DNA of 64,000 nucleotides. It comes from an uncultured Bacteroidota bacterium (GTDB lineage Bacteria > Bacteroidota > Bacteroidia > Flavobacteriales > Flavobacteriaceae). A program made the translations under genes and the position numbers. The stretch is from assembly GCA_902566635.1 (NCBI GenBank), contig CACFJP010000001.1, positions 62,001 to 126,000 of the forward strand, written 5' to 3'. Under the pieces are notes generated by a model, which saw nothing but the letters and a program-made list of their open reading frames with translations, was not told where the DNA came from and searched no databases. Positions 1-64,000 of this stretch are shown piece by piece (within the stretch, counting starts at the first letter, position 1; each line of letters starts with the position of its first letter).

Positions 1-1
1 T

Positions 2-349
2 CCTAATTTGATTGAGGACAATGTTAGGGGAAAGGGTAACATGTTGATATTTAACAATGGAATCAACGAAGAAATTTCATCTGTTTATGAAATTGAACTT
101 CCTTCTACATTTGGAATAAATTCAAATAATTTTATGGAACCCAAAATTGTTTGGGAATACAAAAATGATTCGATTTTTTCAAAAATTTTGTGTGGTGCAA
201 TTAGGCTAAAAAATGGGAATACTCTAATTACAGAAGCTGATTTTGGTCTATGGGAAGTAAATAAAAATAAAGATGTTGTATGGAAATTTAATGCTCAAAA
301 TGATTCTATTGTGGATAGAACTAATATTTGGCGTTCATACAAGTATTAG
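2..349 (+). CDS. Arylsulfotransferase (ASST)-like protein, C-terminal fragment (5' end outside window)
   Basis: Frame is open to the window edge; PNLIEDNVRGKGNMLIFNNG and later NGNTLITEADFGLWEVNKNKDVVWKFN resemble ASST-family beta-propeller repeats. Confidence 0.6.
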   Translation, partial: PNLIEDNVRGKGNMLIFNNGINEEISSVYEIELPSTFGINSNNFMEPKIVWEYKNDSIFSKILCGAIRLKNGNTLITEADFGLWEVNKNKDVVWKFNAQNDSIVDRTNIWRSYKY

Positions 350-418
350 AATTTAAATTAATGAATCACTTATTTTATAAGTGTTCTATATATTTCAAAA
401 TCAATGAATTAAAATCCA

Positions 419-748
419 ATGGATATTAAAAAAGTACAAACTGAAGTTGATGAATGGATTAAAAGCCATGGAGTTCGTTATTTCGATGAATTAACCAATA
501 TGGCGCAACTTACTGAAGAAGTTGGAGAGGTAGCCCGAATCATTTCCCGCCGTTATGGTGAGCAGTCCGAAAAAGAAAGCGACAAGCAAAAGGATTTAGG
601 TGAGGAATTAGCTGATGTACTTTTTGTGGTAATATGTCTGGCCAATCAAACAGGCGTTGATTTATCCGAGGCTTTTACCAAAAAATTAGAATTAAAGACC
701 AAACGTGATCACGATCGACACCACAACAACCCTAAAATCAATAAATGA
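419..748 (+). CDS. MazG-like nucleotide pyrophosphohydrolase
   Basis: 109 aa; LTEEVGEVARII...DLGEELADVLFVVICLAN matches the MazG EExxE...ExxD pattern. Confidence 0.85.
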   Translation: MDIKKVQTEVDEWIKSHGVRYFDELTNMAQLTEEVGEVARIISRRYGEQSEKESDKQKDLGEELADVLFVVICLANQTGVDLSEAFTKKLELKTKRDHDRHHNNPKINK

Positions 749-1965
749 AAGAGATCAGACTAAGTCATATATCTGGCTCTGTTGTAGGAAAAATTCAAGT
801 TACAGGTTCAAAAAGTGAATCGAATCGGATGTTGCTTTTGCAAGCATTTTTTCCTCAAATTGAACTTATAAACCTGTCCAATTCTGACGATACAGTTGCG
901 ATGAAGTATGGCCTTGAAACTGATGATACTTTGGTGGATATTGGTCATGCTGGCAGCACGATGCGTTTTTTGACAGCTTATTTTTCTTCAATAGAAAACC
1001 AAGAAAAAACCTTAACAGGCTCCCAGCGTATGCAAGAACGTCCATTAGGGATATTAGTCGATGCGCTACGACAGCTCGGAGCCGATATCACCTACCTCAA
1101 AAATGAGGGATACCCACCTTTATTGATCAGAGGGAAAAAACTTTATGCCGATGAGATTCGTCTTTCAGCAGATATCAGTAGTCAATACATAACAGCATTG
1201 ATGCTCATTGCACCACGCTTGGCAGGTGGATTGCGCCTTCATTTACAAGGAAAGATAACCTCAGTTCCCTACATAAAAATGACCCAGTCTTTATTGCATG
1301 ACATAGGTATTGAAGCTAGCTTTTCTGGCCAGACCATAGAGGTTTCTCCAAAAATAGACATTGCTGCTGCGACCCATGCTGTTGAGTCAGACTGGAGTTC
1401 TGCGTCCTATTATTTTGGTATCGCAGCTCTCGCAAAAGAGGCAGATATTCGTTTGTCGACCTACAAAAAAAACAGTTTGCAAGGGGATCGCGTGTTAATG
1501 AATATATACGAGCAGTTGGGGGTACAATCTTCGATTGAAAACAATACACTTCATTTGCAAAAGCAGGCCCTGCAATCCACTTTCATACAATTGGACCTTT
1601 CCAACGCCCCAGATATCGCTCAAACGATAGTCGTGAGTTGTTATGGGCTAGGCATAGCTTGTGATATCACGGGCTTACATACCTTGAAAATTAAAGAAAC
1701 GGATCGCTTGGTTGCCTTGCAAAACGAATTGACAAAATTGGGAGCAAAAATCAAGATCACAGACCATAGTTTACAACTTCAAAGGCGCAACAATCCAATT
1801 CGGCCAAATGTTTTGATCGAAACCTATCATGATCATCGCATGGCGATGGCTTTTGCACCACTGGCATTGTTGGTGCCCATTCGGATTCAAGACGCTGATG
1901 TGGTAACAAAATCGTATCCAGAATTTTGGAAAGATTTAGAGATGAATGGGTTTTTGTTAGGGTGA
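745..1965 (+). CDS. aroA: 3-phosphoshikimate 1-carboxyvinyltransferase (EPSP synthase)
   Basis: GSKSESNRMLLLQA N-terminal motif, DIGHAGSTMRFLTAY, and KETDRL...YHDHRMAMAFAPLA. Confidence 0.93.
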   Translation: MKEIRLSHISGSVVGKIQVTGSKSESNRMLLLQAFFPQIELINLSNSDDTVAMKYGLETDDTLVDIGHAGSTMRFLTAYFSSIENQEKTLTGSQRMQERPLGILVDALRQLGADITYLKNEGYPPLLIRGKKLYADEIRLSADISSQYITALMLIAPRLAGGLRLHLQGKITSVPYIKMTQSLLHDIGIEASFSGQTIEVSPKIDIAAATHAVESDWSSASYYFGIAALAKEADIRLSTYKKNSLQGDRVLMNIYEQLGVQSSIENNTLHLQKQALQSTFIQLDLSNAPDIAQTIVVSCYGLGIACDITGLHTLKIKETDRLVALQNELTKLGAKIKITDHSLQLQRRNNPIRPNVLIETYHDHRMAMAFAPLALLVPIRIQDADVVTKSYPEFWKDLEMNGFLLG

Positions 1966-2013
1966 TTGAGCAAAAACATGCCCAATAACTTGACAACCCC
2001 CTTGATGAGAATG

Positions 2014-2021
2014 TATATTTG
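2014..2021 (+). promoter_or_regulatory. Bacteroidota-type promoter -7 element upstream of queA
   Basis: TATATTTG (matches TAnnTTTG) with TTG at 1990-1992, 21 nt upstream; queA ATG at 2039. Confidence 0.55.
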
Positions 2022-2038
2022 CTGCCTTAACACACACA

Positions 2039-3088
2039 ATGAAACTTTCACACTTTAATTTTGATTTGCCAGAAAAACTGCTGGCAGAATATCCAACTGA
2101 TCATCGCGATGAGTCAAAACTCATGGTTTTACATCGAGAAACAGAAACCATTGAACACAAGTATTTCAAAGATATCGTTGATTTTTTTGACGAAGGAGAT
2201 ATTATGGTTCGCAACAACACAAAGGTTTTTCCTGCTCGTTTGATCGGTAACAAGGAAAAAACAGGTGCCAAAATAGAAGTTTTTTTGCTTCGTGAATTGA
2301 ATCAATCTCAACGACTTTGGGATGTTCTTGTTGACCCTGCTCGAAAAATAAGAATTGGAAATAAGCTTTATTTTGGAGATAGTGAGGATTTGGTTGCTGA
2401 AGTGATTGACAATACCACTTCTCGTGGTCGTACACTACGATTTTTATATGATGGTCCTTACGATGCTTTTCGCGAAAAACTTCATGAAATGGGTCAAACT
2501 CCACTTCCAAAATATATCAAAAGAGAAGAAGAGGATTTTGATCGGGAACGATACCAAACGATTTATGCAAAGCATGAAGGTGCTGTTGCAGCACCAACTG
2601 CTGGGCTTCATTTCTCAAAACACGTACTCAAAAGACTTGAAATTAAGGGAGTGGACATGGCTGATATCACCCTTCATGTAGGGCTGGGCACATTCAATCC
2701 AGTGGAAGTTGAAGATTTGTCTAAGCATAAAATGGATTCAGAGGAACTCATCATCGACCAGCAAGCTGCTGATATGGTCAACAATGCAAAAGCTAACAAA
2801 AAGCGAGTGTGTTCAATCGGTACCACATCTATGCGTGCGCTCGAAAGTGCAGTGTCTTCTAGTAAAACACTCAACACTTACCGTGGTTGGACGCATAAGT
2901 TTATTTTCCCACCACACGAGTTTAGTATTGCTGATAGTTTGATTACCAATTTACATTTACCAAAATCTACTCTTTTGATGATGGTGTCTGCTTTTGCAGG
3001 TCATGAGTTTATCAAAAAGGCTTATCAAGAAGCTGTGAAGAAAAAATATCGCTTCTATTCGTATGGAGATGCGATGCTTATTTTATAA
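2039..3088 (+). CDS. queA: S-adenosylmethionine:tRNA ribosyltransferase-isomerase
   Basis: [43 protein letters not shown] motifs. Confidence 0.95.
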
Positions 3089-3090
3089 TT

Positions 3091-4134
3091 ATGGATAAAG
3101 CACGTCGTGACATTCGTGCATTAACCTTGGAAGAGCTACGTCTTTTTTTTACCTCAAATGCGGCACCAGCCTTCAAAGGCAATCAGGTTTATGAATGGCT
3201 TTGGAGCAAAGGTTCTCATGATTTTGAGGGGATGACCAACTTGTCAAAATCACATCGTTCGCTTTTAGAAGATCATTTTGTTATCAATCATATTGATGTC
3301 GATCACCTCCAAATAAGTGCTGATGGCACTATTAAAAATGCCATTCGATTGCATGATGGGTTTTTGGTCGAATCTGTCTTAATTCCTACAGATTCACGTG
3401 CAACAGCATGTGTATCGAGTCAGGTTGGGTGTAGCTTGGACTGCCATTTTTGCGCAACATCCAAACTGAAAAGAATGCGAAATCTCAATCCTGATGAGAT
3501 TTATGATCAGGTTGTTGTTATTGATCGACAAAGTCGATTGAATTATAATCGTGGGCTAACCAACATTGTGTTCATGGGAATGGGAGAACCACTAATGAAT
3601 TATAAAAACACCTTACTTGCAATTCAGAAAATAACTTCATCCGATGGTCTGGGAATGTCACCCAAACGTATCACAGTTTCAACTTCTGGGATCACTAAAA
3701 TTATTCGTGAAATGGCAAGTCAGAACCCAAAGTTCAAATTGGCTGTTTCACTACACTCAGCAATCGAAGAAACACGAAATCGTTTGATGCCATTTACAAA
3801 AAAATTCCCTTTACCCGAACTATTGGAAGCACTCAAGTATTGGTATGATCAAACAAAAAGTAAAATCACTTTTGAAGTGGTTGTTTGGCAAGGGATTAAT
3901 GACAAACAAGAAGATATTGACGCTCTTGTTGCTTATTGCAAACAGGTGCCATCAAAAGTAAACTTGATTGAATACAATGCTATTGGAGACAATCAATTTT
4001 TACAAGCAAAACAAGCATCAATTTCAGAATACATCTCTGCATTGGAGGGCCAAAATATATCGGTTACTGTACGCCAATCTCGAGGGAATGACATCGATGC
4101 TGCATGTGGTCAATTGGCAAACAAACAACACTAA
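3091..4134 (+). CDS. rlmN: 23S rRNA/tRNA adenine C2-methyltransferase RlmN (radical SAM)
   Basis: CxxxCxxC motif CSLDCHFC, FMGMGEPLMNY, ACGQLA C-terminus. Confidence 0.95.
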   Translation: MDKARRDIRALTLEELRLFFTSNAAPAFKGNQVYEWLWSKGSHDFEGMTNLSKSHRSLLEDHFVINHIDVDHLQISADGTIKNAIRLHDGFLVESVLIPTDSRATACVSSQVGCSLDCHFCATSKLKRMRNLNPDEIYDQVVVIDRQSRLNYNRGLTNIVFMGMGEPLMNYKNTLLAIQKITSSDGLGMSPKRITVSTSGITKIIREMASQNPKFKLAVSLHSAIEETRNRLMPFTKKFPLPELLEALKYWYDQTKSKITFEVVVWQGINDKQEDIDALVAYCKQVPSKVNLIEYNAIGDNQFLQAKQASISEYISALEGQNISVTVRQSRGNDIDAACGQLANKQH

Positions 4135-4191
4135 TTTGCTTACGAAATTGGTGTTTAACAGATTCAAGCGAAATTGTATATTTAGGAACAA

Positions 4192-5163
4192 ATGAAAATC
4201 ATTGATCAACTCAAACGCCCCATAGGTGAGGAAATGGAACTCTTCGAAGGAAGGTTTTCCAAAGCAATGTCCTCCAAGGTTGCTTTGTTGAATCGAATCA
4301 CGCATTATATTGTCAATCGTAAAGGAAAACAAATGCGTCCTATGTTTGTTTTTCTCACAGCCAAACTCTTAGGAAAAACCAACGAACGTACCTTCCGAGC
4401 AGCCTCAGTAATCGAATTGATTCACACTGCGACCTTGGTTCACGATGATGTTGTCGACGGCAGTGACAAACGACGTGGCTTTTTCTCAATCAATGCCCTT
4501 TGGAAAAATAAAATTGCAGTATTGGTTGGGGACTATTTGTTGTCAAAGGGGTTGTTGCTTTGCATCGACAATAAAGATTTTGATTTACTGGAGATTATTT
4601 CAATTGCAGTACGTGAAATGAGTGAGGGAGAGTTATTGCAAATAGAAAAAGCAAGAAATCTTGATATTAACGAAGAGATTTATTACGAGGTGATTAGAAA
4701 AAAAACTGCCACTCTGATTGCATCCTGCTGTGCTTTGGGGGCATGTTCTGTAGATGCTTCTCAAAATGATATAATAAAAATGACATATTTTGGAGAAAAA
4801 ATTGGGATGGTTTTTCAGATTAAAGATGACTTGTTTGATTACGGACAGCAGCGTATTGGAAAACCAACAGGAATAGATATTCGTGAACGAAAAATGACAT
4901 TGCCTTTGATTTATGCGATGAAGCAGGCCAGCCCCTTAGAGCGAAGGTGGCTGAAACGCAATTTCAAAAAAAACAACAAGAACAAAAAGACAATCAAAGA
5001 AGTGATTGCTTTTGTCAAATCAAAGGGTGGTCTGGAGTACTCAATCAGCAAAATGCATGAATTACAAGAGGAAGCAATATCGATTTTGGATTCATTCCCA
5101 GCTTCCGAATCAAAGGATAGCTTGAAAAAATTAGTTTCTTATGTCATTGATAGAGAATTTTAA
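4192..5163 (+). CDS. Polyprenyl (octaprenyl-type) diphosphate synthase
   Basis: DDVVDGSDKRRG and DDLFDYG aspartate-rich motifs; GKQMRPMFVFLTAKLLG. Confidence 0.92.
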   Translation: MKIIDQLKRPIGEEMELFEGRFSKAMSSKVALLNRITHYIVNRKGKQMRPMFVFLTAKLLGKTNERTFRAASVIELIHTATLVHDDVVDGSDKRRGFFSINALWKNKIAVLVGDYLLSKGLLLCIDNKDFDLLEIISIAVREMSEGELLQIEKARNLDINEEIYYEVIRKKTATLIASCCALGACSVDASQNDIIKMTYFGEKIGMVFQIKDDLFDYGQQRIGKPTGIDIRERKMTLPLIYAMKQASPLERRWLKRNFKKNNKNKKTIKEVIAFVKSKGGLEYSISKMHELQEEAISILDSFPASESKDSLKKLVSYVIDREF

Positions 5164-5201
5164 TTCCTTTTTTTATTTTTAAAACTTCTAATCGTTTGAT
5201 T

Positions 5202-7151
5202 TTGATCAGCAAGTCAACAGTAGATATCGTATTTGAAACGGCTCGTCTTGAAGAGGTGATCGGAGACTTTGTACAGCTCAAAAAGTCGGGCTCAAATTTC
5301 AAAGGTCTCAGTCCTTTTTCAAACGAAAAAACTCCAAGTTTTATGGTTTCTCCTGCCAAGCAGATTTGGAAAGATTTTAGTAGTGGAAAGGGGGGTAATG
5401 TTGTTTCTTTTCTCATGGAGCATGAGCACTATACATTTCCTGAAGCGATTAAATTTCTTGCCAAAAAATACAACATTGAGGTTGAAGAAACCCAGCAGAC
5501 CAATGAGCAGAAAGAGGCAGCTTCATTGCGCGAAAGCATGTATGCTGTAACAGCGTTTGCCCAATCCTATTTCTCAAAAATGCTGACTGAATCAGAAGAA
5601 GGAAAAAACATTGGATTGAGTTATTTTAAAGAAAGGGGATTTACTGACGAATCGATCGATCGTTTCAATTTGGGATACTCACCAGACGAATGGACTGCAC
5701 TGACCAATGCAGCAACTGACGCCGGATTTCAAAAGGAATTTTTGGTATCCACTGGTTTAACGATAGAAAAAGGAGGTAAAATTTTTGATCGTTTTAAAGG
5801 GCGAGTAATGTTCCCAATCCACAGCATGTCTGGTAGAGTGACAGGATTTGGTGGACGTATTTTAAAACAAGATAAGCAAGCTGCCAAATACATGAACTCA
5901 CCCGAGAGTGAGGTGTATCAAAAAAGTAAAATGCTGTATGGGCTCTATCAAGCAAAACAACACATTGCAAAGGAAAGTAATTGTTATTTAGTTGAGGGCT
6001 ATACTGATGTGATTCAGATGCATCAGGCTGGGATTCAAAATGTTGTGTCCTCATCTGGTACTGCGCTGACGCCTGACCAAGTTCGTTTGATTCGTCGGCT
6101 GACAAATACAATCACATTGTTGTTTGATGGAGATGCTGCAGGAATTCGTGCTGCAATTAGAGGAGTTGATGTTATTTTGGAGGCTGGAATGCATGTTTCT
6201 ATATGCACATTTCCAGCGGGAGAAGATCCAGACAGTTTTGTGAGAAGGAATCAACCCACAGAGGTCAAGGAGTTTTTAGAAAAAAGTACAGTTGATTTTG
6301 TTCAATTTAAGGCAAAATTACTTGCAGAGGAGGGCGACAATGAACCCATTCGTAAAGCAGAAACCATAGGTGAAATTGTGAGTACCATCGCTTTGATACC
6401 CGATGCCATACGTCGAGAAATTTATATCCAAGACTGTGCCTCTACTATGAATATTAGTGAGGATGTTTTGTTTTCGACCCTTGCTCAGATGCTTCAAAAA
6501 ATGGCCAAACAAGCACCACAAACCAAAGCATTAGAAATGATGCAAGTGGTAAGTACACCCAAGCAAAAAGTTGATCAACGATTTGTGCTTGAGCGAAATA
6601 TTATTTCATTGCTTTTGCTTTACGGCAACGAAGAAGTGTCGTTTGAAGATGTCGTTTTACAGTCTGATGATGAAGGCAAAATCGAGCTCACACCCACAGA
6701 AATTAGCGCGAAGGTGTATGAAAAAATTTACCTAGATCTCCAGCAAGATGAAGTAGAATTGTCGACCAAAAGCTTTCGCGAACTTTACCATTCTTTGCTG
6801 TCCATTTACAGCGAGCAAAAACCCCTTGTCATGGAAACTTTTCTGCAAGAACTTTCTGCAGAGCAGTCGACATTGGTGAGCAGTATTATCATGAATGAGG
6901 AAAACAATGTGCTTCACGATTGGGAGAGAAAAAATATCATTATTAAGGACAAAAAGTCTGAAATTGGGCGATGGCTGCAGCAAACCATTTTGAATCTTCG
7001 CTGTTTGTTAATACAAGAAAAAATAGGAGAATTAAAGAATAAGACAGTCGAAAGTCATGTGGAAACGCATAAAGAAATTCTCGAGGAGGTAAATGATTAT
7101 GTAGGGCTTAAAAAGAATTTGAGCCAACGCTTAGATCGCGTCATTTTCTAA
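5202..7151 (+). CDS. dnaG: DNA primase with zinc-ligand-less N-terminal domain; likely TTG start
   Basis: TOPRIM motifs YLVEGYTDVIQMHQ and LLFDGDAAG; N-terminal NEKTPSFMVSPAKQIWKDFSSGKGG. Start moved to TTG 5202 (MISKSTVDIVFETARLEEVIGDFVQLKKSG). Confidence 0.93.
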   Translation: MISKSTVDIVFETARLEEVIGDFVQLKKSGSNFKGLSPFSNEKTPSFMVSPAKQIWKDFSSGKGGNVVSFLMEHEHYTFPEAIKFLAKKYNIEVEETQQTNEQKEAASLRESMYAVTAFAQSYFSKMLTESEEGKNIGLSYFKERGFTDESIDRFNLGYSPDEWTALTNAATDAGFQKEFLVSTGLTIEKGGKIFDRFKGRVMFPIHSMSGRVTGFGGRILKQDKQAAKYMNSPESEVYQKSKMLYGLYQAKQHIAKESNCYLVEGYTDVIQMHQAGIQNVVSSSGTALTPDQVRLIRRLTNTITLLFDGDAAGIRAAIRGVDVILEAGMHVSICTFPAGEDPDSFVRRNQPTEVKEFLEKSTVDFVQFKAKLLAEEGDNEPIRKAETIGEIVSTIALIPDAIRREIYIQDCASTMNISEDVLFSTLAQMLQKMAKQAPQTKALEMMQVVSTPKQKVDQRFVLERNIISLLLLYGNEEVSFEDVVLQSDDEGKIELTPTEISAKVYEKIYLDLQQDEVELSTKSFRELYHSLLSIYSEQKPLVMETFLQELSAEQSTLVSSIIMNEENNVLHDWERKNIIIKDKKSEIGRWLQQTILNLRCLLIQEKIGELKNKTVESHVETHKEILEEVNDYVGLKKNLSQRLDRVIF

Positions 7152-7783
7152 AACGAGTCGATATGAATCGATTGTGCCTTTCTGATCAGTTCAACTAGGT
7201 TTCTAACTCTCAATTTTTTCATAATCCGACTTCGATATGTACTCACGGTTTTTTCATTTAGTTTTAACTCAGCAGCAATCTCTTTATTTCTTTTGCCGTC
7301 ACTGAGCATTTTGAGTACTTCGACTTCACGTGTCGAAAGTTTTTTGAACATTCTTCTTGGCCGACCTGTTGATTCATCAAAGGCAATCGTTTGTGCTAGC
7401 TCATTGGTGATAAAAACTCCACCCGAAGCAATTTTCAATATAGCATGGCGAAGAGAGCCTGGATTTGATTTTTTGTTAAGGTAACCAGAGGCACCCGCTT
7501 TTAAAGATGAAATTGCATATACTTCTTCAGGCTGATTTGAGTAGACGAGTACACGAGTACCGGGGTATTCTTCCTTAATTCGTCGTAAAACTGTTAGTCC
7601 TTCAGATTCATACAGGTCTAACTCCAAAACAATAATATCAATTATCTTTTTTTCGATGATTTTAAAAAGGTCGTCTGCTTTAAGTGCTTTTCCAACAATT
7701 GAAATTTCTGTGGAATTTTTAAAAACAGCTTTGACTCCTTTGTGGACTATTGGATGTGAATCAGCAAGTACAACTTTAATCAC
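7148..7783 (-). CDS. NarL/LuxR-family response regulator with degenerate receiver (Glu at phospho-acceptor position)
   Basis: Receiver MIKVVLADSHPIVHKGVKAVF...; C-terminal LuxR HTH LSTREVEVLKMLSDGKRNKEIAAELKLNEKTVSTYRSRIMKKL. Confidence 0.88.
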   Translation of the reverse strand: MIKVVLADSHPIVHKGVKAVFKNSTEISIVGKALKADDLFKIIEKKIIDIIVLELDLYESEGLTVLRRIKEEYPGTRVLVYSNQPEEVYAISSLKAGASGYLNKKSNPGSLRHAILKIASGGVFITNELAQTIAFDESTGRPRRMFKKLSTREVEVLKMLSDGKRNKEIAAELKLNEKTVSTYRSRIMKKLRVRNLVELIRKAQSIHIDSF

Positions 7784-7882
7784 TAACTTAAAATAATAAT
7801 TTAGAAAAAGTTTCTAAATAAACAACAAATGAAACAAACTACAAAGCCTGTAAGTAAATTCTGAACAAATTTAACAAAAAAA

Positions 7883-8683
7883 TTACATTAGATGCTGTGG
7901 TATCACACAAATTGGAATAGGTAGCATTTTATGTTTGTTCATTTTATGATGTTTCATATAAATTGTGAACACATCTTTCTCGCGCCCTTTAAAATCAGTA
8001 GGTGTTTTGCCGTTTTCGTGCTGTTCCATCGCCCATTCAAGTTCGTCATAAGAAGCACCAAGTTGTTCCTCATCGGTTCGATTATCGTCCCACAACCCAT
8101 CAGTTGGTGCTGCATCTACAATAGCACGATCGACGCCCAAATGTGATGCAAGTTTTTTCACTTGACTTTTCATCAAATCTGCTATTGGGGACACATCAAC
8201 ACCTCCGTCACCATATTTGGTGTAAAATCCTACACCAAAATCTTCAACTTTATTTCCTGTTCCTGCTACGAGCAGGCGTTGTTTTGATGCGAAGTAGTAG
8301 AGTGTTGTCATGCGCAGTCGAGAGCGTGTATTTGCTAAAGAAATTCCAGTGCCTTCAAATTGATTTGGTGTAGCGTCCAATTGACAAAAGGTTTCATATA
8401 AGTCAGTTAATTGCACAACTTTTACACTAACGTTATTGTATTTTTTTGAAAGCCAGGCAGTGTGAACCTTGGCTCTGTGAACTTGATTTTTTTCTTGGTG
8501 GATTGGCATTACAAGGCAAAGAGTAGGCTTGCCAGACATTGCGCACAATGTGGATGTTAGTGCAGAATCTATACCACCAGAAACACCAATGACAAACCCA
8601 TCTAGTTTGGCGTCTTCTATGTAGGAAGTTAACCAATCAATAATATATTTAGCAACATCTTTAGTTTTCATAGCACAAATCAA
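7883..8683 (-). CDS. nadE: NAD(+) synthase
   Basis: VIGVSGGIDSALTSTL PP-loop and GTGNKVEDFGVGFYTKYGDGGVDVSPIADL. Confidence 0.95.
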   Translation of the reverse strand: MICAMKTKDVAKYIIDWLTSYIEDAKLDGFVIGVSGGIDSALTSTLCAMSGKPTLCLVMPIHQEKNQVHRAKVHTAWLSKKYNNVSVKVVQLTDLYETFCQLDATPNQFEGTGISLANTRSRLRMTTLYYFASKQRLLVAGTGNKVEDFGVGFYTKYGDGGVDVSPIADLMKSQVKKLASHLGVDRAIVDAAPTDGLWDDNRTDEEQLGASYDELEWAMEQHENGKTPTDFKGREKDVFTIYMKHHKMNKHKMLPIPICVIPQHLM

Positions 8684-8743
8684 TTATCATTTAAAAAAAC
8701 AGTAGATTAGTAAACTCTAATTCTAGGCTCAAAGTTAGTACAT

Positions 8744-9709
8744 ATGCGCTTATTCAAAAAGTTGTTTCGATCATTTTTGGCCTTGGTATTTTTTTTGGTT
8801 TTATTATGGAGTTGTTCAAATCAAAACTCTTCAACAAACACCTACTCATATGAGTTGATTCGTTTTGAACAAATTTTTTTTGAATCACACCCTGATTCCT
8901 TAGCAGCAGTCGAAAAACAATTTCCTTATTTTTTCCCAAAAAATTATCCTTTTTCTGTGTGGGTCAATCGACGCGCAGACAGCTTGCAAATGGCACTTTA
9001 TAAGGAAACAAAAATGTTATCAAGCGACGATATTAAAGATCAAATAGATCCTTTTATTAAAGGTCTTACTCGTGTGTTTAAAAATGTGACCCCCCCCAAA
9101 AAAGTAATCACCATAACTTCTGATGTCGACTATAACAATAAAGTCATTCTGAACGACACCATGGCTTTGGTTTCCATTGATAATTTCTTGGGAGTTGATC
9201 ATTTTATGTACCAGGGAATTGCCATGTATTTACGACAAGAGATGAATTTGCGTGACCTTTCAGTGCAACTCGCCGAGTCGTTTGCAGAGCGTATTATCCC
9301 AACTCCGAATGATCGAAGTTTTTTGTCGCAGTTAATTCACTATGGAAAAATACAGTATATCAAGCAAATGATCATACCAGATTTTTCTGAAGATCGCATA
9401 ATGGGATATACCCCAGAACAACTTGAGTGGGCAAGAACAAATGAAAAAGAGATCTGGAATTTTTTTGTATCCAAAGAGTTGCTTTTTAGTACTGACCAAG
9501 ACCTCATCAGTCGTTTTATTTTTCCAGCTCCATTTTCAAAATTTTATTTAAATATAGATGTTGATTCACCCGGGAAAATAGGGCAGTGGTTGGGCTTGCA
9601 AATTGTCAATGCTTATCAAAGAAACGAGCGTAAACCCATCGACGAACTGATAAAAACACCAACTAGAGTGTTGTTTGAAAACTCAAAATATAAACCACGA
9701 CGAAAATGA
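8744..9709 (+). CDS. gldB: Gliding motility lipoprotein GldB
   Basis: Lipoprotein signal (LLWSCSNQ), size, and immediate overlap with gldC as in other flavobacteria. Confidence 0.85.
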   Translation: MRLFKKLFRSFLALVFFLVLLWSCSNQNSSTNTYSYELIRFEQIFFESHPDSLAAVEKQFPYFFPKNYPFSVWVNRRADSLQMALYKETKMLSSDDIKDQIDPFIKGLTRVFKNVTPPKKVITITSDVDYNNKVILNDTMALVSIDNFLGVDHFMYQGIAMYLRQEMNLRDLSVQLAESFAERIIPTPNDRSFLSQLIHYGKIQYIKQMIIPDFSEDRIMGYTPEQLEWARTNEKEIWNFFVSKELLFSTDQDLISRFIFPAPFSKFYLNIDVDSPGKIGQWLGLQIVNAYQRNERKPIDELIKTPTRVLFENSKYKPRRK

Positions 9710-10056
9710 AAGAAACAAGTATTACGATAGATGTTACGCTGGACGAAAACCATGTGCCATACAAGTTGCATTGGTCTGCACCTGATGGAGGTATTAGCAA
9801 TCAAGAAACCCACGCTGTTTTTTTGAGCACTTGGAATAAGGAAATGCAGGAAACCGCACGAATTGATTTATGGTCAAAAGAAATGCCTGTTGACCAAATG
9901 CGTGTATTTGTTCATCAAACGCTTGTGGGGATTCGCAACTCGTACATGAATGCTACACAGGATGTTGAAATGGGTGAGGCCTTCCAACAGTTTTGTGATT
10001 ATTTTTCAGATGAGCACAATTTGGGAAAAGCCCAAAAAACTAAAGATTCGAATTGA
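9706..10056 (+). CDS. gldC: Gliding motility protein GldC
   Basis: 116 aa; ITIDVTLDENHVPYKLHWSAPDGG...AVFLSTWN; translationally coupled to gldB. Confidence 0.85.
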   Translation: MKETSITIDVTLDENHVPYKLHWSAPDGGISNQETHAVFLSTWNKEMQETARIDLWSKEMPVDQMRVFVHQTLVGIRNSYMNATQDVEMGEAFQQFCDYFSDEHNLGKAQKTKDSN

Positions 10057-10636
10057 TTGATGCTATGTAGTTGATTATTTCCTCCTTACCTTCACCTGTT
10101 TTTGCAGATGATTCAAACATCGGGGGAATGCTTTCCCATCCCTGCTCTAAAAGATGCGATTGATAATGCGATAGATTGTCTCTTCGTTGCTTTTCAGATA
10201 GCTTATCAATTTTGGTAAAAACGATAGAGAATGCGTGTTGATTTACTCCAAGCATATTGATAAAATTTATATCAATTTTTTGTGGTTTATGGCGACTGTC
10301 AATTAGAACAAAGGTGTTGATCAATTGTTTTCTCTTTTCAAAATATCCATGTATGAGTTTTTTGATCTCGTTTCTTCCTTGTTTAGGTAATTTGGCGTAA
10401 CCATAACCAGGCAAATCGACCAAAAACCAACTTTCATTGATGACAAAGTGATTAATCAATTTTGTTTTCCCTGGAGTGCCCGATGTTTTGGCAAGTTTTT
10501 TATTGTTTGTCAATGCGTTGATGAGGGATGACTTACCAACATTTGAGCGACCAATAAAAGCATATTCAGCAAAGGAGTACTTTGGACATTGATCTACATC
10601 CGAGCTGCTGACCAAAAAACGAGCAGAATGAATCAT
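10040..10636 (-). CDS. engB: Ribosome biogenesis GTP-binding protein YihA/YsxC/EngB
   Basis: GRSNVGKSSLINAL P-loop, GTPGKTKLINHF, DLPGYGYAK. Confidence 0.95.
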   Translation of the reverse strand: MIHSARFLVSSSDVDQCPKYSFAEYAFIGRSNVGKSSLINALTNNKKLAKTSGTPGKTKLINHFVINESWFLVDLPGYGYAKLPKQGRNEIKKLIHGYFEKRKQLINTFVLIDSRHKPQKIDINFINMLGVNQHAFSIVFTKIDKLSEKQRRDNLSHYQSHLLEQGWESIPPMFESSAKTGEGKEEIINYIASINSNL

Positions 10637-10642
10637 GACAAC

Positions 10643-11419
10643 TCAATTTGAGTTTCTGCTCAACCATTTTTCCATGTGTACATTGAACAGATTGGGATGT
10701 TCCATCATTGGTGCATGACCACATTCTTCAATCCAAAATATACTAGAATTAGGTAGAAGACGATTAAAATCGTGCCCAACTTCAGGGGGTGTTACAATGT
10801 CATTTTTACCCCAAATGATAGCAGTTGGGATTTTGATTTTAGGTAAATCTTTGGACATATTATGGCGAATTGCACTTTTGGCAATCGTAAGGATTTTAAC
10901 CAGTTTTTTTCGATCGTTGACAGTCTCAAAAACCTCATCAACCACATCGTCAGTTGCCACTTTAGGATCATAAAAAACTTCTTCACATTTTTTTCTCATG
11001 TATTCCTTGTCTTCTCTTTTGGGATAGCTTTCCCCCATAGAGTTTTCGTACAGTCCAGAACTTCCTGTGATGATAAGACCCCTAATATTTTTTGGATACA
11101 ACAAAGAAACAAGTAAACCAATATGACCGCCCAATGAGTTGCCAAGCAAGGTAACATCAGTTAAACCAAGGTGTAAAATAAATTGATGCACATATTTAGC
11201 AAACTCTTTCACATTTGTTTTGAGTAGCGGCAAGTCGTAGATGGGCAGCATAGGAATGATTACTTTATATCCTTTGCTGGGGAAGTAATCTGTCACTCCT
11301 TGAAAGTTACTCAACCCTCCCATAAGACCATGAAGAATAACAATTGACTTTCCTTCTCCAACCTCCAGAAATTGGTATTTGCCTGATTTTTTGATTGTTT
11401 CTTTCATCAATTGATTCAC
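10643..11419 (-). CDS. Alpha/beta hydrolase
   Basis: HGLMGGLSNFQG oxyanion region, LLGNSLGGHIGL nucleophile elbow (GNSLGG), C-terminal GHAPMMEHP. Confidence 0.9.
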   Translation of the reverse strand: MNQLMKETIKKSGKYQFLEVGEGKSIVILHGLMGGLSNFQGVTDYFPSKGYKVIIPMLPIYDLPLLKTNVKEFAKYVHQFILHLGLTDVTLLGNSLGGHIGLLVSLLYPKNIRGLIITGSSGLYENSMGESYPKREDKEYMRKKCEEVFYDPKVATDDVVDEVFETVNDRKKLVKILTIAKSAIRHNMSKDLPKIKIPTAIIWGKNDIVTPPEVGHDFNRLLPNSSIFWIEECGHAPMMEHPNLFNVHMEKWLSRNSN

Positions 11420-11429
11420 AAATAGTCAG

Positions 11430-11437
11430 CAAATATA
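11430..11437 (-). promoter_or_regulatory. Candidate -7 element for the alpha/beta hydrolase gene
   Basis: Reverse complement reads TATATTTG (TAnnTTTG) about 11 nt upstream of the ORF start. Confidence 0.45.
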
Positions 11438-11594
11438 ACCATTTCAAGTCAGTTACTTCATTCATACCAAACAAAGTGTGGGTTACAATATTTTAAAATA
11501 TGACACTAAATAAGTTTTTTATAATATAAATGTAATTAACTCATTTTAAGCAATTTAAGAGTTTGATGTGGCAAAAATGTATAAAATTGTTAAC

Positions 11595-11640
11595 AAAGTG
11601 GTAAAAAGTGGTAAAAAGTGGTAATTAATTGATATATTTG
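11595..11640 (+). promoter_or_regulatory. MraZ-box-like operator (3 x AAAGTGGTAA) followed by a TATATTTG -7 element upstream of mraZ
   Basis: Perfect tandem 10-mers at 11595-11604, 11605-11614, 11615-11624; TATATTTG at 11633-11640; mraZ ATG at 11661. Confidence 0.8.
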
Positions 11641-11660
11641 ACTCAGTTAGAGTTGAAAAA

Positions 11661-12116
11661 ATGCACGTTGTTGGCACGTATGAATGTAAGTTGGATCCTA
11701 AGGGAAGGGTAAAGCTTCCTGTGTCCATAACCAAGCAGCTTAAGGGAGTTGAAACGTTTGTTCTCAAACGTTCGGTATTTCAAAAGTGCTTGGAGCTTTA
11801 CACTTTGGAGGAGTGGTCAACAATGATGGAAAAGGTGAACAAGCTGAATCGTTTCAGAAAAAAGAACAACGACTTCATTCGCCGATTTACTGCTGGGGTT
11901 AAGATGATTGACCTCGATGCAGCAACCAGAATTTTGATCCCAAAAGATTTGCTTTCAATCGCTTCTTTGAATAAGTCTTTGGTTTTATCATCAGCAATCA
12001 ACATGATTGAAATTTGGGACAAGGAGCTTTATGAAAAAGCCATTGATGATGCTGCCCTTGACTTTGCAGAATTGGCAGAAGAGGTAATGGGAAATCATGA
12101 TGAGGATGTATCATAA
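11661..12116 (+). CDS. mraZ: Division/cell wall cluster transcriptional regulator MraZ
   Basis: GTYECKLDPKGRVKLPVSI AbrB-like motif; first gene of dcw cluster. Confidence 0.95.
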   Translation: MHVVGTYECKLDPKGRVKLPVSITKQLKGVETFVLKRSVFQKCLELYTLEEWSTMMEKVNKLNRFRKKNNDFIRRFTAGVKMIDLDAATRILIPKDLLSIASLNKSLVLSSAINMIEIWDKELYEKAIDDAALDFAELAEEVMGNHDEDVS

Positions 12117-12999
12117 ACCCGTTTTACTGAATGCTTGTCTAGAAGGATTGGCTCTCAAAAAGTCGGGCACTTATGTCGATGTGACTTTTGGCGGTGGAGG
12201 ACATACCAAAGCAATTTTGGATTCAATTGGTAGTGGTGGAAAGGTCATTGCTTTTGACCAAGATGAAGATGTCATTGAAAACTCATTGGATGATGATCGT
12301 CTGATTTTTGTTCATCAAAATTTTTCTTTTCTACAACGCTTTCTACGATTTCACAAAATCGATAAAGTCGATGGAATTTTAGCAGACCTAGGCGTTTCAT
12401 CACACCAAATCGATACTCCAGAGAGAGGATTTTCTACACGCTTCGATGGTCCCCTTGACATGAGGATGAATTCATCGGGAGGGGTGTCGGCAAAAGGTGT
12501 AGTGAATACCTACACAAAAGAACAACTTAGTGATATTTTTTATCAATACGGGGAGTTGACCAACGCTCGAAAGATTGCATTACGAATTGTGGATCAACGA
12601 AGTCAAAAGCCTATTGAAACAACCCTTGAGCTTAAAGAGATTCTCAGTCCTCTTATACCTATAAAAATCAAGCACAAAGTGATGGCTCAAATTTTCCAAG
12701 CCCTTCGCATTGAAGTGAACCAAGAGTTGGAAGCATTGAAGTCACTACTCGAGCAAAGTGGAGAGGTTATCAAAAGGAATGGAAGACTTTGCGTTATAAG
12801 CTATCACTCATTGGAAGATCGTTTGGTGAAGCGATTTATACAGCATGGATGCTTTGATAGCGAACCTGTAAAAGATGGGTTTGGACACTCACATAAACCT
12901 TTCAAAAAGGTGGGGCAGCTGGCTTTACCCAGTGAAACAGAAATTAGAAAAAATAAACGTGCACGCAGTGCAAAGTTGAGAATAGCAGAGAAAATATGA
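12097..12999 (+). CDS. rsmH: 16S rRNA m4C1402 methyltransferase RsmH
   Basis: YHKPVLLNACLEGL, DVTFGGGGHTKAIL, DLGVSSHQIDTPERGFS, ISYHSLEDRLVKRF. Confidence 0.96.
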   Translation: MMRMYHKPVLLNACLEGLALKKSGTYVDVTFGGGGHTKAILDSIGSGGKVIAFDQDEDVIENSLDDDRLIFVHQNFSFLQRFLRFHKIDKVDGILADLGVSSHQIDTPERGFSTRFDGPLDMRMNSSGGVSAKGVVNTYTKEQLSDIFYQYGELTNARKIALRIVDQRSQKPIETTLELKEILSPLIPIKIKHKVMAQIFQALRIEVNQELEALKSLLEQSGEVIKRNGRLCVISYHSLEDRLVKRFIQHGCFDSEPVKDGFGHSHKPFKKVGQLALPSETEIRKNKRARSAKLRIAEKI

Positions 13000-13304
13000 G
13001 ACAAAGTCTGTTGGAAATTCTTCGAGGTTCTTTCTTGGTACAACAAGGTGCCTCGAGGAATTGGCGGCTCATTATTTTCTTCTTTTTTCTGGCGGGGATT
13101 ATGATTGCGTCTTCTCATAACATCGACCAAAAGGTGATGGAGATTTCTGCTCTTAACACTGAAATCCAAGAGTTAAAAAGTCAATTTGCTGAAACAAGAA
13201 CCAAGGCAATGTATATGCGTCTTGAGACTGAGGTAAAAACCAAACTGTCTGAGCGTGGGTTTGTGTCCTCAGTCACTCCTCCCACTAAAATCGTAATTGA
13301 ATAA
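12996..13304 (+). CDS. ftsL: FtsL-like division protein
   Basis: Small single-TM coiled-coil protein between rsmH and ftsI. Confidence 0.8.
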   Translation: MRQSLLEILRGSFLVQQGASRNWRLIIFFFFLAGIMIASSHNIDQKVMEISALNTEIQELKSQFAETRTKAMYMRLETEVKTKLSERGFVSSVTPPTKIVIE

Positions 13305-15165
13305 AATGGAGAAGCAGAAAAGACTGATCTCGAGATTTTCATCAGTGGTAGTTGGGTTATTTCTGCTTGGTTTTGTGATTGGATACAAAATCATACATAT
13401 CCAATTTATTGAAGGCGACTCCTTTAAGCTTCTAGCTGAAAAAACAACAATACAAAATTTTGAAATACAGCCCATACGCGGAAATATTTATGCGCAAGAT
13501 GGGAGTTTACTTGCCACCACGGTACCGAGATATACCATACATTTCGACGCAGCGACTGTCAGTACAAGCCGCTTTGAAAATCATGTTGATCAACTTTCAG
13601 ATTCGCTCTCACTGCTGTTGGGCAAAAGCGCAAATTACTATTACAACATACTTGTTGATGCGCACAAAAAGCAGCATCGTTATCGACGCATAGCAAAAGA
13701 CTTGACTTATGGTCAGATGACTCGCTTGCGAACTTTTCCTCTTTTTAGGCTAGGTGGTGTGCGAGGTGGTTTGGTAGTCGAGCGAAAACCAGTGCGTGAA
13801 AAACCACTTGGGAAAATAGCTGAGCGAACCATTGGGTATGAACAAGAACAGCCAAATGGAAGTTACGTTCGTGTAGGACTTGAAGGTGCTTTTGGAGATC
13901 AGTTGCGAGGTATCCCAGGTTTACAATTGCGTCAAAGAATAGCAAACGGCCAGTGGAAACCATTAAGTGATTCTTATTTGCAAGAGCCACAAGACGGATA
14001 TGATGTGCAAACCACACTAGATGTAAACATCCAAGACATTACTCATCATGCTTTGCTCGAGGCACTCGAAAACTTTGAAGCCGATCATGGAACTGCTGTG
14101 GTCATGGAAACTGAAACAGGAGCTATTCGTGCAGTGGCGAACCTTGGAAGAACAGAGGAGGGGAAGTATTATGAAAAACTCAATTATGCAATTGGAGAGT
14201 CCCACGAACCGGGCTCTACTTTTAAACTGATGGCCCTTGTTGCTGCTTTTGAAGATCAGGTGGTTGACACCACTTCGGTTTTTGACACCCAGAACGGAGA
14301 GTTGACATTTTACTCAAAATATAAAGTGCGCGACTCTCGAAAAGGAGGGTATGGTAAAATTCCCATTACCGAAATTTTTGAGCGTTCATCAAACACTGGA
14401 ATGGTTCAGGCAATTTATGACCAGTACAAGAAAAAGCCTGAACAATTTGTAAATCGCCTTATGAACATGGGTTTAAGCGAGCCCCTAGGATTGCCAATTG
14501 TAGGAGAAGGTAAGCCATTGATCCCGCATCCTGACAAAAATGGTTGGAGTGGGATCTCTCTTCCATGGATGGCATATGGATATGGGGTTTTACTCACTCC
14601 AATGCAGATTCTTACGTTTTATAACGCCATTGCAAATGATGGGGTGATGGTCAAACCCAGATTTATTGAGCGCACGCAAGATGCTTGGAGTAAAATGAAA
14701 AGAAATTCTGAAGTGGAAATTATCTCTGCATCTGTTTGTTCAAAAGAGACAATAGGAAAAGCAAAAAGTTTATTGAAAGGGGTGGTTGAAAAGCCATGGG
14801 GTACAGCACATAATATTTACGATCCAAACTTTGCTATCGCTGGGAAAACAGGCACATGTCAGTTGGATTATGACACTGAGGAGATACAATACGTAGCGAG
14901 CTTTGTGGGGTATTTTCCTTCAAACCGACCAAAGTACTCATGCATTGTTTTGGTTCATCGACCAAATAAAGAAAAGGGGTACTTCGGAAGCACAGTGGCT
15001 GCACCTGTGTTCCAAAAAATCGCTCACAAATTATACAGTTCAATTCCAGTAGAAACTAGGCTTAGTCGCGAACGCTATTTGGAAATCATCCAGCCTAAAA
15101 TTGAGACAAGCAAAGGCATTATTGACGCAAAAGTAGATATAACAAATACACAAAATAAATCCTGA
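13297..15165 (+). CDS. ftsI: Penicillin-binding protein / FtsI transpeptidase
   Basis: EPGSTFKLMALVAA (SxxK), RSSNTGM (SxN), AGKTGTCQ (KTG). Confidence 0.94.
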   Translation: MNKMEKQKRLISRFSSVVVGLFLLGFVIGYKIIHIQFIEGDSFKLLAEKTTIQNFEIQPIRGNIYAQDGSLLATTVPRYTIHFDAATVSTSRFENHVDQLSDSLSLLLGKSANYYYNILVDAHKKQHRYRRIAKDLTYGQMTRLRTFPLFRLGGVRGGLVVERKPVREKPLGKIAERTIGYEQEQPNGSYVRVGLEGAFGDQLRGIPGLQLRQRIANGQWKPLSDSYLQEPQDGYDVQTTLDVNIQDITHHALLEALENFEADHGTAVVMETETGAIRAVANLGRTEEGKYYEKLNYAIGESHEPGSTFKLMALVAAFEDQVVDTTSVFDTQNGELTFYSKYKVRDSRKGGYGKIPITEIFERSSNTGMVQAIYDQYKKKPEQFVNRLMNMGLSEPLGLPIVGEGKPLIPHPDKNGWSGISLPWMAYGYGVLLTPMQILTFYNAIANDGVMVKPRFIERTQDAWSKMKRNSEVEIISASVCSKETIGKAKSLLKGVVEKPWGTAHNIYDPNFAIAGKTGTCQLDYDTEEIQYVASFVGYFPSNRPKYSCIVLVHRPNKEKGYFGSTVAAPVFQKIAHKLYSSIPVETRLSRERYLEIIQPKIETSKGIIDAKVDITNTQNKS

Positions 15166-16622
15166 TGCAACTCAAAGAATTACTATTTGGTGTATCCATC
15201 GACGCTGTGTTAGGGTCGACATCAGTATCGATTGATAGTGTTACATCTGACTCTCGTGTGCTAGGATCAAATTCACTATTTGTAGCCATTAGTGGCGAAC
15301 ATAATGATGGGCACGACCACATCAGCGATGCTGTTAGAAAGGGTGCAGTTGCTGTTCTTTGTGAAGAGCTACCCAGAAAACAAAAAGATGGTGTTACCTA
15401 TGTCCAGGCGCCCCAATCCCGAAGCGCTTATGCTGTTGTCGCATCTAATTATCAAAACAACCCTTCTTCCAAACTTAATCTTATAGGTGTCACTGGCACC
15501 AATGGAAAAACATCGATTGTTCAACTGTTGTTTGATGTCTTTCAGCACCTTGGGTTCTCTGTCGGAAAGTTGTCCACAATCGAAAATGCGATTAACGAGC
15601 ACATCTATCCAGCAACACACACAACCCCTGACCCAATGGAGATTAATTCTTTTTTGGCAAAAATGGTTGTAGCGGGAGTAACGCATTGCTTTATGGAGGT
15701 TTCATCTCATGGAATCGATCAGCATCGAATTGGAGGGCTACAGTTTAGAGGAGGGGTGTTTACAAATCTCACCCATGATCACCTCGATTATCACAAAACA
15801 TTTGAAAGTTATAGGGATACCAAAAAGAAGTTTTTTGATCTTCTTCCAGAAACTGCTTTTGCACTCACAAATAGTGATGATAAAAATGGAGCATACATGC
15901 TCCAAAATTGTGCTGCCAAGAAACACTCATTTGCCTTAAAAAATACTGCTGAGTTTAAAGCAAAAATCATTGAACATGATTTTTCTGGAATGCAATTGCG
16001 AATCGATAGCATAGAAACATGGGTTGGATTGGTTGGAGACTTCAATGCCTCCAATGTGCTGGCAGTGTATGCATGTACACAAATACTGGGTGAGAATATT
16101 GATCAGAGTTTAAGTGCATTGAGTGCTGTTGAGCCAGTCTTAGGAAGATTTAACGTCGTTAGTGGAGGTCATCCAACTCGAGCGATTGTCGATTATGCCC
16201 ACACGCCCGACGCTTTGCAGCATGTGCTAGAAACCATTAATAAAATCAGGACTGGGAATGAGATTTTGATTACTGTTTTTGGTTGTGGTGGGGGTCGCGA
16301 TGAGGCAAAGCGCCCAATGATGGGAAAGATTGCCTCTACTTTGAGTGATAAAGTGATATTCACATCCGACAACCCTCGTAATGAAGATCCAGAAAAGATT
16401 ATAAAGCAAATCGAAGCTGGTGTTCCGGCAGAGCATTTTAAAAAATATATCAGCATTTCAAGCCGATCACAAGCGATCAAAACCGCCTGTCAACTTGCAC
16501 ATAAAGGGGATATCATCTTGCTGGCAGGTAAGGGGCATGAAACCTATCAAGATGTCAAGGGCGAACGATTGGTGTTTGACGATACAAAGGAGTTAAAAAG
16601 CCATTTACAAAACAAGGGCTAA
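15165..16622 (+). CDS. murE: UDP-MurNAc-L-Ala-D-Glu ligase (MurE)
   Basis: [16 protein letters not shown]-loop, [29 protein letters not shown]. Confidence 0.94.
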
Positions 16623-17818
16623 TGTTATACTATTTGTTTGAATATTTAGAGATAGAATTTCAGCTGCCAGGTGCAGGGCTCTTTCAGTTCATTAGTTTTC
16701 GCGCTTCTATTGCAATCATTTTTTCTCTATTGGTCTCATTGATTTTTGGTAAGCGAATAATTGAGCTATTGAATCGATTTCAGATGGGTGAAAGCATTCG
16801 AGATCTCGGATTGGCCGGTCAGAAAGAAAAAGCAGGAACGCCAACTATGGGTGGTCTCATAATCATTCTTGCAACGCTTACACCTGTGTTGTTATTTGCA
16901 AAACTCGACAACATCTATATCCTTCTTTTGATCATCACAACCCTGTGGATGGGCTCGATTGGTTTTATTGATGATTATATCAAAATAAAGCGTAAGAATA
17001 AAGAAGGACTTAAAGGCAGGTTTAAAATCATTGGTCAGATTGGATTGGGCCTTATTGTAGGGATTATACTTTATTTCCATCCTGATGTCACGATACGAGA
17101 AAACGCAACGATCGGACAAGGAGTGGTGATCAATGAGAAATCGACAAAAACAACAATCCCACTGCTGAAAAACAATGAATTTAATTATGCTGATGTGATT
17201 ACATGGATTGATGAATCTTGGTCTGTGTATGCTTGGTTGGTATTTATTCCCTTTGTGATTTTCATCGTGACAGCAGTTTCAAATGGTGCAAACCTAACAG
17301 ATGGCATCGATGGTTTGGCAGCAGGAACTGCAACCCTAATCGTGTTAGTTTTAGGTGCATTTGCATGGGTTTCAGGGAATATTATTTTTTCAGATTACCT
17401 CAATGTGATGTATATACCAGACGTTAGTGAACTTGTGATTTTTATCGCTGCATTTGCTGGGGGTCTTGTTGGATTTTTGTGGTACAACACCTATCCAGCC
17501 CAGGTATTCATGGGCGATACTGGGAGCTTAACCATTGGAGGAATTATTGCTGTTGTTGCCCTTTCGGTTCGCAAAGAATTACTTATCCCAGTGTTGTGTG
17601 GTGTGTTCTTAATCGAAAGCTTGTCAGTCATATTACAAGTTGGATACTTCAAATACACCAAAAAGAAAACAGGAGTTGGAAAGCGAATTTTCTTAATGGC
17701 ACCTGTCCATCACCACTTCCAAAAACAAGGGCACCACGAAAGCAAAATTGTGACTCGTTTTTGGATCATCACGATTGCACTTGCAATCATTTCACTTGTA
17801 ACCTTAAAAATCAGATAG
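16622..17818 (+). CDS. mraY: Phospho-MurNAc-pentapeptide transferase
   Basis: [44 protein letters not shown]. Confidence 0.96.
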
Positions 17819-17821
17819 CCA

Positions 17822-19123
17822 ATGTCAAAGCATATGATCGTATTGGGTGGGGGTGAAAGTGGGGTTGGCGCAGCTTTGCTTGGGAATCAACTCGGCTATA
17901 AAGTTTTTGTGAGTGACAAAGGGTCAATAGGAAGTTCATTCCAAAAAGAATTGGATGATCATCAGATTGAGTGGGAACAGGGCCAACACACAGCAGCACA
18001 AATCCTAAAAGCCGATTTGGTTATCAAAAGTCCAGGGATTTCCTCAGACACACCAATTGTTGAAGCGTTGAGATCTGTTGAAATTCCACTGCTTTCTGAA
18101 ATTGAATTTGCCTCACTTCATACCGATGCTGTGTTGATTGGCATCACTGGTACCAATGGAAAGACAACAACTGCAATGCTCACCCATCACTTGTTGGCGT
18201 CAGCAGGGAAATCTGTAGCAATGGCTGGAAACATAGGTGAGAGCTTTGCCAAAGCCATCACGATATATTCTCCAGATTATTGGGTACTTGAACTTAGTAG
18301 TTTTCAACTGGAGGATATCATATCCTTTCATCCACGTTATGCTGTGATGACAAGTCTTACGCCAGACCATTTGGATAGATACAACAACAGTTTTGATCGC
18401 TATGTAGATGCGAAGTTTTGCATGCTAAAAAACCAAAAAGAGGAAGACTATTTCATATATGATGACACAGATTATGAAATCAAGTTGGCTCTTGAACGAC
18501 ATAAGCCCAAATCGCAACGCATACCCTATACAGATAAAAAAATTAAAGATAAACGATTTAATTCAATTGATATGATACGAATTGACAACCCCTCATTGGA
18601 GGGGATTCACAATTCCAAAAATGCAATGGCGGCGGCGACCATTGCACAATTGGTCAATATTCGCAAACAAACAATTAGGGATAGTTTGCAAACTTTTAAA
18701 GGGGCTCCTCACCGACTGGAAAAGGTGTTGAGCATCTTGAAAGTAGATTATATAAATGACTCAAAAGCAACAAATGTGAACGCAACATATTATGCTCTAG
18801 AAAGCATGACGCGTCCAACGATTTGGATTGTTGGAGGTGTTGACAAAGGAAATGACTATACAAAGTTGCTGCCTTTGGTTCGCAAAAATGTAAAAGCGAT
18901 TATATGCTTGGGGCTCAACAACGAAACAATAATCGATTGCTTCTCACCTGTGGTAAACCTTTTGATTGAGGCTGGGTCGATGTTTGAGGCTGTTCAGGCG
19001 TCATATGATTTGGCAAAAAAAGGAGATACAGTGTTATTGTCGCCTGCTTGTGCAAGCTTTGACCTTTTTGAGAACTATGAAGATCGCGGAAATCAATTTA
19101 AACAACTTGTTCGTAAACTTTAA
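17822..19123 (+). CDS. murD: UDP-MurNAc-L-Ala D-Glu ligase
   Basis: GITGTNGKTTTAML, ELSSFQLE, LTPDHLDRY, NDSKATN, LLSPACASFDLFENYEDRG. Confidence 0.95.
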   Translation: MSKHMIVLGGGESGVGAALLGNQLGYKVFVSDKGSIGSSFQKELDDHQIEWEQGQHTAAQILKADLVIKSPGISSDTPIVEALRSVEIPLLSEIEFASLHTDAVLIGITGTNGKTTTAMLTHHLLASAGKSVAMAGNIGESFAKAITIYSPDYWVLELSSFQLEDIISFHPRYAVMTSLTPDHLDRYNNSFDRYVDAKFCMLKNQKEEDYFIYDDTDYEIKLALERHKPKSQRIPYTDKKIKDKRFNSIDMIRIDNPSLEGIHNSKNAMAAATIAQLVNIRKQTIRDSLQTFKGAPHRLEKVLSILKVDYINDSKATNVNATYYALESMTRPTIWIVGGVDKGNDYTKLLPLVRKNVKAIICLGLNNETIIDCFSPVVNLLIEAGSMFEAVQASYDLAKKGDTVLLSPACASFDLFENYEDRGNQFKQLVRKL

Positions 19124-19126
19124 TTT

Positions 19127-20308
19127 ATGCGATTCATTTCAAAACATATTCACGGAGATCGAGCAATTTGGGCTATTGTAGCTCTATTGTCGGTGTTTTC
19201 GTTTCTCCCAGTGTATAGTGCAAGCTCCAATCTGGTATATGTTTTAGGGATTGGATCAGTTACTGGTCATTTGATAAAACACGTTGCCATTGTTTTGATT
19301 GGGATAAGTATCATGTATGCTGTACATCGTATCCCATTCAAATATTTTAGTGGTTTGTCTGTCATCACGCTACCTATTGTTTGGTTATTATTGATTTATA
19401 CTGCTTTACAAGAAAACCTGATCGAGGGAGCAAACGCAAGTCGCTGGATTAAAATTCCCATTCTTGGCTTATCTTTTCAAACGTCAACTCTTGCGTCGGT
19501 TGTGTTGATGGTTTATGTGGCTAGATACTTGTCTGTTAACAAAGAAATAAATATCAATTTTTGGCGAAGTTTAGTTGTACTGTGGTTACCAGTCATGTTG
19601 ATTATCGGCACGATTTTGCCAGCAAATTTATCAACAGCAGCATTGATAGGTATTTTAGTATTTGTTTTGGCATTTATTGGTGGTTATCCTAAAAAATATT
19701 TACTGTTGATGTTGGGGACAGCAGTGCTTTTTCTCAGCTTGTTTATACTGACAGCTAAGGCCTATCCAGATACTTTTCCAAATCGTGTTGATACTTGGAT
19801 CAGTCGCATCGATAGCTTTACAGGAAAGGGAGATGCAAATACCAATTATCAGGTTGAACGAGCAAAAATTGCAATCGCAACAGGTGGGGTGGTTGGCAAA
19901 GGTGCTGGTAAAAGTGTAATGAAAAATTTATTGCCCCAAAGCACCTCAGATTTTATCTATGCTATCATCACTGAGGAATATGGCATTGCTGGGGGTTTGA
20001 GTTTATTGTTTTTATACCTCTTGCTTTTGTTCCGAATATTTATCTGTGTGTATAAAGCATACGATTTCTTTGGGCAACTGCTTATCATTGGCGTAGGTCT
20101 TCCGATCATTATACAATCCTTGGTGAACATGGGCGTTGCTGTTTCGGTTTTACCCGTTACAGGACAGCCCCTGCCACTGATCAGTAGTGGTGGAACTTCT
20201 ATATGGATGACATTTCTTGCACTTGGCATTGTTCAAAGTGTAAGTGCAGGCCGCTTGGCTGAGAACGACGAAAAAAACCCTTTAGCAATATTAAGTGAAG
20301 CAGTTTAA
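19127..20308 (+). CDS. ftsW: FtsW/RodA/SpoVE-type SEDS protein
   Basis: Multi-TM; GANASRWIKIP, IITEEYG, TGQPLPLISSGGTS. Confidence 0.94.
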   Translation: MRFISKHIHGDRAIWAIVALLSVFSFLPVYSASSNLVYVLGIGSVTGHLIKHVAIVLIGISIMYAVHRIPFKYFSGLSVITLPIVWLLLIYTALQENLIEGANASRWIKIPILGLSFQTSTLASVVLMVYVARYLSVNKEININFWRSLVVLWLPVMLIIGTILPANLSTAALIGILVFVLAFIGGYPKKYLLLMLGTAVLFLSLFILTAKAYPDTFPNRVDTWISRIDSFTGKGDANTNYQVERAKIAIATGGVVGKGAGKSVMKNLLPQSTSDFIYAIITEEYGIAGGLSLLFLYLLLLFRIFICVYKAYDFFGQLLIIGVGLPIIIQSLVNMGVAVSVLPVTGQPLPLISSGGTSIWMTFLALGIVQSVSAGRLAENDEKNPLAILSEAV

Positions 20309-21386
20309 AACCATATTGTCTGGTGGAGGAACAGGGGGTCATATCTTCCCAGCCCTAGCCCTGGCCAATGCTATAAAAACCGAAAAGGCACATGCTGATA
20401 TATTGTTTGTTGGGGCCAATCGACGGATGGAAATGAAACAAGTTCCCAGAGCAGGGTATCCGATTCAAGGGCTTTGGATTTCAGGACTTCATCGTAAACT
20501 GTCGATTCGAAATTTGATGTTTCCTCTAAAGCTCATTGTGAGTTTATGTCATTCGTATTTTATTCTAAAGAAATTCAAACCTCAAATAGTGATTGGTACT
20601 GGTGGATTTGCCAGTGGACCACTGTTGTATATGGCAATAAGAATGAACATCCCTTCTTTAATACAAGAGCAAAATGCTTTACCTGGGATCACTAACCGAT
20701 TCCTAGGCAAGCGTGTACATCGTATTTGCATTGCACATAAAGAGGCAGCATCGTTTTTTCCAAAGTACAAAACACGTATCACAGGAAACCCTTTACGATC
20801 AGACTTGGTTTCCTTCACCATTAGTACCAAAGAGGCAAGAAAGAGGATGAAGCTTGCACAATCAAAAACAACTTTACTAGTTGTTGGAGGTAGTCTTGGT
20901 TCAAAACGAATAAATGAGCTTATGGCTGTTCACTGCGACAGAATCACCCAAATGGGCGTTCAAATCGTATGGCAATGTGGGTCACTTTACAAAAAAGAAT
21001 TTTTGCCATTGCAAAAAAATAATGTTAATGTCACTCCATTTATTGATGATATGACAACAGCTTATGCAACTGCTGATGTAATTATTTCTCGAGCGGGAGC
21101 TCTTGCAGTTTCAGAACTGTGTCAAGTGGGTAAGGCAGTTTTGTTTATTCCATCACCCAATGTTGCAGAAAATCACCAGTACAAAAACGCGATGGCGATT
21201 GCTAATGAAGAAGCAGCAGTAGTGATAGAAGAAAAGGAACTAGAGAATAGATTTCAATCTGAGATAGGCGCACTCCTAACTGATGTTGAGTGGCGGGCAA
21301 AGCTGGGTAAAAACATCAAAAAATTGGCAAAGCCAAATGCGACCAAATCGATTGTCGAACAAATTAATGCCCTAGTCAATGATTAA
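20295..21386 (+). CDS. murG: UDP-GlcNAc:lipid I GlcNAc transferase
   Basis: SGGGTGGHIFPALALA, GTGGFASGP, QEQNALPG, SRAGALAVSEL. Confidence 0.96.
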   Translation: MKQFKTILSGGGTGGHIFPALALANAIKTEKAHADILFVGANRRMEMKQVPRAGYPIQGLWISGLHRKLSIRNLMFPLKLIVSLCHSYFILKKFKPQIVIGTGGFASGPLLYMAIRMNIPSLIQEQNALPGITNRFLGKRVHRICIAHKEAASFFPKYKTRITGNPLRSDLVSFTISTKEARKRMKLAQSKTTLLVVGGSLGSKRINELMAVHCDRITQMGVQIVWQCGSLYKKEFLPLQKNNVNVTPFIDDMTTAYATADVIISRAGALAVSELCQVGKAVLFIPSPNVAENHQYKNAMAIANEEAAVVIEEKELENRFQSEIGALLTDVEWRAKLGKNIKKLAKPNATKSIVEQINALVND

Positions 21387-22728
21387 ACAGCAAGTTTATT
21401 TCTTGGGTATTGGAGGGATTGGAATGTCAGCCCTAGCGCAGTATTTCGTTCAGCAAGGTCACGACGTGTTTGGGTATGATGGAATCGCATCGGAAATCAC
21501 TGAGAAGCTGAGTCAAATCGGAGCAACAGTGCATCACCGAGATAGTATTGAGAGCATACCAGCAGCATGTACCGACAAAAGCAAAACAACTGTTGTCTAT
21601 ACCCCTGCAATGCCTGAAGACTCCCCCCAGTTTGGATTTTTCAAATCAACTGGCTTTAACATTTTTAAGCGTTCTGAAGTGCTTGGTGAGTTGAGCAGAG
21701 AAATACACTGTCTTGCTGTTGGTGGAACGCATGGAAAAACAACAACCTCCTCAATTCTAGCACATTTGTTGAGAGAAAGTGGAAAAAAGATTACTGCTTT
21801 TTTAGGTGGGATTTCATCCAATTTTGGATCGAATTTTATTTGCAATGGCACAGAGCATATGGTGGTGGAGGCAGATGAATTTGATCGCTCTTTTCTCGAG
21901 CTTCACCCCGATCTACTATGCATTACTTCGATGGATGCAGACCATTTGGATATTTATCAAAATGAAAAAAATTTAGAAAAAAGTTTTAAAGCATTTGCAT
22001 CACTGGTCTCCAACCCACATCATCGTTGGATAAAAGATGGTCTTGAGGTTTCTGGTTTGTCTTTTGGCACAGCTTCAAAGGCAGATGTTCGTGTGCAAAA
22101 CATCAAAATTGAAAATGGTAATTATGTTTTTGATTTTCACAGTACAGACCAAATGTTGCGCAACCTTCAGTTCGGCCTTCCAGGTGCGCATAATTTGATG
22201 AATGCAACAGTGGCTATAGCAATGGCATTGTCTGTTGGATGCGATCCGAACTCAATTGCAAAAGCGTTGCAAACTTTTAAAGGGGTTGACAGACGATTCA
22301 GCATTCGAATGGAGGAACCATGTGTACTGATAGACGACTACGCACATCACCCAACTGAAATCGATCAAATGGCACAATCGATTCAAGAGTTTTATCCTTC
22401 ATCTGAAAAAACAATAGCTGTTTTTCAGCCTCATTTGTTTTCAAGGACTCGAGACTTTTGTGATGGATTTGCAAAGAGCCTATCGCAGTTCGATCACACC
22501 TTACTGCTCGATATCTACCCAGCACGTGAGTTGCCAATCTCTGGTGTTACAAGCCAATTGATTCAAGACAGCATGCGTGGGTCTGCAGAAATTGTATCAA
22601 AAAACCAATTGCTCGAAAAAGTGGTTGATGCTTGTGCCGACGTAATTGTATTTATGGGAGCAGGTGATATTGCAGACGAGGTTCAACCAATTGTGGAACA
22701 TCTAAAACGAAAGTTATATGTTGGTTAG
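21379..22728 (+). CDS. murC: UDP-N-acetylmuramate-alanine ligase
   Basis: GIGGIGMSALAQ, VGGTHGKTTTSS, DDYAHHPTEI, FQPHLFSRTRDF. Confidence 0.96.
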   Translation: MIKQQVYFLGIGGIGMSALAQYFVQQGHDVFGYDGIASEITEKLSQIGATVHHRDSIESIPAACTDKSKTTVVYTPAMPEDSPQFGFFKSTGFNIFKRSEVLGELSREIHCLAVGGTHGKTTTSSILAHLLRESGKKITAFLGGISSNFGSNFICNGTEHMVVEADEFDRSFLELHPDLLCITSMDADHLDIYQNEKNLEKSFKAFASLVSNPHHRWIKDGLEVSGLSFGTASKADVRVQNIKIENGNYVFDFHSTDQMLRNLQFGLPGAHNLMNATVAIAMALSVGCDPNSIAKALQTFKGVDRRFSIRMEEPCVLIDDYAHHPTEIDQMAQSIQEFYPSSEKTIAVFQPHLFSRTRDFCDGFAKSLSQFDHTLLLDIYPARELPISGVTSQLIQDSMRGSAEIVSKNQLLEKVVDACADVIVFMGAGDIADEVQPIVEHLKRKLYVG

Positions 22729-23434
22729 AAGATTGATATTTTCTTTTTGGGTCATCCTATCAATTGGAGCTTTTATGCTGTCTTCCTACAGAAATGCGGA
22801 AAGACGAGTGCTTGGATTTGTTGTTCATATGGATTATCAATACCCACAGATGATATCAAAAGATTCAGTTGATAAAATGTTGACACTTGTTTTTAAAGAT
22901 TCAATGAGTAGACGAAAATCTGAAATAAATTTAAAGCGTCTTGAGTTACGGCTTGCTCAAAACAATTTAATCAAAAAAACAGAGGCATTTTTAACATTGG
23001 ATGATACTCTTCATATAAAGGTTTTTCCTAGGATTCCTGTAGCACGTGTACAAGGGGAAACAGAGTTTTATCTCGACTTCGAGGGCAGTGTGATCCCTCT
23101 TTCTCCTACCTATGATGCTGAAGTTCCGATCATCACCACTACACCCAATATCGATCGATACCAAGCCCTATCTTCCCTATCTATTGCCATTGCAAATGAC
23201 AATTTTCTTGCATCGCATATTGTTGATATTAAGGATTTTGGAGATCAGGTCTATATGAACATAGTCGACCATGATTATCGACTGAAGATTAAATCAGTAG
23301 ATAATATGCAAACAAAATTTAAAAAATATAAAGCTTTTTATGCAGCTGCTATAGATCAAGGGATCATTGACGATTACAGCGAAGTTGCTTTGGATTATAG
23401 TGACCAAATCATTTGTAAGAGAAACACGTTATGA
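22718..23434 (+). CDS. ftsQ: FtsQ-like cell division protein
   Basis: Single-TM protein of 238 aa between murC and ftsA; IKVFPRIPVARV POTRA-like region. Confidence 0.82.
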   Translation: MLVRRLIFSFWVILSIGAFMLSSYRNAERRVLGFVVHMDYQYPQMISKDSVDKMLTLVFKDSMSRRKSEINLKRLELRLAQNNLIKKTEAFLTLDDTLHIKVFPRIPVARVQGETEFYLDFEGSVIPLSPTYDAEVPIITTTPNIDRYQALSSLSIAIANDNFLASHIVDIKDFGDQVYMNIVDHDYRLKIKSVDNMQTKFKKYKAFYAAAIDQGIIDDYSEVALDYSDQIICKRNTL

Positions 23435-24744
23435 AGCGAGAAAATAAAGGTGTTGGACTAGACATTGGAACAACAAAGATTGTAGCCATGCTTGGGCGTA
23501 AAAATGAGTATGGAAAGCTCAAAATTATTGGCGCAGGTAAATCCGAAAGTTTAGGTGTTCATAGAGGGGTTGTGAACAATATTACCCAAACGATTCAATC
23601 GATTCAGGCTGCTGTTCAAGAGGCTGAAACTGCGTCTGGCGAGACTATCAGCGAGGTGGTTGTCGGCATTGCTGGGCAACATATACGAAGCCTTCAGCAC
23701 AGTGATTATATCACAAGACCAAACCCAGAAGAGGTCATTCAAGAATCTGATTTAGAGGAACTTATCAATCAGGTGTATAAACTCGTGATGCTTCCTGGGG
23801 AAGAAATAATCCATGTTCTCCCACAAGAGTTCAAGGTCGACGGGCAATCAGAAATTAAAGAGCCAATTGGGATGTATGGTGCACGATTAGAGGCCAATTT
23901 CCATGTGGTTGTAGGCCAAATGTCATCAATTCGAAACATTGCTAGGTGTGTAAAATCTGCTGGCTTAGAGTTTGGTGGGATTACATTAGAGCCTTTAGCG
24001 TCATCATCTGCAGTGTTGAGCAAAGAGGAAAAAGAGGCAGGTGTTGCACTTATCGATATTGGAGGTGGAACAACAGACCTCGCTATATTTAAGGATGGTA
24101 TTATTCGTCATACCTCTGTTATTCCTTTTGGTGGAAACATCATCACTGAGGATATCAAAGAGGGTTGCTCCATTATTGAAAAACAAGCAGAACTTTTGAA
24201 AACAAAATTTGGTTCTGCATGGCCAGGGGAAAATAAAGACAACGAAATTGTTGCCATACCTGGGCTTCGTGGTCGTGATCCAAAAGAAATTACATTAAAA
24301 AATCTTTCCAAAATCATTCATGCTCGTGTCACGGAGATTATCGAAAGCGTTTATGCAGAAATTAAAAACTATGGGCATGAGGAGCAAAAGAAAAAACTTA
24401 TTGCTGGTATTGTTTTAACAGGAGGTGGCAGTCAGCTCAAGCACCTCAAACAACTTGTTGAATATATCACAGGAATGGATACTCGGGTAGGGTTTCCAAA
24501 CGAGCATTTAGCAGGGGATGAGCATGCAGAATCCACTGCTAGTCCAATGTTTTCAACAGCTGTTGGACTGGTGATGAAGGCAGTAGAGCAAATGAGTGCA
24601 TTTGAGGAAATAAAAAATGAAACAGATGATGTTGAAGATTCATCAACTGGCGATGCTTCAGAATATCATGAAGTAAAAAAGAGGAGGTCAATTTTTGATC
24701 GCTTTACAGAAGGAATTCGAGAATTTTTAGACAACGCAGAATAA
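23431..24744 (+). CDS. ftsA: Cell division protein FtsA
   Basis: GLDIGTTKIVAMLG, DIGGGTTDLAIF, LTGGGSQLKHL. Confidence 0.95.
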   Translation: MKRENKGVGLDIGTTKIVAMLGRKNEYGKLKIIGAGKSESLGVHRGVVNNITQTIQSIQAAVQEAETASGETISEVVVGIAGQHIRSLQHSDYITRPNPEEVIQESDLEELINQVYKLVMLPGEEIIHVLPQEFKVDGQSEIKEPIGMYGARLEANFHVVVGQMSSIRNIARCVKSAGLEFGGITLEPLASSSAVLSKEEKEAGVALIDIGGGTTDLAIFKDGIIRHTSVIPFGGNIITEDIKEGCSIIEKQAELLKTKFGSAWPGENKDNEIVAIPGLRGRDPKEITLKNLSKIIHARVTEIIESVYAEIKNYGHEEQKKKLIAGIVLTGGGSQLKHLKQLVEYITGMDTRVGFPNEHLAGDEHAESTASPMFSTAVGLVMKAVEQMSAFEEIKNETDDVEDSSTGDASEYHEVKKRRSIFDRFTEGIREFLDNAE

Positions 24745-24754
24745 ATAAGCACCA

Positions 24755-26611
24755 ATGGAATTAGATTATCAGAAAATAGATTTTGATTTACCAAAAAACC
24801 AAAGCAATGTCATAAAGGTCATTGGTGTTGGTGGAGGTGGTAGCAATGCGGTAAATTACATGTATCATTTAGGCATTAAAGGGGTCGATTTTGTTGCTTG
24901 TAACACAGATGCTCAAGCCTTACAAAATAGCCCTGTAGCCAACAAAATTCAACTCGGAGTATCACTCACAGAGGGATTGGGAGCTGGTGCGAATCCAGAG
25001 ATAGGGGAGCGATCTGCAATTGAAAGTGTAGATGAGCTTTCGCAGATGCTTTTGACCAATACCAAAATGATTTTTATCACTGCTGGAATGGGGGGCGGAA
25101 CTGGTACAGGTGCAGCGCCAGTCATCGCAAAAATGGCTCGTGATATGGGAATCTTGACGGTTGGAATCGTTACTATGCCTTTCCAATTTGAAGGGAAGAC
25201 ACGCAACGATCAAGCAGAGGTTGGGTTGGAAAAGCTCAGAAAGTTTGTCGATTCAATTATTGTGATCAACAATAACAAGCTTCGAGAGGTTTATGGCGAT
25301 TTAGGGTTTAAGCAAGGATTCGCAAAAGCAGATGAGGTACTTGCAAATGCCTCGCGAGGAATTGCTGAAGTAATTACCCATCACTACACCCAAAACATAG
25401 ACCTTAGAGATGCCAAAACGGTGTTGGCTGACAGTGGAACAGCAATCATGGGGTCTGCAACTGCAACAGGACCTAACCGTGGTGAGGAGGCAGTAGCAAA
25501 GGCCCTCGATTCACCACTGCTGAATGACAATAAAATCATTGGGGCAAAAAATGTACTACTGCTCGTTGTTTCTGGTCGTGATGAAGTAACTATTGATGAA
25601 ATAGGCATCATAAACGAACATATACAGCGTGAGGCTGGTCATGGTGCAAACATAATTATGGGAATAGGGGAGGATGCATCATTGGATGAGGACATTTCGA
25701 TAACTGTAATTGCAACAGGGTTTGATATCGAACAGCAGGACGAGATTATACATGCTGATCCCAAGAAAATTATTCATACGCTGAGCGAAGAACAAACAGT
25801 AGTGCACAAGCTTGAGGGTGACACAGATCAGGCTAATTTGATTTCGGGAATCAGGCAAACAAAGGAAAACAAACCCCAAGATGACGAGCTTGTGAAAACC
25901 ACAGATGTTATTCGATCAATAGAGGTTCAATTTGAAGAAATTCCAGAGCCGATACATGAGCCAATTCAAGAGGAACAAGAGTTTATTATTCATGAATTAC
26001 CAAGTCAAGTTAATGAAATGGATGTCATAGACCATGAGGTTGTTGAGCCAGAGACTAGTCCACTTAATCGACCTATTGAGGAGACAAACGAAACAGACAC
26101 GCCAGAAGAAAATGAGGTTCCTGTATTGTTTCACTTAGAAGAAGAACCAAAAAAGCAAGTTGCAAAGGAAAGCCAGCCAGTCTCAACAACTGTTCAAAAC
26201 GATCCGGAAAGCACACCATCTAAAGTCAAAAAATATAACCTTGAGGATTATGTTGAGCCAGCATCTGAAAAGAATGTAGCAGCTGCCACGCCTACGCCAA
26301 CAACAAAAAAAGAAGTAGCATCAGAACCTTTGGTTGAAGAGGAAAAAGAAGAGGAGTTAACACCAATGAATAGCACCATTACGCAGGGGCTTGCACAGCG
26401 TGCAGAGGAAAGGCGAAAAAAACTAAAATCATTCAATTATAAATTCACAACTAATCGAATTGATGAGCTTGAAAACGAACCAGCTTACAAAAGGGCACAG
26501 GTCGATATGAACAACGACAACAGCCTATCTCGATTGTCAGTTGAAACCGATTCGAGTAATGAAACACGAATTCGAACAAACAACTCCTTTTTACATGATA
26601 ATGTAGATTAA
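24755..26611 (+). CDS. ftsZ: Cell division protein FtsZ with long acidic C-terminal linker
   Basis: GVGGGGSNAVNYM, GGGTGTGAAPV, TMPFQFEGK; C-terminus RTNNSFLHDNVD. Confidence 0.97.
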   Translation: MELDYQKIDFDLPKNQSNVIKVIGVGGGGSNAVNYMYHLGIKGVDFVACNTDAQALQNSPVANKIQLGVSLTEGLGAGANPEIGERSAIESVDELSQMLLTNTKMIFITAGMGGGTGTGAAPVIAKMARDMGILTVGIVTMPFQFEGKTRNDQAEVGLEKLRKFVDSIIVINNNKLREVYGDLGFKQGFAKADEVLANASRGIAEVITHHYTQNIDLRDAKTVLADSGTAIMGSATATGPNRGEEAVAKALDSPLLNDNKIIGAKNVLLLVVSGRDEVTIDEIGIINEHIQREAGHGANIIMGIGEDASLDEDISITVIATGFDIEQQDEIIHADPKKIIHTLSEEQTVVHKLEGDTDQANLISGIRQTKENKPQDDELVKTTDVIRSIEVQFEEIPEPIHEPIQEEQEFIIHELPSQVNEMDVIDHEVVEPETSPLNRPIEETNETDTPEENEVPVLFHLEEEPKKQVAKESQPVSTTVQNDPESTPSKVKKYNLEDYVEPASEKNVAAATPTPTTKKEVASEPLVEEEKEEELTPMNSTITQGLAQRAEERRKKLKSFNYKFTTNRIDELENEPAYKRAQVDMNNDNSLSRLSVETDSSNETRIRTNNSFLHDNVD

Positions 26612-26613
26612 TT

Positions 26614-27063
26614 ATGAGCTTTCAAGACGAATTAAACACTAAACTCAAAGGGGCAATGCGTGAAAAAAACACTGTTGCTTTAGAGTCGCTACGAGCAATC
26701 AAATCAGCGATATTGTTATTGCAAACACAGTCAGGTGCGAAAGAAACTCCTGACGAAAGTGAGATCATCAAATTGTTGCAGAAACTGGTCAAGCAGCGCA
26801 AAGAGAGCGCATCAATTTTTAGGGATCAGGGGCGCGATGATTTGGCAGAGCTTGAAGAAGCTCAAATGGAAGTCATTAGTCAATTTTTACCTAAGCAGTT
26901 GTCATCGTCGGCGGTTGAAAAAATAATTGATAAGGTTATTGAGAAAATTGGTGCTACAAACATGAAAGATATGGGTAAAGTCATGGGCATTGCGAATAAG
27001 CAATTGGCTGGTCAAGCAGATGGAAAACTTATTGCAGAGATTGTAAAAAAGCGTTTAGGTTAA
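26614..27063 (+). CDS. GatB/YqeY domain protein
   Basis: LNTKLKGAMREKNTVALESLRAIKSAI; KVMGIANKQLAGQADGKLIAEIVK. Confidence 0.92.
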   Translation: MSFQDELNTKLKGAMREKNTVALESLRAIKSAILLLQTQSGAKETPDESEIIKLLQKLVKQRKESASIFRDQGRDDLAELEEAQMEVISQFLPKQLSSSAVEKIIDKVIEKIGATNMKDMGKVMGIANKQLAGQADGKLIAEIVKKRLG

Positions 27064-27112
27064 CAGTAGGTAGGGCTATTGTTGTGAAAGTTAGTACATT
27101 CGCATTTTTAAA

Positions 27113-27186
27113 GGCCCAGTAGTTCAACTGGATAGAATATCAGATTTCGGCTCTGAGGGTTGGGGGTTCGAATCCTCCCTGGGTCA
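27113..27186 (+). tRNA. tRNA-Arg (anticodon TCG)
   Basis: Cloverleaf read by hand: acceptor GGCCCAG/CTGGGTC, anticodon stem TCAGA/TCTGA with loop TTTCGGC, T-arm GGGGG-TTCGAAT-CCTCC. Confidence 0.92.
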
Positions 27187-27368
27187 CGCAATCGGAGAAT
27201 TGATTCACAGGAATTGGTCCTCCTTTTTTTATGTTTGAGATTTTTTTCAATAAAATCGGAATTGAGCCAAAAATAGCGTTCACTTTTGGGATCCGAACTC
27301 GGTCGTTTGACTTGTCGTAACCCATTCAGGATGGAAAGACTAAATTTTGCAGTTTTTGTCTTTGTTTT

Positions 27369-27393
27369 AAATCCCCACAACTTGTGAGGATTT
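27369..27393. terminator. Probable terminator hairpin downstream of susD
   Basis: Near-perfect inverted repeat AAATCCCCACAA-C-TTGTGAGGATTT flanked by A/T-rich runs. Confidence 0.5.
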
Positions 27394-27421
27394 ATTTAAA
27401 CTCATTTTTAATAGTTAAATG

Positions 27422-29086
27422 CTAGTTGTATCCTTCGTTCTGAACTAATTTAGAGTTTATTTGTAGTTCTGACGTTGGTATAGGCCATCTAATCTCATTA
27501 GATGTATACTGTGGCTGAGGATTACCACTGTTTGACCAAACGGGTTGAGATGAGTTAATTGCCTCAAAATAAACCCCATTCCGAATAAGATCATTTCTTC
27601 TCCAGCCTTCAAAACACAGTTCTTTTCTCCTTTCGCTTAAAATTTCATCTTTGTTATGTTGCTGGGTTCCAACAACCAAATCTGCTGCTACTCCAGTTTT
27701 GACTTCATTAGGCCATACACGTGCGCGAGCCCTTAGTAAGTTAATAGTCATATCTGCATCAGCCTGTGTGAGTTTGTTTTGACCATTTAAGGCCTCTGCA
27801 TACATCAATAAAACATCAGCATAACGAATATATATTTCATCCACTGGGGTATCACTTCCCCAATCACTTGGACGGATATTATGCCATTTCCATGGCTTCC
27901 ATGCTCCTCTTCCTAATCTCCTTGCTTGACCGTACGTAGTTTGACCTCTATCACCAAACATCCCGTCCTCTGGCCAATTGTTAATCCATTGTGATTGATT
28001 CACGTTGGTTTTTGCAATGTTATTTCTTGAGCGAATATCAAGGTCTTCATATGGTTGTGCAAAAGCATGATTGTTTCTGGGGAGTCCACCCTTTCCATTA
28101 GATGAAGTCCAATTGCCAGTATTTCCTGGTCCAGTAGCTGGGCCTGCTAACTCCCAATTAACATACCACATATTTCCATTAGCTGAACCATTTGATACCG
28201 ATCCCAACGGGCCATACAGCGTACCCACTGCACTTCCTTGACCCATTCCAGGACCATCAAAGCCAAAAGAAAAAATAATTTCTTGATTTTGCTCATAGTC
28301 GACTTTGAAAATATTAGGGTAATAGTCAACTAAATCATAAATTCCGCTGTCAATCACCCCTTTTAGTTCAGTTTCTGCTTTTGCAAAATAACTTTCATCA
28401 TTTATTGGGTGACCTGTCATCTGAAGGTACACACGACCTAGAACAGCTTGTGCTGCTCCCTTTGTAACACGTCCTCCGCCTTGGTTTGCATCTAAATTAT
28501 CTTTAGCGAAAAGTAAATCGTCTTCTATGAACTTATAAACATCTAAAGGTGTTGACTGCGGGACTTCCAGGTTTTCTAAAGAGGTTGTTTCATTTTTTAT
28601 CAAAGGAATATTCTCCCATGAACTAACTAAAGCAAAATTGATAATTGCTCTTAAGAAACGTGCTTGAGCTACAAGCTTATTTTTATCATCATCATCAATT
28701 TGATCTTCAGACATAGCACCTACTCTGTCAATGACGCTGTTGACTTTGTTTAGATTGACATACATATTCTCCCAAATATCCCGTATTATGATATCTGATG
28801 GAGAAAGCGTGTGAAGATAGATAGGTTTGAATCTACTCCAACCAGGAGAGACGATTTCGTCGACTGCCATTACTCCCCACAAATTTAACCAACCATTGTT
28901 CCCAGACTTGAGCGCAGATCGTGCGGCATCATAAGCCCCGACAGTGTAAATCTCAGCACCTGCCTTATCGGTTAGTAAGGCAGCAGGATCTATAATGCTT
29001 GTTGGATTTTCCTCAAGAAAGTCTTCTTGACACCCAAGAAACAACAATCCAAGTATAAAATATCTTACTGTTTTAATATTTTTCAT
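27422..29086 (-). CDS. RagB/SusD family nutrient-uptake outer membrane lipoprotein
   Basis: Lipobox LFLGCQEDFLEENPTS; C-terminal YADVLLMYAEALN and SERRKELCFEGWRRNDLIR motifs. Confidence 0.95.
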   Translation of the reverse strand: MKNIKTVRYFILGLLFLGCQEDFLEENPTSIIDPAALLTDKAGAEIYTVGAYDAARSALKSGNNGWLNLWGVMAVDEIVSPGWSRFKPIYLHTLSPSDIIIRDIWENMYVNLNKVNSVIDRVGAMSEDQIDDDDKNKLVAQARFLRAIINFALVSSWENIPLIKNETTSLENLEVPQSTPLDVYKFIEDDLLFAKDNLDANQGGGRVTKGAAQAVLGRVYLQMTGHPINDESYFAKAETELKGVIDSGIYDLVDYYPNIFKVDYEQNQEIIFSFGFDGPGMGQGSAVGTLYGPLGSVSNGSANGNMWYVNWELAGPATGPGNTGNWTSSNGKGGLPRNNHAFAQPYEDLDIRSRNNIAKTNVNQSQWINNWPEDGMFGDRGQTTYGQARRLGRGAWKPWKWHNIRPSDWGSDTPVDEIYIRYADVLLMYAEALNGQNKLTQADADMTINLLRARARVWPNEVKTGVAADLVVGTQQHNKDEILSERRKELCFEGWRRNDLIRNGVYFEAINSSQPVWSNSGNPQPQYTSNEIRWPIPTSELQINSKLVQNEGYN

Positions 29087-29104
29087 TTTATTAAAATTTA
29101 TAAA

Positions 29105-32100
29105 TTAAAATCGTGCTACAATTCCTGTTCTAAATGTTCTTGACCTTGGATAAGAGTCAACATCCAAACCAGGTGTTAGTTGATTGTTTCCAACACTTAC
29201 ATCTGGATCCCATCCACTGTATTTAGTCCAAATGTGTACATTATCCAAAGATGCATAAATACGCAGATTTTTAACCCCTATTTTTCTGATTAAATCCTTA
29301 GGTAAAGTAAAACCTAAGGTAATATTTCTAATTCTAAAATAGGAACCATCCTCAAGGTACAGGTCATAAGCTGCTGAATTTACGTCTCCACTATTTCCGG
29401 CACTAAATGCGGTGAAGGTACCATTAGGGTTTGTTGGAGACCATCTGTCATCAACTATAGAAAACTTGTTTCTCCATGGAACAGCAGTTTGCGCCCCCTT
29501 TTTCAAAGTCTTATTATAGACATCATTCCCATATGACCAAGATGTTTGAATAGATAAATCAAAATTCTTGAAATTTAAATTTTGTGTCATACCTCCAAAG
29601 TGCTTAGGTAAAGTATTTCCAATAATATGTCTGTCATCATCATTAATTACGCCATCTCCGTTGATGTCTTTAAATTTAGTCATCCCGGGACGGTAGGTAC
29701 CATTAGTAACAAGTGCATTTACTGGAACTCCATCCTTAAGTGTATACTGGTTTAAGCCCCACCACATTTCAGTGCCATCATCTCCAACTGCAGCTGCATC
29801 TGCATATAATTTAGATGCCGCTTCATCAATACTCATTCCATCGAATTCGACAAAATCCTGATAGTTGTAAACCCCGTCATAGGACAATCCGTAGATTGAA
29901 CCTAATGATTCTCCAACTCTCACTATGTAATCATTATTGGTTTGGTTATCCCCTATAGCTGTCACAAAAAATTCGTCAGCATCTCCTAGGTCCAATACTT
30001 TGTTTTCATTGAAACTGATATTGAAATTCATATTCCAATTAAAATCTCGATTCTCAATCATATTTGCGTTTACAGCAAATTCATATCCTTTGTTGTTAAC
30101 CAAACCTAGGTTTTTAAATGCTGTCTGGTAACCTGATGTTGATGGTAGTGGAACTTCCAATAGCAAGTTTGACGTTTCTTTATCATAATAATCGGCTTCC
30201 ATTGTGATGCGATTGTTGAACAACCCTAAGCTTAGACCATAATCAATTTCACTAGTGGTCTCCCACGTAAGTTCTTCATTGGCCAACTGAGTAATTGATG
30301 AACCTGTTGTAAGTGAACTACCACCAAAAACATAACTAGAGATCCCTGCTTGAGCAATCGATTTGTATGCAGGAATCTCAGTATTTCCTGACTGACCATA
30401 ACTGAACTTCAGCTTAACTTCTGAAACATTATCCTGTATAAAAGATCCAATGGGGTATTTCCAAAATGAACCATTATGATTAGCGAACCATTTTTCATTT
30501 GATAATCTCCAAGCAAAACCAATTGAGGGAAAATAATCCCAGCGTTTATTCTCAGCAAAACGTGATGAACCGTCATATCGTAAACTAGCTGTAAGTAAAT
30601 ATTTATTATATCCATCATATTGAATACGACCAATAAATGATTCAACAGATGAATTGAATGCATAGGACTGTGTTGGTTCTGTATTAAGAGCACCTTGAAG
30701 TGCATCTAGATTTAAGTCCGGGATATCGAAACCAGTTGAATTTGATCTTAAAGTTTCTGATGTATTTTGTTGTCTCTCATATACAAGCGTTGTATTGATA
30801 CGATGGTTACCAAAATCTTTTAAATAGCTTAAATTTTGTTCAGTAACTAAACTCCCACTATTATAAAATCTCGTTATTGCTCTACCACCAACAGCTTTTG
30901 ACCAGCCAAATTTGTTTGTGTACCAAGCCTTGTTTTTTACTGCCATAGAAAATCCTCTAATTGATGATCTAAAAGTTAAACCCTCAGCTAATTCGTATGA
31001 GAGATAGGCGTTTAGGCTTGTTTGTAGTGTATTTCCAAAGTTATTGTTTTCAGATAATATTAATTCGGGGTTGCTTACGTCTCCGTTTCGATTTGCAATT
31101 ATCCGTCCAGTTTCTGGGTCATATTCATTTTGAAACCATTGCCTTGGTGATTGAACAGGAGAAAAAAGAATAGCACTTGTTACTATCCCCGATCTGCCTT
31201 GGCTGTTATCCGAAGCAGCAGTTACAACACCCGACCTGTAAATATGTCCAATATTTCCATTAAATCCTGCCTCTAGTCTATCATTTAATTTAGAGCTTAT
31301 ATTGAAATTCCCTGTATACCTTTCAATTCCAGATGTTCGAATTATACCTTCACGGTCTTGATACGAAAAAGCTGCATTATAGCGCGTATTTTTATTACCA
31401 CCACTCGCGTTAATTCTGTAGTTTTTTGTAATCGCTTCACGAGTAATATTTTCTTGCCAATCATCAATTAATATTGGAGGATCAAATTCCATTGTTGCTA
31501 AATCTATGGGGATGTAAGTACCTGTACCATCATCAACTCTCATAGATTCAGCTAAATACTTGCTTTGGTTTGTATCATCTGTAACCTCTGAGAACTGGGG
31601 AAACCAAGTTTGATAATCATTTCGGTAATCAATAAACTCTTGTGCCGATAAAATATCAAGTTTCCTAGAAAGTGTTGAAACCCCATAAAATGACTGAAAA
31701 GTTATTTGATTTCTTCCCGGCAACCCTTTTTTAGTTGTTATTAAAATTACTCCGTTAGCTCCCCTAGAGCCGTAAATGGCAGTAGCCGATGCATCTTTTA
31801 ATATGTCAATTGATTCAATACTACTAGGATCTATTGTCGCAAGTGGACTTGTTGAACTATTTCCTTGGCCAACTGAAGTAGAAACACCGGCACCCGTAAT
31901 TGGAAAACCATCAATTACATATAATGGGTCATTGCTGGCATTTATTGAAGTACCCCCACGAATTCTAATTTTGAATGATGCATCAGGTCCTCCTTCAGAT
32001 TGTACCACTTGCACACCAGCAGCTTTTGAAGCTATGGCACCTTCAAAACTGGTTGTTTTAATTTTTTCAATCTCATCTGACTTAATAGTTGATACAGCTC

Positions 32101-32476
32101 CAGTCAAATCTTTACGTTTGACAGAACCATACCCTACAACCACAACTTCTTCTAGCTCGGAAACATCTGCAATAAGGTTTACATCTAGGTTGTTACGCCC
32201 CTCAAGGTCAACCTCTAAGGTTTTAAAGCCAACATAACTGAAGATGAGCACATCATCTTTGTTTGCGGAAATTTCGAAATTCCCATCAAAGTCAGTAACT
32301 GAGCCAACTGGTTCTCCCTTTACTGCCACACTGACGCCAGGCAGTAAACTACCGTCCCCTGTAACAGTTCCTTTTACTTTCAACTGTTGCCCATAAACAG
32401 ATGTAAACGAAAAAAACAACGCTAGTGTAGCTGTGAAAGCCTTTATTGAAAATTTGCTAATTATTAGTTTCATCAT
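29105..32476 (-). CDS. SusC/RagA family TonB-dependent receptor
   Basis: CNA-like domain KGTVTGDGSLLPGVSVAVKG, plug SIESIDILKDASATAIYGSRGANGVILITTKKG; pairs with SusD. Confidence 0.97.
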   Translation of the reverse strand: MMKLIISKFSIKAFTATLALFFSFTSVYGQQLKVKGTVTGDGSLLPGVSVAVKGEPVGSVTDFDGNFEISANKDDVLIFSYVGFKTLEVDLEGRNNLDVNLIADVSELEEVVVVGYGSVKRKDLTGAVSTIKSDEIEKIKTTSFEGAIASKAAGVQVVQSEGGPDASFKIRIRGGTSINASNDPLYVIDGFPITGAGVSTSVGQGNSSTSPLATIDPSSIESIDILKDASATAIYGSRGANGVILITTKKGLPGRNQITFQSFYGVSTLSRKLDILSAQEFIDYRNDYQTWFPQFSEVTDDTNQSKYLAESMRVDDGTGTYIPIDLATMEFDPPILIDDWQENITREAITKNYRINASGGNKNTRYNAAFSYQDREGIIRTSGIERYTGNFNISSKLNDRLEAGFNGNIGHIYRSGVVTAASDNSQGRSGIVTSAILFSPVQSPRQWFQNEYDPETGRIIANRNGDVSNPELILSENNNFGNTLQTSLNAYLSYELAEGLTFRSSIRGFSMAVKNKAWYTNKFGWSKAVGGRAITRFYNSGSLVTEQNLSYLKDFGNHRINTTLVYERQQNTSETLRSNSTGFDIPDLNLDALQGALNTEPTQSYAFNSSVESFIGRIQYDGYNKYLLTASLRYDGSSRFAENKRWDYFPSIGFAWRLSNEKWFANHNGSFWKYPIGSFIQDNVSEVKLKFSYGQSGNTEIPAYKSIAQAGISSYVFGGSSLTTGSSITQLANEELTWETTSEIDYGLSLGLFNNRITMEADYYDKETSNLLLEVPLPSTSGYQTAFKNLGLVNNKGYEFAVNANMIENRDFNWNMNFNISFNENKVLDLGDADEFFVTAIGDNQTNNDYIVRVGESLGSIYGLSYDGVYNYQDFVEFDGMSIDEAASKLYADAAAVGDDGTEMWWGLNQYTLKDGVPVNALVTNGTYRPGMTKFKDINGDGVINDDDRHIIGNTLPKHFGGMTQNLNFKNFDLSIQTSWSYGNDVYNKTLKKGAQTAVPWRNKFSIVDDRWSPTNPNGTFTAFSAGNSGDVNSAAYDLYLEDGSYFRIRNITLGFTLPKDLIRKIGVKNLRIYASLDNVHIWTKYSGWDPDVSVGNNQLTPGLDVDSYPRSRTFRTGIVARF

Positions 32477-32683
32477 AATTTTTGGTTTTCAAAGTTTTAG
32501 TTGAATAAATATAAATTCAAAACTATCAGTAAATGTTAATTTATATTCCCAATCTATTAACAAAACATACTCAAAAATTATCAATTTGTTAATGTAGGCC
32601 TGATAATCTGTGCCATTTAAAGGGTAATTTTTTATATTTTAAAGTCAAATTTTTTTTAGTTTTTTGATAAAAATTAATCATCC

Positions 32684-35617
32684 ATGGTTCAGAGTTTTAT
32701 TAAGATTACTTACTGTTTTATTTTTATTCAATCAACCTTACTTTATGCCCAAGCAGATGACATTATAGATAATATCTCACTTAACGGAAAATGGGCTATT
32801 ATTTTTGACCAAGATAATCGGGGAGTTGTTGAAAATTGGCATTTAAAGCATTTATTCGAAAATCAGAAAGAGGTCGCAGATATTCAAGTGCCAAGTCATT
32901 GGGAAACCATGAAAAAAGACTATGAAGGCGTGGTATTTTACAAGAAATCATTCCGGGTACCCGAATCATGGAATGAGGGAGTTTTTAGTCTTCATTTTGA
33001 AGCTGTAAATTACAAAACCGAAGTTTGGTTAAATGACCAAGCCGTTGGTACTCATGAAGGCGGCTTTACTCCTTTTTCATTTCAAGTCGATGAAGTTCTG
33101 AAACCCGGCGAGATGAACCATATTATTATGAGGGTTGTCGGTCCGATACTAATGACTGACCAGCGCATCGACGAAATGGGTCGTATGGAAGTGCCCCAAT
33201 GGAGAGGTGCGATTACAGGGGGGATTTGGCAAGACGTTTGGATTCAGCGTAGAGGAAATGTTACCATTCATGATGTTTTTTTAAAACCCGATATTGACAA
33301 GTCTCAAACGGGTATTGATCTAGAATTGTACAATCACCAATCTGCACAACAAAAAACAACACTTTCAATTGAGGTCAATGACGCAGCCGGCAACACGGTG
33401 GGCGTTTTTGAAAAAAACATGGAATTGGATCCAGGAAAAAATAGCCTAAAAACATCCGTCGATATTCCAAATCAAAAGCTTTGGTCACCTAAAAGTCCAC
33501 ACCTTTACTCGATTGACATCTTAATTACAAATGGCAAAGAGAGAACGGACAACTGGACACACCGTTTTGGCATGCGAAAGTTTACAATCAAAAACAATCA
33601 GTTCTATCTAAACAACGAACCGCTGTATTTAAAAGCAACCTTTTTTGAAGGGCTTTACCCTGTAGGGCTTGCTTATCCCGACTCTAAGGAAATGGCGATT
33701 AGAGAAATTCAACTTGCCAAAGATGCGGGATTCAACATGATTCGTCCATGGAGAAAACCACCACCTAAAATGTGGCTTGATCTGTGTGACGAAATGGGTG
33801 TGTTGACCGTGGGTAGCTTGGCAATAGAATGTATGAATAGACCTATCCAATCGGCTTATTTGCCTATGCGGGTAGAGAATGAACTTACACAGAGTATTCT
33901 TAGAGATCGAAACCGAACAAGTGTGGTCATTTGGGAACTTTTTAATGAGCTTTTACAACCAGTGATGATTCAAATGCTTCAACCCATGTCGCTCAAAGCC
34001 CGTGAGCTTGACCCAACCAGGCTTATTATAGATGAATCAGGCGGATGGGCCAAGGGTGCAAGGATGTATTTGCCTTACGAAAAAACAGGAAATCAGTTTA
34101 ATGATATTCATGATTATTCAGGTTCCCAAATTACACAAGATATATATGATGGATATGCCAATATTGGTGCCTCAAAAGACGAATTGAAAGAGAAAGGACT
34201 TTCTGGACTAAAAATACCAGGGAAAAATGTTGTTTCTGGGCGACTCTCATTCGTTTCTGAATTGGGTTATGGCAGTTTGCCTAACCTCCCTCAAAATAAT
34301 GAGGAATTTAGAGAAAAAGGAAATCCCCTTACACCCACCATGCGCTATCACCAAAGACTAGAGAAAGAACTTGAGCAAATGATGCAAAAAACAGGTTTTG
34401 ATCTTTTGTTTGACAATTTTGAAGAGTTCTGTTTGGCTCAGCAAACGGCACATGGAATGGCAAACAAAAGATTGCTTGAAGCCACACGCTCCAACCCGAA
34501 TGTAATCGGGTATTGTGTTCATGCGCTCACAGCAGGAGATTGGATAATGGGTGCAGGTCTGCTTGATTTGTGGCGAAATCCAAAAACAGATGTTTATGAA
34601 ATGACCAAAGAGGCGAACCAAGAGCAAATTGTTACCTTACGTGTGATGCCTAGAAACAGTTATTCAGGTGTTAACCCAAAGGTAGAAGTGATTGGCGTCA
34701 ACGAAAATATGGAGATGAAAGCCCAAATTCATTTTCAAGTATTTGATGCGTCGGAAAACCTTCTTATCGAAAAAGAAGTACATAAACCTTTAGCCCAAGG
34801 GATAACATCCTATATGATTGAAGAAATTAACATGTCTGGCTTAACGGGAAGTTTTCAAGCGCGTGTAAAATTAAAAGACAAAAAAGGAAATCTTATTGCC
34901 AAAAATAGTTTTGATTTTGACATTTTTGACCCTGTAGTTTTTGATAGCGATGTGCCTCTGCGCGTCATAGATCCACAAGGAGACCTAAAAATATTTTTAA
35001 CCAAAAAAAATATATCTTTTGTAGATTTTGACACCAATGAACATGCTGGGGGATTGATTATCAGTGGTTCGGTACCACGAACGGAAAAAAAAGGTTTTAA
35101 CGAGTTGATCAAAAATGCCAAAACTGAAGTTGGTAAAGGAGGAAAGCTTATCATTTTAGATGTAACTGGAAAAACACCGCCTTACTTTGGAAGAAAATTT
35201 GAATCAAACAGCGTTGAAGGCTTGCCGTTTTCTGCAAATTTGTTAAACAAAGGTACCACTCTAGGACTTTGGGCTGGAAAACCTCATATGGTCATGGAAC
35301 ATCCCGTGTTCCAAGGACTACCAACGGGAGTGATTATGCAAGAAGTTTACCAGAATGTACATCCAAAAACCACGATGATGATGCAACAAGGTAAAATGAT
35401 ATCAGGGGTAGTTAGCTATGACCATTTTCAAAATTTAGATTTGATGCTTCGTCATTATCCTGGTCCTGGGGACATTTGGTTTGGCGCCAATCTTTTAGAA
35501 ACGGCGTTTGGAGATGGAACTATGCTGTTATCGACTTTTGATATTGTTGGAAACCTAGGAAAAGATCCGGTTGCTGAACTTATTTTAAATAATATGATAA
35601 ATTACGTAAATCAATAA
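32684..35617 (+). CDS. Glycoside hydrolase family 2 (beta-galactosidase-like) with C-terminal Rossmann/GATase-like domain
   Basis: Signal peptide; jelly-roll LNGKWAIIFDQ; acid/base IWELFNELLQP; nucleophile candidate SFVSELGYGS. Confidence 0.85.
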   Translation: MVQSFIKITYCFIFIQSTLLYAQADDIIDNISLNGKWAIIFDQDNRGVVENWHLKHLFENQKEVADIQVPSHWETMKKDYEGVVFYKKSFRVPESWNEGVFSLHFEAVNYKTEVWLNDQAVGTHEGGFTPFSFQVDEVLKPGEMNHIIMRVVGPILMTDQRIDEMGRMEVPQWRGAITGGIWQDVWIQRRGNVTIHDVFLKPDIDKSQTGIDLELYNHQSAQQKTTLSIEVNDAAGNTVGVFEKNMELDPGKNSLKTSVDIPNQKLWSPKSPHLYSIDILITNGKERTDNWTHRFGMRKFTIKNNQFYLNNEPLYLKATFFEGLYPVGLAYPDSKEMAIREIQLAKDAGFNMIRPWRKPPPKMWLDLCDEMGVLTVGSLAIECMNRPIQSAYLPMRVENELTQSILRDRNRTSVVIWELFNELLQPVMIQMLQPMSLKARELDPTRLIIDESGGWAKGARMYLPYEKTGNQFNDIHDYSGSQITQDIYDGYANIGASKDELKEKGLSGLKIPGKNVVSGRLSFVSELGYGSLPNLPQNNEEFREKGNPLTPTMRYHQRLEKELEQMMQKTGFDLLFDNFEEFCLAQQTAHGMANKRLLEATRSNPNVIGYCVHALTAGDWIMGAGLLDLWRNPKTDVYEMTKEANQEQIVTLRVMPRNSYSGVNPKVEVIGVNENMEMKAQIHFQVFDASENLLIEKEVHKPLAQGITSYMIEEINMSGLTGSFQARVKLKDKKGNLIAKNSFDFDIFDPVVFDSDVPLRVIDPQGDLKIFLTKKNISFVDFDTNEHAGGLIISGSVPRTEKKGFNELIKNAKTEVGKGGKLIILDVTGKTPPYFGRKFESNSVEGLPFSANLLNKGTTLGLWAGKPHMVMEHPVFQGLPTGVIMQEVYQNVHPKTTMMMQQGKMISGVVSYDHFQNLDLMLRHYPGPGDIWFGANLLETAFGDGTMLLSTFDIVGNLGKDPVAELILNNMINYVNQ

Positions 35618-35621
35618 ATAG

Positions 35622-35842
35622 ATAAAAAAAGTAGTCTACTTTGGTGAAATCATGTTGCGCTTAGCACCTCCGGGTTTTTTGCGCTTTTTCTGATTCACTA
35701 GAGAACCTCCGGTAAAGCATATTTAGTTGGAATATGTTCTAAACTGAGCAGCAATGAAATTACTCATAACCAATATCTCATGAAATCCGAAAACAAACTG
35801 CGTCAGGTCCCAGGTGTCATTAAAGAAGTGAACACTATTTAA
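35622..35842 (+). pseudogene. Relic of PfkB-type 2-keto-3-deoxy-sugar (KDG/KDGal) kinase
   Basis: 35622-35693 encodes IKKVVYFGEIMLRLAPPGFLRFF*, matching the conserved KDG kinase N-terminus (ATA in place of a start codon); a second open segment 35714-35842 (KAYLVGICSKLSSNEITHNQYLMKSENKLRQVPGVIKEVNTI*) may be an internal part of the same gene. Confidence 0.65.
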
Positions 35843-37361
35843 GCTCTATTTTTTTAACTTTTGAATAACTCTCCCCCCTAATTTCCTTAAATCTAAGAAT
35901 CATTTCGTTGAGTTTTTCCGGATTTGACTCCGCCAAATTAATTTGCTGGCTTATATCTTGCGAAAGATCGTAAAGTTGGTACTGGTTACTATTACCAATT
36001 TCAATATTAACAGCTTTTAACTTAGCAGGTCCATTGTAAGGGGGAATCATAACCCAATCACCGCTTCTGAGAGCAGTGCGCGTTGTTGCCTCCAAAATCA
36101 ACTCCTCACGCCCCATATCACTATTGCCCATAAAGGTATCTAGCAAATCTACACTATCATCGGCTCTCAGATCACTCTCAGTCAATTTGGCTAGAGAAGA
36201 AAACAAATCCAATTGGCTCACCAAGGCATCTGATTTTTTGGGCTGAATCTTTCCTTTCCAATAGGTGATGAATGGAACCCTTGTGCCCGCTTCAAAGAGG
36301 CTGTATTTACCCCCTCGCAACACACCTGCTGCCGTATGACTTCCGTTTTTTTCAACCGCATCATCATAGTAACCATCATTTAGCACTGGTCCGTTATCAC
36401 TTGAAAACACGATAAGCGTATTTTCCATAAGACCCTCTTCTTGTAGCGTTTTCATCAGTTCACCAACACACCAATCAGCTTCAGCAATCACATCTCCCCT
36501 TGGTCCTAAAGAAGTAGCTCCAACAAAGCGAGGATGGGGCGTGCGTGGTACGTGAGGTTGTTGCATGCCATAGTACAAAAAGAATGGTTTATCTTTTTTT
36601 GATTTGATATAATTTTTAACCTTATTCAAAAAATGATCTGCCATATCTATATCACTCCACTTGGCGGATTCCCCACCTTTCATAAAACCTATTCTGGGAA
36701 CGCCGTTTACAATAGTTCCGTTATGTCCGTGGTGCCACATCATTGATAACAACTCAGGATTGTTTTTTCCTGTTGCCTGACCTTCATAATTCCTCTTATA
36801 ACTGATTTCAATGGGGTCTGATGGATCTAAAGCATCCACGTAACCATTCTCAATGTAAACAGTTGGTACTCTATCCTGTGTTGCTGCCATAATGTATGCG
36901 TGATCAAATCCTATCTCATTTGGTCCTGGACTAATATGGGTATTCCAATCTACTTGCCCTGTACCAAGGCCAAGATGCCATTTTCCAATGACTGCTGTTT
37001 GATATCCTTGTTTTTTAAGCATTTTGGGCAATGTTATTTGGGCTGTATCAATAATTAAAGGTGCTGTTCCAGGAAGGATGCGAGCGCGTTTTTCTTTCCA
37101 AGGATAAGTACCTGTTAGAAGTGCATACCTACTGGGTGTGCACGTAGCCGATGAGGCATAACCTTGTGTAAATTGAACGCCATTATTTGCTAAAAAATCC
37201 ATATTAGGTGTGCTAATTTCTGTAGCTCCATAAGCACTTACATCTCCATAGCCCAAATCATCAGTATATATAATAATGATATTAGGATTTTGGTGACCCT
37301 CAGAACAGCTCGATAGTGATAGTGTTACTATCAAAGTAAACGCAACAATAAATGATTTCAT
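35835..37361 (-). CDS. Sulfatase (family S1), lipoprotein
   Basis: Lipobox LSSCSEG; PNIIIIYTDDLGYGDV; formylglycine motif CTPSR; VIGKWHLGLG. Confidence 0.92.
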   Translation of the reverse strand: MKSFIVAFTLIVTLSLSSCSEGHQNPNIIIIYTDDLGYGDVSAYGATEISTPNMDFLANNGVQFTQGYASSATCTPSRYALLTGTYPWKEKRARILPGTAPLIIDTAQITLPKMLKKQGYQTAVIGKWHLGLGTGQVDWNTHISPGPNEIGFDHAYIMAATQDRVPTVYIENGYVDALDPSDPIEISYKRNYEGQATGKNNPELLSMMWHHGHNGTIVNGVPRIGFMKGGESAKWSDIDMADHFLNKVKNYIKSKKDKPFFLYYGMQQPHVPRTPHPRFVGATSLGPRGDVIAEADWCVGELMKTLQEEGLMENTLIVFSSDNGPVLNDGYYDDAVEKNGSHTAAGVLRGGKYSLFEAGTRVPFITYWKGKIQPKKSDALVSQLDLFSSLAKLTESDLRADDSVDLLDTFMGNSDMGREELILEATTRTALRSGDWVMIPPYNGPAKLKAVNIEIGNSNQYQLYDLSQDISQQINLAESNPEKLNEMILRFKEIRGESYSKVKKIELK

Positions 37362-37504
37362 TCGTGTGTAATTGGAAATTCAAATGTATAAAATGATTGC
37401 TAATATGGTTTTTATAGATTACCTAAATTAAATTAGCAATTAGCAATTAGCATACTTTAGATAATATATATTATCATATTGGTAATAAGTAAGAACAAAT
37501 TATA

Positions 37505-38968
37505 ATGCTTTGTGATTTATTTTTGTTTAAGTTATACGTCCAGAATTATATAAAAAATATGCATCCGAGACTATTTATTTTTCTTGTAATGATTTGTAGT
37601 AATATGATTGTCAATGCACAAACTCACGTTGCTTCATTCTTTAGTGACGGCATGATACTACAACAACAAAAAAGTATAAATATTTGGGGAATTGATTCGG
37701 CAGGAACAAAAATACATGTCGTAAGTTCATGGGGAGAAACCTCCCAGGCAACCACATCAACGAATGGTAAATGGAAGCTACAATTAACAACTCCAACTGC
37801 GGGTGGTCCACACGCCATTACAATTAAGGGGTCATCAATAGTAACAATTAATGATGTATTGATTGGTGAGGTATGGGTATGTTCAGGACAGTCAAATATG
37901 CAAATACCCCTTAGAGGTGGGTTGGATGGTAATTTCATTGAAGGTGGGTTGGATGCAATTGTGAATTCAAAAAACGACAGAATCCGTTTCTTTACCGTCA
38001 AACAAAATACAAGTTTAAAACCTCTAGACAATGTAAAAGGTATATGGGAAAAAGCAGCACCCTCAACTTCTGGGTCCTTTAGCGCAGTTGGATACTTCTT
38101 TGCCCAACAACTTGAAAAGGTACTAGATGTACCAATTGGGATAGTAGTAACGGCTTGGGGCTCTTCTACGGCTGAGGCATGGTCTGATGTTAAAACACTA
38201 CATGATTTAGGTATAACAATTCCTAATGAAATTGCTGAGATGCCACAAAAAACGCCTACGGCCTTATACAATGCTATGATGCATCCACTTATTGGCTATG
38301 GCATTAAAGGAGTTTTGTGGTATCAAGGAGAAGCAAATCGCCGTAATGCCAATGAATATGAAAAAATAGTCAATACTATGGTTACTTCATGGCGAGAACA
38401 ATGGAATATTGGAGATTTCCCCTTTTATTATGCTCAGATTGCACCTTTTAATTATGGAAAAAATAATTCTGCTTTTTTAAGAGAAGCACAACTCAAGAGT
38501 AGCCAAAGTTTACAAAATGCAGAGATGGTAGTTACGTTAGATGTTGGCGATTGCACCCAAATCCATCCATCAAAAAAAAGGGAAGTTGGCAAGCGTCTGT
38601 CGTATCTTGCAATAGCTAAAGATTATGGCATTAGTGGATATGATTTCAAGTCACCCACATTAACAAATTACTTTATTGATAAACAAGAGATCATTTTAAC
38701 TTTTTCGAACCGTATTCAATTAAACAGGAATGTAGATACCTCAGAAAATTTTGAAATAGCAGGAACGGATATGATTTTTTATCCAGCAAATGCAGTCATG
38801 ACGAGTCCCTATCATAAAGATCAAAAAGTCAGGGTTTTTTCTGAAAAAGTACCCCATCCAAAAGCAGTGCGTTATGGATTTAAAAACTGTGTAATACCAA
38901 CGCTTTTTGGAAGGAATGGCCTTCCTGTTTCATCTTTTAGAACTGATAATTTAAATGCCAATGAATAG
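37505..38968 (+). CDS. SGNH / sialate O-acetylesterase-like carbohydrate esterase (likely start ATG 37559)
   Basis: IGEVWVCSGQSNMQIPLRGG block, GVLWYQGEAN, QIHPSKKREVGKRL (Asp/His region). Confidence 0.85.
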   Translation: MLCDLFLFKLYVQNYIKNMHPRLFIFLVMICSNMIVNAQTHVASFFSDGMILQQQKSINIWGIDSAGTKIHVVSSWGETSQATTSTNGKWKLQLTTPTAGGPHAITIKGSSIVTINDVLIGEVWVCSGQSNMQIPLRGGLDGNFIEGGLDAIVNSKNDRIRFFTVKQNTSLKPLDNVKGIWEKAAPSTSGSFSAVGYFFAQQLEKVLDVPIGIVVTAWGSSTAEAWSDVKTLHDLGITIPNEIAEMPQKTPTALYNAMMHPLIGYGIKGVLWYQGEANRRNANEYEKIVNTMVTSWREQWNIGDFPFYYAQIAPFNYGKNNSAFLREAQLKSSQSLQNAEMVVTLDVGDCTQIHPSKKREVGKRLSYLAIAKDYGISGYDFKSPTLTNYFIDKQEIILTFSNRIQLNRNVDTSENFEIAGTDMIFYPANAVMTSPYHKDQKVRVFSEKVPHPKAVRYGFKNCVIPTLFGRNGLPVSSFRTDNLNANE

Positions 38969-41645
38969 GCTATTATTGTTTTTTTTACTGCTGAGTGGTT
39001 TTGGATATACTCAAAAATATCAACCGCAGTTTTCTACTGCAGGGTTTTACCAAACAGACAAGAGTGTTCGTGAAGCTATTAATTTTAATGTAGGATGGCG
39101 CTTTATAAAGCAAGATGTTACTGGTGCGGAAAAACATGATTTTGATGACAGCGCATGGAGCGTTGTAAACCTCCCTGATGGCTTGGAACTTTTGCCTTTA
39201 GCTGCCAGTGGTGGTGTAAATTACCAAGGACCAGCATGGTATCGAAAACAATTTAATTTGAATGAAACCATGCGCTCAAAAAAAATCATACTTCATTTTG
39301 AAGGAATTATGGGTAAATCTAAAATATGGGTAAACGGTGCTATGATAAAAGAGAACTTTAGTGGTTATTACCCCATACATATTGATGTCACTGAATACGT
39401 CGATTTTAAAAAACCAAACACAGTTGCAGTTCGTGCCGATAATAGTAATGACAAAACCTGTCCACCAGGGAAATCACAAGAGCAATTAGATTTCACTTAT
39501 TTTGGGGGTATTTACAGAGACGCTTGGCTGATAACTCATAACCATACTTATGTCACACATCCTACTGCAGCGGAAAAAGTAGCAGGTGGGGGTGTGTTTG
39601 TTCACTATGAAAACCTTTCTGAAAAATCAGTTGATGTTTTTGTTAATGTTGATGTTAATAATGAAGGAAAAAAGATGACAGTATTTGTCCAGCTAGACCT
39701 ACTTGATAGCGATGGGAAAGCAGTAGCATCCTCAGTTAAAGAACACCAACTTCCAAAAAACAATGCTGTACAAACCCATGCGCAATTTACGGTTCTTAAT
39801 CCCAAGCTTTGGCGCCCTGACAACCCACAACTACATGATCTTCGTGTAAGTTTAAAAAATAAACGTGGCGATGTGTTGGATACTTTTATAAAAAGGATTG
39901 GTATTCGAACTGTTGAAATGCGAGGACAAGAAGGTTTTTATCTCAATGGCAAGCCTTACCCACAGCTTTTGATAGGAGCTAATAGGCATCAAGACTTTGC
40001 ACATATTGGACACGCACTTCCGAACAACTTACATTATCGCGATGCATTAAAACTACGTCAAACTGGAATGCGTGTCATTCGGTCGGCACATTTTGTTCAG
40101 GACCCTGCATTTATGGATGCCTGCGATGAGTTAGGCTTATTATTTATTGCGACGATTCCAGGATGGCAATTCTGGAATAAAGACCCTATTTTCATGGAAC
40201 GTATGTTGGATGATGTGCGAAAATTAATTCGTTTGGAACGTAACAGGCCATCAGTATTTATTTGGGAAATTATTCCTAATGAAACGCATTTTCCTGAGAA
40301 ATTTGCTCAAGAAGCTACAAAAGCTGCAAAAGAGGAATTTCCATTTAAAGGCTTATACACGGTAACTGATGCGCGTGAAATGAGAGGAAAAAACCAAAAA
40401 TATTTTGACATGCTTTATTCCAATGACCTAGTGGCAAAATATCCTAACAAAAGTATATTTAAGCGCGAATGGGGCGATTTTGTTGATAATTGGGTAGACC
40501 ATAACTCTGTGAGCCGGGTAGCAAAACAATGGGGTGAGACAGCTCAAATCCGCCAAGCATTGCATTATTTTAAGGAAGAATGGATAGAAAATGGTGAACT
40601 CAAAACCTGGCCTTCACTTACAATGTCTTATGCTGCTAGCAAATCATTAGTTGGTGCAACTATGTGGCATCCATTTGATCATCAGCGGGGATATCATCCC
40701 GATCCCTTTTGGGGAGGTATCATGGACGCCTATCGCCAGCCAAAATTCTCATATTATCTAATGAAAAGTCTCCTTCCAACTAGCGGTCTTGAAAAAGTTC
40801 CCCAAGTTGATGCAAAGCCTTTTGTGTTTTTAGCGCATCTGATGACTCCCTTTTCTGCTGAAGATGTTGTAGTGTTTACCAACTGCGAAGAAATAAAACT
40901 TACAATGTACGGAGAAGAAATTGGCGTAAAGAAAGCCACAGATGCTGCTAACCCAGTACCAAGAGTGCCGGTTATTTTTAAAGATGTTTTTAAATACACA
41001 GATGTTAGAAATAAAAGTAAAAAAGGGTACGGAAAAATAAATCAGGAATATGTTGAGGGTGCGGTAATGAAAGCCGAAGGAATTATCAATGGAGCGGTAG
41101 TAACAGAACACAAACGTTGGCCGGTAGGAAGAAAGAGAAGGCTTGTAATAAAAGTAGATGATTCTGATATTCAGCCCATAGCGGATGGTAGCGATATTAC
41201 TACGGTTGTTGCTTATTTAGTAGATGCGGGTGGAGCGATAAAACGATTAAGTGACGAATACGTACGTTTCACAGTTGAAGGAGAAGGCGAGTTAATTGGT
41301 AGTGAAGCTAATGAAATTAATCCGCAAAAGATGCTTTGGGGAGAAGCAATAGCTCTAATACGCTCAAGCACTACAGCTGGAAAAATTAAAGTTAAGGCAG
41401 CAATACTGAAAGAGGGGATTAATATCCCAGATTTTGCTGAAATTGAGTTTAGCACTGTTGAGGCATCGCAAAATTTGTTTTACAACGAATTGCCGAATAA
41501 AGACACAGCTGCTAAAACTTCGCTTTTAAATGACCAAAACGAAGATTTAGAAAAATTACAAAATGAGTTGCATAAAGTACAAAAAGAGCTACAGGAGTAT
41601 AAGATCAACGAGGTAGGAAAACAACAACAACAATTTATTCAGTGA
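38955..41645 (+). CDS. Glycoside hydrolase family 2 with C-terminal coiled-coil tail
   Basis: Jelly-roll FNVGWRFIKQDVTGAEKHDFDDSAWSVVNLPD; acid/base WEIIPNETHF; nucleophile candidate KREWGDF; W/H-rich ATMWHPFDHQRGYHPDPFWGG. Confidence 0.85.
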   Translation: MPMNRLLLFFLLLSGFGYTQKYQPQFSTAGFYQTDKSVREAINFNVGWRFIKQDVTGAEKHDFDDSAWSVVNLPDGLELLPLAASGGVNYQGPAWYRKQFNLNETMRSKKIILHFEGIMGKSKIWVNGAMIKENFSGYYPIHIDVTEYVDFKKPNTVAVRADNSNDKTCPPGKSQEQLDFTYFGGIYRDAWLITHNHTYVTHPTAAEKVAGGGVFVHYENLSEKSVDVFVNVDVNNEGKKMTVFVQLDLLDSDGKAVASSVKEHQLPKNNAVQTHAQFTVLNPKLWRPDNPQLHDLRVSLKNKRGDVLDTFIKRIGIRTVEMRGQEGFYLNGKPYPQLLIGANRHQDFAHIGHALPNNLHYRDALKLRQTGMRVIRSAHFVQDPAFMDACDELGLLFIATIPGWQFWNKDPIFMERMLDDVRKLIRLERNRPSVFIWEIIPNETHFPEKFAQEATKAAKEEFPFKGLYTVTDAREMRGKNQKYFDMLYSNDLVAKYPNKSIFKREWGDFVDNWVDHNSVSRVAKQWGETAQIRQALHYFKEEWIENGELKTWPSLTMSYAASKSLVGATMWHPFDHQRGYHPDPFWGGIMDAYRQPKFSYYLMKSLLPTSGLEKVPQVDAKPFVFLAHLMTPFSAEDVVVFTNCEEIKLTMYGEEIGVKKATDAANPVPRVPVIFKDVFKYTDVRNKSKKGYGKINQEYVEGAVMKAEGIINGAVVTEHKRWPVGRKRRLVIKVDDSDIQPIADGSDITTVVAYLVDAGGAIKRLSDEYVRFTVEGEGELIGSEANEINPQKMLWGEAIALIRSSTTAGKIKVKAAILKEGINIPDFAEIEFSTVEASQNLFYNELPNKDTAAKTSLLNDQNEDLEKLQNELHKVQKELQEYKINEVGKQQQQFIQ

Positions 41646-41652
41646 AATAATA

Positions 41653-42561
41653 ATGAAAATTATAAGCGATAAGAAGACAGTTCTGCTGATATCCCTATTA
41701 TTTACGCTATATTCATGTGGTGGCGAAGATATAGTCAAAAATAGCGATGATCCAGAGGAAATAACAGATGACACTTTGGAGCGTTTTGTTCCTGATGGTT
41801 ATACAAAAACATGGGAAGATCATTTTGATGGCACAGAAATAAATACTGCTCATTGGACGGTAGGATCATTAAGAGATCCAGAAACAGGAGATATTGTACC
41901 AGGTGCCGATGGGGATCATTTGCTTAAAACCAAATACAGTGGTTATGTTACTATAGAGGATAGTTATTTAGAGGACAGTGCTTTAGTGTTACGAAATCAA
42001 AAAAGGTCCTTTACAGGGACAAGCCCTGCGGGCAATTACAGTTACACTAGTGGTTGGGCGATGTCTATGCACAAAGTATATTTCAATAAAGGATATATTG
42101 AAATGCGAGCGCAGTTTCCATCAGGAGATAAGGTTTGGCCTGCACTTTGGTTGATAGCTGAAGATTTAGTTTGGGGACCCGAGTGGGATATGTTTGAATA
42201 TTTTGGTAAAAATACTGTAGGTGAAGATGTGATGGGAATGCATTTATTAGTTGATGAATGGCCCAATCAAAAATGGGATACAGGTTATATTTATAATTTT
42301 GACGCTACATATGACTGTGAAGCATGGCACGTTTATGGATTTGAATGGACAGAAGAAAAGGCGGTTTGGACTGTAGATGGAGAAATAAAAAGAGAGCTGC
42401 TCAAAAGTAACTTAAGTCCTAATAGAGCAAATTTATGGCCCAACGAAGACATGTATATTGTATTCAATAATGAAGTTCAAACCAATGCAACTGATCGAAC
42501 TACTCAATGGCCAAATTACCTTAAGATTGATTATGTTGAAATTTATAAGAAAGATAATTAG
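41653..42561 (+). CDS. Glycoside hydrolase family 16 lipoprotein
   Basis: Lipobox LYSCGGED; IEMRAQFPSGDKVWPALWLI...PEWDMFEYFG (ExDxxE catalytic motif). Confidence 0.92.
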   Translation: MKIISDKKTVLLISLLFTLYSCGGEDIVKNSDDPEEITDDTLERFVPDGYTKTWEDHFDGTEINTAHWTVGSLRDPETGDIVPGADGDHLLKTKYSGYVTIEDSYLEDSALVLRNQKRSFTGTSPAGNYSYTSGWAMSMHKVYFNKGYIEMRAQFPSGDKVWPALWLIAEDLVWGPEWDMFEYFGKNTVGEDVMGMHLLVDEWPNQKWDTGYIYNFDATYDCEAWHVYGFEWTEEKAVWTVDGEIKRELLKSNLSPNRANLWPNEDMYIVFNNEVQTNATDRTTQWPNYLKIDYVEIYKKDN

Positions 42562-42583
42562 AGCAGATCTTTTAATTGGTGCA

Positions 42584-44008
42584 ATGAAAAAGTTTTTCGC
42601 TACTGTGATATATTTCTGTGTAGTTTCATTACCGTTAATGGTAAGTGCACAAGAGCAAAAACCAAATGTTATTTATATCCTTGCAGATGATTTGGGCTAT
42701 GGCGATGTAGGATATAATGGGCAAGAACTCATTGAAACACCTGAGCTTGATAAACTTGCTAACAATGGAATCCGCTTTACTAATCACTATTGCGGAAACG
42801 CAGTTTGTGCGCCAAGCCGTGCTTCTTTGTTGATGGGGCAACACCCAGGCCATGCCTATATCAGGTCCAATAGTCCAGGTTATCCCGATGGGCAAACACC
42901 AATTCCAGCAGATTCCGAAACCCTTGGTAAACTTATGCAACGTGCGGGGTACAAAACAGCTTGCATTGGCAAGTGGGGATTGGGTGGTTTTCATGATAAA
43001 GGCAATCCCAACAAGCAAGGATTTGATTATTTTTATGGGTACACAGATCAAGTGCTAGCTCATAATTATTACCCAAAGTATTTATGGCAAAATGGAAAAA
43101 AGCAATTTCTTGACAACGGAAATGGCAAACAAAATGACTACAGCCACGATCTATTTACAGAAAAAGCCATTTCATTTATCAAACAAAATAAAAATGAACC
43201 TTTCTTTTTGTACTTAGCCTATACTATACCGCACCTCAAATTACAGGTACCGGATTTGGCACAATACAAAGACAAAGAATGGCCCGAAAACATGAAGATT
43301 CAAGCAGCAATGATTTCAAGAATGAGTAGAGATGTTGGGGTTATAGCTAAATTACTGGAATCCTTGGGGTTAGACAAGAATACCCTAATAATGTTTAACA
43401 GCGACAATGGTGCACATGGAAAGGCTGGAACAGAAGCATTTTTTAAGCCCTCTGGCAAATTAAGAGGTATAAAAAGAATGATGTATGAGGGTGGAATTCG
43501 CTCTCCGATGTTTGCCTATTGGCCAGGAACAATTGAAGCAGGTAGTGTTAGCAAACATATTTCAGCATTTTGGGACATGCTACCAACCTTTTCTGAGTTG
43601 ACAGGCGAACCTATCAATGGGCGTACGGATGGAATATCGATGCTACCCACGTTATTGGGTAATGATGTAAAGCAAAAAAAGCATGAATTTTTATATTGGG
43701 AGCTTTATGAGGGTAGGCCCAATAGTGCTGTTCGATTTGGCAAGTGGAAGGCGGTAGTCAAAGACAGACGAAAAGGACTTAATCTAGAACTTTATGATAT
43801 AGAAAAGGACATGGCAGAGCAATTTGATCTTTCCCTACAGCATCCAGAGGTGGTAGTCAAAATTCAGAATATGATGCAAAAAGCACATGTAAAAAATCCC
43901 TTTTGGGACAAATCATTTTCACCGCTATTTAATACAGAGGCAGCTGCTGAGTTTAATGGAGTAAAACCCGACCCTAGCAGATTTTACAATCTTCAAAAAA
44001 AGAAATAA
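42584..44008 (+). CDS. Sulfatase (family S1, arylsulfatase A-like)
   Basis: Start corrected to ATG 42584 (MKKFFATVIYFCVVSLPLMVSAQ signal peptide); PNVIYILADDLGYGDVGYNG; CAPSRASLLMG. Confidence 0.93.
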   Translation: MKKFFATVIYFCVVSLPLMVSAQEQKPNVIYILADDLGYGDVGYNGQELIETPELDKLANNGIRFTNHYCGNAVCAPSRASLLMGQHPGHAYIRSNSPGYPDGQTPIPADSETLGKLMQRAGYKTACIGKWGLGGFHDKGNPNKQGFDYFYGYTDQVLAHNYYPKYLWQNGKKQFLDNGNGKQNDYSHDLFTEKAISFIKQNKNEPFFLYLAYTIPHLKLQVPDLAQYKDKEWPENMKIQAAMISRMSRDVGVIAKLLESLGLDKNTLIMFNSDNGAHGKAGTEAFFKPSGKLRGIKRMMYEGGIRSPMFAYWPGTIEAGSVSKHISAFWDMLPTFSELTGEPINGRTDGISMLPTLLGNDVKQKKHEFLYWELYEGRPNSAVRFGKWKAVVKDRRKGLNLELYDIEKDMAEQFDLSLQHPEVVVKIQNMMQKAHVKNPFWDKSFSPLFNTEAAAEFNGVKPDPSRFYNLQKKK

Positions 44009-44014
44009 TAGCCC

Positions 44015-45880
44015 ATGTTTCATGCCTCTCGTTTTTTCACAACCATTTTCTTTTTTACTTTAACGGTATCAACAGGCTTTTCATTTGCTCAGAAACCCAA
44101 CATACTTTGGATTTATGCAGAGGATACCTCTCCATGGATGGGATGTTATGGTGATGATGTTAACGTTGATGCAACTCCTAACATTGACGCGATAGCGGAA
44201 GTAGGGGTGCGTTTTAACAGGGCGTATGTTCCGGCACCTGTTTGTTCTGCTACCAGATCTGCAATGATTATTGGCCAGTCAGCAATTCGTTTTGGCGCAC
44301 ATCAACACCGATCTTCTAGAACCCCTAAAACGCGTATTCCACTTCCTCAAAATTATAAGCTACTACCTGAGCTGCTTTCTGAGCAAGGGTACACCACTTT
44401 TAACTTTGGTAAAGCAGATTATAATTTTGCTTGGAATCAGGATAAAACCTACAATTACAAGCTCAAAAAAAGAACCGATTTCTCTGAGCTAGTGAATAAA
44501 CAGCCGTTCTTTGGTCAAATTCAACTTAGGGGAGGCAAAAACAATACTGAAAACATAAATATAGAAATTAAAGTTAATCCGAATATTGTTGCTGTTCCCG
44601 CGGATTATCCAAATAATAAAATCTTTAAAGAGGTAGTAGCCCAACACTATGAGGCAATTCGTTTAGATGACAATATTATTGGGAAGATTATACAGCAACT
44701 AAAAGACACTGGGCTTTACAAAAACACCATTGTGGTTTATTTTTCAGACCACGGTGCCAACAACCTTCCAAGGCATAAACAAATGCTCACTGAAGGAGGA
44801 TTGCATGTGCCATTTGTAGTTATGGGGCCAAATAAATATGTCCCAAGCGGTAAAGTTCGTAATGATTTGGTAAACATGCTAGACCTTTCCGCTACTACAT
44901 TGTCTTGGGCAGGAGTTAATGTACCAAACTGGTATGAAGGGCAAAATTTATTTTCAAAAAACTTTACACCAAGAGTTTTTGTTTCTGCACACAAAGACCG
45001 ATTAGATCATACAATTGACAGAGTAAGAACGATAAGAACTGAAAATTATAGATACATTCGAAATTATAAATTAGACCGTATTTTTTTGCAGCCGCAATAC
45101 AGGGATTCAAAAAACTTCATTAAAAACCTTTATCATTTGTATAATTCAGGAAGACTTTCTAAAGTCCATAAAGAAATTTATTTTGGTGAACGCCCTGCAG
45201 AAGAACTATATAATGTAAGTACTGATCCTGCAATGATTTATAATTTGGTTGGAAAACCTACATTTAGTTTAGAACTTAAAAGGCATCGTAAATTGCTAGA
45301 CCAATGGTTAGCCTTTGGTGACATGGGTTCAGAAGCTGAACCTATTGCAAATCTTAAGGCAAATGGCGATGGAAAAAAATGGGGTGAAGGAGTTAATCCA
45401 GAATACGAAAAATATCGCGTGGATTCTGATGGAGATGGCTTATCTGACAGCTGGGAAATAGCCAATAAGAGAGACCCACGTGATGGGCTGCTTTATTTTG
45501 ATTTTGACTGTGGGGGTTGGCAAACAGAAGGTTGGGAGTCGACAGACATTTCTTCCAATTTGGCGGGAAGCTTGGGATATCTGGATTTTAAACTTGATAG
45601 CAAAAAAGGAACGATACATAAAATAGGATTACAAATTAGAGAAACCAATCATCAAAAAAGCATTGCCATTAAAATGAAATCAAACGCCAGCTTGAAAATT
45701 TTTGTTGCAAATGATTATGGCTACTTGGGCACTGCAGAATATTCGGGTAATTCATCTTTTGAAGAAGTATTGATCCCTCTCAATAATAGCACCAGTTTGA
45801 GCGGCACAACAAAGCTAAAAATTTCGTTTCGTGGCAAGAAAAATGACTTGGTTGAAATAGATTATATAAAACAATTATAA
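44015..45880 (+). CDS. Sulfatase (family S1, S1_8-like) with Ca-loop and C-terminal beta-sandwich domain
   Basis: PNILWIYAEDTSPWMGCYGD; CSATRSAMIIGQSAIRFGAHQHRSS; downstream DSDGDGLSDSWE and a ~110 aa extra domain. Confidence 0.88.
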   Translation: MFHASRFFTTIFFFTLTVSTGFSFAQKPNILWIYAEDTSPWMGCYGDDVNVDATPNIDAIAEVGVRFNRAYVPAPVCSATRSAMIIGQSAIRFGAHQHRSSRTPKTRIPLPQNYKLLPELLSEQGYTTFNFGKADYNFAWNQDKTYNYKLKKRTDFSELVNKQPFFGQIQLRGGKNNTENINIEIKVNPNIVAVPADYPNNKIFKEVVAQHYEAIRLDDNIIGKIIQQLKDTGLYKNTIVVYFSDHGANNLPRHKQMLTEGGLHVPFVVMGPNKYVPSGKVRNDLVNMLDLSATTLSWAGVNVPNWYEGQNLFSKNFTPRVFVSAHKDRLDHTIDRVRTIRTENYRYIRNYKLDRIFLQPQYRDSKNFIKNLYHLYNSGRLSKVHKEIYFGERPAEELYNVSTDPAMIYNLVGKPTFSLELKRHRKLLDQWLAFGDMGSEAEPIANLKANGDGKKWGEGVNPEYEKYRVDSDGDGLSDSWEIANKRDPRDGLLYFDFDCGGWQTEGWESTDISSNLAGSLGYLDFKLDSKKGTIHKIGLQIRETNHQKSIAIKMKSNASLKIFVANDYGYLGTAEYSGNSSFEEVLIPLNNSTSLSGTTKLKISFRGKKNDLVEIDYIKQL

Positions 45881-45993
45881 AGACATTGAAGATATGTTAA
45901 CCAGCACAAAATCATGGGTAATATTTAGCACCTTACTATTCCAGTGTTTTATTTATTTTGAGCAGTTGTATTGAACCATTCATAAAAAACGAC

Positions 45994-47592
45994 ATGCTTA
46001 GACATATTTTTACTTTTTCACTCATCTCTTTATCTTTTATAGCCACATCACAAGAACAGCCAAATGTGTTGTTGATTATGGCAGATGATCTTAACGATTA
46101 CATTGGTGCTTTTGGTGGGCACCCTTATGTTAAAACACCCAATATGGACCGCTTGGCAGCATCGGGTGTACAGTTTTCAAATGCACACACCAACGTACCT
46201 GTTTGTCAGCCTTCAAGAAACAGTTTATTTACAGGAGTTTATCCGCACGATTCCGGAGATTTTGGCTGGACACCCATGTCAAAACAACCTGTGCTTAAGC
46301 ACAATAAAACCATGATGGAGTATTTTGTTGAAAACGGCTACCAAACCTTAGGTACAGGAAAATTGACACATGGAGCGCCCCAACAACATTGGCAAGAATG
46401 GGGGAATAATCCTAAGCATAATTATGGGCCATTTTATTTTGATGGTGAGGAAATTGGTGTATTACCAAACGTACCAGACCCCTACCGCCGGATAGGAACT
46501 ATTGATGGCTCTTACGGACGTATTTCTGAAGGTGGCATCACCAATGGTAAATATGGTGAAATCGGTTTGGTTTATGGATGGGACAAGAAGCCGTACAGGT
46601 TTCAAGGCAACGATGACAGGGACCTACTTCAAGGAGAATTACATGCTCAATGGGCCATTGAAAAGTTTGAAAAAATTGCACAAAACAAAACAGCAAAGCC
46701 CTTTTTTATGGGTGTCGGTTTTGTGAGGCCTCATACACCGCTTCATGCTCCCGACGAATATTTTGACATGTATCCCATTGATGAAATCGAATTGGATAAA
46801 TGGATTGACGGTGATGAATTGGACACCTTCTGGAAAGAAAATTTTCAGGGCAACCTATCGCTAGAGGGTGATGTAAAAACAGTTTACGGATACAGAGGAG
46901 GAAATCTTAAAGGTCCATTGTTATTAAAGACATTGGTAGATTCATACGGAGGAGACAGAGAATTAGCTCTTAAATATTTCCTACAAGCCTATTTAGCATG
47001 TATCACATTTGTTGATGATCAGGTTGGGAAAATTTTAGACTCTTTAGAATCAACAGCCTTGAGTAAAAACACCATAGTCATTTTAACCAGTGACCACGGA
47101 TGGCATTTAGGCGAGAAAAACCATTTATTTAAGAACTCTCCTTGGGAAGAAAGTACACGTGTGCCGTACATTGTCCGCATTCCTAATAGCGAAGTGAGAG
47201 GTATTGTAAACCACCCAGTGTCACTAATCGATATTTTTCCAACATTGATTGACTATTGTTCACTTTTGGGTAACACCAAAAAATCAAATTCCGGTGGAAA
47301 TCTAGGCGGGTATTCTTTACGTGCATTTTTAGAAAATCCAAATACAAAAAATTGGAAAGGGCCTAATTATGCCTTAACAATTGTAGGAAACTATGGGCTG
47401 AAATACCCAAAAGAAAAACAAAACTACTCCATGCGCACAAAAGATTATAGATATATTAGATATTCTAATGGAAAAGAGGAGTTGTATCACAACAAAAAAG
47501 ATCCCTACGAGTGGCACAATGTAGTCTTTGAAAAAAGATATAGAACGAAACTTAAAACATTTCGTGCCCAATTAAATAATGTAGTAAATTAG
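45994..47592 (+). CDS. Sulfatase (family S1, iduronate-sulfatase/S1_7-like)
   Basis: Start corrected to ATG 45994 (MLRHIFTFSLISLSFIATSQ); NVLLIMADDLNDYIGAFGGHP; CQPSRNSLFTG. Confidence 0.92.
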   Translation: MLRHIFTFSLISLSFIATSQEQPNVLLIMADDLNDYIGAFGGHPYVKTPNMDRLAASGVQFSNAHTNVPVCQPSRNSLFTGVYPHDSGDFGWTPMSKQPVLKHNKTMMEYFVENGYQTLGTGKLTHGAPQQHWQEWGNNPKHNYGPFYFDGEEIGVLPNVPDPYRRIGTIDGSYGRISEGGITNGKYGEIGLVYGWDKKPYRFQGNDDRDLLQGELHAQWAIEKFEKIAQNKTAKPFFMGVGFVRPHTPLHAPDEYFDMYPIDEIELDKWIDGDELDTFWKENFQGNLSLEGDVKTVYGYRGGNLKGPLLLKTLVDSYGGDRELALKYFLQAYLACITFVDDQVGKILDSLESTALSKNTIVILTSDHGWHLGEKNHLFKNSPWEESTRVPYIVRIPNSEVRGIVNHPVSLIDIFPTLIDYCSLLGNTKKSNSGGNLGGYSLRAFLENPNTKNWKGPNYALTIVGNYGLKYPKEKQNYSMRTKDYRYIRYSNGKEELYHNKKDPYEWHNVVFEKRYRTKLKTFRAQLNNVVN

Positions 47593-47594
47593 AA

Positions 47595-48998
47595 ATGATG
47601 ATAAAAGGTGTTTTTATATTTAACGTGTTACTATTTGTTGCACCAATTTTTGTGTGGAGTCAGTCTAAAAAACCCAATTTAATTGTGATCATGACTGACG
47701 ATATGGGCTATGCAGATGTTGGGTTTAATGGGTGCACAGATATCCCTACACCCAATATTGATTCTATTGCATATAATGGCGCACACATTGTAAATGGTTA
47801 TGTGTCATTTCCAGTTTGTGGACCTAGTAGAGCAGGTTTTATGACGGGCCGCTATCAAGACAGATTTGGCTTTACAACCAACCCAACTATTGATCCGACA
47901 AATGATATTGCTGGTCTTCCACTTGATGAAAAAACCCTAGCTGAGGTTTTACACAAAGAGGGTTATAAAAGTGCTATTGTAGGAAAATGGCATTTGGGTA
48001 CACATCCGAATTTTCATCCATTAAATAGAGGATTTGATTATTTCTATGGTTTTTTATCTGGAGGGCATAATTACTTTATGAATCAATTGACTGTAGAAAA
48101 TCTTGAAAATGTTAAATCAAAATGGGCTTGGTATAGAACAAAGCTGTGGGAAAATCTTAAAACACTAGAATTTGAGGATTATAAGACCGACTACTTAACA
48201 GATGAGCTCAGTGAGGCAGCCCTTCGCTTTATTGATAAACAAGCTGAAAATGACCAATCTTTTTTCTTATTTCTCTCTTATAATGCTCCACATACACCTA
48301 TGCATGCCACTGAAAAATACCTTTCAAGATTTCCAGAAATACAGGATAGAAAAAGAAAGACCTATGCAGCTATGGTAAGTGCTGTTGATGACGGAATAGG
48401 ACTAGTACTAGAGACGTTGAAAGAAAATGTTATAATTGAAAATACCATTATTGTGTTTTTATCTGATAATGGAGGTGCACATAACAATGCTTCTCAAAAC
48501 ACACCTCTGAGAGGAACTAAAGGAAGTGTTTACGAGGGAGGACTAAGAGTGCCATTTGCCATACAATGGAAAGGAGTGATCCCTGTAAATACAAAGTACG
48601 AAGAATCGGTATCTTCATTGGATATTATGGCAAGTATGGTTGACATTTTAGACATTAAATTAAGTCGGAAAAAACCACTAGATGGTGTAAATATCATACC
48701 TTACCTGACTGGTGAAAAGCAAGGCGCGCCTCATGATTATTTGTTTTGGCGAAAGTGGGAACAAAACGCCATGGCAGTAATTCATGGAGATCATAAACTA
48801 CTCAAATCAAATAAAAGATCAGAGACAGAAATTTATAATTTGAAACTTGACGTTTCTGAGTCAAAAAACATTAAAAGCACCAACATTGTTTTGGAAAAAC
48901 AATTGCAAAATGCGTGGAATCATTGGAATAAAAAAAATATAGACAGGATATTCCCAACATTAGGTGAAAACGAATGGTGGACTAAAAATGAAAAATAG
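47595..48998 (+). CDS. Sulfatase (family S1, S1_19-like)
   Basis: PNLIVIMTDDMGYADVGFNG; CGPSRAGFMTGRYQDRFGF; VGKWHLGTHPNFHPLNRGFDYFYGF. Confidence 0.92.
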   Translation: MMIKGVFIFNVLLFVAPIFVWSQSKKPNLIVIMTDDMGYADVGFNGCTDIPTPNIDSIAYNGAHIVNGYVSFPVCGPSRAGFMTGRYQDRFGFTTNPTIDPTNDIAGLPLDEKTLAEVLHKEGYKSAIVGKWHLGTHPNFHPLNRGFDYFYGFLSGGHNYFMNQLTVENLENVKSKWAWYRTKLWENLKTLEFEDYKTDYLTDELSEAALRFIDKQAENDQSFFLFLSYNAPHTPMHATEKYLSRFPEIQDRKRKTYAAMVSAVDDGIGLVLETLKENVIIENTIIVFLSDNGGAHNNASQNTPLRGTKGSVYEGGLRVPFAIQWKGVIPVNTKYEESVSSLDIMASMVDILDIKLSRKKPLDGVNIIPYLTGEKQGAPHDYLFWRKWEQNAMAVIHGDHKLLKSNKRSETEIYNLKLDVSESKNIKSTNIVLEKQLQNAWNHWNKKNIDRIFPTLGENEWWTKNEK

Positions 48999-49003
48999 AT
49001 TTT

Positions 49004-50569
49004 ATGGTTAGGTACGCTTTATTTTCTCTATTTATTTTGACAACATCGCAATTTTTTGCGCAGGAAAAACTCAACGTTTTGATGATTGTTTTGGATGACC
49101 TCAATGATTATGTGGGTGTTTTAGATGGGCATCCACAGGCAAAAACCCCTAACATTGATAGGCTTGCTAATGAAGGAGTTTTGTTTACAAACGCACATGC
49201 CAATGTCCCAGTATGTCAACCATCCAGAGCAAGTTTTATGACAGGTATTTCTCCATTGCGTTCTCGAATGTGGGGATTTGATAATTGGATGAATAACAAA
49301 TTATTAGCGCAAGCAACTACCCTTCCTGAGTTTTTCACTGCAAAGGGCTATGTTAGCATGCAGTCTGGAAAGGTGTTTCATAGTACAAAAAAAGGTGCTT
49401 GGAGCCTTATGGGGGTTAAAAAAGATTATGGCCCCATAGCATTTAATGGCAAAAAATCAGTTCCCCACCCCTTATCTCCAGAAGGTATGCGTGAATTAGG
49501 AGCTCTTGATGCTACATTTTTCTCTTTGGCAGATGTTCCCGAAGTTCCACCTACTTATGATACCCCTGGAGCAAAAGGATGGTATAATGGTAGCTGGGGA
49601 GGAAAACCATTTCGTTATGTAAATGATACTGATAGAGATTTAATGACTGATGAGAAAAGTACTATTTGGGCAAAAAGACAATTGGAAAAACTAAGCAAAC
49701 AAGACAAAGTAAAACCATTTTTTATGGCGATTGGTTTGCATAGACCACACACACCCTTAGTCGTTCCTCAAAAATATTTTGATATGTTCCCATTAAAAAT
49801 CATTCAAACGACACATTTAAAAGAGGAAGATTTTTCGGATACATATTTAGAAAACAACAACCTTAAGAAAGGTGGAATGTCAAGAGGAAGAAAGGCATAT
49901 ATAGGTTTAATTGAAGGGTATGAATCAAAGGAGCTTGCACTAAAAAAATACACACAGGCCTATTTGGCAAGCGTTGCTTTTGCTGATGATCGTGTTGGAG
50001 AGCTGCTTGAAGCATTAGAAAATTCGAAGTTTGCCAAGAATACCATTGTTATTCTCTTTAGTGATCATGGATACAATTTAGGAGAAAAAAAATATCTGTG
50101 GAAGTATAATCTCTGGGAAGAAACTACACGCGTACCACTGATAATAAAAGCGCCAAAATATAACGCAAATGCAGGAAAAAAAGTAACTCATCCGGTTTCA
50201 TTACTAGATATTTATCCTACAATATTATCTCTAACAGGAAATAATGTCTCAAAACTTAAACTAAACGGAATACAGCAGTTAGATGGATTCAGTTTAGAAC
50301 CATTTTTAAAAAATCCTAAAACCAAATTATGGGATGGTCCCGATGCAGCATTAACAGTTATTGCAAGTTGGAGGTCTCAACTTCCTGAACGACAACACCT
50401 ATCAGTAAGAGGAAAAAGATATAGATATATTAAATATGCAAACGGTAAAGAAGAGCTATATGATCACAAAAAAGACCCTTACGAGTGGTACAATCTAGCA
50501 AGTAGTATTGAACATAACAATGTCAAACAAAAACTTTCTTGTATTTTGAATCAACAGTTAAAATTGTAA
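49004..50569 (+). CDS. Sulfatase (family S1, iduronate-sulfatase/S1_7-like)
   Basis: LNVLMIVLDDLNDYVGVLDGHP; CQPSRASFMTG; SDHGYNLGEKKYLWKYNLWEETTRVPLI. Confidence 0.92.
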   Translation: MVRYALFSLFILTTSQFFAQEKLNVLMIVLDDLNDYVGVLDGHPQAKTPNIDRLANEGVLFTNAHANVPVCQPSRASFMTGISPLRSRMWGFDNWMNNKLLAQATTLPEFFTAKGYVSMQSGKVFHSTKKGAWSLMGVKKDYGPIAFNGKKSVPHPLSPEGMRELGALDATFFSLADVPEVPPTYDTPGAKGWYNGSWGGKPFRYVNDTDRDLMTDEKSTIWAKRQLEKLSKQDKVKPFFMAIGLHRPHTPLVVPQKYFDMFPLKIIQTTHLKEEDFSDTYLENNNLKKGGMSRGRKAYIGLIEGYESKELALKKYTQAYLASVAFADDRVGELLEALENSKFAKNTIVILFSDHGYNLGEKKYLWKYNLWEETTRVPLIIKAPKYNANAGKKVTHPVSLLDIYPTILSLTGNNVSKLKLNGIQQLDGFSLEPFLKNPKTKLWDGPDAALTVIASWRSQLPERQHLSVRGKRYRYIKYANGKEELYDHKKDPYEWYNLASSIEHNNVKQKLSCILNQQLKL

Positions 50570-50651
50570 TATAGTTCATACTTTTTACGTTTTTTATGAT
50601 TATCACATTCAGTGCGCTCAAAAAAGACTAATTTTCCAACAAACTTCACTA

Positions 50652-51788
50652 ATGACCATAAACACAAACGATTCTGACATCATTGTAAAATCCCCTGGTC
50701 GCATAAATCTGATTGGCGAACACATTGATTACAACGGCGGGCATGTACTGCCGGCAGCGATAGATCGTAAAGTCACCATGTGGTTTAGAAAAAAGGACAA
50801 CAGTCTATGTCGGGTAAATTCTGAAGATGAAGGCGCTTTTACTTTTGATATTAACAAGCCCTTACAAATCAGCGATACCCATTGGGAGAACTATGTGCTT
50901 GGTGTTGTCGATGGCATTGTAAAAGCCCGTCCAGGAAAGCTCGGAGGTTTTGATTGTGTAATATCCAGTGAGTTGCCTATTGGGGCTGGTATCAGCTCAT
51001 CTGCCGCCCTTGAATGTGGTGTTGCCAAAGGCTTAAATGATTTGTTTGACTTAGGGCTTTCCAATTTGGAGCTCATAGAAATCTCTCGCATGGCAGAGCA
51101 CAACTTTGTGGGTACCAAATGTGGGGTGATGGATCAGTTTGCGGTGACGATGGGCAAACGTAAAAAGCTGTTACTTCTCAACTGCGAGACCTTAGACTAC
51201 AGACTCATTGATGCAGAGTTTAAGCCTTATAAGATATTGCTACTGAACACCAATGTATCGCATAACTTAGCATCGAGTGAGTACAACACGCGAAGAGAAG
51301 AATGCGAACAAGCCCTTGCTCTCATTCAAAAGGACCATCCTCATTATGATTTTTTAGCTGATGTTCCAGAAACAATCATCGATACTTATAAAAAAAAACT
51401 CTCTGAAAAAGTCTATCAGCGGGCACTTTTTGTATCTCGCGAAAACGCCAGAACCTTAAAAGCTGCAGAGCTTATCCAAAGCGGAGATATTAAGGGTTTT
51501 GGTAAGCTGATGTACCAAACCCACGAAGGGCTATCCGAAAACTATGAAGTCAGTTGCCCTGAACTCGATTTTTTAGTGGAGCTTTCCAAAGACCTCCCGC
51601 AGGTGGTGGGAAGTCGTATGATGGGTGGCGGCTTTGGCGGTTGCACAATCAACCTTCTGGAAGAGGGCTTTGTCAATGAGTTTATGGATTTGGCAAGCAA
51701 AGCCTACAAACAAAATTTTGATATTAATCTCACTTCCATATTGGTAGCTATCTCAAATGGGGTAGAAACCATAAATTCCGAATTATAG
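50652..51788 (+). CDS. galK: Galactokinase
   Basis: PGRINLIGEHIDYNGGHVLPAAID signature; PIGAGISSSAALECG; MGGGFGGCTINL. Confidence 0.96.
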   Translation: MTINTNDSDIIVKSPGRINLIGEHIDYNGGHVLPAAIDRKVTMWFRKKDNSLCRVNSEDEGAFTFDINKPLQISDTHWENYVLGVVDGIVKARPGKLGGFDCVISSELPIGAGISSSAALECGVAKGLNDLFDLGLSNLELIEISRMAEHNFVGTKCGVMDQFAVTMGKRKKLLLLNCETLDYRLIDAEFKPYKILLLNTNVSHNLASSEYNTRREECEQALALIQKDHPHYDFLADVPETIIDTYKKKLSEKVYQRALFVSRENARTLKAAELIQSGDIKGFGKLMYQTHEGLSENYEVSCPELDFLVELSKDLPQVVGSRMMGGGFGGCTINLLEEGFVNEFMDLASKAYKQNFDINLTSILVAISNGVETINSEL

Positions 51789-52826
51789 ATGAATTTTGAC
51801 AACACCCCACATAGAAGAAAAAACATCCTCACAGGCGAATGGGTACTGGTATCTCCACACCGCACCAAACGCCCATGGCAAGGCAAAAAAGACAAGCCCC
51901 AGGAAGTGGAGCTGTTAGATTACGATCCGAATTGCTATTTATGCCCGGGTAATGAGCGCGCAGGAGGCACCAAAAACCCAGACTATACAGGCACATACAG
52001 CTTCCAAAACGATTTTGCAGCCCTAATTGAAGGCCCAGAAGAAACTTTTATAGAGGGACTACTAGAAGCCGAAAGCGAGTCCGGAATATGTAAAGTGATT
52101 TGCTATCACCCCAATCACAGTTTGACACTGCCACTAATGGAAGAGCGAGACATAGAGCAAGTGATCACCCTTTGGCAAAAGGAATACACTGACCTTGGGA
52201 GCGATCCAAACATCAACCATGTGCAGATTTTTGAGAACAAAGGAGTGATAATGGGCTGCTCCAACCCGCACCCACATGGACAGATATGGGCGCAACGCTC
52301 CATTCCTCAGGCAGTGCAGAAAAAAGTGGTGCATCTAAAAAGCTATTGGGACCAAAACAGCAGCAGTTTATTGGGCGATTATTTACAACAAGAACTTGAT
52401 GCCAAAGAGCGCATTGTAATAGAAAACGAAAGTTTTGTAGCACTTGTTCCTTATTGGGCAATATGGCCATTTGAGACCATGATTATACCCAAAAGACATA
52501 TTACCTCTATTCTAGAACTATCACAGGAAGAAGTATTGGATTATGCAAGTATTCTAAAAGCCCTCACTATTCGCTATGACAACCTTTTTGAAACCTCATT
52601 TCCCTACTCTGCAGGTATACACCAAGCGCCCTCAGATGGAAAGGATAACAGCCACTGGCATATGCATATGTCGTTTTATCCACCCTTACTTCGCTCAGCC
52701 GAGGTCAAGAAATTTATGGTGGGCTACGAGATGTTTGCCAATCCCCAGCGTGACATCACGGCTGAGCAAGCCGCACAACGCTTATGTGATTGTGCAACCA
52801 AACACTATTCAAAAAACAAAACATAA
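51789..52826 (+). CDS. galT: Galactose-1-phosphate uridylyltransferase
   Basis: RKNILTGEWVLVSPHRTKRPWQG; NPHPHGQIWA (HPH active-site motif); starts immediately after galK stop. Confidence 0.96.
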   Translation: MNFDNTPHRRKNILTGEWVLVSPHRTKRPWQGKKDKPQEVELLDYDPNCYLCPGNERAGGTKNPDYTGTYSFQNDFAALIEGPEETFIEGLLEAESESGICKVICYHPNHSLTLPLMEERDIEQVITLWQKEYTDLGSDPNINHVQIFENKGVIMGCSNPHPHGQIWAQRSIPQAVQKKVVHLKSYWDQNSSSLLGDYLQQELDAKERIVIENESFVALVPYWAIWPFETMIIPKRHITSILELSQEEVLDYASILKALTIRYDNLFETSFPYSAGIHQAPSDGKDNSHWHMHMSFYPPLLRSAEVKKFMVGYEMFANPQRDITAEQAAQRLCDCATKHYSKNKT

Positions 52827-52850
52827 ACAAAACCATTAAAACAAAACCAA

Positions 52851-54539
52851 ATGGATTTTTCAACAATAGACATAGCTGTATTTGCGCTTTATGCGCTGAT
52901 CATTTTATCAATCGGACTCTTTGTATCCCGTCAAAAGAAGGGTGAGACCAAAAGTGCGGAAGATTATTTTTTAGCAGGTAAATCACTCCCTTGGTGGGCG
53001 ATTGGTGCTTCGCTCATTGCTGCCAACATCTCAGCTGAGCAGTTTATCGGCATGTCTGGCTCGGGTTTTGCACTTGGACTTGCGATTGCCTCCTACGAGT
53101 GGATGGCTGCCATCACGCTACTTGTGGTTGGAAAGTACTTTCTGCCCATTTTTATTGAAAAAGGACTGTATACCATTCCAGAGTTTATCGAAAAACGATA
53201 TAGCACCAACCTTAAAACCATATTGGCCGTTTTTTGGATCGCACTCTTTGTATTTGTCAACTTAACAACCGTACTCTTTTTAGGTGGGAAGGCACTGGAT
53301 ACCATTGTAGGAAGCGGCGATGGAAGCATCTTACTCAATAGCATCATAGGACTTGGTCTGTTTGCTGCGGCCTATTCACTATGGGGCGGGCTAGCAGCTG
53401 TGGCTTGGACAGATGTTGTACAAGTGGTATTGCTCATCATAGGCGGTCTACTTATGGCATACTTTGCCTTAGCGAACGTCACAGACTCTGGGAGCTTTAT
53501 CGACGGGCTGAAATACGTTTATGAAAAAGCACCTGAACGCTTTTCGATGATTCTCTCCAAAGGAGAGATTATCACCCCTAACGGAAGAGACGCTTGGTGG
53601 GATTTGCCAGGATTAGCGGTACTCATTGGCGGAATGTGGGTTGCGAACCTGTACTACTGGGGATTTAACCAATATATTATTCAAAGAACACTGGCTGCCA
53701 AAAGCTTAAAAGAAGGTCAAAAAGGAATCGTGTTTGCAGCCTTTTTAAAGCTAATTATTCCTGTGATTGTGGTACTCCCGGGGATCATTGCCTATGTGAT
53801 GAACCTAGACCCTGAGACAGGCAAGCTAAACATGGGTCTTCTGAGCAGCGAGGGTTTTTTGGGAACCGCTGGCAATGTCGCCAATGACAATGCTGCACCT
53901 TGGCTGATTAAAAACTTTATCCCTGTGGGGCTAAAAGGTCTTATCCTAGCTGCCCTAGCCGCAGCGATAGTCTCTTCACTAGCCTCGATGATTAACTCCA
54001 CATCGACCATATTTACCATGGATATCTACAAATCGATATTCAACAAAAATGCCAACGACAAGCAAATGGTTAAAGTGGGACGCCTTACAGGACTTGTTGC
54101 CCTTATTATCGCCATGCTGATTGCACCGCAACTGGGTAGTCTGGGGCAGGTGTTCCAGTTTATACAAGAATATACAGGGGTTGTAAGCCCGGGGATATTG
54201 GCGGTGTTCCTCATGGGACTCTTTTATAAAAAAGCCACTAACAACGCAGCAATTTGGGGTGTGATATTGTCCATTCCGATTGCAATGTACTTTAAAGTAG
54301 CACCTAACGGCTGGAGTGATGCGGCCTTGTTTGTGAACCTTCCGTTTATGCACCAGATGATGCTGACTTGTATCGGTACATTAATCGTGATTGCAGGGAT
54401 AAGTATGCTAGAAGGTAATCAAGATGATCCAAAAGGCATCGTGCTGAGCAAAAAGCTCTTTGCCACAGACAAAACGTTCAATGTTGGTGCTTTTGGCGTT
54501 CTACTTATTACAGTACTATTGTACGCATTGTTTTGGTAA
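52851..54539 (+). CDS. Sodium/solute symporter (SSS family, vSGLT-like sugar:Na+ symporter)
   Basis: EDYFLAGKSLPWWAIGASLIAANISAEQFIGMSGSGFALGLAI; NQYIIQRTLAAKSLKEGQKG; next to galK/galT. Confidence 0.93.
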   Translation: MDFSTIDIAVFALYALIILSIGLFVSRQKKGETKSAEDYFLAGKSLPWWAIGASLIAANISAEQFIGMSGSGFALGLAIASYEWMAAITLLVVGKYFLPIFIEKGLYTIPEFIEKRYSTNLKTILAVFWIALFVFVNLTTVLFLGGKALDTIVGSGDGSILLNSIIGLGLFAAAYSLWGGLAAVAWTDVVQVVLLIIGGLLMAYFALANVTDSGSFIDGLKYVYEKAPERFSMILSKGEIITPNGRDAWWDLPGLAVLIGGMWVANLYYWGFNQYIIQRTLAAKSLKEGQKGIVFAAFLKLIIPVIVVLPGIIAYVMNLDPETGKLNMGLLSSEGFLGTAGNVANDNAAPWLIKNFIPVGLKGLILAALAAAIVSSLASMINSTSTIFTMDIYKSIFNKNANDKQMVKVGRLTGLVALIIAMLIAPQLGSLGQVFQFIQEYTGVVSPGILAVFLMGLFYKKATNNAAIWGVILSIPIAMYFKVAPNGWSDAALFVNLPFMHQMMLTCIGTLIVIAGISMLEGNQDDPKGIVLSKKLFATDKTFNVGAFGVLLITVLLYALFW

Positions 54540-54553
54540 GATGCGTAGTAATT

Positions 54554-55498
54554 TTAATTAGTGTCCTCGTAAATTTTTAGGTAATCCAATATAAGTGCAT
54601 TGGGAAAGGTGGTGTTCTCATCGCTGACAACTCGCATTAGTCCATTGTTAATTACCAAACACATGGGTTTGTTTGGCCAGTCAGCTGATGGAACTTCTAC
54701 TCCTTTGGTCTTTGTATGTATGAGCTGGTCATCGATATACCAACTCATACGATCTTTTGTCCAAAGAAATCCATAGTTGTAAAACTGATTGAATGCACTA
54801 TAAGTTTGCTGAAAATTTTCAATGGGCACACTGTGGTCTTTTTTATCGTTCCAAAACCCATATATGTAGCGCATAAACATTTCATCAGTCCGATTGGTAT
54901 TAAAAAAGCGACCAAAATATTCCCATATATCAATCTCAGGGGGCCAGCCCCTGTTTGGGGAGTCGTCAATCAACCAAACGGCAGGCCAAACTTTATCACC
55001 TTTTGGAAATTGGGCACGTATTTCAATGTAAACTCCTTTTTCTGTTCCATTAAAGTTAATTTTTTGCAGGGAGTTAATCCATCCTGTCGTATAGTCAAAC
55101 TGTCCTACGGGGTCTGTACCTTGTATTTTTTCCTTTCTGTTTTCTAAAAAAAGTAGTCCGTCAGTAACATAGACATTATTGTCTACAAGGTAACCATCAT
55201 AATTGTCATTCAACAGATGCTCACCACCTGTATTTTTATTCCAAATCATTCTAATGGATTCATCGGTGTCATGAATTAGCCCCTTTGACCAATTTGTTTC
55301 ATCAAAAAAACCAAAATCATCTTGCCTAATCAGCTCATAATTTGCTAGAACAGGATTTGTGGATGAATTGTTATCATTTAAATCGTCTTCAGCAGCATCG
55401 GAGAGGCCATTGTTTTGAGAATTACATGAAAAAATAAAAACAAAGAGGATTGAAATTATAGTGTTTTTGTTGGCAAAAAAACTTCTCGATAGACCCAT
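54554..55498 (-). CDS. Glycoside hydrolase family 16 lipoprotein (paralogue of 41653..42561)
   Basis: Lipobox FIFSCNSQN; IEIRAQFPKGDKVWPAVWLI...PPEIDIWEYFG. Confidence 0.9.
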   Translation of the reverse strand: MGLSRSFFANKNTIISILFVFIFSCNSQNNGLSDAAEDDLNDNNSSTNPVLANYELIRQDDFGFFDETNWSKGLIHDTDESIRMIWNKNTGGEHLLNDNYDGYLVDNNVYVTDGLLFLENRKEKIQGTDPVGQFDYTTGWINSLQKINFNGTEKGVYIEIRAQFPKGDKVWPAVWLIDDSPNRGWPPEIDIWEYFGRFFNTNRTDEMFMRYIYGFWNDKKDHSVPIENFQQTYSAFNQFYNYGFLWTKDRMSWYIDDQLIHTKTKGVEVPSADWPNKPMCLVINNGLMRVVSDENTTFPNALILDYLKIYEDTN

Positions 55499-55532
55499 AT
55501 CGTGACATTTAATGATTTGTGTTAAAACTCGA

Positions 55533-57440
55533 TTAGTTCACAACAATTTTAGAAATAATCGTATTGGTTTTGTCCCTGAGTTGTAAAAGATAGATGCCTG
55601 GATTTAGAGACTCATCCAAAATGATTTCGTCTTTTTGGGCTTCTAAAAAGCCTTGTTGTTTGGTTCGCCCCAATATATCAACCAGTGCATATTGGTAAGA
55701 CTTATTAACTCCATAGAGTACCACTTTATCAGAAATCATAGGGTTTTGAATGTAAACCTTTCCGGTTGAAATATCGGATTTGTTTGAGAGTGTAATTTCT
55801 CCATTTTTCGCATTGCTAGCACCTATATTGGGTGTAGAATCTAATGATAGAGAATTGCCAAAGAAATCCACTGTTGGATATTCCTCCACGTTGACAAAAA
55901 TAGTTGATGCATCCACTGGAATGGCTGGATGAGCATAATTCCCTGTATAGGCTACACCTGCATCTATTGCTTGGCTAGAAGCATCAATTTGAAATCCATA
56001 CTGGTCACCACTTTGTTCATTGTAAAAAATAGGATTAACCTCAATTCTGTTTGCGTCGATGGTTTTGAAATTATTTCTAATATTTCCAAAAAACAGGTTG
56101 TTGGTCATCATTAGGTTAGGGTCACTATAATTACCTTGTTGATTTCCAATACCAGAGCCATTAACAGCATAAAAAATATTATTAAAAATTCGGGTGTTTT
56201 GCCCATTGATATCAATTGCTGTGTCGAATGCATCATTTCCGCTTTTATTTATGACAACAGTGTTATTGTATATATAACTGTCATAAGAAGGGTGCCCGCT
56301 TTGACCCCCAATTTTATCATTCAACCATATTGTATGATCGCTGTTTGCCCAATTGGGGTTTACACGCCAGCCATCATTGACACTAATGTTGAAGCGATAA
56401 ACAGCACGTTGGTTTCCACCAAGAATCTCAACAAACCCACCCTCACAATCTTGCATGTAATTGTATTGTATAAATGTATCCACGTTAGAATGGTCCACAT
56501 GAATTCCATGAGAGTCCAGAATTCCTTTTGCATTTATGGCTTGGTTATGCTGAACAATAGTATTGATGCTATACCAATTCCAAACGGCACTTCCACGACC
56601 AATCATTTTATCATTGGTTTTGGCACCAGGTTGGTTGAAAATATTATTTTCAATCAAACAGTTTTCAGTTCTGATAGGTAGTACACATGTACCCCCTATT
56701 TGAAAAAACTCATTATTTCTAAAAACAAAATTCGTATTTCTTTTGTCAGAATTTTTACCAGAAGTATTTTTAATATGAACCCCAATACGTTGTAAATCAG
56801 TAAAGTAAGAATCTTCAACAACCACATCATTAATAATACCACCCCAAGATGACATAAAAGTTAAACCAGATACTTCAAAAGCGTTGAATTCACTTTGATT
56901 TGACGGATCTACCCAATAGAGACCATAGACATTTTTGAATGTCATATTTCTAAAGAAAAAGTTATTGAGATTTACATTAGAATCAGACACCTCTATTCTT
57001 ATTCCAAAACTTACCAAATCTCCAACGCCAGTACGCGATATTGTTCTGTGATTTTGTATCTCTAAATCGTCAAAAACCATATTGTCATGATTGGTTACAA
57101 GAATTGCTTCTCGATAATCTCCTCCACCATCTTCATGATCCGAACCGCTTAAAATAGGCTGATTTCCAGTCCCATAAGAGGTAAAGGTGATTGGGTTTCC
57201 TTCTGTCCCTGATCCATTAACAACATAATGCCCTCGAAACGTATCTCCCTTTTTGAAATAGACTGTATCACCAGGGCCAAGTGTGATATTGCTAAGTTTT
57301 GATAAAGTTTTCCATGGCTGCGTTTGCGAACCATTGTTGTTGTCATTTCCAGTTGAGCTGCTCAAATAGTATTGATTTTGAGCACATAAAGAAAAACTCA
57401 AAAGCAATACAAATACTTGATATTTAATCTGTTTATGCAT
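55533..57440 (-). CDS. Secreted right-handed parallel beta-helix protein with T9SS C-terminal sorting domain
   Basis: Signal peptide; YYLSSSTGNDNNNGSQTQPWKTLSKLS N-terminal beta-helix cap, repeated N-rich coils; T9SS tail ALVDILGRTKQQGFLEAQKDEIILDESLNPGIYLLQLRDKTNTIISKIVVN. Confidence 0.85.
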   Translation of the reverse strand: MHKQIKYQVFVLLLSFSLCAQNQYYLSSSTGNDNNNGSQTQPWKTLSKLSNITLGPGDTVYFKKGDTFRGHYVVNGSGTEGNPITFTSYGTGNQPILSGSDHEDGGGDYREAILVTNHDNMVFDDLEIQNHRTISRTGVGDLVSFGIRIEVSDSNVNLNNFFFRNMTFKNVYGLYWVDPSNQSEFNAFEVSGLTFMSSWGGIINDVVVEDSYFTDLQRIGVHIKNTSGKNSDKRNTNFVFRNNEFFQIGGTCVLPIRTENCLIENNIFNQPGAKTNDKMIGRGSAVWNWYSINTIVQHNQAINAKGILDSHGIHVDHSNVDTFIQYNYMQDCEGGFVEILGGNQRAVYRFNISVNDGWRVNPNWANSDHTIWLNDKIGGQSGHPSYDSYIYNNTVVINKSGNDAFDTAIDINGQNTRIFNNIFYAVNGSGIGNQQGNYSDPNLMMTNNLFFGNIRNNFKTIDANRIEVNPIFYNEQSGDQYGFQIDASSQAIDAGVAYTGNYAHPAIPVDASTIFVNVEEYPTVDFFGNSLSLDSTPNIGASNAKNGEITLSNKSDISTGKVYIQNPMISDKVVLYGVNKSYQYALVDILGRTKQQGFLEAQKDEIILDESLNPGIYLLQLRDKTNTIISKIVVN

Positions 57441-57452
57441 GATAGCGTCTAT

Positions 57453-60623
<3,171 letters not shown>

Positions 60624-60776
60624 TTATTAAATTTTACAACCAAAGTAAAGCAATTATTAATTTTGTTAATTTAAATGAACTGAGTATGCTAAAAAATGAT
60701 ATTAAGATGATAATTGCTGTAAGCTGGACATACAATTTTAATTGTTGGTTTGTATAATTAACAAATAATTGTATTT

Positions 60777-61298
60777 ATGAAGTTTTTTAACCCTTCGGTC
60801 CTTTTTATTGTGATTTTTTCATTTTTTGGGACCGCGCAAGAATTGGTATACGAACTCGATTTTGAGAACCAGACAATAGGAACAGAAATTACCAAAAGGA
60901 ATACCCTTCAGTTTCAAGGCTGGAATAAATCGGTGTGGACGGTTAGACAAGAAGAAGCTAATAAAGTAGCTACTTCTACTACACAAGCAAAAGTTTTTTT
61001 AATCAAATCATTTGATGTAATCCCGGGTAATCGTTACCGATGGACATTAGAAACTAAAGTGGTTAATAATGGTCCTGCATGGAAGCGAACACATGTTCTC
61101 ACTGTAGTTTGTGGAAAAGGGGACGAAAGTCAAAAACTAGTCAAGGAAAATATAGCAGAACCCAAGAATGGTACATGGACTTCTAGCAGTTTGAATTTTA
61201 CTGTACCGCAAAATAAATCCGAAGTCACACTACAATTATTCCGTTTTGCAGAAGGAACTGAAGTCTCGATAGACAATTATAAACTCGATAAACTTTAA
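60777..61298 (+). CDS. Small secreted CBM-like (jelly-roll) protein
   Basis: Signal peptide MKFFNPSVLFIVIFSFFGTAQ; WTVRQEEANKVATSTT...YRWTLETKV...SSSLNFTVPQN...EVSIDNYKL resembles CBM4/22-type folds. Confidence 0.6.
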   Translation: MKFFNPSVLFIVIFSFFGTAQELVYELDFENQTIGTEITKRNTLQFQGWNKSVWTVRQEEANKVATSTTQAKVFLIKSFDVIPGNRYRWTLETKVVNNGPAWKRTHVLTVVCGKGDESQKLVKENIAEPKNGTWTSSSLNFTVPQNKSEVTLQLFRFAEGTEVSIDNYKLDKL

Positions 61299-61309
61299 AC
61301 TTAAACATT

Positions 61310-62119
61310 ATGAGACGTTTATTTACTTTTTTATTATTTCTTTTTACAGCTCAAACACAAGCGCAAGAAACCCTAATTAATGAAACCTTTGAAACGGGCT
61401 GGACAGCTGATAGTAATGTAATACCTGCTGAAAATGAAGAAGGTACACCAGCAGCAAACTTAAAACTTCAAGGGTGGGGCGATGGATTTACATTCACTGT
61501 TGTTAATGATGCTGGAAATGGGGCCAACTCCTCAGATTACTTTGCGAAAATGAACCGTGGAGGCACTACCAATTACGCAGTTATTCAACGCCTTGTTGAA
61601 GCAACAAGCGGAGATGTATATGAATATAACATCTCATTAAAACCTGATATTTCAGGTCAAGCAGGATCACTTAAATTAGAAGTTGTAGATTTAGCTAACA
61701 ATAATAATGTTGTTGCGGGTCCAGTTAAACCTAGTGGGGGTGCTTGGAGCGATCTAACTCTTTCTTACACCGCTGCCGCAACACAAAATTATGCTTTTAG
61801 AGTAACAAAGGTTTGGGGAAATGCTGGAGCAAGTTTTGATAACATTTCTTTAACTGTCGTGCGTTCAACAACCTCAGTTTCTGATGATAACGATTTTCAA
61901 TTCAGTATTTATCCCAACCCAGCAAACAATGTCATCAGCTTTCAATCTGAATTACCATTGGAGCAAGTAGAGATTTTTTCACTTACCGGTTCCAAAGTGC
62001 TTTCACAGACAAACAATGTCGAACAAGTCGACATTGGCAACCTAGCAAAAGGCATCTACATGCTAAAGGCTTCTGCTGCAGACGGAAAAGTAGCCACACA
62101 AAAACTGATAAAAGAATAA
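61310..62119 (+). CDS. Secreted CBM-like protein with T9SS C-terminal sorting domain
   Basis: Signal peptide; ETLINETFETGWTAD; ASFDNISLTVV; FSIYPNPANNVISF...GNLAKGIYMLKASAADGKVATQKLIKE. Confidence 0.8.
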   Translation: MRRLFTFLLFLFTAQTQAQETLINETFETGWTADSNVIPAENEEGTPAANLKLQGWGDGFTFTVVNDAGNGANSSDYFAKMNRGGTTNYAVIQRLVEATSGDVYEYNISLKPDISGQAGSLKLEVVDLANNNNVVAGPVKPSGGAWSDLTLSYTAAATQNYAFRVTKVWGNAGASFDNISLTVVRSTTSVSDDNDFQFSIYPNPANNVISFQSELPLEQVEIFSLTGSKVLSQTNNVEQVDIGNLAKGIYMLKASAADGKVATQKLIKE

Positions 62120-62144
62120 TTTTTTTGATAGAAAACTAACAATC

Positions 62145-62181
62145 AAAAACTTCCTTAGCAATTAACTGGAGAAGTTTTTTT
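62145..62181 (+). terminator. Rho-independent-type terminator after the 61310 gene
   Basis: AAAAACTTC ... GAAGTTTTT inverted repeat (9 bp) followed by T run. Confidence 0.6.
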
Positions 62182-62194
62182 AACTTAAAAACTT

Positions 62195-62500
62195 ATGTAC
62201 ACTCATATCGTCCTTTGGAAATTGAAAGATAATGCCAATGGCATGAATCGTACTCAACTTGCACAAGAAGTCAAGCGACGCTTGGACGAATTGCCTTCAC
62301 ACATTCCTGAAATTATAACCTATGAATCGGGAATCAATGTGGGGGACTACGGAGCTTCATTTTTTGATGTCAGTTTGGTTTCTACTTTTGACAACAAAGA
62401 TACTTTTTGGACATACACCAAATATCCAGTACACGACGAGGTAGTAGCTTTTATTAAATCAATTCAGGAGGCCGAAGAGATCGTTGATTATTTCAATTAA
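62195..62500 (+). CDS. Dabb-family (stress-responsive A/B barrel) protein
   Basis: 101 aa; MYTHIVLWKLKDNANG...VSLVSTFDNKDTFWTYTKYPVHDEVVAFI. Confidence 0.85.
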   Translation: MYTHIVLWKLKDNANGMNRTQLAQEVKRRLDELPSHIPEIITYESGINVGDYGASFFDVSLVSTFDNKDTFWTYTKYPVHDEVVAFIKSIQEAEEIVDYFN

Positions 62501-62593
62501 AAAAAGATAATTAATGACCACTAAAAGTTAAACAATAACGAAAAATCAACCTTAACAATTTTTAGTTTACACTTGTTAACCAATTAATAATTA

Positions 62594-63766
62594 ATGATTA
62601 CAATTTCCAATATTGAAACTTTTGTGCTGAAAGACACTTTAGAAAAAAGTTTTTTCTTTTCTCAATGGGAATATTCAGAGCGCTGTATATGTATTGTTAA
62701 AATCACCTGCTCTGATGGTACTTACGGTTGGGGAGAAGGTTATGGTCCAGCTCTTATTTTAGAGTCTGGAATTGAGTTTTTAAAATCTCAGGTGATAGGA
62801 GAAAATCCCTTACACAATGAAGTGATTTGGAATAATATGTACCGCAAAACACTAGATTTTGCCCGTCGTGGTGTTTTGGTAGCCTCAATGAGCGCTATCG
62901 ATATCGCTATCTGGGACATTAAGGGAAAATTATTGAATCAGCCTGTGGGCGCATTGCTAGGTGGCGTACACAGGAATTATGTAGTTCCCTACGCCACTGG
63001 AATGTATTTTACAGATAAAGACAATCCGGCTAAAGGTTTTGAGCTGGAGGCCAAAAGATATTTAGAAAAAGGGTTTAAGGCCATAAAAATGAAAGTAGGT
63101 CTCGGCATTGACAGAGATGTTTCTATTGTGAAGCATTTACGTTCTATTATCGGAGACGATATCAAACTTATGATTGATTCAAACCATGCTTACACATATA
63201 TTGAGGCACTTGAATTGGCAAAAAAATTAGAGGCCTGCCAAATTTCATGGTTTGAAGAGCCTGTGTCTCCAGAGTTTTATGAACAATACGGAGAATTGAG
63301 ACAAAAAACCACCATACCTATTGCAGGAGGTGAATGTGAATACTTACGTTTTGGTTTTCATCAGCTACTAAGAAACAAATCGGTTGACATCATCCAACCC
63401 GATATTTGTGCTTGTGGCGGACTGACAGAGGCCAAGCGCATCGCATCGCTAGCCTCCACATACGGAGTAGATGTGGTTCCACATACTTGGGGTAGTTCTA
63501 TAGGCCTTCATGTTGCCTTACATTTTGTATCCAACCTAGAGTCTGTTCCTGGACGAATGTTTAGCCCCGATTTTCTGTTAGAGTTTGATCAGACAGAGAA
63601 TGCGTTGCGAGAACAACTAACATTCCCTATCTTAGAGATGAAAAATGGAAAGATTAAAGTACCTAATGCACCTGGACTAGGTCTTGAAGTCGACCAAGAT
63701 GCACTTCATAAATTTACCAATCCAACAAATGGAGTTGCTGATATTAAAGAATTGCTGAAACAATAA
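62594..63766 (+). CDS. Enolase-superfamily (mandelate racemase/muconate lactonizing) protein; candidate 3,6-anhydrogalactonate cycloisomerase or sugar-acid dehydratase
   Basis: AIKMKVG (KxK), MIDSNHAY, WFEEPV, GGECE, DICACGG, VVPHTWG; followed by an aldehyde dehydrogenase. Confidence 0.85.
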   Translation: MITISNIETFVLKDTLEKSFFFSQWEYSERCICIVKITCSDGTYGWGEGYGPALILESGIEFLKSQVIGENPLHNEVIWNNMYRKTLDFARRGVLVASMSAIDIAIWDIKGKLLNQPVGALLGGVHRNYVVPYATGMYFTDKDNPAKGFELEAKRYLEKGFKAIKMKVGLGIDRDVSIVKHLRSIIGDDIKLMIDSNHAYTYIEALELAKKLEACQISWFEEPVSPEFYEQYGELRQKTTIPIAGGECEYLRFGFHQLLRNKSVDIIQPDICACGGLTEAKRIASLASTYGVDVVPHTWGSSIGLHVALHFVSNLESVPGRMFSPDFLLEFDQTENALREQLTFPILEMKNGKIKVPNAPGLGLEVDQDALHKFTNPTNGVADIKELLKQ

Positions 63767-63770
63767 AAAT

Positions 63771-64000
63771 ATGGAGTTCGGTTATCAAAAAATGTATATC
63801 GGGGGGGGCATTAATAGAAAGTGTATCCAAAAATAGATCAGATGTTATTTGCCCAGCCGACGGCAAACCCATTGCTCAAATTGCTGAAGCAGGGAAAGCA
63901 GATGCTGAAAAGGCACTAGAAGCTGCCCAAAAAGGATTCGAGTTTTGGTCAAAATGCTCTTTGTCAGAACGTACACACTGGATGTTAAAACTCAGAGAAG
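63771..64000 (+). pseudogene. Aldehyde dehydrogenase N-terminus, apparent frameshift at a G8 tract (3' end outside window)
   Basis: ATG 63771 reads MEFGYQKMYIGG then reaches TAG at 63834; removing one G from 63801-63808 gives MEFGYQKMYIGGALIESVSKNRSDVICPADGKPIAQIAEAGKADAEKALEAAQKGFEFWSKCSLSERTHWMLKLRE, a typical ALDH N-terminus. Confidence 0.75.

Follow-up and report, generated by a model that had tools for sequence, protein, structure and literature searches.

Carrageenan-type galactans are an abundant form of marine carbon, and in a 2025 paper one pathway still has an unknown neocarrabiose-splitting enzyme (PMC12549532). The window (the whole stretch of 64,000 nucleotides analysed here) encodes three beta-galactosidase-type enzymes (GH2) and no recognised alpha-(anhydro)galactosidase, as the initial annotation had stated and as our gene annotation confirmed. 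This raised the question of which bond is cut by a 635-aa secreted beta-helix protein encoded in the same locus.

In total, the window holds a SusC/D pair, three GH2 enzymes, two GH16 enzymes, six S1 sulfatases, one esterase, GalK and GalT. The genes of SusD (27422..29086) and the SusC-like TonB-dependent receptor (29105..32476) are on the minus strand and are followed on the plus strand by that of GH2a (32684..35617), which has relatives at 44-45% in the dauB loci of genomes G016 and G063. Next come a minus-strand sulfatase whose closest solved relatives include S1_15 6-O-sulfatases (35835..37361; 7ozc, 3e-196; 9bas, S1_15A, 4e-146) and a plus-strand series composed of a SASA-type carbohydrate esterase (37505..38968), the beta-galactosidase-like GH2b (38955..41645), a second copy of GH16 (41653..42561), three S1 sulfatases (42458..44008, where the TTG start is mechanical and the true start is probably further in; 44015..45880; 45958..47592), an S1_19-type sulfatase closest to the iota/kappa-carrageenan sulfatases (47595..48998; 6bia, 6e-99; 6prm, 1e-94), another S1 sulfatase (49004..50569), galactokinase (50652..51788), galactose-1-phosphate uridylyltransferase (51789..52826) and a sodium:solute symporter (52851..54539). 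The beta-helix gene (55533..57440) lies on the minus strand between a GH16 gene (54554..55498), whose product has a lipoprotein-like N-terminus and laminarinase-type enzymes as its closest solved relatives, and the gene of a LacZ-type GH2 (57453..60620) located upstream in the same gene run; the gaps are 34 nt on the GH16 side and 12 nt on the LacZ side.

At the end of the window, the plus strand encodes a DauB-like 3,6-anhydro-D-galactonate cycloisomerase of the MR_MLE type (62594..63766), whose top match (E 6e-144) is 5olc, the Zobellia DauB (PMC5698469), and the start of a DauA-like aldehyde dehydrogenase (63771..64000) that runs past the window and is followed by genes for an HpcH/HpaI aldolase, a RhaT-like symporter, an AraC regulator and a sulfatase. 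Comparison with a Zobellia-type locus (L109/L110) gave 55% for DauB, 50% for the symporter and 36% for the regulator; the DauA-like protein, compared with its G013 counterpart only, is 53% identical to it. Since two of the sulfatases are closest to the S1_19 and S1_15 types and the DauB/DauA-like proteins, symporter and regulator resemble those of the Zobellia-type locus, the gene content points to a carrageenan-family galactan with D-anhydrogalactose as the target. The D-anhydrogalactose genes had no mention in the initial annotation of the beta-helix protein. An agar-type substrate with L-anhydrogalactose was set aside because, among solved structures, the cycloisomerase is nearest to DauB, which acts on the D-form. 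The locus shares dauB, dauA, a DMT symporter, an AraC regulator and an S1_19-type sulfatase with the Zobellia carrageenan regulon, whereas the GH127 and DagB enzymes employed by Zobellia (PMC5698469) are both absent from the window.

Two minor observations concern the dau genes. A run of eight G is found at 63801-63808, in the first part of the DauA-like gene, and the frame changes there, which may reflect an assembly error or a real break; in G001 and G007 (L059 and L058), the corresponding stretch reads through without a change of frame. The HpcH/HpaI-type aldolase gene located after dauA/dauB here is also found in G452 and G177, at about 62% identity (L063:1210-1974; L113:7536-8297; L115:19376-19900). 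No DauC- or DauD-like gene was recognised in the L063 stretch, which may represent a different end of the anhydrogalactose route.

The beta-helix gene has an ATG start and exact ORF bounds. Its product is composed of a signal peptide region (residues 1-22; 57375..57440), seen as a hydrophobic N-terminus, a beta-helix catalytic domain (residues 23-545; 55806..57374), delimited by family alignment, profile search and hhalign, and a T9SS type A sorting tail (residues 565-635; 55536..55748), all on the minus strand. The beta-helix N-cap reads YYLSSSTGNDNNNGSQTQPWKTLSKL. The sorting tail is the only part of the protein recognised by Pfam and NCBIfam, with 27.5 bits for TIGR04183 (NCBIfam cut-off 23) and 19.5 bits for Por_Secre_tail, under the Pfam cut-off of 27; the Pfam model for right-handed beta helices recognises 14 members of the 18-sequence family alignment, the 635-aa protein itself not being one of them. 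The ORF, NCBIfam and gene-order data agree with the initial annotation as to the 635-aa ORF, its signal peptide, N-cap, T9SS tail and place between GH16 and LacZ, and also as to the kind of protein, a secreted beta-helix carbohydrate-active protein in a sulfated-galactan locus. Orthologues with the same neighbours were found in six other genomes (75-94% identity) and dN/dS was about 0.11 (dN 0.031/dS 0.278; dN 0.062/dS 0.578), from which we conclude that the gene is real and constrained; it is under strong purifying selection.

The results of our homology searches identified the protein as a homologue of GH136. A single-sequence search of the PDB already gave 7v6m (8e-14) and 6kqs (3e-13), with the homology starting at residue 22-24, and the profile of the 18-sequence family matched all five GH136 chains found, with E values from 1e-57 to 3e-42. 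When the family was aligned with LnbX and ErLnb136 by hhalign, the probability was 100% (E 5e-44) over 465 columns with 25% identity. In ErLnb136, D568 is the acid/base, D575 is the nucleophile and W548 stacks on galactose (PMC7335108). The residues aligned with the first two, D309 (56514..56516, minus strand) and D316 (56493..56495, minus strand), are invariant across the 18 family sequences and, as in GH136, seven residues apart; this is in line with the conserved acidic residues anticipated for the protein. In the W287-N-W289 motif (56574..56582, minus strand), W287 is invariant and W289 occupies the position of the W548 aromatic platform, which is W, F or Y in the relatives. Judged from these alignments, the beta-helix protein is a GH136 homologue and not a new fold family; the family profile and hhalign, with both catalytic aspartates aligned, speak against the earlier proposal of a possible new family.

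Kinship with GH82, GH110 or PL6, which had also been raised, was not upheld by any significant match in the sequence and profile searches. The best E value for GH110 with the family profile against the PDB was 0.03, GH82 gave no profile match in the PDB and a fold-search E value of 0.67 on a poor model, and the PDB searches showed no homology to PL6/PsAly-type alginate lyases across the catalytic domain, the strongest part of the 6kfn match lying in the N-cap region. No match named GH120 was obtained in the PDB searches with the single sequence and the family profile, and the GH127 catalytic domain (PF07944) had no Pfam match in the protein. The AlphaFold model, built from seven sequences, was too poor (mean pLDDT 48) for a pocket to be described; the top matches of a fold search with this model were still GH136, which we take as support only, and PL6 appeared in this search alone. 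A viral scan returned one distant relative, and phage matches were weak.

The protein has the full-length beta-helix domain, the N-cap, the D-x6-D spacing and the core of W, N, Asp pair, Q-Y and R-N of the GH136 lacto-N-biosidases, the gut-bacterial type that cuts a human-milk sugar (LnbX, 5gqc; ErLnb136, 6kqs; TnX, 7v6m and 7v6i). It differs from them by its identity of about 25%, by H314 and E338 near the Asp pair, where GH136 has Asp and Met, by an ORF that has no GH136I domain, and by its marine sulfatase locus instead of a milk-sugar or mucin locus. In our tree, the marine clade lies outside the group formed by LnbX and ErLnb136, so that on aligned sequences the protein is in a clade of its own relative to the characterised enzymes; this separation concerns subfamily and not homology, and CAZy sets its own family borders. 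Clear kinship with a characterised family whose substrate is unrelated, the outcome that had been named as fatal to a galactan-degrading role, was found in one half only: lacto-N-biosidase is, to our knowledge, the only characterised activity of GH136, but the clade is distant and its context different.

Very probably, the protein is a GH136-clade glycosidase for a sulfated galactan of some kind. From homology, aligned catalytic residues, export signals and locus content we infer activity, substrate and bond, and our tentative preference, held with rather less than even confidence, is for a T9SS-exported retaining glycosidase that would act on a carrageenan-family galactan and release disaccharides at beta bonds. 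GH136 enzymes cleave a beta bond with retention of configuration, the product being a disaccharide (PMC7335108, PMC8106489), so that the release of neocarrabiose is the nearest reading. This reaction has a published precedent in GH167, a beta-neocarrabiose-releasing enzyme whose fold, of clan GH-A, is unrelated (PMC6923384). After T9SS export, the enzyme would act outside the cell on the sulfated galactan once the sulfatases have prepared its end. It would hold a disaccharide with an O3-substituted reducing sugar, (anhydro)Gal-alpha-1,3-Gal, as lacto-N-biosidase does, in a pocket beside W287/W289, where D316 would attack C1 with D309 as acid/base. The beta bond beyond the held disaccharide would be cut, yielding neocarrabiose-type disaccharides, and the released sugars would be imported and enter the Leloir and DauA/DauB routes. 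Three points count against this beta-cutting activity. The identity to characterised GH136 enzymes is low and the pocket differs at H314 and E338; the helical GH136I partner, reported as needed for GH136 activity (PMC7335108), was not recognised among the neighbours as annotated either; and the alpha-1,3-anhydrogalactose bond is left without a known enzyme.

The strongest alternative, which is possible and to us somewhat less probable, is that the protein is the missing exo-alpha-1,3-(3,6-anhydro)-D-galactosidase (or alpha-1,3-galactosidase), in place of GH127/DagB. It is reached by elimination of the known enzymes and from the distribution of GH127 in dauB genomes. GH127 was found in 0/6 genomes having the beta-helix gene near dauB (G000, G001, G007, G010, G080 and G016), whereas a strong GH127 was present on the dauB contig in 8/9 other dauB flavobacteria (Fisher test, p = 0.0014 by genome and 0.048 by genus). 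However, the six genomes represent few lineages (three genera, two of which have the same locus) and most are incomplete, several being only 64-78% complete. They gave neither a GH110 domain nor a DagB-like protein; the G013 DagB-like protein served as the query because PF11308 (GH129) matched nowhere, even in the Zobellia-like genomes. The recognised glycosidases that neighbour the beta-helix gene are GH2 and GH16, which are expected to cut beta bonds. The C1-O bond of bridged 1C4 alpha-D-anhydrogalactose is equatorial, as in GH136 substrates, and alpha-1,3 activity is therefore chemically possible. In addition, beta-neocarrabiosidase is still listed as unknown, in a study where GH110, an alpha-1,3-galactosidase that is also a beta helix, is used on lambda-carrageenan oligosaccharides (PMC12549532).

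Several observations go against an alpha-cutting enzyme. With T9SS export, anhydrogalactose would be set free extracellularly, while a periplasmic location is given for the Zobellia enzymes (PMC5698469), and a close DauB was missing in 15 of the 22 beta-helix genomes searched. The ninth dauB genome, G063, has neither a dauB-linked GH127 (a weak match lies on another contig) nor a relative of the beta-helix protein; its dau locus holds a GH78-like protein instead (L118:17058-18719 with L111:3-941). Since the known GH136 enzymes are retaining beta-glycosidases, the beta bond is slightly favoured, and the disaccharide-releasing activity is preferred narrowly to an alpha-1,3-anhydrogalactosidase. 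That the GH136 fold was recruited in marine Bacteroidetes as a GH127-replacing alpha-1,3-(3,6-anhydro)-D-galactosidase working with a GH136-type Asp/Asp pair is, in our estimation, rather unlikely.

The target may also be a minor or different sulfated-glycan motif, such as a branch or a non-carrageenan galactan, and not the carrageenan backbone, which we consider improbable. The wider clade adjoins sulfatases in varied loci, some of which have GH16 and Glyco_hydro_cc (GH128-type) and no galactose genes. Against a minor motif, the beta-helix gene is accompanied both in the window and in genome G092 by galactose genes and by sulfatases related to S1_19 and S1_15. A close DauB is missing from G092, which yet repeats the locus design (Sulf1 49%, Sulf5 53%, LacZ 41% and GalT 63%), and the recognised glycosidases of its locus are only LacZ and two beta-helix proteins. 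It is very improbable that GH2a supplies the missing activity with the beta-helix protein as an accessory or binding protein; a GH2a-like protein and a sulfatase do recur in the dauB loci without GH127 (the window, G016 and G063), but the Asp pair is strictly conserved, the beta-helix gene is under strong purifying selection, and GH2 enzymes would be expected to cut the beta-1,4 bond anyway (PMC5698469).

GH136 is already known in sulfatase-bearing marine Bacteroidetes, with no assigned substrate: it was reported in Flammeovirga replicons (PMC8653839) and, in Winogradskyella forsetii, in a locus with sulfatases that had no obvious substrate and was termed enigmatic (PMC9723794). The Winogradskyella locus is comparable to ours by annotation, as GH136 with sulfatases. 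A protein of Flammeovirga kamogawensis shares 49.7% identity with the 635-aa protein. The tie of this clade to anhydrogalactose loci offers one testable protein for both the neocarrabiose gap and the enigmatic GH136/sulfatase locus, and would reveal that a family of milk-sugar enzymes has an algal branch. The protein may fill a recognised gap in algal galactan breakdown by one of the candidate cuts.

Other arrangements of the beta-helix domain were seen among the relatives. G016 (L043) has two adjacent beta-helix genes of different subclades beside dauA/dauB and GH2a, and one of the two beta-helix proteins of G092 (L041:8568-12662) is a fusion in which the beta-helix domain is joined to a sulfatase, a CBM35 and a T9SS tail. 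The relative in G208 (L105, L108; G208:C17) is broken by stops, and this genome has GH127. Finally, a T9SS-tailed 269-aa protein encoded at 61310-62119 of the window shows 45% identity in G010, against 92-95% for the neighbouring genes, which suggests rapid evolution or exchange.
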